From contig JAFAMV010000156.1 of assembly GCA_019233055.1 (NCBI GenBank), positions 1 through 39,995 on the forward strand: a DNA stretch of 39,995 nucleotides, read 5' to 3'. The first letter of the stretch is position 1; each line of letters opens with the position of its first letter. The notes under the pieces were generated by a model. The model saw only the letters and a list, made by a program, of their open reading frames with translations, made no database searches and was not told the origin of the DNA. The position numbers and the translations under genes were made by a program. This DNA comes from Curvibacter sp. Lineage in GTDB: Bacteria > Pseudomonadota > Gammaproteobacteria > Burkholderiales > Burkholderiaceae_C. Positions 1 to 39,995 of the stretch are shown in pieces.

Positions 1-347
1 ACTACGGCGCCCAGGTGCAGGGCTACAAGGGCGCCTCCGAATCGCTGCTGGCCCTGCGTGGCGGCGCCTGCGTGGCCGCCGTGCACGACGCCACCCTGAT
101 CCACCCGACCCTGCGCGGCAAGCCCGAATGGGCCGACTACCAGGCGCCGTTCGGCACCGAGCTGCTGGCCGCCAACTCGGTGGTCTGGACCCGCAAGGGC
201 GAGGCCGACACCATCGCCGCGGTCGACCGGGTGCTGCGCGACTGGCACCGCAGCGGCTGGCTGATCGAGACCGAGAAGCGCCTGGGCATCACGCCGCCAA
301 ACCCGCTGCTGCCGGAGTTGCAGGCCCGCTTCAAGGCCGCGTCCTGA
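1..347 (+). CDS. Polar amino-acid ABC transporter, substrate-binding protein (C-terminal part)
   Basis: The gene starts before the window; 114 C-terminal residues are visible in the frame beginning at base 3. The segment matches the second lobe of family 3 periplasmic binding proteins: a conserved stretch ending in AVHDATLI, then GTELLAANSVVWTRKGE and a C-terminal helix with WLIETEKRLGI. It should deliver a small polar solute, probably an amino acid, to the membrane permease pair that follows after only 3 bases. The ligand cannot be read from this fragment. The downstream thiol dioxygenase and cystathionine beta-lyase suggest a sulfur amino acid such as cystine, which is inference from context. 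The signal peptide and first lobe lie outside the window. Confidence 0.8.
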   Translation, partial: YGAQVQGYKGASESLLALRGGACVAAVHDATLIHPTLRGKPEWADYQAPFGTELLAANSVVWTRKGEADTIAAVDRVLRDWHRSGWLIETEKRLGITPPNPLLPELQARFKAAS

Positions 348-350
348 ACC

Positions 351-1088
351 ATGGGCTGGCTCGCCGACGTGGTGCGGAGCCTGCGCGCCCTGGGCCTGAA
401 CTACAGCTTTGTGCTCGCGGCCGACGAGCGTTCGGCCTTCGTGCATGGCCTGTGGGTGAGCCTGCAGCTGTGCCTGTGGATCCTGCCGCTGAGCCTGCTG
501 GCCGGCCTGCTGCTGGCCGCCGCCCTGCACTCGCCGCGTGCCAGCCTGCGCCTGCCCTGCCGGGCCTTTGTGGAACTGACCCGCAACACCCCGACCCTGG
601 TGCAGCTCTACTGCGCCTTCCTGGTGCTCAACCTGCTGATCACCCAGCAGCTGCAGGGCCGGCTGCACAACCCCTTGGGGCCCTTTGTCTGGGTGGTGCT
701 GGTGGTGTCGCTGCACAAGGCGGCCTTCCATGCCGAGGCGCTGCGCGCCGGGCTGCAGGCGGTGCCGGCCGTGACGCGCGAAGCCGCCCGCTCGCTGGGC
801 CTGTCGGGCCGGCAGCTGCTGTGGCGCGTGGAGCTGCCGCTGGCCCTGCGCTTCGCCCTGCCCTCGCTGGTCAACAACCTGGTCGATGCGGTGAAGATGA
901 GCGCCGTCGCCTCGGCCATCGCGGTCGGTGACGTGACCTACGAATCGATCATGATCTGGACCCAGCGCGACAACGTGCTGGAACTGCTGCTGCTGATCCT
1001 GCTGTATTTCGGCCTGTTGACCTGGGCCGTGGGCCGGGCCGGCCGCTGGCTTGAACGACGCTGGAGGATGCCCGGCTATGGCACCTGA
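351..1088 (+). CDS. Amino-acid ABC transporter permease, HisMQ/GlnP type (first)
   Basis: This 245-residue inner-membrane protein has several hydrophobic helices (about residues 33-58, 82-98, 110-120, 180-193 and 210-228). The cytoplasmic EAA loop (residues about 126-170, core EAARSLG at 144-150, then LPLALRFALPSLVN) contacts the ATPase. The early motif ELTRNTPTLVQLY is typical of polar amino-acid permeases. It probably pairs with the second permease, whose start codon lies inside the end of this gene. The ATG is 3 bases after the stop of the binding-protein gene, so translation is probably coupled. The family is clear; substrate specificity is not visible. Confidence 0.9.
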   Translation: MGWLADVVRSLRALGLNYSFVLAADERSAFVHGLWVSLQLCLWILPLSLLAGLLLAAALHSPRASLRLPCRAFVELTRNTPTLVQLYCAFLVLNLLITQQLQGRLHNPLGPFVWVVLVVSLHKAAFHAEALRAGLQAVPAVTREAARSLGLSGRQLLWRVELPLALRFALPSLVNNLVDAVKMSAVASAIAVGDVTYESIMIWTQRDNVLELLLLILLYFGLLTWAVGRAGRWLERRWRMPGYGT

Positions 1089-1782
1089 GACCGCTGCCGC
1101 CCTGCCCCCGGTCGGCGCCCTGCTGCTGCAATGGCTGCCCACCCTGCTGTGGGGGCTGTGGAGCAACATCCAGATCAGCGTGCTGGCCATGGCCCTGGGC
1201 ACCGTCGCCGGCCTGCTGGTGGGCGCCCTGTCGCTGGCGCCCCGCCCCTGGCTGCAGGGGGCAATGCGGGTCTATGTGCAGTTGCTGCGCAATGCCCCGG
1301 TGCTGGTGCTGGTGTACTTCAGCACCTATGTCTTCCCCTTCGAGCTGCAGATCCACCACTGGCGGCTGCCCTTCCCCGACTGGATCAAGGTGGTGCTGGG
1401 CCTGGCCCTGCCGGCCAGCGCCAATGTGGCGGAGATCTTCCGCGGCGCGGTGCAGTCCATCCCCTCGGCCCAGTGGGAGGCCGCGCACTCGCTGGCCCTG
1501 GGGCGCACCGACATCTTCCGCCTCGTGGTGCTGCCGCAATGCCTGCGGCGCATGCTGCCGCCCTGGATGAACCTCTATGCCAGCATCACCATGGCCACCT
1601 CGCTGGCCTCGCTGGTGGGCGTGCACGACCTGGTCGATGCGGCCCAGGTGGCCAGCAACACCGTGGGCCGCACCGACTTCACCGTGCTCATCTACGCCGC
1701 CCTGCTGCTGCTGTTCTTCGCCTATTGCTACCCGATCGCGCGCGCCACCCAGGCGCTGGAAGCCCGCCATGCCCGCCACTGA
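1078..1782 (+). CDS. Amino-acid ABC transporter permease, HisMQ/GlnP type (second)
   Basis: A 234-residue permease that completes the heterodimeric channel with the preceding gene. It shows hydrophobic helices from about residue 15 and the signature RNAPVLVLVYF. Its EAA loop runs from residue 118 to about 165 (core EAAHSLALG at 134-142, then LPQCLRRMLPPWMN). The ATG at 1078 overlaps the end of the first permease gene and has a GGAGG ribosome site at 1063-1067. An in-frame TTG at 1051 would add nine residues but has no better ribosome site. The gene overlaps the ATPase gene by 14 bases. Confidence 0.9.
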   Translation: MAPETAAALPPVGALLLQWLPTLLWGLWSNIQISVLAMALGTVAGLLVGALSLAPRPWLQGAMRVYVQLLRNAPVLVLVYFSTYVFPFELQIHHWRLPFPDWIKVVLGLALPASANVAEIFRGAVQSIPSAQWEAAHSLALGRTDIFRLVVLPQCLRRMLPPWMNLYASITMATSLASLVGVHDLVDAAQVASNTVGRTDFTVLIYAALLLLFFAYCYPIARATQALEARHARH

Positions 1783-2626
1783 CCCCCGCTCCCCGACGCC
1801 CGGCGCCACCCGACCCCTGGTCAGCCTGCAGGACATCCACCTCTCCTTCGGCACCACCGAGGTGCTGCACGGCATCAGCCTGGACGTGCAGCCCGGCCAG
1901 GTGCTGTCCATCATCGGCCCCTCGGGCTCGGGCAAGTCGAGCCTGCTGCGCTGCATCACCGGTCTGCTGCGGCCGCAACAGGGCCGGATCAGCGTCGGCG
2001 CCACCCGCGTCGATCTGCTGCGCCACGAGGCCGAGTTCATCGCGCTGCGGCGCCGGGTCGGCTTCGTGTTCCAGCAGTTCAACCTGTTCCCGCATCTGAG
2101 CGTGCTCGACAACCTGGTGCTGGCGCCGGTGCGCGTCAACGGCCGCACGCGCGCCGAGGCCCAGGACCAGGCCCATGCCCTGCTGCAGCGGGTCGGCCTG
2201 GGGCACAAGGCCCGCGCCTACCCGGGCGAGCTCTCTGGCGGCCAGCAGCAGCGGGTGGCCATCGCCCGCGCCCTGGCCATGCAGCCCGAGCTGATCCTGT
2301 TCGACGAAGTGACCTCGGCCCTCGACCCCGAGACCGTCGGCGAGGTGCTCAACGTGATCCGCGAACTGGCCGACGACGGCATGACCTGCGTGCTGGTCAC
2401 GCATGAGATGCGCTTCGCCGCCGAGGTCAGCCACGAGCTGGTGTTCACCGAAGCCGGCCGGATCGTCGAGCAGGGACCGCCGGCACGCCTGTTCGGCAAT
2501 CCCACGCAGGAACGCACCCGCCGCTTCCTGCGCCGGGCCCTGGGCAGCCACCCGCTGAGCCAGGCCGAGATCTCCGAGTCCAAGTTGGTGGCCCTGCCCA
2601 TCGACCGTTTCCGTTTCGCCATCTGA
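1769..2626 (+). CDS. Amino-acid ABC transporter ATP-binding protein, GlnQ/HisP type
   Basis: This is the energising subunit of the importer. The 285-residue protein has Walker [10 protein letters not shown] (50-58), a Q-loop at FQQFNLFPH (about 101-109), the signature LSGGQQQR (155-162), Walker B with FDEVTSALD (178-186) and the switch histidine in [14 protein letters not shown] and the overall layout are typical of polar amino-acid transporters. Walker B reads DEVTSALD where DEPTSALD is usual, a minor variant. About 35 residues after the usual end form an extra C-terminal tail of unknown role. The ATG at 1769 lies inside the second permease gene. Confidence 0.92.
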   Translation: MPATDPRSPTPGATRPLVSLQDIHLSFGTTEVLHGISLDVQPGQVLSIIGPSGSGKSSLLRCITGLLRPQQGRISVGATRVDLLRHEAEFIALRRRVGFVFQQFNLFPHLSVLDNLVLAPVRVNGRTRAEAQDQAHALLQRVGLGHKARAYPGELSGGQQQRVAIARALAMQPELILFDEVTSALDPETVGEVLNVIRELADDGMTCVLVTHEMRFAAEVSHELVFTEAGRIVEQGPPARLFGNPTQERTRRFLRRALGSHPLSQAEISESKLVALPIDRFRFAI

Positions 2627-2679
2627 GCGGCGCCGCCGCTCTTTCCACCATCGCCACCATCACCACCAGGAGCTGTTTC

Positions 2680-3312
2680 ATGTCCGCCATTCCCTCCACC
2701 GAGAACACGCTCGAAGCCCGCCGCCGCAGCGCCGTCGACGCCACCCTCCACGATGTGCGCCAATTGCTGGCCGGCCAGGAGCCCACGCGCGAGACCCTCC
2801 AGGCCATCATCGCGCGGCTCGAACGGCTGGCCGAGCAGAAGCCGCTGTTCACCCGCGCCGACTTCCCGCCGCCGGCCATCTCGGCCGGCGTCGAAGCCTC
2901 GACCCGCTACCGGCTGAACCCGGCCGATGGCGACGGCGGCCTGGCCCTCTACCTGAACTCGATCAACCCGGGCAAGACCACGCTGCCACACGACCACACC
3001 ACCTGGGCGGTGATCGTCGCGGTCGAGGGCCAGGAGATCAACCACATCTACCGCCGCACCGACGACCGCAGCCAGGCCGACCGCGGCCAGCTCGAGCTGG
3101 TGCGCGACCTGACCGTGCAGCCCGGCACACCGACCGGCTTCCTGGGCACCGACATCCACAGCATCGAGGTGGTCGGCGAGCAGCCCACCCTGCATTTCCA
3201 CCTCTACGGCCGCCCCCTGGAGACCCTCAGCGGCCGTGTCGGCTACCAGCGCGACGGTCGCATCGTGAACTACAACGCCACCCAGTTCCACCCGAGCAAG
3301 GACGTGGCGTGA
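2680..3312 (+). CDS. Cupin thiol dioxygenase (cysteine dioxygenase / 3-mercaptopropionate dioxygenase type)
   Basis: A 210-residue cytoplasmic protein of the cysteine dioxygenase-like cupin group. These enzymes use non-heme iron and oxygen to oxidise a thiol to a sulfinate. The iron-binding histidines are likely H104 and H106 in LPHDHTTW and H160 in FLGTDIHSIEV; the spacing fits the family. A second-shell Ser-His-Tyr triad is known in CDO and MDO. Here the aligned stretch HFHLY (172-176) keeps the His and Tyr but has His in place of Ser, so the substrate may differ. A ribosome site AGGAG lies near 2670. The gene overlaps the next by GTGA, coupling thiol oxidation with sulfur amino-acid cleavage. 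The exact thiol is unknown. Confidence 0.75.
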   Translation: MSAIPSTENTLEARRRSAVDATLHDVRQLLAGQEPTRETLQAIIARLERLAEQKPLFTRADFPPPAISAGVEASTRYRLNPADGDGGLALYLNSINPGKTTLPHDHTTWAVIVAVEGQEINHIYRRTDDRSQADRGQLELVRDLTVQPGTPTGFLGTDIHSIEVVGEQPTLHFHLYGRPLETLSGRVGYQRDGRIVNYNATQFHPSKDVA

Positions 3313-4526
3313 GCACCAGACGCGCCCCGCGCCCCAACGCCCGGCCGGCCACCCGGCTGCTGCACACCGGCACCGCAGCGCTGACCGCCGGCAGCGGGCC
3401 GGTGAACATCCCGGTGGTGCGCACCAGCACGGTCCGCTTCGAGAACAGCGCCCGCCATGCCGAGCTGCACCACCGCCGGGCCGCCGGCGAACGGGTGGCG
3501 TCCTACGGGCGACACGGCCTGGACACCCACCAGGCGCTGGAAGAGGCGGTGGCCGATCTCGAGCAGGGCCACCGGGCCTTCCTGGCGCCCTCCGGCCTGT
3601 CGGCCATCACCCTGGTGCTGCTGGCCCTGCTGTCGCCGGGCGACCATGCGCTGGTCGCCGACAACGTCTACGCCCCGCTGCGCCGGGTCGACCAGACCCT
3701 GCTCCAGCGCCTGGGCATCACCCTCGAATACATCCGGCCCGACGCCGAGACGCTGCGCCAGCGCATCACCGAGCGGACCCGGCTGGTCTACCTCGAGTCG
3801 CCGAGCTCCCTGCTGTACGAGCTGATCGACCTGCCGCTGCTGGCCGGCATCGCCCGCGAGCGCGGCATTCCGGTGGCAGTGGACAACACCTGGAGCGGTG
3901 GCTGGTTCCACCAGCCCCTGACGCTGGGGGCCAACCTGTCGATCCAGGCCGCGACCAAATACATCTCGGGGCATTCGGACTTGATGCAGGGCATCGTGGT
4001 GGTCGACAGCCCGGCGCTGGCCGCCCGGCTGGCCCGCACCCACGAGGCCCTGGGCCTGACCGTCGGCGCCGACGATGCCTATCTGGCGCTGCGCGGTCTG
4101 CGCACCCTGGGCGTGCGCCTGGCACAGCACCAGCAGCATGCGCTGCAGGTGGCGCAATGGTTGCAGACGCAATCACAGGTCGCCAGGGTGTTCTACCCGG
4201 CCCTGCCCGACGACCCCGGACATGCGCTGTGGAAGCGTGACTTCGGTGGTGCCAGCGGACTGCTTTCCTTTGCCTTCGCCGACGCGGACGACGCCCAGGC
4301 CGATGCCTTTGTCGACGCCCTGCACTATTTCGGCATCGGCGCCTCCTGGGGCGGCTATGAAAGCCTGGCCCTGCGGGCCGCGCCCGAGCGCCTGCGCGAA
4401 CACAGCCTCTGGCGCGACGGCGGCCTCGACGGCCGCCCGGTGCTGCGGCTGCACATCGGCCTGGAAGACCCGGCCGACCTGATCGACGACCTGGCCCAGG
4501 CCTTCGAGCGCCTGCGCGGGGGCTGA
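3309..4526 (+). CDS. metC: Cystathionine beta-lyase (PLP-dependent, MetC type)
   Basis: A 405-residue fold-type I PLP enzyme of the Cys/Met metabolism family. Such lyases split cystathionine to homocysteine, pyruvate and ammonia, and often cleave cystine or cysteine too. K217 in ATKYISGHSD is the Schiff-base lysine. D192 in VDNTW should contact the cofactor nitrogen, Y121 in DNVYAPLR stacks on PLP, and YGRHGLDTHQALEEAVADLE near the N-terminus is typical. The motif GASWGGYESL near residue 345 favours a beta-lyase over gamma-synthase or gamma-lyase. The start is GTG at 3309, overlapping the dioxygenase stop. Beside an amino-acid importer and a thiol dioxygenase, a role in breaking down imported sulfur amino acids is likely. 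Confidence 0.85.
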   Translation: MSTRRAPRPNARPATRLLHTGTAALTAGSGPVNIPVVRTSTVRFENSARHAELHHRRAAGERVASYGRHGLDTHQALEEAVADLEQGHRAFLAPSGLSAITLVLLALLSPGDHALVADNVYAPLRRVDQTLLQRLGITLEYIRPDAETLRQRITERTRLVYLESPSSLLYELIDLPLLAGIARERGIPVAVDNTWSGGWFHQPLTLGANLSIQAATKYISGHSDLMQGIVVVDSPALAARLARTHEALGLTVGADDAYLALRGLRTLGVRLAQHQQHALQVAQWLQTQSQVARVFYPALPDDPGHALWKRDFGGASGLLSFAFADADDAQADAFVDALHYFGIGASWGGYESLALRAAPERLREHSLWRDGGLDGRPVLRLHIGLEDPADLIDDLAQAFERLRGG

Positions 4527-4668
4527 TGGGAAGCACCCCCGCTGCGCGCCGTCGCGCTGGACGGATGAACGCAGACCCATGCGCGTTTTTCTTCCTTGTC
4601 AGCCGGACTGCGGCCGACGGAACATGGGGTGTCCGCAAGGGCATCCATCCATCGAAAGGAAACGACGC

Positions 4669-4875
4669 ATGAGCAACCATGTCTACCAGATCAGCGAACT
4701 CACCGGCTCTTCACCGAGCAGCAGCGATGACGCCATCCGCACCGCCCTGGCCCGGGCCGCCCAGGAGGGGCCCGAGATCAAATGGTTCGAGGTCACCGGC
4801 AGCCGCGGCCAGGTCGTCAACGGCCAGGTCGCGCACTGGCAGGTGACGATCAAGATCGGCCGCAGCCTGAACTGA
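4669..4875 (+). CDS. Dodecin family flavin-binding protein
   Basis: A 68-residue protein with the dodecin pattern: IKWFEV (37-42), SRGQVVNGQVAHWQVTIKIG and a short N-terminal strand. Dodecins assemble as hollow dodecamers that bind and buffer free flavins. W39 corresponds to the Trp that stacks on flavin and Q58 to the Gln that contacts it. The ATG at 4669 is chosen because a GAAAGGA ribosome site sits at 4654-4660 and the family begins here; a longer frame from 4579 lacks family similarity upstream. The gene is 142 bases after the lyase and may have its own promoter. A flavin store fits a locus with several flavin-dependent monooxygenases (inference). Confidence 0.88.
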   Translation: MSNHVYQISELTGSSPSSSDDAIRTALARAAQEGPEIKWFEVTGSRGQVVNGQVAHWQVTIKIGRSLN

Positions 4876-4878
4876 GGA

Positions 4879-4895
4879 CCCGGCACCGGGCCGGG
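4879..4895. terminator. Hairpin between convergent genes
   Basis: CCCGGC (4879-4884) and GCCGGG (4890-4895) form a 6-bp stem with a 5-base loop in the 21-base gap between the convergent dodecin and nitroreductase genes. There is no T-tract on either strand, so it may act only as a weak or Rho-assisted bidirectional terminator. Confidence 0.35.
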
Positions 4896-4896
4896 C

Positions 4897-5751
4897 TCAG
4901 ATCAACTCGAAGCCCTGCCCGGTGACGAAGCTCTTCAGCCGGTCGCGGCCCGACAGGCTGTGCGCACCCGCCACGCGTTGCGCGGCCTGTTCGGACCAGG
5001 GCTGGGTCGGCAGGCCCTGGCTGCGCTGGAAGGCCTGGATGATGCCGTCGTAGTGCGACACCGCCGCCACCTCGTGGTTGGCCGCCGGGTCGGCGTATTG
5101 CTCGTGGTGGAGCACCACCGACTGCGCCAGCCGGGGCTTGACCGAGGCCGGCTGAGCCGGGTCGGCACGCCCCACCACCAGGCCGAACAGGGGGAAGACC
5201 CGGGGCGGCAGCTTCAGCTCTGCGGCCACCTCGGGCGCGCGGTTGCGCAAGGCCCCGATGTACACCGTGCCCAGCCCCAGGGCCTCGGCCGCCACCACCG
5301 CGTTCTGGGCCGCCAGCGAGGCATCGATGGCCGCCACCAGGAACTGCTCCAGATGGCGGTTCGCCTCCGAAGGCAGGCCCTGGCGCTGGCTGACCCGGTC
5401 CAGCCGCGAGAGATCGGCCAGCCACACCAGGAACAGCGGCGCCTGACGGATGTGCGCCTGGTCGCGCGACCATTCCGACAGCCGCGCCTTGCGCGCCGGG
5501 TCTTGCACCGCTAGCACGCTCCAGGCCTGCTGGTTCGACGAGGTGGGGGCCGACTGGGCCGCCGCCACCAGCAGCTCCAGCGTGCCCTCGGGCAGGGCAT
5601 CGGGCAGGTAGGCCCGGACCGAGCGGTGCTGCAACAGCTGCTGCAGCACCGGCACCGGCCCTGCTGGCAGGGGGTGCGGCAGGTCCGGGTCCTGGCCATA
5701 GCGGGTCTGCAGCAGGGCGCTCAGGTCAGAGGGGTCGGATTGGGTGCTCAT
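4897..5751 (-). CDS. Nitroreductase-family FMN oxidoreductase (NfsA-like)
   Basis: A 284-residue cytoplasmic flavoprotein. The family signature for the FMN phosphate is HRSVRAY (42-48). It is followed by SAPTSSNQQAWSVL (about 67-80), central helices, and the motif ALGLGTVYIGALRN typical of NfsA-like proteins. The family uses NAD(P)H to reduce nitro groups, quinones or free flavin. The natural substrate is not known. A ribosome site AGGAG precedes the ATG, and the gene follows the rhodanese gene after 38 bases, so the two are probably cotranscribed. It is the only obvious candidate in the window to supply reduced flavin to the two-component monooxygenases, but that is inference. Confidence 0.85.
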   Translation of the reverse strand: MSTQSDPSDLSALLQTRYGQDPDLPHPLPAGPVPVLQQLLQHRSVRAYLPDALPEGTLELLVAAAQSAPTSSNQQAWSVLAVQDPARKARLSEWSRDQAHIRQAPLFLVWLADLSRLDRVSQRQGLPSEANRHLEQFLVAAIDASLAAQNAVVAAEALGLGTVYIGALRNRAPEVAAELKLPPRVFPLFGLVVGRADPAQPASVKPRLAQSVVLHHEQYADPAANHEVAAVSHYDGIIQAFQRSQGLPTQPWSEQAAQRVAGAHSLSGRDRLKSFVTGQGFELI

Positions 5752-5789
5752 CAGAGGCTCCTGGTGGATGGATGAGAGGTCATGGAGGT

Positions 5790-7535
5790 TCAGGCCGGGA
5801 TCAGCCGGATTCCGATCGGGTCTTCCCGCTCGAGCTGGGCCACCAGGCCGAGCTCCCAGTCGAGGTAGGCGCGGAAGCCCGCGTCACGGTGGGACAGGTC
5901 GGCATGGGCATAGGGGCTGTACCAGTGATCGTCGTCACCGGTCAGCACCTGCTGCGCCCCTTGGGACAGGGGCAGGCCCGACGCCGCCCAGGCCTCGGTG
6001 CCGCCCAGCAGCCAGCGCACATCGCTGCGCCCGCTGCGCGCGGCCAGCTCGCCTGCCACCAGGGACGCCAGCACGCCATCGGGCGAGGTGATGACCACCG
6101 GGCCACCCGCCTCGGCCGGCGTGACGAATTCCAGCAGCCGGTCGGGCACCGCGAAGCGGGCCCCCGGCACGTGCCGGCGCTCGAAGGCGGCCCGGCGCTC
6201 CACCTCGAAGACCTGCACCGGGCCCTGTGCCTGCAGCGCCTGCAGCTGGATCGGCGACAGGGCCGCCACCGATGGCTGCGTGCGCAACACCCGCAGCGGT
6301 TCCGGACCGGTCACCCGGGGCGCCAGCGGATCGGGCGAATGCACATACACCTCGTGGCCGCCCAGCTGGGCCAGCCAGGCCGCCGTGGTCAGGGCCCGGA
6401 CCCCGTCCCAGTCGGCCAGCACGATGCGCGCATGGCGTGTCGCCAGGTACTCGTCGGTCGCCTGCACCAGTTGCCCGCCAGGCGCCCAGCGCCAGCCTTC
6501 GAGGTGGCCGGCCAGGTACTCTTCGCGGCTTCGCACATCGAACAGGTAGAGCGTGCGGGACGCGCGCTGGCCGACCAGCCTGGCCAGGCCGGCGGCGTCC
6601 AGCCGCTGCACCCCGGCACGCGCGGCCACCGCCTCGGCCTGGCTGCGGGCCCGCTGCAGCCCCTCTTCCGACGGCTCGGGCAGGCTGGGCTGGCGCCCAT
6701 GGGCCAGGGCCCGGCCGGCCAGCAGCCAGGCCATGGTGCCGTCCTTGAGCGAGACCACCGGGTTGTCGATGCCGGCATCGATCAGGGTCTGGGCACCGAC
6801 GATGCTGCGGGTGCGGCCGGCGCAGTTGACCACCACCAGGGTGTCCGGATCGGGCGCCAGCTCGTGGATGCGGTAGACCAGTTCGGCCCCGGGCAGGCTG
6901 TGGGCGAAGGGCAGGCTGAACTGGGTGAACTCCTCGGGTGTCCGGCTGTCCACCACCACCAGCTTGCGACCGGCATCGAGCTGTCGCTGCAGCTCGTCGG
7001 CATCGATCCAGGGGGTGCGCTTGTCGTGCTCGATCACCTCGCCGAAGGCCTTGCTGGGCACGTTGCTGCCGCTGAACAACTGGCCACCGGCAGCCGTCCA
7101 GCCCGAGGTCCCCCCTTCGAGCACCGACAGCTGGGTCCAGCCCAGGCGCAGCAGCTTGTGGGCCGCCTCGTGGGCCAGACTCTCGTCGGCATCGACCAGC
7201 ACGATGCGGGTGGAGCGGCGCGGCACCAGGCGGTCGATCAGCAGCTCGAGCCGCCACAGCGGCGCCGACGCCGCCAGCAGCAGGTGGCCGCGCACGTAGA
7301 CACCGGTCTCGCGCACATCGAGCACCGCGATCTCCTCGCCGTCCTGCAGGGCCTGCCTCAGGGCCGGTGCCGAGATCAGCGGATGGCGGACCTGGGCCGA
7401 CCGAGGCGCGCTCGCCGGCGCACGATCGGGCAGCCATGCCCGGGCCTTGGCCAGCACGGCGCTGATGGCCCGGTGCCGGCGGCCGGCGATGCCGGAGGCC
7501 GCCGGGTCGGTGTTGGGAAGCTGGGTTTGGCTCAT
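5790..7535 (-). CDS. Rhodanese-like protein with four rhodanese domains
   Basis: A 581-residue protein with four consecutive rhodanese-like modules at roughly 50-150, 170-280, 310-410 and 420-525. Rhodanese domains move sulfane sulfur through a persulfide on a loop cysteine. Only module 2 has the Cys: C238 in NCAGRTRS (237-244). The equivalent loops of module 1 (around D115), module 3 (around D375) and module 4 (around S484) lack it, so these are probably binding or structural modules. No signal peptide is evident, so it is likely cytoplasmic. It is first in a two-gene operon with the nitroreductase. Related multi-rhodanese proteins occur in bacterial sulfur gene clusters; the actual donor and acceptor are unknown. 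Confidence 0.88.
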   Translation of the reverse strand: MSQTQLPNTDPAASGIAGRRHRAISAVLAKARAWLPDRAPASAPRSAQVRHPLISAPALRQALQDGEEIAVLDVRETGVYVRGHLLLAASAPLWRLELLIDRLVPRRSTRIVLVDADESLAHEAAHKLLRLGWTQLSVLEGGTSGWTAAGGQLFSGSNVPSKAFGEVIEHDKRTPWIDADELQRQLDAGRKLVVVDSRTPEEFTQFSLPFAHSLPGAELVYRIHELAPDPDTLVVVNCAGRTRSIVGAQTLIDAGIDNPVVSLKDGTMAWLLAGRALAHGRQPSLPEPSEEGLQRARSQAEAVAARAGVQRLDAAGLARLVGQRASRTLYLFDVRSREEYLAGHLEGWRWAPGGQLVQATDEYLATRHARIVLADWDGVRALTTAAWLAQLGGHEVYVHSPDPLAPRVTGPEPLRVLRTQPSVAALSPIQLQALQAQGPVQVFEVERRAAFERRHVPGARFAVPDRLLEFVTPAEAGGPVVITSPDGVLASLVAGELAARSGRSDVRWLLGGTEAWAASGLPLSQGAQQVLTGDDDHWYSPYAHADLSHRDAGFRAYLDWELGLVAQLEREDPIGIRLIPA

Positions 7536-7577
7536 GGTGGCAAGACTCCATCGGATGGCGGGAGGGCCAGCCTAGAG

Positions 7578-7593
7578 CCCGGCAGGGGCCGGG
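7578..7593. promoter_or_regulatory. Dyad in the divergent rhodanese / Bug intergenic region
   Basis: CCCGGC (7578-7583) and GCCGGG (7588-7593) form a 6-bp stem with a 4-base loop. It lies in the 132-base region between the divergent rhodanese and Bug genes. A palindromic octamer TATGCATA lies at 7612-7619. Both are candidate regulator contacts or leader structures; no function can be assigned. Confidence 0.25.
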
Positions 7594-7633
7594 GGAAGTG
7601 AGGAATGCGGCTATGCATATCCATTCATCTCAG

Positions 7634-7662
7634 TTGGCAGGACCGCCTGCGCTTTCTAGAGT
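7634..7662 (+). promoter_or_regulatory. Candidate sigma-70 promoter for the Bug receptor gene
   Basis: TTGGCA (7634-7639) and TAGAGT (7657-7662) are separated by exactly 17 bases. They match the vegetative consensus at five and four of six positions. Transcription would begin close to the chosen ATG at 7668, giving a leaderless or nearly leaderless mRNA. This agrees with the lack of a good ribosome site before that ATG. Confidence 0.35.
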
Positions 7663-7667
7663 CAGGC

Positions 7668-8669
7668 ATGCTCCTCCATCTCTGCCCTGCGGCCTTGCGC
7701 CGCCTTGGCCTGGCCCTGCTGCTCCTGCCGCTGGCCAGCGTCGCCGATGCCAACCCTGCCCAGGCAGCGCAGCCCTTTCCCCAGCGCCCGGTGCACATCG
7801 TGGTGCCCGTGGCGGCCGGCGGCAGTGCCGACCGGCTCACGCGGGTGCTGGCCGAACGCCTCGGCCGCCTCTGGGGCCAGGCCGTGGTGGTGGACAACGT
7901 GCCGGGCGCCAGCGGCAACCTCGGCGCGGCCCGGGTGGCCCATGCCGCGCCCGACGGCTACACCCTGCTGCAGCAGGGCGAAGGCCTGACGCTCAATGCC
8001 TTGTTGTATGAGCAACTGCCCTATGACAGCCAGTCCGCCTTCGTCCCCGTGATCAAGGCGGTGGTGAACCCGCAGATCCTGGTGGTCAATCCGGCCACCG
8101 GATTGCACAGCTTCCAGGACTACCTGGCGCGCGCCCGCGCCCAGCCCGGCAGCATCAGCCTGGGCCTGCCCGGCAATGGCGGCATCGCCCATGTGGCCCA
8201 TGCCCTGATCACCCAGCAGACCGGCGCCCGGGTCAACTACATCCCCTATGGCGGCGGCGGTCCCGCCACCGTCGATGTGTTGGCCGGCCATGTGGACGCC
8301 ACCTTGATCACCCTGGCCGCCGTGACCGAACAGGTCCGCTCCGGGCGGCTGCGCGCCCTGGCGGTGACCACCGCCTACCGATCCCCGGCCCTGCCCGAGG
8401 TGCCGACCATGGCCGAGGCCGGCCTGCCGGGCTTCTCGGTCGAGAGCTGGCAAGGCTATTTCGTGCCCGCCAGCACCCCGCCGGAGCGGGTCCGCCAGCT
8501 CAACCAGGACATCGACACCGCCTTGCACAGCCCCGAGGTCAAGGCCCGCCTGGAAGACCTGGGTTTCAAGGTGCAGGGGGGCAGCACCGACGAACTCGCG
8601 CGCAGCCTGCAGAGCGAACGGCCGCGCTACGCGCAGGCGATCCGCAGCGCCGGCATCAGCTTGCGCTGA
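7668..8669 (+). CDS. Bug family (tripartite tricarboxylate transporter-type) periplasmic substrate receptor
   Basis: A 333-residue secreted protein. The signal peptide spans about residues 1-34, with the hydrophobic core LGLALLLLPLASVA and cleavage after AQA. The Bug pattern follows: PQRPVHIVVPVAAGG, DNVPGASGNLGAARVAHAAPDGYTLL, YIPYGGGGPATVDVLAGHVD and LPEVPTMAEAG. Bug proteins bind carboxylates, amides, amino acids or aromatic acids. The start at 7668 gives a normal signal peptide; an upstream in-frame ATG at 7605, preceded by a GGGGGAAGTGAGG stretch, would add 21 residues. No TctA/TctB membrane partners are nearby, as usual for orphan Bug genes. It converges with the next gene, leaving only 3 bases between the stops. 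Confidence 0.88.
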   Translation: MLLHLCPAALRRLGLALLLLPLASVADANPAQAAQPFPQRPVHIVVPVAAGGSADRLTRVLAERLGRLWGQAVVVDNVPGASGNLGAARVAHAAPDGYTLLQQGEGLTLNALLYEQLPYDSQSAFVPVIKAVVNPQILVVNPATGLHSFQDYLARARAQPGSISLGLPGNGGIAHVAHALITQQTGARVNYIPYGGGGPATVDVLAGHVDATLITLAAVTEQVRSGRLRALAVTTAYRSPALPEVPTMAEAGLPGFSVESWQGYFVPASTPPERVRQLNQDIDTALHSPEVKARLEDLGFKVQGGSTDELARSLQSERPRYAQAIRSAGISLR

Positions 8670-8672
8670 CGT

Positions 8673-9686
8673 TCAGAGCCGCGCCAGGTAGTCGCGGACC
8701 TGCACCTTCTGCGGCAGCACCTGACGGGTGGTCAGCCAATCGGCCGCCTGCTGGAACTGCTGCAGGAAGGCGCCATCCTCGACACCATGGAAGGTCCAAT
8801 GACGTTTCAGCCGGGCCTGAGCTTCCCGGGCCGCATCGCTGTAGCCCGCCTCTTTCTGCGCCAGACGCTCGGCCTCTTCGGTGTTCTCGCTGATCCACTG
8901 GCCCTCTGCGGCGTAACCGGCGTTCACCGCACGCACGATGTCCGGGTTTTCCTCGGCAAAACGCCGGCTGGTGACATAGGAGTTGAAGTCGATGTAGAAA
9001 GGCAGATCACGCCCCTCCAGGAACACGTCATGGGCCTTGTAGTCGGCCCGGGCGATGTCCACCCCGGGGCTCCACATCGACCAGGCATCCACCTTGCCCT
9101 GGGCGAAAGCCGGTCCGGCATCGGGGGGGTTCAGGTAGACAAAGCGCACCTTGCTGCGGTCCACACCGTGTTTCTCGAGCGCCGCCACCAGCAGGAACTC
9201 TCCAAGGCCCGATCGGTTCACCGCCACCGACTTCCCCACCAGATCGGTGACCTTGTCGATGCCCGAGCCATCCCGCGCGATGATCGCGGTGCTGCGCGGG
9301 TCGGTGACCGAGAACTGGGTGAACACCAGCGGCGATCCGGCCAGCATCGCAGCCAACGCCGGGGTGGTGCTGCCGCCGAACGCAAAATCCGCGCTGCCGC
9401 CGGTGACGGCCTGCAGCGAGGGGGCATGGTTGGGAAAGGGGCCGACCCATTGCACCCGCAGGCCCTCGCGCGCCAGACGCTTCTCGAACTCGCCGCGCAG
9501 CCTGGCCACCAGAGGCAGCCCGCCATGTCCCCAGCCCAGGCGCACCGTGTCGGTGCTGCGACCGCTGCGCGGCGCGGCCGCGCGGGCCCCACCGGGGACA
9601 AGGGATGCCAGGGTCGCCAGGCCGCCGAGGCCAGCCTCGATGAAGGCGCGCCGCGCCAGTGCCGGCTTGCTGTGATCAGGGTTCAT
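8673..9686 (-). CDS. Sulfonate/aliphatic sulfonate-type ABC substrate-binding protein (SsuA-like, set 1)
   Basis: A 337-residue binding protein of the SsuA/TauA/NMT1-like class. The N-terminus carries a twin-arginine signal-like stretch (ARRAFIEAG, R12-R13, then a hydrophobic core to ARA at about 36), so Tat or Sec export is possible. Motifs: VRLGWGHGGLPLVARL, GSADFAFGGSTTPALAAML, DLVGKSVAVNRSGLGEFLL and PDAGPAFAQGKVDAWSMWSP. These are the usual positions for a ligand pocket that takes a sulfonate or related anion. It is the last gene of the six-gene minus-strand operon and overlaps the ATPase gene by 4 bases. Ligand inferred from family and context. Confidence 0.85.
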   Translation of the reverse strand: MNPDHSKPALARRAFIEAGLGGLATLASLVPGGARAAAPRSGRSTDTVRLGWGHGGLPLVARLRGEFEKRLAREGLRVQWVGPFPNHAPSLQAVTGGSADFAFGGSTTPALAAMLAGSPLVFTQFSVTDPRSTAIIARDGSGIDKVTDLVGKSVAVNRSGLGEFLLVAALEKHGVDRSKVRFVYLNPPDAGPAFAQGKVDAWSMWSPGVDIARADYKAHDVFLEGRDLPFYIDFNSYVTSRRFAEENPDIVRAVNAGYAAEGQWISENTEEAERLAQKEAGYSDAAREAQARLKRHWTFHGVEDGAFLQQFQQAADWLTTRQVLPQKVQVRDYLARL

Positions 9687-10438
9687 GCATAGACCTTCCG
9701 TGGAATCAAGGACGAAGAAACGCTGTCGGGAAGATCACCATCGACCCCCAGTTCAGACAGCAGCTGTCGGCGCAAGGCCTCTGCGGCGCCCCGATGCCTG
9801 CGCTGCTCTTGCGACACCGGGTAGGCCGCCGCGACCAGGCCGTCGCGCACCACCAGGACCCGGTGGGCCAGCGCGATGGCCTCGTCCACATCGTGGGTCA
9901 CCAACAGCACGCCGGGCTGGTGGCGGGCCACGAGCTGGCGCACCAGCTCATGCATGCGCAATCGGGTCAGCGCGTCCAGGGCGGCAAAGGGCTCGTCCAG
10001 CAGCAGCAGGCGGGGTTCACGCACCAGCGCCCGGGCCAGGGCCACGCGCTGGGCCTGGCCACCGGAGAGGCGATGCGGCCATTCCTCGAGGCGGTCCCCG
10101 AGACCGACCTCGGTCAGTGCCGCTTCGGCGAGGGCCCGGCCGGACCGCTCATCCAGGCCCAGGGCCACGTTGCGCCACAACACATCCCAGGGCAGCAGCC
10201 GAGGTTCCTGGAACACCACCGCCGGCCGCCGCGGACCGTCGATGTGCCCCCCGTCCACCGGGTCCAGGCCGGCCAAGGCCCGCAGCAGTGTGGTCTTACC
10301 ACAGCCGCTCTCCCCCAGCAGGACCACGAACTCGCCGCGCCCCACCTGCAGGTCCAACCCCCGCAGCACCCAGCGCGGCCCGTAGCGACGTTGCAGGCCG
10401 CTCACCCTCAGCGCCAACTCGGTGCCGTCGCTGCTCAT
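9683..10438 (-). CDS. Sulfonate-type ABC transporter ATP-binding protein (SsuB-like, set 1)
   Basis: A 251-residue ATPase with Walker A GESGCGKTT (42-50), the Q-loop in VVFQEPRLLPW (about 74-84), signature LSGGQAQR (124-131), Walker B LLLLDEPFAALD (144-155) and the switch histidine in VTHDVDEA. FQEPRLLPW and DEPFAALDALTR are hallmarks of the nitrate/sulfonate/taurine ATPase group. A tail after residue 215 is less conserved. It overlaps both neighbours by 4 bases, so translation of permease, ATPase and receptor is coupled. Confidence 0.92.
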   Translation of the reverse strand: MSSDGTELALRVSGLQRRYGPRWVLRGLDLQVGRGEFVVLLGESGCGKTTLLRALAGLDPVDGGHIDGPRRPAVVFQEPRLLPWDVLWRNVALGLDERSGRALAEAALTEVGLGDRLEEWPHRLSGGQAQRVALARALVREPRLLLLDEPFAALDALTRLRMHELVRQLVARHQPGVLLVTHDVDEAIALAHRVLVVRDGLVAAAYPVSQEQRRHRGAAEALRRQLLSELGVDGDLPDSVSSSLIPRKVYA

Positions 10439-11307
10439 GCACGCCCCCGGGCGGCGTAATTGGGATGCCAGCGCAGGCAGCGCCGTTCGAGCGCCCTGGC
10501 CAGCGCGTCCGAACCCACACCGATCAAGGCGTAGATGAGCACGGTCAGCACGATCACATCGGTGCGCAGGAATTCGCGGGCATCCATCGCCAGGTAGCCG
10601 ATCCCGGTGGTGGTGGCCAGGGTCTCGGCGATCACCAGCGCCAACCAGGCCACGGCCAATGCATAGCGGACGCCGGCCAGCACCGAAGGCAGCGCACCGG
10701 GCAGGACGATGCGGCGCACCAGCGCCCAGGTCGAAAGCCCGGTGACCCGGCCCAACTCGAGCAGCTTGGGGTCGACCTGCCGGATGCCCAGCACGGTGTT
10801 GATGTAGATCGGGAACAGGACCCCCAGCGAGACCAGGAAAATCTTGCCGGCCTCGTCGACACCGAACCAGACGATCACCAGGGGCAACAGCGCCAGGAAG
10901 GGGATGGCCCGCAGCATCTGGACACTGCGGTCGAACAGGGCCTCGGCCAGGCGCGAGAACCCCACGGCGGTGCCCAGGGCCAGGCCGAGCGCGCCGCCGA
11001 TGACGAAGCCGGCCGCCGCACGCAACAGGCTGGCGCCCAGATCGCTCAGCAGACGCCCCTGCAGGATCAGCTTCCAGGCGGTCAGGGCCACCTTGCTGGG
11101 TGCCGGCAGAACCTGGGGTGACAGCCCCCCGAGACGGGCGGCCGCCTCCCAGATCAGCAGCAGCAGCACCGGCACGGCCCAGGACAGCAGACGCAGGGCG
11201 GCATCCCGCCCCGGGCCGCCCGGGAATCGCCAGCCCCGTGCTGGCGACCGCGAGGGGGCCGCCACGGCTTCGAATGGCGTGCCAGGGGGGGAGCAGGCTT
11301 GATTCAC
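10435..11307 (-). CDS. Sulfonate-type ABC transporter permease (SsuC-like, set 1)
   Basis: A 290-residue inner-membrane permease. About 40 soluble residues precede the first helix (LLSWAVPVLLLLIWEAA). Family motifs follow: LPAPSKVALTAWKLI, AAAGFVIGGALGLALGTAVG, MLRAIPFLALLPLVIVWFG and the EAA loop LLELGRVTGLSTWALVRRIVLPGALPSVL. No ATG exists at a sensible position. A GTG at 11307 is chosen because a GAGGA ribosome site lies 11 bases upstream and the frame upstream has no family similarity. The gene is 35 bases after the double-ATPase gene. With the two genes after it, it makes a complete sulfonate-type importer. Confidence 0.88.
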   Translation of the reverse strand: MNQACSPPGTPFEAVAAPSRSPARGWRFPGGPGRDAALRLLSWAVPVLLLLIWEAAARLGGLSPQVLPAPSKVALTAWKLILQGRLLSDLGASLLRAAAGFVIGGALGLALGTAVGFSRLAEALFDRSVQMLRAIPFLALLPLVIVWFGVDEAGKIFLVSLGVLFPIYINTVLGIRQVDPKLLELGRVTGLSTWALVRRIVLPGALPSVLAGVRYALAVAWLALVIAETLATTTGIGYLAMDAREFLRTDVIVLTVLIYALIGVGSDALARALERRCLRWHPNYAARGRA

Positions 11308-11342
11308 GACGGGTCTTGTCCTCGAACTGTCGGCATCAGGAT

Positions 11343-13088
<1,746 letters not shown>

Positions 13089-13089
13089 G

Positions 13090-13992
13090 TCAGCGTCCTC
13101 TGAGTCGGGGGTTGAAGGCATCGTTGAGTCCGTCGCCGAGCAGGTTGAGCGCCAGCACGGTGAGCACGATGGCGCCGCCCGGCAGGGCCGTCAGGAACCA
13201 GGCGGTGCGCAGCAGTTCGCGCCCCTGGCCGATCATGCTGCCCCAGGAGACCGCGTTCGGGTCGCCCATGCCGAGGAAGGACAAGGCCGACTCGATGAGG
13301 ATGGCGGTGGCCACCAGCACCGAGGTGGTGACGATCACCGGCGGCAGCGCATTGGGCAGCATCTCCTGCACGATGATGCGCCAGGGGCTGAAGCCTTGGC
13401 TGCGCGCGGCCAGCACGAAATCGGACTCGCGCAGGCTGCGGAATTCGGCCCGCACCAGGCGCGCGATCACCGGCCAGGAGGCCAGGCCGATGGCCGTCAC
13501 GATCACCGGCACCGAGGGCTGGCCGATGGCCACCACGACGATCACCAGCAAAAACGAGGGCACGGTCTGGAACAGCTCGGTGATGCGCACCACCAGGTCG
13601 TCGACCCAGCCGCCGAAATAGCCGCCCAGCGCCCCGAGCACGATGCCGATGAGCAGGCTCAGCACCGCCGCCACCGCGCCCACCGCCAGCGAGATCCGCG
13701 CGCCATGGGCGATGCCGGCCAGCACATCGCGGCCCAGCGAATCGCTGCCCAGCGGAAACTGCGGATCCTGGCCCGGCCACAGCAGGGGCGGCGCGACCAT
13801 GTCGAGCGGATCGCCGGGAAACAGCACCGGCGCCAGCAGCGCCAGCGCCGCCATGGCCAGCAGGATCAACAGACCGGCCACCGCCGCCGGGTTGCGCAAC
13901 AGGGTGCGCAGGGCCAGCCAGCGGCCGGCCGCCGGCGTAGCGGGCGCTGCCGGTGCCGCCGGGGCGGAAGGAACAGAGAGGCTTTCAGACAC
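13090..13992 (-). CDS. Peptide-type ABC transporter permease (DppC/OppC-like)
   Basis: A 300-residue permease. A Pro/Ala-rich N-terminus precedes the first helix (about 38-57). The periplasmic motif FPLGSDSLGRDVLAGIAHGARISL is diagnostic of DppC/OppC. The EAA loop is LRESDFVLAARSQGFSPWRI, then LPNALPPVIV. The end WGSMIGQGRELL and LNLLGDGLNDAFNPRLR is also typical. It pairs with the permease upstream (48-base gap) and is followed after 1 base by the double ATPase. No peptide-type binding protein gene is in this operon; one diverges from it at 15368. Confidence 0.92.
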   Translation of the reverse strand: MSESLSVPSAPAAPAAPATPAAGRWLALRTLLRNPAAVAGLLILLAMAALALLAPVLFPGDPLDMVAPPLLWPGQDPQFPLGSDSLGRDVLAGIAHGARISLAVGAVAAVLSLLIGIVLGALGGYFGGWVDDLVVRITELFQTVPSFLLVIVVVAIGQPSVPVIVTAIGLASWPVIARLVRAEFRSLRESDFVLAARSQGFSPWRIIVQEMLPNALPPVIVTTSVLVATAILIESALSFLGMGDPNAVSWGSMIGQGRELLRTAWFLTALPGGAIVLTVLALNLLGDGLNDAFNPRLRGR

Positions 13993-14040
13993 AGAGAACT
14001 CCAGCGAGGCGGCAGGACCGGCCAGGGGGGGGAAATCGCT

Positions 14041-15030
14041 TCAACGCAGACGGATGCGGGGATCGAGCCAGGCATGCAGCAGGTCGACCGCCATGTTGGC
14101 CAGGATCACCAGGCCCGAGGACATCAGCAGGATGCCCAGCAGCACGGTGTAGTCGCGCGCCATCACCGCCTCGAAGGCCAGGCGCCCGAGACCCGGCCAG
14201 CTGAACACGGTCTCGATCACCACCGCGCCGCCGAGCAGGGTGCCGAAGTGCATGCCGGCCACGGTGCTCACCGGGATCAGGGCATTGCGCAGCACATGGC
14301 GCAGGGTCACCGTCAGCGGGTGCAGCCCCTTGGCCTCGGCGGTGCGCACGAAATCGAGGCGGCTCACCTCCAGCATGGCCGAGCGCGTCAGGCGCGAGAA
14401 GATGGCGACATAGAAACCGGCCATGGCCAGCGAGGGCAACACCAGGTGGCGCAGGTGGTCCAGCAGCAGCGCCCAGCCGCTCAGCCCGGCACCGATGCTG
14501 GCACTGCCCCCCGTGGGCAGCCAGCCCAGCTTGACCGAGAACAGCACGATGGCCATCAGGCCGAGCCAGAAGCCCGGCGTCGAATACAGCAGCAGGGCCA
14601 GCACCGACAGCACACGGTCGGGCCAGCGGCCGACCAGGCTGGCCATCACCGTGCCCAGCAGCACCCCCAGGCCGAGTGCCAGCCCCAGGGCCGACACCAT
14701 CAGCAGCAGCGTGTTGCCCAGCCGGGCGCCGATCAGCTCGGTCACCGGCAGGTTGTAGCGCGGCGAATTGCCCAGGCTCAGATGCGCCAGATGCCCGAGG
14801 TAGGCCCCGAGCTGCTCGAGCACCGGCAGATCCAGGCCGAAATGCTGGCGCAGCTGGGCCATGGTCTCGGCCGTCGCCGAGCCGGCCTCGGCAGCCATCA
14901 CATCGGCGGCGTCGCCCGGCAGCGCCTGCATCAGGAAGAAGTTCAGCACCACCACCCCGATCACCGTCGGGACCGCCTGCCAGGCGGTTCGGCGCAGGGT
15001 CGCGCCCAGGGCTTGCCAGCGCCGGCTCAT
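14041..15030 (-). CDS. Peptide-type ABC transporter permease (DppB/OppB-like), first gene of the operon
   Basis: A 329-residue permease with the DppB/OppB pattern: an N-terminal helix followed by the periplasmic loop with AMAQLRQHFGLD-like spacing (MAQLRQHFGLDLPVLEQ), YNLPVTELIGARLGNTLLLM, the EAA loop LDFVRTAEAKGLHPLTVTLRHVLRNALIP, and the tail VILANMAVDLLHAWLDPRIRLR. GAAGGG lies upstream of the ATG. It opens the six-gene operon (permeases, double ATPase, then the sulfonate importer) read leftwards. The promoter should lie in the 337-base divergent region 15031-15367. Confidence 0.92.
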   Translation of the reverse strand: MSRRWQALGATLRRTAWQAVPTVIGVVVLNFFLMQALPGDAADVMAAEAGSATAETMAQLRQHFGLDLPVLEQLGAYLGHLAHLSLGNSPRYNLPVTELIGARLGNTLLLMVSALGLALGLGVLLGTVMASLVGRWPDRVLSVLALLLYSTPGFWLGLMAIVLFSVKLGWLPTGGSASIGAGLSGWALLLDHLRHLVLPSLAMAGFYVAIFSRLTRSAMLEVSRLDFVRTAEAKGLHPLTVTLRHVLRNALIPVSTVAGMHFGTLLGGAVVIETVFSWPGLGRLAFEAVMARDYTVLLGILLMSSGLVILANMAVDLLHAWLDPRIRLR

Positions 15031-15367
15031 GGCGCCGGCCCTTCATGAGGCGGCACATTGCTTGTGGACAAGGAAGACTCCGATCGCAGGGTGTGGGGAG
15101 AGGTGGCCGATGCTAGGAAGCCAGGGCACGGCCGGCAAGGAAGAAAAGCGCCTAAGCAATCTCGCCGCCCGCATCTCACCCGCATCTCACCCGCATCTCA
15201 CCCGCATCTCGCCCCCATCTCGCACCAGCGCGGCAGGGGCCGCGCCAGGCCCCCCGCGCCATCGAACAAGTTCGCATGAGCAAGCTCGCAAAGCTTCCTT
15301 GCCCCGGGCGAGCGGCGCGACCCACACTGCAGCCTCCCTGTTTTCCGCCTCTTTGCCGATCCTGCCC
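15031..15367. promoter_or_regulatory. Divergent regulatory region between the peptide-permease operon and a binding-protein gene
   Basis: No credible gene is present in these 337 bases. It must hold promoters for the leftward six-gene operon and the rightward binding-protein gene. Visible elements are an array of five 11-base repeats at 15169-15223, a GAGCAAGCTC dyad at 15278-15287, and a weak ribosome site for the leftward gene. I could not assign -35/-10 boxes with confidence. The plus-strand ATG at 15368 has no recognisable ribosome site. Confidence 0.6.
15169..15223. repeat. Five tandem 11-base repeats
   Basis: The unit CCGCATCTCAC is present three times exactly (15169-15179, 15180-15190, 15191-15201). 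It is followed by CCGCATCTCGC (15202-15212) and CCCCATCTCGC (15213-15223). A related AGCAATCTCGC lies at 15155-15165, out of phase by 3 bases. One unit is about one helical turn, so all copies face the same side of the DNA. Confidence 0.95.
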
Positions 15368-16984
15368 ATGACCCGAATCCCGGAACGCCTGATCCAGGCC
15401 ACCCTGCTCAGCCTGGCCCTGCTGGGGGCCGCCACCCCGACCCGCCCAGCCCACGCACAGACCGGCCCCGCTGCCGCCACGCCCCATGCGGGCGGCACGC
15501 TGAACTGGGCCATCAACCCGGTGCCGAATTCGATCGTGCCGCTGACCACCACGGCCGGTGGCAACACCGAGATCGGCCCCAAGATCGTCGAGGGCCTGCT
15601 GACCTTCGACAACGAGCTGCGCCCCAAGCCCCTGCTGGCCACCGCCTGGTCGGTCAGCAAGGACGGCCTGCAGTACCGCTTCGAACTGCGCAAGGGCGTG
15701 AAATGGCACGACGGCCATGACTTCAGTTCGGCCGATGTGGCCTTCTCGATCCAGACCCTCAAGCAGGTGCATCCGCGCGGACGCGGCACCTTCGCCAATG
15801 TGACCGAGGTGAAGACGCCCGACGCCCACACCGTGATCCTGGTGCTGAGCAAGCCCTCGCCCTTTCTGCTGACCGCGCTGGCGGCCACCGAATCGCCGAT
15901 CGTGCCCAAGCACCTGTACGAGGGCACCGACATCGCCACCAACAAGTACAACAGCGCCCCGGTCGGCACCGGCCCCTTCGTGTTCAAGGAATGGGTGCAG
16001 GGCAGCCACATCATCCTGGAGCGCAACCCCAACTACTGGGACAAGCCCAAGCCCTACCTCGACCGCATCGTGGTGCGCTTCGTCACCGACCCGGTGGCGC
16101 GCGCTGCGGCGCTCGAGGCCGGCAGCCTGGACCTGGGCGCCGGCAGCGCCAGCATCCCGCTGACCGACGTCGAGCGCTTCAAGCAATTGCCCAATGTGAA
16201 TGTGGACTCCCACAACTGGAGTTACGTGGGGGACCACCAGCAGATCTATTTCAACCTCGACACGCCGGCGCTGCAGAACCTCGAGGTGCGCCGCGCCCTG
16301 GCCGAAGCGGTGGACCTGAACGCCTTCAAGCGCACCGTCTGGCTCGGCTACGGCGCGCTCTCGGCCTCGCCTATCGGCACCCTGCTGAGCCGCTACCACG
16401 ACAGCAGCATCCAGCCCGTCGCCTACGACCCGAAGCAGGCCGAGGCCGCCCTGGACGCCGCCGGGTTCAAGCGCAACGCCAACGGCGTGCGCCTCAAGCT
16501 GCGCCTGCTCTACAACCCCTTTGTGGATCGCCGCGCGGTCGACTTCCTGCGCCAGTCGCTGGGCCGCATCGGGGTCGATGCCAACATCGAGACCTATGAC
16601 TTCGCCACCTATGTGACCAAGGCCTACACCGACCGCGCCTTCGACCTCACCTTCGAATCGCTGACCAACATCTTCGACCCCTCGGTGGGCGTGCAGCGCA
16701 TCTTCTGGTCGAAGAACTTCAAGATCGGCCTGCCCTTCTCCAACGCACCGCACTACGTCAACCCCGAGGTGGACCGCCTGCTCGAAGCCGCCTCGGTCGA
16801 GGTCGACGAGGCCAAGCGCCGCGAGCTCTTCGTCGCCTTCCAGCAGCAGGTGCACAAGGACCTGCCCTCGATCGAGGTCGGCGCCAACCCGAACATCACC
16901 GTCAGTTCGAAGAAGGTGCACGACTACGCCACCACCGGCGAGGGCCTGCGCGGCAGCTTCGCCGACCTCTACCTGACGCCCTGA
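15368..16984 (+). CDS. Peptide-type ABC substrate-binding protein (family 5, DppA/OppA-like), copy 1
   Basis: A 538-residue secreted protein with a signal peptide about 1-32 ([19 protein letters not shown]). Family 5 motifs are clear: [73 protein letters not shown] and [20 protein letters not shown]. The ligand could be a peptide, opine, glutathione or another medium-sized molecule. It diverges from the permease operon, which lacks its own binding protein, and so is its probable partner. It is followed after 115 bases by ssuD. Two close paralogues lie at 25227 and 29609. The ATG at 15368 gives a normal signal peptide, although no ribosome site is visible. Confidence 0.9.
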
Positions 16985-17099
16985 GCCGGGCCAGCCCCGG
17001 TCTTCTTCCGCCCTGCGGCGCGCCCCACCCACACCCGATGGCCAGATACAAGAAACCCGGCGCGCCCTTCTTCCACCCCTGCATGAAAGAGCCTTCCCC

Positions 17100-18224
17100 A
17101 TGAGCCTGGACATCTTCTGGTTCCTGCCCACCTCGGGCGACACCCGCTACCTCGGCAAGTCCGATTTCGGCCGCCCGGCCACCAACGCCTACATGCGCCA
17201 GATCGCGGTCACCGCCGAATCGCTGGGCTACGACGGCCTGCTGATCCCCACCGGATCGTCGTGCCTGGACCCCTGGGTCACGGCGGCCAGCCTGATCGGG
17301 GCGACACAGCGCATCAAGCTGCTGGTGGCCCTGCGCACCTCGCTGGCCGGCCCCACCGCATCGGCGCGCCAGGCCGCCACCCTGGACCAGGCCCTGCAAG
17401 GCCGCCTGCTGCTCAATGTGGTGCCCGGCGGCGACGCCACCGAACTGGCGGCGGACGGGGTCTTTCTCGACCACGACGCGCGCTACGAGGCGGCCGATGA
17501 ATTCCTGCAGGTCTGGAAGCGGGTGCTGTCCGGCGAGCGCGTGGACTTCGACGGCCGGCACCTCCAGGTCCGCGGTGCGCAGAATTTCTTCCCACCGGTC
17601 AGCAAGCCCCACCCGCCGCTGTACTTCGGCGGCTCCTCGCCGGCCGCCCACGAACTGGCGGCCCGGCATGTGGACGCCTACCTCAGCTGGGGCGAACCGC
17701 CGGCCCTGGTGGCCGAGAAGATCGCCGATGTGCGCGCCCGCGCGGCCCGCCACGGCCGCAGCGTGCGCTTCGGTGTGCGCCTGCATGTGATCGTGCGCGA
17801 GACCCGTGACGAGGCCTGGGCCGAGGCCGAGCGGCTCATCAGCCGCCTCAGCGACGAGGACATCGCCAAGGCACAGGCCAATTTCGCCCGCATGGACTCG
17901 GTCGGCCAGAAGCGCATCTCCGAACTGCACGGCGGACGCCGCGACCGCCTCGAGATCAGCCCCGACCTCTGGGCCGGCGTAGGCCTGGTGCGCGGCGGCG
18001 CCGGCACCTCCCTGGTCGGCGACCCCGAGACCGTGGCCAGACGCCTGCAGGAGTATGTCGACCTGGGCGTCGACAGCTTCGTGCTGTCGGGCTACCCGCA
18101 CCTCGAGGAGGCCATCCGCTTCGCCGAGCTGGTGTTCCCGCTGCTGCCGGGCAAGAAGCCGGTCACCCTGCGCGACCAGGTGGTCACCGGCGGGGCCTTC
18201 GATGTGCGGGCCGGACAGTCCTGA
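17100..18224 (+). CDS. ssuD: FMNH2-dependent alkanesulfonate monooxygenase SsuD
   Basis: A 374-residue luciferase-fold enzyme that converts alkanesulfonates to aldehyde and sulfite, using reduced flavin from a partner reductase. From [10 protein letters not shown] at the N-terminus it aligns throughout with E. coli SsuD. Active-site positions are kept: Cys in PTGSSC (55 with the initiator), Arg and His in FGVRLHVIV, Arg in [13 protein letters not shown] and Tyr in SGYPHLEEA. The usual partner SsuE is absent from the window. It is followed after 9 bases by a sulfonate importer, giving the order ssuD-A-C-B. The name is secure; its chain-length preference is not visible. Confidence 0.95.
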
Positions 18225-18233
18225 GACCCCACC

Positions 18234-19211
18234 ATGCAACGACGTCAACTGCTCGCCCAGGGCGCCAGCCTGCTGGCCCTGCCGGCGCTGGCCCAGACCA
18301 CCGAAGCCCCGCTGAAGGAGCTGCGGCTGGACCATGCACACTATTCGCCGACCAGCCTGGTGCTCAGGCGCTTCGGCTGGCTCGAGGAGGCGCTCAAGCC
18401 CCAGGGCACCAGCGTGAAATGGGTGTTCAGCGCCGGCAGCAACCGGGCCCTCGAATACCTCAATGCCGGCAGCCTGGACATCGGCTCCTCGGCCGGCCTG
18501 GCGGCGGTGCTGTCGCGCGCCAACGGCAACCCGATCGTCTGCCCCTACCTGTTCTCGCGCCCCGAATGGACCGCCCTGGTGGTGCGCGCCGACTCACCGA
18601 TCCGATCCGTCGGCGAGCTCAAGGGTCGCAAGATCGCCGCCACCAAGGGCACCGACCCCTTCCTCTTCCTGCTCAGGGCGCTGTCGGTCGCCGGCCTGCG
18701 CCGCTCGGACGTGGAGATCGTGGCCCTGCAGCATGCCGACGGGAAGACCGCGCTCGAGCAGGGCCAGGTCGATGCCTGGGCCGGACTCGATCCCTTGATG
18801 GCCGCCAGCGAACTGGACCATGGCTCGCGCCTGATCTACCGCAACATCGACTTCAACACCTACGGCTTCCTGAATGTGCGTGAGGCCTTCCTCGCCCAGC
18901 AGCCAGGCACCGTGCGCCAGGTCATCACCCAGTACGAGCGGGCCCGCCGCTGGGTGCTGGCCAACACCACCGAGGCGGCCCGCATCCTGGCCGACGAGGC
19001 CAAGGTGAGCCTGCAGGTGGCCCTGCTGCAGCTCAAGCTGCGCACCGACTTCAGCCAGCCGCTGCCGACGCAGACCCAGGTGTCGGCACTGCAGGCCGCC
19101 GCCCCGATCCTGCTGTCGGAAAACCTGGTGCGCCCCGGCACGCCGCTGCCCCAGGTGATCCGATCCCTGATCGACACCCGCTTCGCGCGCGATCTGATCC
19201 AGACCCCCTGA
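18234..19211 (+). CDS. ssuA: Sulfonate ABC transporter substrate-binding protein (SsuA-like, set 2)
   Basis: A 325-residue periplasmic receptor. The short signal starts QRRQLLAQGASLLALPALAQ, with a twin arginine just after Met but without the full Tat consensus. Motifs: SAGSNRALEYLNAGSLDIGSS, LVVRADSPIRSVGELKGRKIA, GKTALEQGQVDAWAGLDPL and YGFLNVREAFL. These are typical of sulfonate/taurine/nitrate receptors. Its position directly after ssuD supports aliphatic sulfonates as ligands. The permease gene begins 18 bases later. Confidence 0.88.
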   Translation: MQRRQLLAQGASLLALPALAQTTEAPLKELRLDHAHYSPTSLVLRRFGWLEEALKPQGTSVKWVFSAGSNRALEYLNAGSLDIGSSAGLAAVLSRANGNPIVCPYLFSRPEWTALVVRADSPIRSVGELKGRKIAATKGTDPFLFLLRALSVAGLRRSDVEIVALQHADGKTALEQGQVDAWAGLDPLMAASELDHGSRLIYRNIDFNTYGFLNVREAFLAQQPGTVRQVITQYERARRWVLANTTEAARILADEAKVSLQVALLQLKLRTDFSQPLPTQTQVSALQAAAPILLSENLVRPGTPLPQVIRSLIDTRFARDLIQTP

Positions 19212-19229
19212 GCCCCGGGAGCACGCCCC

Positions 19230-20216
19230 ATGCCTGCGCAGCGCGACACCCCACGCGACACCCCACGCAACAGCCCGCGCAACAGCCCGCGCGATTTCCA
19301 GCGCGACACCGCCAGCCCCTGGCAGGCCTTGCTGATCCCCGCCGACCTGCCCCCGGTGAGCAGTGTCGGCGAGGCCGGCTGGGGCGGCCTGTCGCTGCCC
19401 CGCGAGACGGCCGCCCCAGCGCCCCGCCGCCAAGCCGCCGATGCCGCCCGCCCCCGGGCCTGGCAGGGCTGGGTCCTGCCGCTGCTGCTGCTGTCGCTCT
19501 GGGAGCTCGGCGTGCGCCTGGGCTGGCTGCCGGCCCGACTGCTGCCCGCACCCAGCGAGATCGCCCAGGCCCTGGGCGAACTTGGCGCCGCCACCGTGCT
19601 GTCCGATCTGGCGGTCAGCAGCCTGCGCGTGGCCGCCGGCTATGCCCTGGGGGCGGCGCTCGGCCTGTCGCTGGGCGCCCTGGTCGGCCTGTCGCGGCGC
19701 AGTGCCCGCTGGCTGGACCCGAGCCTGCAGGGACTGCGGGCCATTCCCTCGCTGGCCTGGGTGCCGCTGCTGTTGCTGTGGCTCGGCATCGACGAGGCGC
19801 CCAAGGTGGCGTTGATCGCCATCGGCGCCTTCTTTCCGGTCTACATGGGCGTGTCCTCGGGCTTTCGCGACGTCGATCGGCGACTGGTCGAGGTGGCGCG
19901 GCTGTACCGCCTGGGGCCCTGGGCCCTGGTGCGTCGCGTGCTCCTGCCTGCCGCGCTGCCGTCGGTGCTCACCGGGCTGCGCAACGGCCTGAGCCTGGCC
20001 TGGATGTTCATGGTGGCCGCCGAGCTGATCGCCGCCACCCGGGGCCTGGGCTACCTGCTCACCGATGGCCGCGAGACCGGCCGGGCCGACCTGGTGCTGG
20101 CCGCCATCGTGCTGCTGGCCCTGCTGGGCAAGCTCAGCGACGGCGCCATGAAGGCGCTGGAACAACGCCTGCTGGCCTGGCGCGACACCCTGGACACCCT
20201 CGAGGCCGGCGCATGA
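19230..20216 (+). CDS. ssuC: Sulfonate ABC transporter permease (SsuC-like, set 2) with long N-terminal extension
   Basis: A 328-residue permease whose first membrane helix begins only near residue 79. The first 78 residues are soluble: a four-residue repeat (RDTP, RDTP, RNSP, RNSP, RDFQ, RDT), then WQALLIPADLPPV and a Gly/Pro/Arg-rich linker. The membrane part is ordinary SsuC: LLPAPSEIAQALGEL, LRAIPSLAWVPLLLLWLGID, and the EAA loop LVEVARLYRLGPWALVRRVLLPAALPSVL. GGGAGCACGCCCC precedes the ATG. It overlaps ssuB by ATGA. Possible internal starts further in lack a convincing ribosome site. Confidence 0.9.
   Translation: MPAQRDTPRDTPRNSPRNSPRDFQRDTASPWQALLIPADLPPVSSVGEAGWGGLSLPRETAAPAPRRQAADAARPRAWQGWVLPLLLLSLWELGVRLGWLPARLLPAPSEIAQALGELGAATVLSDLAVSSLRVAAGYALGAALGLSLGALVGLSRRSARWLDPSLQGLRAIPSLAWVPLLLLWLGIDEAPKVALIAIGAFFPVYMGVSSGFRDVDRRLVEVARLYRLGPWALVRRVLLPAALPSVLTGLRNGLSLAWMFMVAAELIAATRGLGYLLTDGRETGRADLVLAAIVLLALLGKLSDGAMKALEQRLLAWRDTLDTLEAGA
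19242..19310 (+). repeat. 12-base tandem repeat inside the ssuC reading frame
   Basis: The unit CGCGACACCCCA occurs twice (19242-19253, 19254-19265), then CGCAACAGCCCG twice (19266-19277, 19278-19289), then CGCGATTTCCAG and a partial CGCGACACC up to 19310. The unit is a multiple of three, so copy-number change would not shift the frame. It encodes the RDTP/RNSP repeat. Confidence 0.93.
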
Positions 20217-20965
20217 GCCACGAGGCGCCGGCTGAAGCGCTGCTGTCGGTCCGGATCCGGCACAAGGGCCACGGGAGCCGCACCCTGCTGCGGGATTTCG
20301 GTCTGCAACTGCAGGCCGGTGAGGTGCTGAGCCTGATCGGCCCCAGCGGCTGCGGCAAGAGCAGCCTGCTGCGCATCCTGGCCGGGCTCGATGCCGATTT
20401 CGACGGCCAGGTGCAGATCGACGGCCAGCCCGCCGACCCGGATCGGCGCGACATCGGCTTCGTGTTCCAGGAGCCGCGCCTGTTCCCCTGGCTCAGCGTG
20501 GCCGACAACATCGCCTTCGACCCCCGGCGGCCGCCCGACAGCGTCCACCGCGTCGAGGCCCTGCTCGACGAGGTCGGACTCGGCGGCCTGGGACGGCGCC
20601 TGCCCAAGCAGCTTTCCGGCGGGCAGGCCCAGCGCGTCGCGATCGCGCGCAGCCTGTTCGGCCAGCCCCGGGTGCTGCTGCTCGACGAACCCTTTTCCGC
20701 GGTGGACGCGCTGACCCGGCTGAAGCTGCAGGAGCTCCTCGGCGCGGTCGTGCGCGAGCACCGGGTGGCAGTGCTGCTGGTGACCCATGACGTCGAAGAG
20801 GCGGCCCTGCTCAGCGACCGGGTGCTGGTGATGGAGAGCGGCCGCCCGGGCGAACCGCGCCAGCAGCGCATCGATCTGCCGCGCCCCCGTGATCGGTCCG
20901 ATCCCGCGCTGTCGCGGTTGCGCCAGCAACTTCTGCAGGAGCTGGCCGAAGCCCATGCCCTTTGA
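20213..20965 (+). CDS. ssuB: Sulfonate ABC transporter ATP-binding protein (SsuB-like, set 2)
   Basis: A 250-residue ATPase: Walker A GPSGCGKSS, Q-loop VFQEPRLFPWLSV, signature LSGGQAQR, Walker B VLLLDEPFSAVDALTR and switch histidine VTHDVEEA. This is the SsuB/TauB/NrtD pattern. The C-terminal part (RQQRIDLPRPRDRSDPALSRLRQQLLQEL) matches SsuB endings. The ATG at 20213 overlaps the permease stop (ATGA). It ends the ssuDACB run and converges on the minus-strand monooxygenase operon. Confidence 0.92.
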   Translation: MSHEAPAEALLSVRIRHKGHGSRTLLRDFGLQLQAGEVLSLIGPSGCGKSSLLRILAGLDADFDGQVQIDGQPADPDRRDIGFVFQEPRLFPWLSVADNIAFDPRRPPDSVHRVEALLDEVGLGGLGRRLPKQLSGGQAQRVAIARSLFGQPRVLLLDEPFSAVDALTRLKLQELLGAVVREHRVAVLLVTHDVEEAALLSDRVLVMESGRPGEPRQQRIDLPRPRDRSDPALSRLRQQLLQELAEAHAL

Positions 20966-20979
20966 GTGCGCCCAGGATA

Positions 20980-21000
20980 CGGCCGCTTGCCACGCGGCCG
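20980..21000. terminator. Hairpin between convergent operons
   Basis: CGGCCGC (20980-20986) and GCGGCCG (20994-21000) form a perfect 7-bp GC stem with a 7-base loop in the 60-base gap between two convergent transcription units. No T-tract follows on either strand, so termination strength is uncertain. Confidence 0.4.
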
Positions 21001-21025
21001 AGAAGGCCTGAGAGACCTGAGGCTC

Positions 21026-22357
21026 TTAGCCCCGCTGCGGGCGTACCAGTCCCAGGTGATCCCGGAGCGTCTGGCCCTCGTAGTCCTGCCGGGCCAGACC
21101 ACGGCGGCGCAGCTCGGGCAGCACGCGGCGCGCGAAATCCTGCAGGCCGTTGGGCAGCACCGGCGCCATGATGTTGAAACCGTCGGCACCGTGGTGGACA
21201 AAGCGCTCCTCGAGCTGGTCGGCGATCTGTTCGGGCGTGCCCACCAGCTGCCAATGCCCGCGTGCGCCGGCCACTCGATGGTAGAGCTGGCGGATGCTGA
21301 GGTTCTCGCGCCGCGCCAGGGCCAGGGTCAACTCCTGGCGGCTCTGGCTGGCATTGGTCAGCGGCAGCTCGGGGATCGGGCCGTCGAGGTCATGGCCCGA
21401 CAGGTCCACGCCCCCGGTCAGCCCCGAGATCAGCGACAGGCCCAGCACCGGGTCGATCAGCGACTGCAGCTGCTCGAACTTCTCGCGCGCCTCGCTCTCG
21501 CTGGCGCCCACCACCGGGAACACGCCCGGCATGATGAGCAGGCTGTCGGGCGACCGGCCATGGGCCGCCAGACGCCCCTTGAGGTCGGCATAGAAGGCCA
21601 CCGCGTCCTCCAGCGTCTGCTGGGCGGTGAACACCACCTCGGCACTGCGGGCCGCCAGCGCCTTGCCGTCCTCGGACGAGCCGGCCTGCACCAGCACCGG
21701 GCGCCCCTGGGGCGATCGGGCCACATTCAACGGCCCCTGGACCGAGAAATGCGTGCCCTTGTGGTGCAGCACATGGCGCCGGGCCGGATCGAAGACGCGG
21801 CCGCCGGCCTTGTCCCACAGGAAGGCATCATCGTCCCAGCTGTCCCACAGCCCGCGCACCACATCGGCGAATTCGCTCGCCCGCGCATAGCGCTCGGCAT
21901 GCTCGAAATGCTTGTCGCGGTTGAAATTGCGGGCCTCGAACTCGCTCGACGAAGTGACCAGGTTCCAGCCCGAGCGTCCGCCGCTGAGGTGGTCCAGCGA
22001 GGCGAACTTGCGCGCGATGTGGAAGGGTTCGTTGAAGCTGGTCGAGGCGGTGCCCACCAGGCCAATCTTCTCGGTGACCATGGACAGCGCCGACAGCAGC
22101 GTGAGCGGCTCGAACTGCGAGACATAGCTGTGCGCCGTGCGGCTCAGCACCTCGGGGCGGTCGCCCCGGGTGCCGACACCGTCGGCCAGGAAGATCAGGT
22201 CGAAGCGCGCCGCCTCGGCCTCGCGGGCCAGGGCGGCGTAGTGCCGGATGTCCAGCCCCGCGCCCGGCACCGCGTCCGGATGCCGCCAGGCCGCGATGTG
22301 GTGACCGGTCGGGTAGAGAAAGGCGCCGAAGCGCAGAAAGCCTTCACGTCGGGCCAT
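21026..22357 (-). CDS. Flavin-dependent monooxygenase of the NtaA/SnaA/DszA family
   Basis: A 443-residue luciferase-fold enzyme. Members use FMNH2 and oxygen: DszA turns dibenzothiophene sulfone to a sulfinate, NtaA cleaves nitrilotriacetate, SnaA acts on pristinamycin. Family signatures are clear: FDLIFLADGVG, ARKFASLDHLSGGRSGWNLVTS, EARNF (141-145), HFEHAERYARASEF, SPQGRPVLVQAGSS, GTPEQIADQLEERF, GADGFNIMAPVLP and the C-terminal TLRDHLGL, which DszA also has. The ribosome site GAGGA overlaps the end of the DUF3088 gene, 8 bases upstream. It is last in a three-gene leftward operon. With DszC-like and DszB-like genes across the divergent region, a sulfone mono-oxygenase role is the best guess. 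Confidence 0.9.
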   Translation of the reverse strand: MARREGFLRFGAFLYPTGHHIAAWRHPDAVPGAGLDIRHYAALAREAEAARFDLIFLADGVGTRGDRPEVLSRTAHSYVSQFEPLTLLSALSMVTEKIGLVGTASTSFNEPFHIARKFASLDHLSGGRSGWNLVTSSSEFEARNFNRDKHFEHAERYARASEFADVVRGLWDSWDDDAFLWDKAGGRVFDPARRHVLHHKGTHFSVQGPLNVARSPQGRPVLVQAGSSEDGKALAARSAEVVFTAQQTLEDAVAFYADLKGRLAAHGRSPDSLLIMPGVFPVVGASESEAREKFEQLQSLIDPVLGLSLISGLTGGVDLSGHDLDGPIPELPLTNASQSRQELTLALARRENLSIRQLYHRVAGARGHWQLVGTPEQIADQLEERFVHHGADGFNIMAPVLPNGLQDFARRVLPELRRRGLARQDYEGQTLRDHLGLVRPQRG

Positions 22358-22365
22358 GGCGATCC

Positions 22366-22713
22366 TCAGAGACTGAGCAGGCCGTGCTGCCGAGCCAGCC
22401 AGCGGGCGATCTGCGCCGGGTCGTCGACAAAGGCCTGACCCTCGTGCCAGCGCGCTTCGGGCGGGGCCTTCGCGGCGTCACCGATCAGCAGCACCGGCAG
22501 ACCCTGGTTCTTCTCGCCCAGCAGCTCGATGACCGCCTGACGGGGTCGCTCGAAAGGCACCCGGCTGACCCGCAGGCCCTGCGCGGCGCCCTCGGGTGCG
22601 GTGGCCAGCAGGCCTTCGAGCAGATTGCAGTCGGGACAGGCGAAACGCTCGCCGGCAGCACGGTCGCGCCGGACAAAGCCGGGCTGGATCAGGATCAGGT
22701 GGTCTTGGCTCAT
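22366..22713 (-). CDS. DUF3088 family small protein with CxxC motif
   Basis: A 115-residue protein matching the DUF3088 pattern as I remember it: LILIQPGF near the start, GERFACPDCNLLEGLLA (C26 and C29), then VPFERPRQAVIELLGEKNQGLPVLLIGD and AFVDDPAQIARWLARQHG. The spacing of the CxxC, a cis-Pro-like GLPVLLI and a final helix resembles a thioredoxin or glutaredoxin fold. A redox or thiol-handling role is therefore plausible but unproven. It sits between the aldo/keto reductase (27-base gap) and the DszA-type gene (8-base gap). Confidence 0.7.
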   Translation of the reverse strand: MSQDHLILIQPGFVRRDRAAGERFACPDCNLLEGLLATAPEGAAQGLRVSRVPFERPRQAVIELLGEKNQGLPVLLIGDAAKAPPEARWHEGQAFVDDPAQIARWLARQHGLLSL

Positions 22714-22740
22714 GGTGTTCCAATGCAGAGAGTCGGGAAT

Positions 22741-23757
<1,017 letters not shown>

Positions 23758-24002
23758 GTGGGTCCTGTCATCTGGAATGGCGCAAAAGGTTGCGCCCGCA
23801 TTTGAATCCGGGAATCAGATGCCCCCGGAGACGGGTCGATTCTAGAAATCGGATCCCGGCCTGGGAAGCCACGGCAGCGACGTTTTCCAAGGATGCTCAT
23901 CCGGATTCGGCATAGCAGGAATCCGCCGCGATGCCCAGAATCGACTGCCTCGATTCACGCCTCCATGCAGGCCCGCAGCCGGCATGCGCAAAAGGGAGAT
24001 CC
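23758..24002. promoter_or_regulatory. Divergent regulatory region with several dyads and GAATC/GATTC boxes
   Basis: These 245 bases separate two divergent operons and contain no gene. Elements: hairpin GGCGCAA-N4-TTGCGCC (23779-23796) in the leader of the leftward operon; palindrome CGATT-N5-AATCG (23837-23851); inverted repeat CGGATTC-N10-GAATCCG (23902-23925). Seven GAATC/GATTC boxes occur at 23804, 23812, 23838, 23904, 23919, 23938 and 23952. The ribosome site AAAGGGAG (23991-23998) serves the rightward gene. Exact promoters were not assigned. Confidence 0.75.
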
Positions 24003-25187
24003 ATGTCCTTTCCTGCCCACCCTGGCGCCCTCGTCGGCCTCGAGCGTTTCGCCTCACCGGCCGACTTCCCGGACAGCCCGCTGTCACAGGCGCTGCGCCA
24101 GCCCGTCCTGCTGGGCCTGTTCCTGCCGATCCAGGCCGGTGGCTGGAGCGCCTCGACCCTGCCGCGCAGCACCGACTGGCGCTTCGACTACAACCGCGAC
24201 CTGGTGCTCAAGAGCGAGGCGCTGGGCTTCGATCTGGTGTTCGCCCTGTCGCAATGGCTGCCCAAGGGCGGCTATGGCGGGGTGTTCGACGGCCAGGCCC
24301 TCGACTCCTTCATGACCACGGCGGCGTTGACCGCCATCACGCAGCGCATCATCCTGATCTCGACCATCCATGTGCTCTACGGCCCGCTGCACCCGCTGCA
24401 CCTGGCCAAATGGGGTGCCACGCTGGACCACATCAGCGGCGGCCGCTGGGGCATCAACCTGGTCACCGGGCACCGCGCGGTCGAACACGAGATGTTCGGC
24501 GCCCGCCCCATCGAACACGACCGCCGCTACGTGCTGAGCGCCGAGTTCATCGAAGTGGTGCAAAGGCTCTGGAGCGACCCCGAGAACTTCTCCTATGCGG
24601 GCCAGTCGCCCTGGCGCCTGGACGGCGCCTTCGTCAGCCCCAAGCCGCGCTTCGGCCGGCCGGTGCTGGTCAATGCCACAGGCTCGGAAGCCGGCTTCGA
24701 ATATGCCGCCCGCTACTCGGACATCGTCTTCATCACCAGCCCGGGGCGCTCGGACTTCGCCGGCGCCATCGAGGCCCTGCCGGCCCACACCGCCCGCCTC
24801 AAGGCGGTGGGCCAGAGCCAGGGCCGCCGCCTGCGCACCCTGCTCAATCCGCTGGTGGTGAGCCGCGACACCGAAGCCGAGACGCGCGCCTACTACGACG
24901 CCATCGTGGCACACCAGGACCCGGCCGCGCCCAAGGGCTTCAACAGCCTGGTCAGCGACGCCCATGCCTGGCGCGGCCGTGTCGGCCAGGATGCGCCGCA
25001 GCGCCGTGCCATCGGCGGCAACATCGAGGTCGTGGGCACGCCCGAGCAGGTGGTCGAGCAGTTCGTCCAGCTGCAGCGCGCCGGGATCGACGGGCTGCAG
25101 CTGAGCTTCTTCGACTTCAAGCCCGACCTCGAATTCTTCGGCGACCGCATCCTGCCCCTGATGAAGCAGGCCGGCCTGCGCCTCTGA
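24003..25187 (+). CDS. Flavin-dependent monooxygenase, SfnG-like (dimethylsulfone monooxygenase type)
   Basis: A 394-residue luciferase-fold enzyme, first gene of the rightward operon. It resembles SfnG, which converts dimethylsulfone to methanesulfinate: STDWRFDYNRDL (56-67), LDHISGGRWGINLVTGH, EHDRRYVLSAEFIEVVQRLW, FVSPKPRFGRPVLVNA and the end DLEFFGDRILPLMKQAGL. About 30 N-terminal residues are extra relative to SfnG. Motifs differ enough that the substrate may be another sulfone or sulfonate. The ATG at 24003 is preceded by a good ribosome site. A binding protein, an amidase and DszC/DszB-like genes follow. Confidence 0.8.
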   Translation: MSFPAHPGALVGLERFASPADFPDSPLSQALRQPVLLGLFLPIQAGGWSASTLPRSTDWRFDYNRDLVLKSEALGFDLVFALSQWLPKGGYGGVFDGQALDSFMTTAALTAITQRIILISTIHVLYGPLHPLHLAKWGATLDHISGGRWGINLVTGHRAVEHEMFGARPIEHDRRYVLSAEFIEVVQRLWSDPENFSYAGQSPWRLDGAFVSPKPRFGRPVLVNATGSEAGFEYAARYSDIVFITSPGRSDFAGAIEALPAHTARLKAVGQSQGRRLRTLLNPLVVSRDTEAETRAYYDAIVAHQDPAAPKGFNSLVSDAHAWRGRVGQDAPQRRAIGGNIEVVGTPEQVVEQFVQLQRAGIDGLQLSFFDFKPDLEFFGDRILPLMKQAGLRL

Positions 25188-25226
25188 CCCGCCCCCTTCG
25201 TCCTTTCCCAAACCCACCCACAAGAC

Positions 25227-26813
25227 ATGAACCGGAACCGAATCCTTCCCACCCTGGCCGGCGCCCTGCTGGCCCTCAGTGCCGCCCTGCACCCGGCCCT
25301 GGCCCAGAACGCCCCGATCCAGGGCGGCACCCTGACCCTGGCCACCGATCTGGAGCCGCCGGCCCTGGTGTCCTTCCTCGACACCAACACCCGCATCCGC
25401 AACATCAGCGGCAAGATCACCGAAGGCCTGCTGCGCTACGACGCCGACTTCAAGCCCCAGCCCCTGCTGGCCACCAGCTGGACCATCAGCCCCGACGGCC
25501 TGCGCTACACCTTCAAGCTGCGGCCCCATGTGAAATGGCACGATGGGCAGGACTTCAGCTCGGCCGATGTGAAGTATTCGCTGCTGACCGAGAAGAAGCT
25601 GGGCCCGCGCGCGCGCATCACCCTGGCCGCGCTGGACCGCGTGGAGACCCCGGACGCGCTGACCGCCGTGCTGGTGCTGAGCAAGCCGACCCCCTTCCTG
25701 ATCAAGTCGCTGAGTTCGGCCGAACTGCCCATCGTGCCGGCGCACCGCTACACCGAGGGCGACCCGCTCACCAGCCCCAACCAGCTGGCCCCGGTCGGCA
25801 CCGGGCCCTTCACTTTCGGCGAGTGGGTGCGCGGCAGCCACATCATCCTCAAGCGCAACCCGAACTACTGGGCGGCCGGCAAGCCGCACCTGGACCGTGC
25901 GGTGATCCGCTTCATCGCCGACGGCGCCTCGATCGCGGCGGCCCTGGAGGCCGGTGAGATCGACGTGGCCACCAACATCAACCTGGCCGATCTGGACCGG
26001 CTGGGCCAGAACCCGAAGGTCAAGGTCGATGACAGCTACGACGCCTTCCTCAACAACGCCGCCTTCCTCGAATTCAATGTCGAGCACCCGATCCTGGCCA
26101 AGCCCGAGGTGCGGCAGGCCATCGCCCAGGCGATCGACCGCAACGCGCTGCGCAGCGCGGTGTATTTCAAGCATGCCGAGGTGGTGAACTCGCCGGTGCC
26201 CAGCGTGCTCGCCAGCTACTACGACGACAGCACCTTCCGGTACGGCTACGACCTGGCCCGGGCCAACCAGCTGCTCGACCAGGCGGGCTATCCGCGCCAG
26301 GCGAATGGCCAGCGCTTCAACCTGCGCCTGACCAACATCCCGGGCGCCGACTTCAAGCGGGCCTCGGAATTCCTGCGCGCCGCCCTGGCCCGGGTGGGCA
26401 TCAAGGTCGAACTCCAGGACGGCGACATGCCGACCTTCTTCAAGCGCATCTACACCGCGCGCGATTTCGACCTGAACATCAACGGCCTCGGGCGCCTCTA
26501 TGACCCGACCGTGGGCGTGCAGCGCTTCTACTGGTCCGACGGCATCAAGAACCCGCTGATCTGGATCAACGCGGCGCACTACAACAACCCGCAGGTCGAC
26601 GAGCTGTTCCGTCAGGCCGCCGTGGAGATCGACGAGGGCCGGCGCGCCAGCCAGTTCAAGCAGATCCAGCAGATCGTGGGCCGCGACCTGCCGGTCTACC
26701 CCCTGGTGACGGTGCCCAACCCGGCCGCCTACAGCACCCGGGTGCACCAGTTCTTCAACAGCGTGGACCTGCATGCCGGCGACTGGTCCGACACCTGGGT
26801 CGAGGCCCGCTGA
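25227..26813 (+). CDS. Peptide-type ABC substrate-binding protein (family 5), copy 2
   Basis: A 528-residue secreted protein with signal peptide about 1-27 (GALLALSAALHPALAQ). Family 5 motifs: GGTLTLATDLEPPALVSF, LLATSWTISPDGLRYTFKL, VKWHDGQDFSSADVKYS, GTGPFTFGEWVRGSHIILKRNPNYW and NPQVDELFRQAAVEIDEGRR. It is a paralogue of the proteins at 15368 and 29609 but more distant from them than they are from each other. No permease or ATPase gene lies in this operon, so it may use the system at 11343-15030 (inference). It begins 39 bases after the SfnG-like gene. Confidence 0.9.
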   Translation: MNRNRILPTLAGALLALSAALHPALAQNAPIQGGTLTLATDLEPPALVSFLDTNTRIRNISGKITEGLLRYDADFKPQPLLATSWTISPDGLRYTFKLRPHVKWHDGQDFSSADVKYSLLTEKKLGPRARITLAALDRVETPDALTAVLVLSKPTPFLIKSLSSAELPIVPAHRYTEGDPLTSPNQLAPVGTGPFTFGEWVRGSHIILKRNPNYWAAGKPHLDRAVIRFIADGASIAAALEAGEIDVATNINLADLDRLGQNPKVKVDDSYDAFLNNAAFLEFNVEHPILAKPEVRQAIAQAIDRNALRSAVYFKHAEVVNSPVPSVLASYYDDSTFRYGYDLARANQLLDQAGYPRQANGQRFNLRLTNIPGADFKRASEFLRAALARVGIKVELQDGDMPTFFKRIYTARDFDLNINGLGRLYDPTVGVQRFYWSDGIKNPLIWINAAHYNNPQVDELFRQAAVEIDEGRRASQFKQIQQIVGRDLPVYPLVTVPNPAAYSTRVHQFFNSVDLHAGDWSDTWVEAR

Positions 26814-26837
26814 CCCCCAGATCACAAGGAGACCGAC

Positions 26838-28361
26838 ATGAGCCAGCTATCCGAATCCAGCCGGGCCCGCCTGGCCGAACTCAGCTTTGCCAGCGCCAGC
26901 GCGCAGGCCCGGGCGCTGGCCGAAGGCCAGGTCAGCGCGGTGGACCTGCTGGAACACACCCTGGCCCGCATCGAGCGCTACAACCCGGTGCTCAATGCGA
27001 TCGTGGTGTTCGATCTGGAGCGCGCCCGCGCCGACGCCCGCGCCGCCGACACCGCGCTGGCCCGCGGCGAGCGCCGCCCGCTGCTCGGGGTGCCGATCAC
27101 GGTGAAGGAATCCTTCGACGTGGCCGGGCTGCCGACCACCTGCGGCAGCCCCTCGCAGGCCGGCAACATCGCACGGCGCGACGCCGAGGCGGTGCTGGGC
27201 CTGCGCGAGGCCGGTGCGGTGATCCTGGGCAAGAGCAATGTGCCGCTGGCCCTGGCCGATCTGCAGAGCTACAACGCCCTGCATGGCCTGAGCCGCAACC
27301 CCTGGAACCTGCAGCGCACCCCCGGAGGCTCGTCGGGCGGCTCGGCGGCGGCGCTGGCCGCCGGCCTGGTGGCGCTGGAGCTGGGCTCGGACATCGGCGG
27401 TTCGATCCGCATCCTGGCCCATTTCAGCGGCGTCTACGGCCACAAGCCCAGCCAGGGCCTGGTGTCGCTGCATGGCGCCGGCCTGCCGCCCGGCCGCCTG
27501 GCCGACCGCGACCTCAGCGTGGCCGGACCGATGGCCCGCACGGCAGACGACCTGGCACTGGCCCTGCCGCTGCTGCTCAACCAGGACCGGCTGTTGTCCA
27601 AGGCCTGGCGGGCGCAGCTGCCGGCGCCGCGCCACGAACGCCTGTCCGACTACAAGGTGCTGCTGATCGACCACTGGCCCGGCACGCGCCAGAGCCTGCA
27701 CGAGCGCCTGGTCGGCGAACGGCTGCAGGAGCGGCTGCGCACCCAGGGCGTGGCACTGAGCCGCCCGCGCGACCTCCCGGCCGATCTGCTGCCCGACCTG
27801 GCCGCCGACCACAGCCTGTATCGGGGCCTGCTCGGGGCCTCGCTGATCGACCCGCCGCCGCTGAGCGAATCGGCCCGCCAGCGCCTGAAGCGGCTGCAGC
27901 CCGACGACAGCAGCGCCGACGCCAGCTGGTTGCGCGCACAGACGATCAGCCACCGCGACTGGCTGCGGCAGAACGAGGCACGGCTGCAGACCCGCGCGCG
28001 CTGGGAGCGCCTGTTCCAGACCTTCGACCTGGTGCTGACCCCGGTGGCCCCGCTGCCGGCCTTCGAGCACAACCACAGCGAGCCCAAGGACGAACGCCAT
28101 TACCCGGTGGCCTATGAGGACGGGGTGGCGCCGACCCGCTTCCAGGATCTGTTCCACTGGGCCGGCCTGCCGGTGCTGCCCGGACTGCCGGCCACCAGCT
28201 TTCCGCTGGGACTGGACGAGGCCGGCCTGCCCATCGGCGCCCAGGCCGTCGGCCCCTACCTCGAAGACCTGAGCCCGATCCGCTTCGCCAGCCTGCTCGA
28301 ATCGCTGTATGGCGGCTTCCAGCTGCCACCGGGCTACGCGCCGCCGGAAGCCAGCGCATGA
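26838..28361 (+). CDS. Amidase signature family hydrolase
   Basis: A 507-residue cytoplasmic amidase. The Ser-cisSer-Lys triad is present: K90 in GVPITVKESFDVAG, S165 in TPGGSSGGSAA, and nucleophile S189 in GSDIGGSIR. After the nucleophile the protein reads RILAHFSGVYGHKPSQG where many members have RIPAAFCGVYGLKPS, so the substrate pocket may differ. It should hydrolyse a carboxamide to an acid plus ammonia or an amine. AAGGAGA lies just before the ATG. The DszC-like gene overlaps its stop by ATGA, so the two steps are translationally coupled, hinting that the imported sulfur compound carries an amide (inference). Confidence 0.9.
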   Translation: MSQLSESSRARLAELSFASASAQARALAEGQVSAVDLLEHTLARIERYNPVLNAIVVFDLERARADARAADTALARGERRPLLGVPITVKESFDVAGLPTTCGSPSQAGNIARRDAEAVLGLREAGAVILGKSNVPLALADLQSYNALHGLSRNPWNLQRTPGGSSGGSAAALAAGLVALELGSDIGGSIRILAHFSGVYGHKPSQGLVSLHGAGLPPGRLADRDLSVAGPMARTADDLALALPLLLNQDRLLSKAWRAQLPAPRHERLSDYKVLLIDHWPGTRQSLHERLVGERLQERLRTQGVALSRPRDLPADLLPDLAADHSLYRGLLGASLIDPPPLSESARQRLKRLQPDDSSADASWLRAQTISHRDWLRQNEARLQTRARWERLFQTFDLVLTPVAPLPAFEHNHSEPKDERHYPVAYEDGVAPTRFQDLFHWAGLPVLPGLPATSFPLGLDEAGLPIGAQAVGPYLEDLSPIRFASLLESLYGGFQLPPGYAPPEASA

Positions 28362-29596
28362 GCGACCTGTCACAACCCCTGCACCACACCGGCGAACCGG
28401 CCCGCACGCCACCGGACGAGGCCCTGGCACTGCTCGGACGGGCCCGCGAGCTGGGCCGCACCCTGGCCACCCAGGCGGCCGAGCGGGACCTCAGCGCCCA
28501 GGCGCCTGCCGACGCCTTCGAAGCCCTGCAGGCGCAGGACCTGCTGCGCCTGACCATCGCCCGCGAGCACGGCGGGCATGGCGCCGGGCTGGACCTGACG
28601 CGGCAGGTGATTGCCGCCATCGCCTACGGCGACCCCTCGGTGGCGCTGATCCTCAGCATGCACTACAGCCTGCATGCCGCGATCGCGCGGTCGCTGCAGC
28701 TGGCCGATGGCGAATGGCCCGTCAGCCTGGCGCACCGGCTCATCCAGGCCTCGCTGCACAGCCCTTCGCTGATGAATGCGGCCCAGGTCGAGCCGGCCCT
28801 GGGCTCACCCTCGCATGGCGGCCTGCCGGCGACCTTGGCGCGCCGGGTGCCGGGCGGCTGGCAGATCAGCGGCCACAAGGTCTATGTCACCGGCGTGCCC
28901 CTGCTGTCCTGGATCAGCGTCCTGGCGGTGACCGACGAGGCCGAACCCCGCCTGGGCTCTTTCCTGCTGCCGCGCGAGGCGCCGGGGGTGCAGGTGGTCG
29001 AGACCTGGGACCCGATCGGCATGCGGGCCACGGCCAGCCACGATGTGCTGTTCGACGCGGTGGCCGTCCCCGAGGACCACGCGGTCGGCCTGCGCCCGGC
29101 CCATCTGGGCCAGAAGCGCGATCCGCAGACCATCGCCTGGTATTTCAGCCAGGTGGCCAGCCTCTACGACGCCACCGCCCGGGCCGGACGCGACTGGCTG
29201 CTGGGCTTTCTGCAGCAGCGCCGGCCCAGCGTGCTCGGTGGCGCGGCGCTGGCCAGCCTGCCGACGGTGCAGGAGGCGGTGGGGCGCATCGAGCTGCTGC
29301 TGTCGACCAACGACTGGCTGCTGCAAAGCCATGCCCAGGCCTACGACCTGGGGCAGGCGCCCGACGCGCTCGGCAGCCTGGTGAAACAGGTGGTCAGCGA
29401 CAACGCGGTTCAGGCCCTGACCCAGGCCCTGCAACTGGCGGGCAACCACGGCCTGTCGCGCCACCACCCGCTGGAGCGCCATCACCGCAATGTGCTGTGC
29501 AGCCAGGTGCATGCGCCGCCGAACGCCCTGCTGCGCAGCCAGCTCGGTCGGCAGGCGCTGGAGCGCACACCCGACGGCCCGGCCACGCCGGTCTGA
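28358..29596 (+). CDS. Acyl-CoA dehydrogenase-fold flavin monooxygenase, DszC/SfnB-like
   Basis: A 412-residue protein with the acyl-CoA dehydrogenase fold. DszC, in the same fold, oxidises dibenzothiophene to sulfoxide and sulfone with reduced flavin and oxygen. Aligning by eye, DszC H92 corresponds to H102 (LSMHYSLHAA), S163 to T178 (KVYVTGVP), and H391 to H385 (HRNVLCSQVHAPPN). No catalytic glutamate of true dehydrogenases is visible in the C-terminal region. This favours a monooxygenase over a beta-oxidation enzyme. It starts inside the amidase stop and is followed after 12 bases by a binding protein whose ribosome site GGAGAG begins at its stop. SfnB-type function is the alternative. Confidence 0.8.
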   Translation: MSDLSQPLHHTGEPARTPPDEALALLGRARELGRTLATQAAERDLSAQAPADAFEALQAQDLLRLTIAREHGGHGAGLDLTRQVIAAIAYGDPSVALILSMHYSLHAAIARSLQLADGEWPVSLAHRLIQASLHSPSLMNAAQVEPALGSPSHGGLPATLARRVPGGWQISGHKVYVTGVPLLSWISVLAVTDEAEPRLGSFLLPREAPGVQVVETWDPIGMRATASHDVLFDAVAVPEDHAVGLRPAHLGQKRDPQTIAWYFSQVASLYDATARAGRDWLLGFLQQRRPSVLGGAALASLPTVQEAVGRIELLLSTNDWLLQSHAQAYDLGQAPDALGSLVKQVVSDNAVQALTQALQLAGNHGLSRHHPLERHHRNVLCSQVHAPPNALLRSQLGRQALERTPDGPATPV

Positions 29597-29608
29597 GGAG
29601 AGCCGACC

Positions 29609-31237
29609 ATGACGACCCCGACACCCAAGCTGAGCGCAGGCACCCGGCGTGCCTTTGTGCAGACCAGCGCCATGGCCCTCGGCCTGTTCGGCGCCCAGAC
29701 CCGGACCGCAGCGGCCGCCGAGACGCCCCGGCGCGGCGGCACCCTGAGCGTGCTGATCTTTCCCGAGCCGCCGACGCTGACCACCATCGCCCACACGGCG
29801 GGTTCGTCGGTGCTGACCTCGGCCAAGGTCTGCGAGGGCCTGTTGAGCTACGACTTCGACCTGAGTCCCCGGCCCCAGCTGGCCGTCGGCTGGCGCATCA
29901 GCCCCGACGGTCTGAGCTACACCTTCAACCTGCGCCGGGGGGTGCGCTGGCATGACGGCAAGCCCTTCAGCTCGGCCGACGTGGCCCACTCCCTGCGCCT
30001 GCTGAAGGAATTCCATCCGCGCGGACGTGCCACCTTCGCGGCGCTCGAGGACATCGAGACCCCTGATGCACACACGGTGGTGCTGCGCCTGGCCCATCCG
30101 GTGCCTTACCTGATCACCGCGCTGGCGGCCTCGGAGTCGCCCATCGTGCCCAGGCACCTCTACGACAGCGGGCGCGCCGACAGCCACCCGGCCAACAATG
30201 CGCCGGTGGGCACCGGCCCCTTCATCTTCCGGGAATGGGTGCGCGGCAGCCATGTGCTGTACGAGCGCAACCCGGACTACTGGGACCCGGGCCGGCCCTA
30301 CATCGACCGCCTGATCCTGCGCTTCATCCCGGATGCGGCCGCGCGCTCGGCCGCCATCGAAAGCGGCGAGGTGCTGCTGGCGCCGGCCTCGCCGGTGCCG
30401 ATGGCCGATGTCGAGCGGCTGCGCAAGCTGCCGCAGCTGGTCTTCGAGACCCAGGGCTACCAGTACATCAACAACGTCTACCGGCTGGAGTTCAACCTCG
30501 AGACGCCGGCGCTCCAGGACCTGCGCGTGCGCCAGGCCATCGCCCAGGCCATCCAGCGCGAGAACCTGCTGCGGGTGGCCTGGTACGGCCAGGGCCAGCT
30601 GGTGCCGGGCCCGGTCAACCCGGCGCTGAAGAAGTTCTACCGGGGCGATCTGCCGGTGCTGCCCTACGACCCGGCCGCCGCCCAGCGCCTGCTCGACCAG
30701 GCCGGGCTCAGTGCCGGTCTGGCCGGGCCAGGACTGCGCCTGCGGCTCAATGCCACGCCCATCCCCAACGAAGGGGGACAGCGCACCGCCGACTTCCTGC
30801 GGCAGGCCCTGGGGCGCATCGGCATCGCGGTGCAGGTCAACAACCAGGATTTCGCCACCTACATCAAGCGCATCTACACCGATCGCGATTTCGATCTGCA
30901 CATCAGCGCGATGAGCAACACCTTCGACCCCAGCGTGGGCATCCAGCGCCTGTACTGGTCGAAGAACTTCCGTCCCGGCCTGCCCTTCTCGAACGGCTCG
31001 GGCTACAGCAACCCCGAGGTCGACCGCCTGCTCGAGGCCGCCGCCGTCGAGACCGACGAGGCCCGGCGCGTCGAGCAGATCACCGCGTTCCAGCGCCTCA
31101 TCGTGCGCGACCTGCCCGACATCAACCTGATCGCCCCGGACACCTACACCATCGCCGATCGCCGCGTGCGCAACCACACCGTGGGAGCGGACGGGACGGC
31201 CGGCAACCTCGCCGGTGTCTGGCTGGCGGCGACCTGA
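29609..31237 (+). CDS. Peptide-type ABC substrate-binding protein (family 5), copy 3
   Basis: A 542-residue secreted protein; the N-terminus GTRRAFVQTSAMALGLFG has a twin arginine (R14-R15 region) and a hydrophobic stretch ending AAAAE near 36, so Tat or Sec export is possible. Motifs: GGTLSVLIFPEPPTLTT, VRWHDGKPFSSADVAHS, GTGPFIFREWVRGSHVLYERN and [22 protein letters not shown]. It is closely similar to the protein at 15368, for example in HPRGRATFA, TPDAHTVVLRL and ALAASESPIVPRHLYD. It lies between the DszC-like and DszB-like genes, linking uptake to the desulfurization enzymes. No permease is adjacent. Confidence 0.9.
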   Translation: MTTPTPKLSAGTRRAFVQTSAMALGLFGAQTRTAAAAETPRRGGTLSVLIFPEPPTLTTIAHTAGSSVLTSAKVCEGLLSYDFDLSPRPQLAVGWRISPDGLSYTFNLRRGVRWHDGKPFSSADVAHSLRLLKEFHPRGRATFAALEDIETPDAHTVVLRLAHPVPYLITALAASESPIVPRHLYDSGRADSHPANNAPVGTGPFIFREWVRGSHVLYERNPDYWDPGRPYIDRLILRFIPDAAARSAAIESGEVLLAPASPVPMADVERLRKLPQLVFETQGYQYINNVYRLEFNLETPALQDLRVRQAIAQAIQRENLLRVAWYGQGQLVPGPVNPALKKFYRGDLPVLPYDPAAAQRLLDQAGLSAGLAGPGLRLRLNATPIPNEGGQRTADFLRQALGRIGIAVQVNNQDFATYIKRIYTDRDFDLHISAMSNTFDPSVGIQRLYWSKNFRPGLPFSNGSGYSNPEVDRLLEAAAVETDEARRVEQITAFQRLIVRDLPDINLIAPDTYTIADRRVRNHTVGADGTAGNLAGVWLAAT

Positions 31238-31247
31238 AAGCCTCCCC

Positions 31248-32300
31248 ATGAGTCTGCCCTCTGTGGACGCCGCCCCGGCCTCCGTCCTCTGGTACACCCG
31301 CTGCCCGGTGCCCTCGCCGCTCGGTCTGGCCGCCCGACTGGGCTGGCTCGAGTCGGAGTTCCAGGCCCTGGGCCTGGAGGTGCGCTCGATCATCGACAGC
31401 CCGGTGACATCGGTGCGCGAGAGCCATTTCAACCACCACCTGCCCTGGTCGTTCCGCCAGGGCGGCAACATCCCGCCGATCTGGGCCCGCGCCCGCGGCG
31501 CCCGCACCCGGCTGGTGGGCATCACCTGGACCGATGAGTTCCAGGCGGTGATCACACGCCGCGACAGCCCGCTGCGGCAGACGGCACAGCTGACCGGGCA
31601 GCGCGTCGGCGTCCCACGGCGCATCCACGACGCCATCGATTTCCACCGGGCCACCGCGCTCAAGGGCCTGGATTCGGCGCTGGGGCTCGCCGGCCTGACG
31701 CTGTCCGAGGTGCAGACGGTGGACCTGACGATCACCGAGCCGTCGCTCGCCTCGCCCGGCGACCCGAGCCTGCATGGCCTGCGCCGACGCCACCCCTACC
31801 TGGCCGAACTGCAGGCCTTGGCCTCGGGCGAGGTGGAAGCAGTCTTCGTGAAAGGCGCCGAGGGCGTGCTGGCGGCCAACCTGATCGGCGCCCGCGTCCT
31901 GGCCGACCTGGGGAGCCACCCCGATCCCCGGGTCCGCATCAACAACGGCACCCCGCGCCTGCTGACCGTCGACCAGGCCCTCGCCGACGAACGCCCCGAT
32001 CTGGTGCTGCAGCTTCTGCGCCTGGTCCGCCGCGCCGGGGCCTGGGCCGCCAGCCACCCCGATGAGACCCTGCGCTTCGTGGCGCGCGAGATCCAGGCCT
32101 CCGAAGAAACGGTGCTGGCCAGCAACGGCCCGCAGCTGCATGCGCATCTGGACCTGCAATTGCGCCCCGACTGGCTCGACGCCATCGGATATTTCAAGGA
32201 CTTTCTGCGGCGCCAGGGTGTGCTGGAGGGCGATTTCGAGGTCGCCGACTGGGTGGATGCGGGCCCGCTGCGGGCCCTGCAGGCCGAATCGGCCAGCTGA
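31248..32300 (+). CDS. DszB-like sulfinate desulfinase candidate
   Basis: A 350-residue protein with the periplasmic-binding-protein-like fold but no signal peptide, so it is probably cytoplasmic. DszB cleaves 2-(2-hydroxyphenyl)benzenesulfinate to 2-hydroxybiphenyl and sulfite. Its essential residues are Cys27 (YSNCPVP), His60 and Arg70 (RFGGEIPP). Here the counterparts are C19 in LWYTRCPVPSP, H60 in ESHFNHHLPW and R70 in SFRQGGNIPP; the His-Arg spacing is the same. TRLVGITW and SPLRQTAQLTGQRVGV also align. Automated annotation may call this an ABC substrate-binding protein. The ATG at 31248 lies 10 bases after the previous stop; a GTG at 31215 is an alternative. Its sulfinate substrate is unknown. 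Confidence 0.82.
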   Translation: MSLPSVDAAPASVLWYTRCPVPSPLGLAARLGWLESEFQALGLEVRSIIDSPVTSVRESHFNHHLPWSFRQGGNIPPIWARARGARTRLVGITWTDEFQAVITRRDSPLRQTAQLTGQRVGVPRRIHDAIDFHRATALKGLDSALGLAGLTLSEVQTVDLTITEPSLASPGDPSLHGLRRRHPYLAELQALASGEVEAVFVKGAEGVLAANLIGARVLADLGSHPDPRVRINNGTPRLLTVDQALADERPDLVLQLLRLVRRAGAWAASHPDETLRFVAREIQASEETVLASNGPQLHAHLDLQLRPDWLDAIGYFKDFLRRQGVLEGDFEVADWVDAGPLRALQAESAS

Positions 32301-32651
32301 TGGCGGCGCCGCGCGCCCGGCACTGTCAACAATTTGCAACAAATTTCGCGCCACGCCTGCGCCTGAATATCGGCAACGCCCCGCCCAAAATCACGGCGCC
32401 CCCCTTTTTTTGCGCCGGCAGGGCAGCAAAAAGCCCTGAATCGGCCGCATCCAAGGCCTGGCGCCATGCGCCGAGCGATGAAGCTAGCAAGCCGACAATT
32501 AATCAGCTTGTTTATCTGCAATGCTGATATGGATGGCGCGGTCGGCCCATTAAATTTTGAGTTCAGACTCGTGCCGGCGACCGCTGGATGATTAGCGATA
32601 CCGAGGCACGGGTTTTGAAATCCATCACCATTCATTGAATTGGAATAACCC
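32301..32651. other. Intergenic region upstream of the porin
   Basis: No gene is seen in these 351 bases, which are more AT-rich than the surroundings. Elements: a direct near-repeat CAACAATTT / CAACAAATTT around 32327-32346; a T7 run at 32405-32411 after a GGCGCC, a weak terminator-like arrangement for the upstream operon; a 6-bp hairpin CAGGGC-N8-GCCCTG (32419-32438); and TAGCAAGCC at 32485-32493. The porin promoter is probably in the AT-rich 32480-32640 part, but I cannot fix its boxes. Confidence 0.55.
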
Positions 32652-33854
32652 ATGCAAAATCGTTTCGAACGTTCCCTGCTGGCCCTCGCGGCTGTGGCCG
32701 CACTGGGCGCCAGCACGGCAGCCCAGGCCCAATCCTCCGTCACCCTGTTCGGCGTGGTCGACCTGGCGGTGGAAAGCGTCAAGAGCAATGCCGGCACCCA
32801 GACCGGTCTGGCCCCCTCGGGCAACACCGCCAGCCGCCTGGGCTTTCGCGGCACCGAAGACCTCGGCGGCGGACTGGCCGCCAGCTTCTGGCTCGAGGCG
32901 GCCCTGGCCCCCAACAGCGGCATCGGCAGCAGCGGCACCAACACCACCAACGGTGCCACTTCGGCCGGCAGCATCGCCGCCGGCGGCCTGACCTTCAACC
33001 GCCGCGCCACCCTGAGCCTGTCGGGCAATTTCGGTGAGCTGCGCCTGGGCCGCGACATCGTGCCGACCTTCTGGAACTACACCATCAACGACCCCTTCGG
33101 TGCCGGCAGCGTGGGCGCCATCATCACCAACTACACCGGCGCCGCCAGCACCTTCGTGCGGGCCTCGAACGCGGTCAGCTACCTGACCCCGACCAACCTC
33201 GGCGGCTTCTACGGCCAGGGCACCGTGGCCTTCGGCAACCAGCCCGGCAACGCCACCCAGACCAACTCGGCCGGTACGACGGTCGACTCGTCGCAGAACG
33301 GCCGCTACTACGGCGCCCGCGTCGGCTACGGCCAGGGTCCGCTGGACATCTCGGGCGCCTACGGCCAGACCAAGTACGTGAACAACGGCGCCCAGTCCTT
33401 CGGCTCGGCCACCAACAGCCTGGGCGCCTTCGGCACCTTCGGCAACTACACCGACACCAACTTCGGCGGCTCCTACGACCTGGGCGTACTCAAGCTGCTG
33501 GGCACCGTGTCGCAGCAGAAATACAGCGACTTCATCTCGCTGGGCAACACCGGCACCGTCAAGGGTTACTCGCTGGGCCTGAACGCCCCGGTGGGTGCGG
33601 CCAATGTGCTGGCCCAGCTCAGCAGCGCCAAGCTCTCGGGCGCCGGCACCGCCAACAAGTGGGCCTTGGGCTATGTCTACAACTTCTCGAAGAACACCGC
33701 CGTCTACGGCACGGTGGCGCGGGTCACCAATTCGGGCGGCGCCAGCCTGAATGCGGCCTCGTTCAGTTCGGCCGGTTTCGGCGGCGTCAATGGCGCCAAC
33801 AATGTGAATGGCGCCTCCACCGGGCTGGACGTCGGTATCCGCGTGCGCTTCTAA
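32652..33854 (+). CDS. Outer-membrane general porin (Burkholderiales type, Porin_4)
   Basis: A 400-residue outer-membrane protein. The signal peptide is about 1-26 (LLALAAVAALGASTAAQAQ). The mature protein starts SSVTLFGVVDLAVE, has SRLGFRGTEDLGGGLAASFWLE and LSGNFGELRLGRD early, repeated aromatic-glycine beta-strands, and ends in GIRVRF with the C-terminal Phe needed for assembly. These are standard features of beta-proteobacterial trimeric porins. It would let small anions enter the periplasm, feeding the ABC systems. It appears monocistronic, with a strong terminator 29 bases after the stop. Confidence 0.95.
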   Translation: MQNRFERSLLALAAVAALGASTAAQAQSSVTLFGVVDLAVESVKSNAGTQTGLAPSGNTASRLGFRGTEDLGGGLAASFWLEAALAPNSGIGSSGTNTTNGATSAGSIAAGGLTFNRRATLSLSGNFGELRLGRDIVPTFWNYTINDPFGAGSVGAIITNYTGAASTFVRASNAVSYLTPTNLGGFYGQGTVAFGNQPGNATQTNSAGTTVDSSQNGRYYGARVGYGQGPLDISGAYGQTKYVNNGAQSFGSATNSLGAFGTFGNYTDTNFGGSYDLGVLKLLGTVSQQKYSDFISLGNTGTVKGYSLGLNAPVGAANVLAQLSSAKLSGAGTANKWALGYVYNFSKNTAVYGTVARVTNSGGASLNAASFSSAGFGGVNGANNVNGASTGLDVGIRVRF

Positions 33855-33883
33855 GTCCACCACGCCAGTTCACTGGTCTTGCC

Positions 33884-33913
33884 ACCCCGCCACACACCCG
33901 TGGCGGGGTTTTT
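33884..33913 (+). terminator. Intrinsic terminator of the porin gene
   Basis: ACCCCGCCAC (33884-33893) pairs perfectly with GTGGCGGGGT (33900-33909) around a 6-base loop, and a run of five T follows (33909-33913). This is a textbook Rho-independent terminator. Confidence 0.95.
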
Positions 33914-33943
33914 GTGCTGGTTTTCCTGGCCTTTTCTGGCCGC

Positions 33944-33975
33944 AAAAAAATCCCCCGGGAGGGACCCCGGGGGAT
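33944..33975 (-). terminator. Intrinsic terminator on the minus strand
   Basis: ATCCCCCGGG (33950-33959) pairs with CCCGGGGGAT (33966-33975) around a 6-base loop. Seven A precede it on the plus strand (33944-33950), that is a T-tract on the minus strand. It would stop leftward transcription, although no intact leftward gene lies to its right. Confidence 0.8.
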
Positions 33976-34024
33976 AATTGACGGTGAGTCAAAGCTAGGA
34001 GACAGTCGCAAGAATCCTGCCTTC

Positions 34025-34073
34025 CAATCGAATTGGCCATTCGATTGAAAATGCCTGATTCAGGTTTTATTCT
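34025..34073 (+). promoter_or_regulatory. Promoter with overlapping operator-like inverted repeat
   Basis: CAATCGAA (34025-34032) and TTCGATTG (34040-34047) form a perfect 8-bp inverted repeat around TTGGCCA. It overlaps a sigma-70-like promoter: TTGAAA (34045-34050), 17 bases, TATTCT (34068-34073). The location, 250 bases upstream of the FAD oxidoreductase gene in an AT-rich patch, suits control of that operon. A second dyad TTGAC-N5-GTCAA lies at 33978-33992. Confidence 0.5.
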
Positions 34074-34141
34074 GCTCAATGAAACGCACTCCGCTGCATT
34101 TATTTTCGAATATGCAAGCAGGTTGAAAATCCGATGCGGGT

Positions 34142-34222
34142 TCAGGGGCGCAGCAGGGCCAGCCGCGCCGCCTTGCGCACCTCGGGGTCGGACAGCGCTG
34201 CCAGCAGGGCTGCCCCCTCTGT
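34142..34222 (-). pseudogene. Possible C-terminal relic of a HEAT-repeat-like gene
   Basis: The minus strand holds a 26-codon open stretch ending in LSDPEVRKAARLALLRP and a stop. The stretch reads like the last helix pair of a HEAT-type repeat protein. The frame is closed by a stop just upstream and has no start codon. A minus-strand terminator sits about 165 bases downstream. A decayed gene is the simplest reading; chance similarity of GC-rich sequence to an Ala/Leu/Arg helix is the alternative. Confidence 0.3.
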
Positions 34223-34326
34223 TCAGGCCGTCAAAGCAGGCCGTCCGCGACGTGGCCCAGAGCCGCATATCGATAGGCAGATTGCGTCTGTGGCCCAACG
34301 CCCCGACGGCCTAGCATCTCGCCACC

Positions 34327-35886
34327 ATGGCCGACACATTTCACCTGCACCACGACGTCCTGGTCATCGGCGGCGGCATGGCCGGTGCCTGGGCCGCCCT
34401 CGCGGCCGCCCGGCAAGGGGCCCGGGTGGTCCTGGTCGACAAGGGCTATTGCGGCACCAGCGGCGTGACGGCCACGGCCGGACCCGGCCATTGGTGGGTG
34501 CCGCCGGCCCAGCGTGAGGAAGCGGTGCGCCAGCGCGCCGAAGCCGGCGCCGGCCTGGCCGACCCGCGCTGGATGCGGCGCATCATCGAGACCACCTGGA
34601 CCACCCTGCCGACCCTGGCGCCCTACTACGACTTCCCCAGCGACGCACTCGGTCGACCGGTCTTCCGGGCGCTGCGCGGCCCCGAATACATGCGTTCGCT
34701 GCGCCGCTGGCTGGAACAGGCCGGGGTGCTGATCCTCGACCACCACCCGGCCCTGCACCTGCTGCGCGACCCGGAAGGGGCCGTCGCCGGCGCCGAGGGC
34801 CTGCGCCGCCCGGACGGCCGGCCCTGGCGCATCGAGGCGGGCGCGGTGGTGCTGGCCAGCGGCGGCTGCGCCTTCCGCGACCGGCTGCTGGGTGCCGACA
34901 ACAACACCGGCGACGGTCTGCTGATGGCCGCCGAGGCGGGCGCCGAGCTGTCGGGCATGGAATTCACCAGCTTCTACACCGTGGCCCCGGTGTTCTCCAA
35001 CATGACGCGGGCCATGTCCTACGTGTTCGCGCGCTATCTCGATGCCGACGGCCGTGAGCTGGAGGTGCCCGCCGGCCCCGCCGCCAACCCGGTGCTGGCG
35101 CGAGCCCTGGCCCAGGGGCCGGTGTGGTGCAGCCTGGAGCGCATGCCGCAGGACCTGCGCGAGATCCTGCACCACATCTCGCCGAATGTGATGCTGCCCT
35201 TCCAGCGCCGCGGCATCGATCCGTTCAAGGACCGCTTCGAGATCACCCTGCGTGGCGAGGGCACGGTGCGCGGCATCGGCGGCCTCAAGGTCGAGAGCGA
35301 TGCCTGCGAGACCCTGGTGCCCGGGCTCTTCGTGGCCGGGGACGCGGCTTCGCGCGAACTGGTGGCCGGTGCGGTGTCGGGCGGTGGCAACATCAATTCG
35401 GCCTGGGCCCTGTCCTCGGGCTGCTGGGCCGGCGCCGGGGCGGCCGAGCGGGCGCGCCGACAGCGCCCCGGCGCCTCGCGGTCGGTGGCGCTGGCGCCCC
35501 TCGGCAACGCGCAGGAACTGAGCGCCCCGGCCCTGCAGCGCATCGTGCACGAGGTGCGCCATGTGGTGCTCGACCCCTGCCGAAACCTGTTCCGCGAGGC
35601 CGCACAGCTGCAGCAGGGCCTGCAGCTGCTGGACCGCCACTGGCAGTGGCTGCGCCGGCAGGCCCGCCCCGAGGGCATCGCGCAATTGCCGCTGCGTGAG
35701 ACCCTGGCCCTGGTCGCGAGCGCCCGCTGGTCGCTGCTGGCGGCCCTGACCCGGCGGGAGAGCCGGGGCATGCACCAGCGCACCGATGCCCCGACCAGCC
35801 ATCCGGACTGGGCCCGGCGCCTGCCCGTGGGGGGCCTCGACCAGACCTGGATCGAATGCCCGGCCGATCTGCGGAGGCGGGCATGA
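34327..35886 (+). CDS. FAD-binding oxidoreductase (fumarate reductase/AprA-type flavoprotein)
   Basis: A 519-residue cytoplasmic flavoprotein. The FAD-binding Rossmann motif is DVLVIGGGMAGAWAALAAAR (10-29). It is followed by LVDKGYCGTSGVTATAG, the second FAD region VVLASGGCAF and DNNTGDGLLMAAEAGAELSG, and the C-terminal CETLVPGLFVAGDAASRE with AGAVSGGGNINSAWALSSG. This is the fold of fumarate reductase, L-aspartate oxidase and adenylylsulfate reductase alpha. The ferredoxin gene overlaps its stop by ATGA, so a two-subunit FAD/Fe-S enzyme is likely. The layout resembles AprBA, but the reaction is unproven. No ribosome site is visible before the ATG. Confidence 0.82.
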   Translation: MADTFHLHHDVLVIGGGMAGAWAALAAARQGARVVLVDKGYCGTSGVTATAGPGHWWVPPAQREEAVRQRAEAGAGLADPRWMRRIIETTWTTLPTLAPYYDFPSDALGRPVFRALRGPEYMRSLRRWLEQAGVLILDHHPALHLLRDPEGAVAGAEGLRRPDGRPWRIEAGAVVLASGGCAFRDRLLGADNNTGDGLLMAAEAGAELSGMEFTSFYTVAPVFSNMTRAMSYVFARYLDADGRELEVPAGPAANPVLARALAQGPVWCSLERMPQDLREILHHISPNVMLPFQRRGIDPFKDRFEITLRGEGTVRGIGGLKVESDACETLVPGLFVAGDAASRELVAGAVSGGGNINSAWALSSGCWAGAGAAERARRQRPGASRSVALAPLGNAQELSAPALQRIVHEVRHVVLDPCRNLFREAAQLQQGLQLLDRHWQWLRRQARPEGIAQLPLRETLALVASARWSLLAALTRRESRGMHQRTDAPTSHPDWARRLPVGGLDQTWIECPADLRRRA

Positions 35887-36290
35887 TCGCGCTGCTGCTG
35901 ACGGACCGCTGCACCGGCTGCCAGCGCTGCGTGCAGATCTGCCCGACCTCGGTCTTCGAGGCCGCCGGGCCTCTCGGCACGCCGCCCCGCCTGGCCAGGC
36001 CCGCCGATTGCCAGACCTGCTTCGCCTGCGAGCTGTATTGCGCCGCCGATGCGCTGTACGTGGACCCCGATGTGGCGCAGGCCACGCCGGTCGACGAGGC
36101 CTGGCTGCGCCGCAGCGGCCTGCTCGGGGCCTACCGACGCGACTCCGGCTGGGACGAATGGGCCGCCGGGGGCGAACACCCCAACCTGCACTGGCGCATG
36201 GAAGAGGTGTTCCGGCGCGGGCACGAGATGGCGCGTCAGCGCGAAGCCCGCAGCAGCCAGCCTGCTAACACAAAACAAAAACCCGTTTAG
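35883..36290 (+). CDS. Ferredoxin-like protein with two 4Fe-4S clusters
   Basis: A 135-residue protein with two cluster motifs: C10-C13-C16-C20-P in DRCTGCQRCVQICP, and C43-C46-C49-C53 in DCQTCFACELYC. The C-terminal 75 residues carry no cysteines and include GAYRRDSGWDEW and a charged helix. An extra tail of this kind also occurs in AprB, where it wraps around the flavoprotein subunit. Its start overlaps the flavoprotein stop. It probably relays electrons to or from the FAD. The ATG at 35883 is preferred over a frame opening at 35856 because of the ATGA overlap and because family similarity starts there. Confidence 0.85.
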   Translation: MIALLLTDRCTGCQRCVQICPTSVFEAAGPLGTPPRLARPADCQTCFACELYCAADALYVDPDVAQATPVDEAWLRRSGLLGAYRRDSGWDEWAAGGEHPNLHWRMEEVFRRGHEMARQREARSSQPANTKQKPV

Positions 36291-36298
36291 CAAGCTAA
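36287..36298. promoter_or_regulatory. Candidate operator TTAGC-AA-GCTAA
   Basis: A perfect 12-base palindrome TTAGCAAGCTAA (36287-36298) overlaps the stop of the ferredoxin gene and lies about 134 bases upstream of the binding-protein ATG. With T at 36286 it fits the T-N11-A pattern of LysR-type regulator sites. The following 36299-36431 stretch holds no gene and should contain the promoter of the amino-acid importer operon. Confidence 0.4.
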
Positions 36299-36431
36299 GT
36301 TATCTGAATTCGTTCGTTCACCGCCGGCACGGCAGTTTCGAGAATCGGCGCACTGGGTCCAGACGCCGGCGCCACAAGCCCCGGCCCGACCCGGCACCGT
36401 CTCAACACCTATGAACCCGGAGAAGAAATCC

Positions 36432-37265
36432 ATGCGCATTCGTTCCCTGATCTCGGCCACCGTCCTGGCGGCCGTCTCGCTGCTCGGCAGCGTGGCCCAT
36501 GCCGACCAGCTGGCCGACATCCAGAAGAAGGGCGAGATCGTCATCGGCGTGCTCGGCATCGATGAACCCAACAGCTTCGTCGACCCCAAGACCCGCGAAT
36601 TCATCGGCTACGAAATCGACATCGCCAACCTGGTGGCCAAGAAGATCGGCGTCAAGCCGGTGTTCAAGCAGGTGGCCGTGGCCGCCCGCATCCCCGAGCT
36701 GCAACAGGGCCACGTGGACCTGCTGGCCGCCTCGCTGACCCACAACAAGGAGCGTGAATCGCAGATCGACTTCTCGCTGACCACCTTCATCACCGGCTCC
36801 AAGGTGCTGGTCAAGAAGAGCAGCGGCATCCACAACGTGACCGAGCTGGCCGGCAAGCGCGTGCTGACCGTCAAGGGTGGCACCCAGGGCCCGAACCTGC
36901 TGCGCGTGGTGCCGACCGCCGAGGTCGTGACCTTCGAGAGCACCCAGCAGGCCTTCCAGGCGCTGCAGCAAGGCAAGGGCATCGGCTATGTGAACGATGA
37001 AGCCTCGCTGATCGCCGACTACGCCAAGCTCGGCGCCGCCGGCAAGGACTACGAGATCCTGCCGCAGAACCTCAACGTCGAACCCCTGGCCCTGGGCCTG
37101 AAGAAGGGCGAGCCGGCCCTGAAGAAGGTGGTGGACGACACCCTGCGCGAACTCGAGGCCAGCGGCGAAGCCGAGAAACTGTTCTTCAAGTGGTACGGCC
37201 CGGACACCCGTCTGAAGTTCGAGAAGCGCAGCTTCAAGATCGAATCGGACAAGGTCGACAACTGA
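36432..37265 (+). CDS. Polar amino-acid ABC transporter substrate-binding protein (family 3)
   Basis: A 277-residue periplasmic protein. Signal peptide about 1-24 (LISATVLAAVSLLGSVAHA). It matches family 3 receptors such as FliY, GltI and ArtJ: ADIQKKGEIVIGVLG, FIGYEIDIANLVAKKIGVKP, IPELQQGHVDLLAASLTHNKER, IDFSLTTFITGSKVLVKK and the C-terminal lobe NVEPLALGLKKGEPALK. Amino acids such as cystine, glutamate or arginine are possible ligands. The ATG at 36432 is preferred because GGAGAAG (36419-36425) lies 6 bases upstream; an ATG at 36411 would add seven residues. An intercistronic hairpin follows. It belongs to a four-gene importer operon. Confidence 0.9.
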   Translation: MRIRSLISATVLAAVSLLGSVAHADQLADIQKKGEIVIGVLGIDEPNSFVDPKTREFIGYEIDIANLVAKKIGVKPVFKQVAVAARIPELQQGHVDLLAASLTHNKERESQIDFSLTTFITGSKVLVKKSSGIHNVTELAGKRVLTVKGGTQGPNLLRVVPTAEVVTFESTQQAFQALQQGKGIGYVNDEASLIADYAKLGAAGKDYEILPQNLNVEPLALGLKKGEPALKKVVDDTLRELEASGEAEKLFFKWYGPDTRLKFEKRSFKIESDKVDN

Positions 37266-37282
37266 TCCCCTGATCTCCCTTC

Positions 37283-37313
37283 AATGGCCCTCCGCCCCCG
37301 GCGGCGGGCCATT
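37283..37313 (+). other. Intercistronic mRNA hairpin after the binding-protein gene
   Basis: AATGGCCC (37283-37290) pairs with GGGCCATT (37306-37313), and CCGCC (37292-37296) with GGCGG (37300-37304). The result is a 13-bp stem with one mismatch and a CCC loop. There is no T-tract. Such structures between receptor and permease genes commonly protect the upstream mRNA and allow more receptor than membrane protein to be made. Confidence 0.7.
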
Positions 37314-37318
37314 CCTGC

Positions 37319-38035
37319 ATGGGCCCTGCCCTTTTTCTCATGCCGACCTTCGACCTCGCCCTGCTGACCCGGGGCCACTACCACGACCTGCTGCTGGCCG
37401 GTCTGACACTCTCCCTGGAATTGCTGGTCATCACCCTGGTGCTGGCCCTGCCGTTCTCGCTGCTGATCGCGCTGGCGCGCCTGTCCCCCTGGCCGGTGTT
37501 GCGCTGGGCCGGCTTCGGCCTGGTGGAAGGGGTGCGCAACGTGCCGCTGCTGGCGCAGATGCTGTTCTGGTACTTCGGCGCGCCTGAGCTGCTGCCCGAT
37601 GCCAGCCGCGAATGGCTGTACGGCCACAACTTCGAGGCCATCGCCGCCGTGGTCGCCCTGCTGTTCTACACCTCGGCCTTTCTGTCGGAGGACATCCGCA
37701 GCGGCATCCGGGCGGTGCCCCAGGTGCAGACCGAGGCCGCGCGCGCCCTCGGTCTGGGCTACCTGGCCACGCTGCGCCTGGTGGTGCTGCCGCAGGCGCT
37801 GCGCATCACCGTGCCGCCGCTGATCTCGCAGACCCTGAACCTCTGGAAGAACACCAGCATCGCCACCGTCATCGGCACCGCCGAGCTGATGTACCAGGCC
37901 GGCCAGGTCGAGAGTGCCACCTTCCGCAGCATCGAGGCCTTCAGCTTCGCCACCGCCAGCTACCTGATCGTGTCCCTGCTGATCACCGGGCTGTCGGCCC
38001 TGTACCAGCACCATTTCCCGGCGAGGTCGGCATGA
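37319..38035 (+). CDS. Amino-acid ABC transporter permease (GltJ-like)
   Basis: A 238-residue permease. Helices begin near residue 24 (LLLAGLTLSLELLVITLVLALPFSLL). Motifs: EGVRNVPLLAQMLFWYFGAPELLP, as in GltJ-type permeases, and the EAA loop [39 protein letters not shown]. It pairs with the next gene, which overlaps by ATGA. The start is uncertain: ATG at 37319 or at 37340, neither with a strong ribosome site. The hairpin just upstream may also tune its expression. Confidence 0.9.
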   Translation: MGPALFLMPTFDLALLTRGHYHDLLLAGLTLSLELLVITLVLALPFSLLIALARLSPWPVLRWAGFGLVEGVRNVPLLAQMLFWYFGAPELLPDASREWLYGHNFEAIAAVVALLFYTSAFLSEDIRSGIRAVPQVQTEAARALGLGYLATLRLVVLPQALRITVPPLISQTLNLWKNTSIATVIGTAELMYQAGQVESATFRSIEAFSFATASYLIVSLLITGLSALYQHHFPARSA

Positions 38036-38751
38036 GTTTCATCGAGATGGTGCAGACCTACTGGCTGTATTTCCTGGTCGGCCGCTACCCCGAGGGCCCT
38101 CTGGGCGGGCTGGCCTTGACCCTGTTGCTGGCCGTGTGCGGCCTGCTGCTGGCCCTGCCCTTGGGCCTGCTGCTGGGCCTGGGCCGCGTCAGCCCCTGGC
38201 CCTGGCTGCGGCGCCCGGTCACCGCCCTGGTCTTCGTGGTGCGCGGCACACCGCTGCTGATGGTGGTGTTCTGGGCCTACTTCTTCCTGCCCGGGGTGAC
38301 CGGGGTGAAGACCGACCAGTTCAGCACCATGCTGATCGCGCTGGTGGTGTTCGACGGCGCCTACCTGGCCGAGATCGTGCGCGCCGGCATCCAGGGCCTG
38401 CCCAAGGGACAGTACGAATGCGCCCGCGCACTCGGCCTGAGCCATCTGGGCGCGATGCGCCTGGTGGTGCTGCCCCAGGCCCTGCGCCACATGCTGCCTT
38501 CGCTGGTGAACCAGCTGGTGTCCAGCATCAAGGAGACCTCGCTGGGCTACATCATCGGCCTGACCGAGGTGTCCTTCGTGACCACCCAGATCAACACCCT
38601 GGTGTTCACGCTGCCACTGCAGCTCTACGCCATCCTGGCGCTGACCTATTTCATCCTCTGCTTCGGACTGTCGCGCTTCGCGTTCTGGCTGGAGCGCCGG
38701 CTGGCGCGTCGGCAGTCCGCCGCCCCCCTTCACCCCCACGTGGCGACCTGA
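38032..38751 (+). CDS. Amino-acid ABC transporter permease (GltK-like)
   Basis: A 239-residue second permease. Motifs: [49 protein letters not shown] (a GltK-type region) and the EAA loop [44 protein letters not shown] conserved [14 protein letters not shown] follows. The ATG at 38032 overlaps the previous stop, giving coupled translation of the heterodimer. The ATPase gene starts one base after the stop. Confidence 0.92.
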
Positions 38752-38752
38752 G

Positions 38753-39511
38753 ATGCCCATGATCGAATTCAAGCAAGTCAACAAATGGTTCGGCGACTAC
38801 CAGGCGCTGCACGACATCAATGAAACCGTCGCCGAAGGCGAGGTGGTGGTGGTCTGCGGCCCCTCCGGGTCGGGCAAATCGACCCTGATCCGGACCCTCA
38901 ACCGCCTCGAGCCGATCCAGTCGGGCCAGATCCACCTCAAGGGCCAGGACATCCATCGGCGCGAGCTGGACCTGAACCAGCTGCGCAGCGGCATCGGCTT
39001 CGTGTTCCAGCAGTTCAACCTGTTTCCGCACCTGACGGCGCTGCAGAACTGCACCCTGGCGCCGACCCACCTGAAGCGGCTGTCGCCCCAGCAGGCCCGC
39101 GAGCGGGCGCTGGCCCTGCTCGAGCGGGTGGGCCTGGCCCACAAGGCCCAGGCCTACCCTTCGGAACTGTCGGGCGGCCAGCAGCAGCGGGTGGCGATCG
39201 CGCGCGCCCTGACCATGCAGCCCCCGGTGATGCTGTTCGACGAACCCACCAGCGCGCTCGACCCCGAAATGGTCGGCGAGGTGCTGCAGGTGATGCGCGA
39301 CCTGGCGCGCGACGGCATGACCATGGTGTGCGTCACCCACGAGATGGGCTTTGCCCGCGAGGTGGCCGACCGGGTGCTGTTCATGGACGCCGGCAAGGTG
39401 CTCGAACGCGCCCGCCCGGACGACTTCTTCGTGCGGCCGCAGCACCCGCGGGCGCAGCAGTTCGTGTCGGACATCCGCAGCCCGCACCAGGTCCTGGCCG
39501 CCGCCGCCTGA
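38753..39511 (+). CDS. Amino-acid ABC transporter ATP-binding protein (GlnQ/GltL type)
   Basis: A 252-residue ATPase: Walker [10 protein letters not shown] (36-44), Q-loop [13 protein letters not shown] (83-95), signature LSGGQQQR (139-146), Walker [12 protein letters not shown] (160-170) and VTHEM. It is close in pattern to the ATPase at 1769, including [10 protein letters not shown], but lacks that protein's C-terminal tail. It is the last gene of the importer operon. The ATG at 38753 is one base past the permease stop; an ATG two codons later is equally possible. Confidence 0.93.
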
Positions 39512-39568
39512 GAACACTGCAGCCGCTGCGGATGCAACGATCCGCGCATGTCCATATCCTGAATGGTG

Positions 39569-39631
39569 CTAACACGGACCGGCCAGGCTTCCTAAAATTT
39601 TTCCACCACCGGCCCCGACCCCGGGGCCGGT
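39569..39631 (+). promoter_or_regulatory. Candidate promoter and leader hairpin upstream of the last gene
   Basis: CTAACA (39569-39574), 18 bases, TAAAAT (39593-39598) is a plausible sigma-70 promoter. A perfect 9-bp GC hairpin ACCGGCCCC-N6-GGGGCCGGT (39608-39631) falls in the predicted 5' leader, before the AGGA ribosome site and the ATG at 39651. The hairpin has no T-tract and could affect mRNA stability or translation. Confidence 0.45.
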
Positions 39632-39650
39632 GATCCATAGGAACTCTGCC

Positions 39651-39995
39651 ATGTCCAGCGCCACCGCCGTCCCTGCAGGCCACACCACCCTGCCCAACCC
39701 GCACCCGGCCCCCCTGGGCCAGGCCCTGCCGCCCGCAGGCGACGTGGCCATCCTCCACACCCGGGCCCAGGCCCTGCTGCCCGAGCTGGCCCATGGCGCC
39801 GCGCAGCGCGAGTCCGCGCGTGAACTGCCCTACGCCCTGGTGCGCCGCATCGCCGAGGCCGGACTGCTGACCTGGCGCATCCCCAAGGCCTATGGCGGCC
39901 CTGGCGGCTCGGTGCGCGACATCATCCGCTTCGTGATCGATGTGGCCAGTGTCGACGCCAACATCGCCCAGGCGCCGCGGCCCAATTTCGGCACC
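39651..39995 (+). CDS. Acyl-CoA dehydrogenase-fold flavoprotein, SfnB/DszC-like (N-terminal part)
   Basis: The first 115 residues are visible; the gene runs off the window. After a Pro/Ala-rich start, the helical N-terminal domain shows ARELPYALVRRIAEAGLLTWRIPKAYGGPG and IIRFVIDVASVDANIAQ. This is the pattern of the acyl-CoA dehydrogenase superfamily, closest in style to SfnB-type proteins of sulfur-starvation clusters. Whether it is a monooxygenase or a dehydrogenase cannot be decided without the C-terminal catalytic region. AGGA lies 8 bases before the ATG. It is probably a new transcription unit with its own promoter. Confidence 0.75.
   Translation, partial: MSSATAVPAGHTTLPNPHPAPLGQALPPAGDVAILHTRAQALLPELAHGAAQRESARELPYALVRRIAEAGLLTWRIPKAYGGPGGSVRDIIRFVIDVASVDANIAQAPRPNFGT

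Follow-up and report, generated by a model that had tools for sequence, protein, structure and literature searches.

A divergent gene cluster of Curvibacter sp. encoding a predicted DszB-family sulfinate desulfinase, with a Dpp-type importer nearby

What is known of DszB comes mostly from fuel desulfurization, in which the slow turnover of the enzyme creates a bottleneck, according to the abstract of PMC12168087. The compact dszA-dszB-dszC operon of the 4S pathway, for which the pMyong1 copy served as reference, encodes three kinds of protein that are also found at the Curvibacter locus described here: a DszB-family desulfinase carrying the Cys, His, Arg and RxGG residues, an LLM monooxygenase and a flavoprotein with the acyl-CoA-dehydrogenase fold. 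However, the DszA and DszC roles appear to be taken by other branches at this locus, and the importer, binding proteins, aldo/keto reductase (AKR) and amidase are extra. The sfn/msu dimethyl sulfone pathway of pseudomonads (SfnG, MsuC, MsuD) likewise shares an SfnG-related LLM and a flavoprotein of the MsuC fold (group D) with the locus. It differs in that the locus has a dedicated importer and its LLM protein falls below the SfnG cut-off, and in that the sulfinate, oxidised to sulfonate and cleaved by MsuD in pseudomonads, would here go to a DszB homologue. The CmoJ/YtnJ salvage of S-alkyl-cysteine in Bacillus subtilis resembles the locus in having a protein close to YtnJ/MoxC and amino-acid/peptide importers nearby, whereas the DszB homologue and the SfnG-type LLM set the locus apart, and its YtnJ-like protein is no constant partner.

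The same divergent design is found on pSymA of Sinorhizobium meliloti strain ml46, where DppBCDF-AKR genes diverge from DszB-flavoprotein-DszB and further genes, with two DszB copies and, unlike the Curvibacter locus, no SfnG-type LLM in the stretch. The part of PMC5940162 available to us describes, and assigns no function to, a five-gene and an eight-gene operon in divergent orientation on S. meliloti pSymA (sma2085-2077 and sma2087-2101), which, judging from gene number and orientation, are probably the DszB cluster genes of ml46. A search of the open-licence literature on DszB homologues from Variovorax, rhizobia or Comamonas turned up no title or abstract describing the cluster, which is weak evidence of novelty, and no paper naming PDB entries 5gj7 or 5z8t was found there. 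A sulfolane-related lead from Rhodoferax was set aside, since its authors report no dszB in the available part of PMC6395730 and it thus fails to explain the cluster.

Here we analysed a stretch of 39,995 nucleotides from Curvibacter sp. (contig JAFAMV010000156.1), referred to as the window, in which genes are named by their lower coordinate. The open reading frames from 21026 to 32300 form two tightly packed divergent operons, 21026-23757 on the minus strand (gaps of 8 and 27 bases) and 24003-32300 on the plus strand (gaps of 39, 24, -4, 12 and 10 bases), separated by 245 bases (Table 1). All genes named in the preliminary description were found at their reported positions, and family matches confirm that the AKR, CxxC protein, amidase and two binding proteins lie within the operons. 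The layout is also unlike that of dszABC, as had been noted, with two divergent operons and extra genes between the DszA-, DszB- and DszC-like members. The importer genes and DppA1 (11343-16984) lie outside the range first described. Further sulfur genes in the window include ssuDACB, a second ssuABC-like set, a four-domain rhodanese and a cystathionine beta-lyase.

Table 1. Features of the Curvibacter locus, with window coordinates, strand and supporting evidence.
Feature	Coordinates	Strand	Evidence
Fused DppD-DppF-type importer ATPase	11343..13121	-	GsiA/YejF/OppD-type matches
DppC-type importer permease	13090..13992	-	translation read; homologues in other loci
DppB-type importer permease	14041..15030	-	Opp/Nik/Gsi permease matches
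DppA1, family 5 solute-binding protein, divergent from importer genes	15368..16984	+	Opp/Nik/GsiB-type matches
NtaA/DmoA-family LLM flavin monooxygenase	21026..22357	-	TIGR03860 577.6 bits, cut-off 279.7
CxxC protein, DUF3088	22366..22713	-	PF11287 110.6 bits
Aldo/keto reductase (AKR)	22741..23757	-	PF00248 228 bits
Divergent promoter region with inverted repeats; some blocks conserved between two Curvibacter loci	23758..24002	.	alignment, inverted-repeat scan
Predicted C-S-cleaving LLM flavin monooxygenase, intermediate between SfnG and RutA	24003..25187	+	SfnG model 196 bits
DppA2, family 5 solute-binding protein, amidase neighbour	25227..26813	+	PF00496 294 bits
Amidase-signature hydrolase	26838..28361	+	PF01425 286 bits
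Acyl-CoA-dehydrogenase-fold flavoprotein, predicted group D flavin monooxygenase; putative S-oxygenation	28358..29596	+	
DppA3, family 5 solute-binding protein	29609..31237	+	PF00496 278 bits
DszB-family protein, predicted cytoplasmic sulfinate desulfinase	31248..32300	+	PDB sequence match, predicted fold, catalytic residues

The region between the operons contains a conserved ATTCTAGAAAYC block, a pattern picked after the sequence had been viewed, with four matches in the window at up to two mismatches against 0.4 expected. No sulfur gene was recognised when the frames were read by eye in 3-kb stretches around five other near matches in the same genome. The block was therefore dropped as a regulon signal, being post hoc and lacking sulfur genes near its other matches. 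The sigma-54 promoter pattern TGGCAC-N5-TTGCW likewise received no support, with 23 matches against 22.9 expected.

The label DszB-like, given earlier to the 31248 protein, is firmly right. DszB is its sole sequence match in the PDB, and its predicted fold is closer to DszB than to SsuA in a search that ranks relatives among solved structures and leaves room for families outside that list; in both sequence and fold, DszB outranks every binding protein listed. Cys19, His60, Arg70, Gly72 and Gly73 align with Cys27, His60, Arg70 and the RxGG motif of DszB, and the Cys, His, Arg and both glycines are identical in 84/84 DszB-type copies (copies counted where the DszB match spans 70% or more of the query, with starts picked by script). 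Identity to DszB is about 31%, Ser25 is replaced by Thr, and the DszB inserts are absent, including the one with Trp155. The catalytic Cys is preceded by 11-23 residues in 73/84 copies, leaving scant space for a signal peptide, and by 25-53 residues in 11/84. N-terminal hydropathy is 1.09 for 31248, with a median of 0.95 and a maximum of 2.08 in the DszB-type family and a range of 1.07-2.28 for the six binding proteins of the window. By Cys position and N-terminal hydropathy in the 84 copies, we found no signal peptide of the binding-protein kind. Sequence and modelled structure strongly argue that 31248 is a DszB-family protein and predict a cytoplasmic sulfinate desulfinase. The residue roles are taken from the available part of PMC6100217, where the DszB substrate is by calculation an aryl sulfinate; an aryl substrate is not implied for the Curvibacter cluster.

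The flavoenzymes fit their earlier names less well. The 21026 protein matches 7e36 in the PDB at 399 bits, YtnJ/MoxC at 388 and DszA/BdsA at 320. By sequence it is nearer YtnJ/CmoJ than DszA, and the name DszA-family holds at the level of the NtaA/DmoA family only. For 24003, the SfnG model TIGR04021 is the best NCBIfam match and the SfnG-named entry 8t0u the top PDB match (E 2e-47), which agrees with the description as SfnG-like; the score is nevertheless under the curated cut-off of 383 bits, passed by none of the 13 matches in the same genome. The weakest label was DszC-like for 28358. This protein reaches 54.1 bits against the DszC model NF043015 (cut-off 850) and 113.5 bits against the SfnB model TIGR04022 (cut-off 430.9), the latter exceeded by another protein of the genome, on contig C101. 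It groups apart from DszC, a long branch whose placement is unsure, and is not a DszC orthologue. Its fold fits a monooxygenase, a dehydrogenase or an ACAD-fold 3-sulfinopropionyl-CoA desulfinase alike. In many relatives, the set is accompanied by a distinct, more DszC/SfnB-like flavoprotein, which has no counterpart between 21026 and 32300 in the window. The picture of a complete 4S-like set, in which single proteins fill the DszC, DszA and DszB roles, is not supported as first drawn: besides not being a DszC orthologue, the 28358 type (at least 40% identity) is missing from 2/2 Curvibacter and 4/4 Variovorax loci among the nearest relatives, and 21026 is one of several LLM partners, the 24003 protein being commoner.

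Similar clusters occur in many rhizobia and Comamonas-type bacteria. From a scan of genome contigs we kept 80 DszB-type loci with 10-kb flanks, 65 of them with full flanks; most come from Rhizobium and Agrobacterium, so the counts are not independent. The 65 full-flank loci contain an LLM monooxygenase in 63 cases, a Dpp-type importer in 55, an AKR in 52 and a 28358-type flavoprotein in 50; the identity thresholds for these counts, and those of 35% and 40% used elsewhere, were chosen after the identities had been seen. At identities of at least 50%, the 80 loci contain DppA3 in 69 (best-assigned match), DppB and DppC in 66 each, AKR in 61, DppDF in 60, the 24003 LLM in 57, DppA1 in 30, the 21026 LLM in 22, DppA2 in 18, the amidase in 12, SsuD in 11, the 28358 flavoprotein in 9, SsuB2 in 5 and NfsA in 2. 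The remaining 20 of 35 window genes tested matched in 0-1 of the loci, a soft control in that many of them fall outside the range of the flanks around the DszB gene. The CxxC protein (at least 35% identity) is found in 8/80 loci. The co-conservation proposed as a check thus holds for much of the set, which recurs in alpha- and betaproteobacteria beyond chance. In the relative L100, a single stretch carries AKR-DppFDCB diverging from LLM-SBP-amidase-flavoprotein-SBP-DszB, without the 21026 LLM and the CxxC gene. DszB homologues with few or no partners in reach occur at L032 (right flank cut off), L049, L102 and both Bradyrhizobium loci.

DppA3 is the binding-protein type most common with the DszB homologue; membership of family 5 in itself says little about the ligand. 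The amidase was found in Comamonadaceae-type loci only, among the loci examined, with DppA2 adjacent in 15/15, and is a local addition to the cluster. The suggestion of an imported substrate is upheld by the DppBCDF-type importer, a frequent partner encoded in the window (11343-15030) together with a further binding protein (15368-16984).

We consider it slightly better than an even chance (about 0.52) that the locus is a conserved, importer-coupled sulfur-scavenging module, 4S-like in its working and distinct from dszABC, in which import, cleavage by flavin monooxygenases and sulfite release by the DszB-family enzyme follow one another. This reading builds on the gene content, operon structure, recurrence in alpha- and betaproteobacteria and DszB catalytic residues seen at these loci, together with the predicted fold of the DszB homologue. 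Family 5 binding proteins and DppBCDF would import a polar thioether or sulfone, from which the amidase in Comamonadaceae likely first trims an amide. The flavoprotein (28358 here) would then oxygenate the sulfur, and an LLM monooxygenase (24003, or an NtaA-type enzyme such as 21026) may cut one C-S bond, yielding a sulfinate plus an aldehyde that the AKR presumably reduces. In the DszB homologue, the cysteine would protonate the sulfinate carbon and release sulfite. Reduced flavin could come from MsuE elsewhere in the genome or from a flavin-reductase-like protein encoded at 4897-5751 in the window.

Possibly, though we think it unlikely, two separate sulfur-scavenging modules with different substrates share one site, one comprising the 24003 LLM, AKR and DppA2 (with the amidase) and the other DppA3 and the DszB homologue (with the flavoprotein). 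The LLM/AKR half is found without a nearby DszB homologue at three loci (L097, L098 and L099), and the DszB half without the 24003 LLM in S. meliloti and 9/14 Agrobacterium loci. Identities to the related Curvibacter locus also split, at 84-89% for AKR, LLM and DppA2 and 63-73% for amidase, DppA3 and DszB, with no flavoprotein there. Against this, 44/65 full-flank DszB loci have a 24003-type LLM, and the presence of the two proteins correlates across 200 genomes of the family, the Curvibacter genome among them (Fisher p 6.9e-8; the DszB homologue occurs in 10, the LLM in 8 and both in 6). For the AKR in these genomes, a cut-off of 60% identity was set post hoc at a gap between 61% and 59%, with a half-length match of 62% in G190 excluded; at E 1e-60, the AKR is found in 73/200 and the flavoprotein in 22/200, so unrestricted sets are far less specific.

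An improbable reading is CmoJ (YtnJ)-type salvage of S-alkyl-cysteine or S-substituted peptides, in which 21026 would cleave the C-S bond, the amidase would act as deacylase and the peptide-type importer would carry the substrate. The higher YtnJ/MoxC score, the peptide-family importer and binding proteins, and the cystine-type ABC, cysteine-dioxygenase-like and cystathionine beta-lyase genes at 351-4526 are consistent with it, but only 31/80 loci encode a 21026-type protein (at least 40% identity) and no N-acyltransferase was found among the proteins scanned. To our knowledge, a DszB-type desulfinase has no role in the CmoJ route. It is very unlikely that 31248 is an ABC-transporter binding protein and the cluster merely a transporter with assorted oxidoreductases. 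The binding-protein fold is shared, residues 189-339 match the SsuA family model at 67.6 bits, and 38 of the 40 named homologues among those listed carry ABC binding protein names. Among 23 DszB-like copies from more distant loci, five have Ser at the catalytic Cys and two lack the His, and the wider DszB-like family therefore does not appear to be catalytic throughout. Conversely, the early Cys, the invariant residues of the 84 copies and the lead of DszB over all binding proteins listed argue for an enzyme. We give next to no credence to a genuine 4S pathway for fuel sulfur of the dibenzothiophene kind: a DszB homologue occurs with members of the DszA and DszC superfamilies, but the scores of 28358 and 21026 point away from DszC and DszA, the importer is one for polar solutes, the DszB pocket insert is absent and the cluster is widespread in rhizobia.

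More tentatively than the importer-coupled module itself, these loci may represent a widespread, undescribed desulfurization route of plant-associated alpha- and betaproteobacteria, in which a polar thioether or sulfone from plants or soil enters through a Dpp-type importer and passes to a cascade of flavin monooxygenases and a DszB-type enzyme. If so, hundreds of genes named "ABC transporter substrate-binding protein" would encode cytoplasmic sulfinate desulfinases, and the DszB family would have a natural role outside oil. A large family with DszB residues, often importer-linked, in rhizobia including their pSymA plasmids would reveal which sulfinates the fold evolved for. It would also supply new enzymes, put right a common annotation error and point to a sulfur source used by root bacteria, and the gene set is small and found in the tractable S. 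meliloti and Comamonas testosteroni.

The window is a sulfur-metabolism island. At its core are two divergent operons at 21026-32300, separated by 245 bases, and the gene set given for them in the preliminary description was confirmed. The importer is set apart from this operon pair by ssuDACB. The left side also carries genes for a four-domain rhodanese and a nitro/flavin-reductase-like protein, a second set resembling ssuABC, and a cystine-type ABC set accompanied by cysteine-dioxygenase-like and cystathionine-beta-lyase genes. On the right side are genes for a porin, for an amino-acid ABC set and for a flavoprotein paired with a ferredoxin. The names of some of these flanking genes were read from translations only. 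The product of 2680-3312 shares 64% identity with a Variovorax protein annotated as cysteine dioxygenase family, and Pfam and NCBIfam searches with it returned no match at the limits used. We take the flavoprotein/ferredoxin pair to recall asfAB of arylsulfonate-using pseudomonads.

Features of the window, with the short names used in the text
Feature	Position	Strand	Place
DppBCDF-type importer, including its SBP	11343-16984		left of operon pair
DppB, DppC, DppDF (fused ATPase)	11343-15030	-	importer
DppA1, family 5 SBP	15368-16984	+	importer
ssuD-ssuA-ssuC-ssuB	17100-20965		left of operon pair
21026 LLM, NtaA/DmoA-family monooxygenase	21026-22357	-	minus operon
CxxC protein (DUF3088)	22366-22713	-	minus operon
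Aldo/keto reductase (AKR)	22741-23757	-	minus operon
24003 LLM monooxygenase, between SfnG and RutA	24003-25187	+	plus operon
DppA2, family 5 SBP	25227-26813	+	plus operon
Amidase	26838-28361	+	plus operon
Flavoprotein, acyl-CoA-dehydrogenase fold	28358-29596	+	plus operon
DppA3, family 5 SBP	29609-31237	+	plus operon
DszB homologue	31248-32300	+	plus operon
Inverted repeat CAATCGAAT-N5-ATTCGATTG	34025-34047		upstream of flavoprotein/ferredoxin pair
FAD-binding flavoprotein gene overlapping 4Fe-4S ferredoxin gene	34327-36290		right of operon pair
Partial match to SfnB model (44.8 bits); gene continues beyond window	39762-39989		right edge of window

The divergent intergenic region (23758-24002) contains ATTCTAGAAA and TTTCCAAGGAT blocks that are conserved in two Curvibacter loci. 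It also contains two inverted repeats, CGGATTC-N10-GAATCCG (23902) and GAATCGA-N5-TCGATTC (23938). These blocks and repeats are possible operators.

We scanned contigs with an alignment of DszB homologues, which gave at least 577 confirmed stretches, and analysed the best 80 loci. The sources of these were Curvibacter, Comamonas, Variovorax, Lampropedia, Hydrogenophaga, Rhodoferax and other Burkholderiaceae, as well as Rhizobium, Agrobacterium, Neorhizobium, Ectorhizobium, Mesorhizobium, Bradyrhizobium, other Rhizobiales and Devosia. Because 55 of the 80 come from Rhizobium, Agrobacterium and Rhizobiales without a genus name, locus counts do not represent independent events. At 50% identity, the genes recovered among the best 80 loci were DppA3 (69), DppB and DppC (66 each), AKR (61), DppDF (60), the 24003 LLM (57), DppA1 (30), the 21026 LLM (22), DppA2 (18), the amidase (12), SsuD (11), the 28358 flavoprotein (9), SsuB2 (5) and NfsA (2). 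Each of the remaining 20 window genes, including the CxxC gene, was found at 0-1 loci. The low flavoprotein count at this cut is due to the rhizobial versions, which are 40-48% identical.

Full flanks of 20.9 kb or more were available for 65 of the best 80 loci, and for these we used identity cuts chosen after the per-locus identities had been seen. An LLM monooxygenase (24003-type at 50% or 21026-type at 40%) is present at 63/65, DppB with DppC at 55/65 (55% identity), AKR at 52/65 (55%) and a 28358-type flavoprotein at 50/65 (40%). The 24003-type LLM itself occurs at 44/65. AKR, DppB and the flavoprotein are found together at 44 of the 65 loci, and at 25 when the 24003-type LLM is added. Counting against the reading, the 28358-type flavoprotein is entirely absent from both Curvibacter loci and all four Variovorax loci among the best 80. 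Few or no partner genes were found at L032 (right flank cut off), L049, L102 and both Bradyrhizobium loci.

A compact form of the locus, seen in two genomes (L100 in G011 and L101 in G141), has AKR-DppFDCB diverging from LLM-(SBP-amidase)-flavoprotein-SBP-DszB, with the SBP-amidase segment at L100 only. Beyond AKR, both carry a DszC/SfnB-type flavoprotein; the 21026 LLM and the CxxC gene are missing from both stretches. In most of the Rhizobium loci among the best 80, DppA3-LLM-DszB-flavoprotein diverges from DppBCDF-AKR. NtaA-type LLMs occur without the 24003 LLM at 9 of the 14 Agrobacterium loci among the best 80, and in S. meliloti. S. meliloti pSymA is reported to carry divergent operons sma2085-sma2077 and sma2087-sma2101, both up-regulated on deletion of a pSymB segment (PMC5940162). 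The design of the S. meliloti DszB locus fits these operons, and judging by gene number and orientation they are probably the same genes.

At the genome level, 200 genomes of the family were compared, our own included. With a threshold of E 1e-60, the DszB homologue is present in 10, the 24003 LLM in 8 and both in 6 (Fisher p 6.9e-8). Full-length AKR at 60% identity or more, a cut set after the fact, is present in 8/200, seven of which have the 24003 LLM (p 2.8e-11). The flavoprotein occurs in 22/200 at E 1e-60 and in 3/200 at 60% identity, all 3 with the DszB homologue. Since only these 10/200 family genomes and 8/397 genomes sampled from the phylum carry the DszB homologue, its occurrence is patchy.

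Other DszB-like copies were also encountered. Three gammaproteobacterial genomes contain tandem pairs (L110:10883 and 12010; L111:9344 and 10456; L114:5918 and 6993), in stretches shared with ssu-type genes. One copy of each pair has the catalytic Cys (WYTRCPVP) and its partner has Ser there (WYTHSPVP), resembling the inactive DszB C27S mutant. A single stretch of the Sphingobium sp. TomTYG65 plasmid (L094) holds three DszB-like genes, one of which carries the name soxB. Genes for an arylsulfatase and an NtaA-type LLM are found in this stretch as well, along with ssu genes.

The preliminary description had read the two operons as a complete 4S-like desulfurization set with DszC-, DszA- and DszB-like members. 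This interpretation points in the right direction, but "complete 4S set" fits loosely in detail. In the route we propose, with each chemical step assigned from family membership, the substrate would be imported and S-oxygenated, C-S cleavage would then yield a sulfinate and an aldehyde, the aldehyde would be reduced, and desulfination would release sulfite. Because DszB is calculated to place a proton on the aryl carbon of the sulfinate it acts on (PMC6100217), the likeliest intermediate would be an aryl, heteroaryl or vinyl sulfinate.
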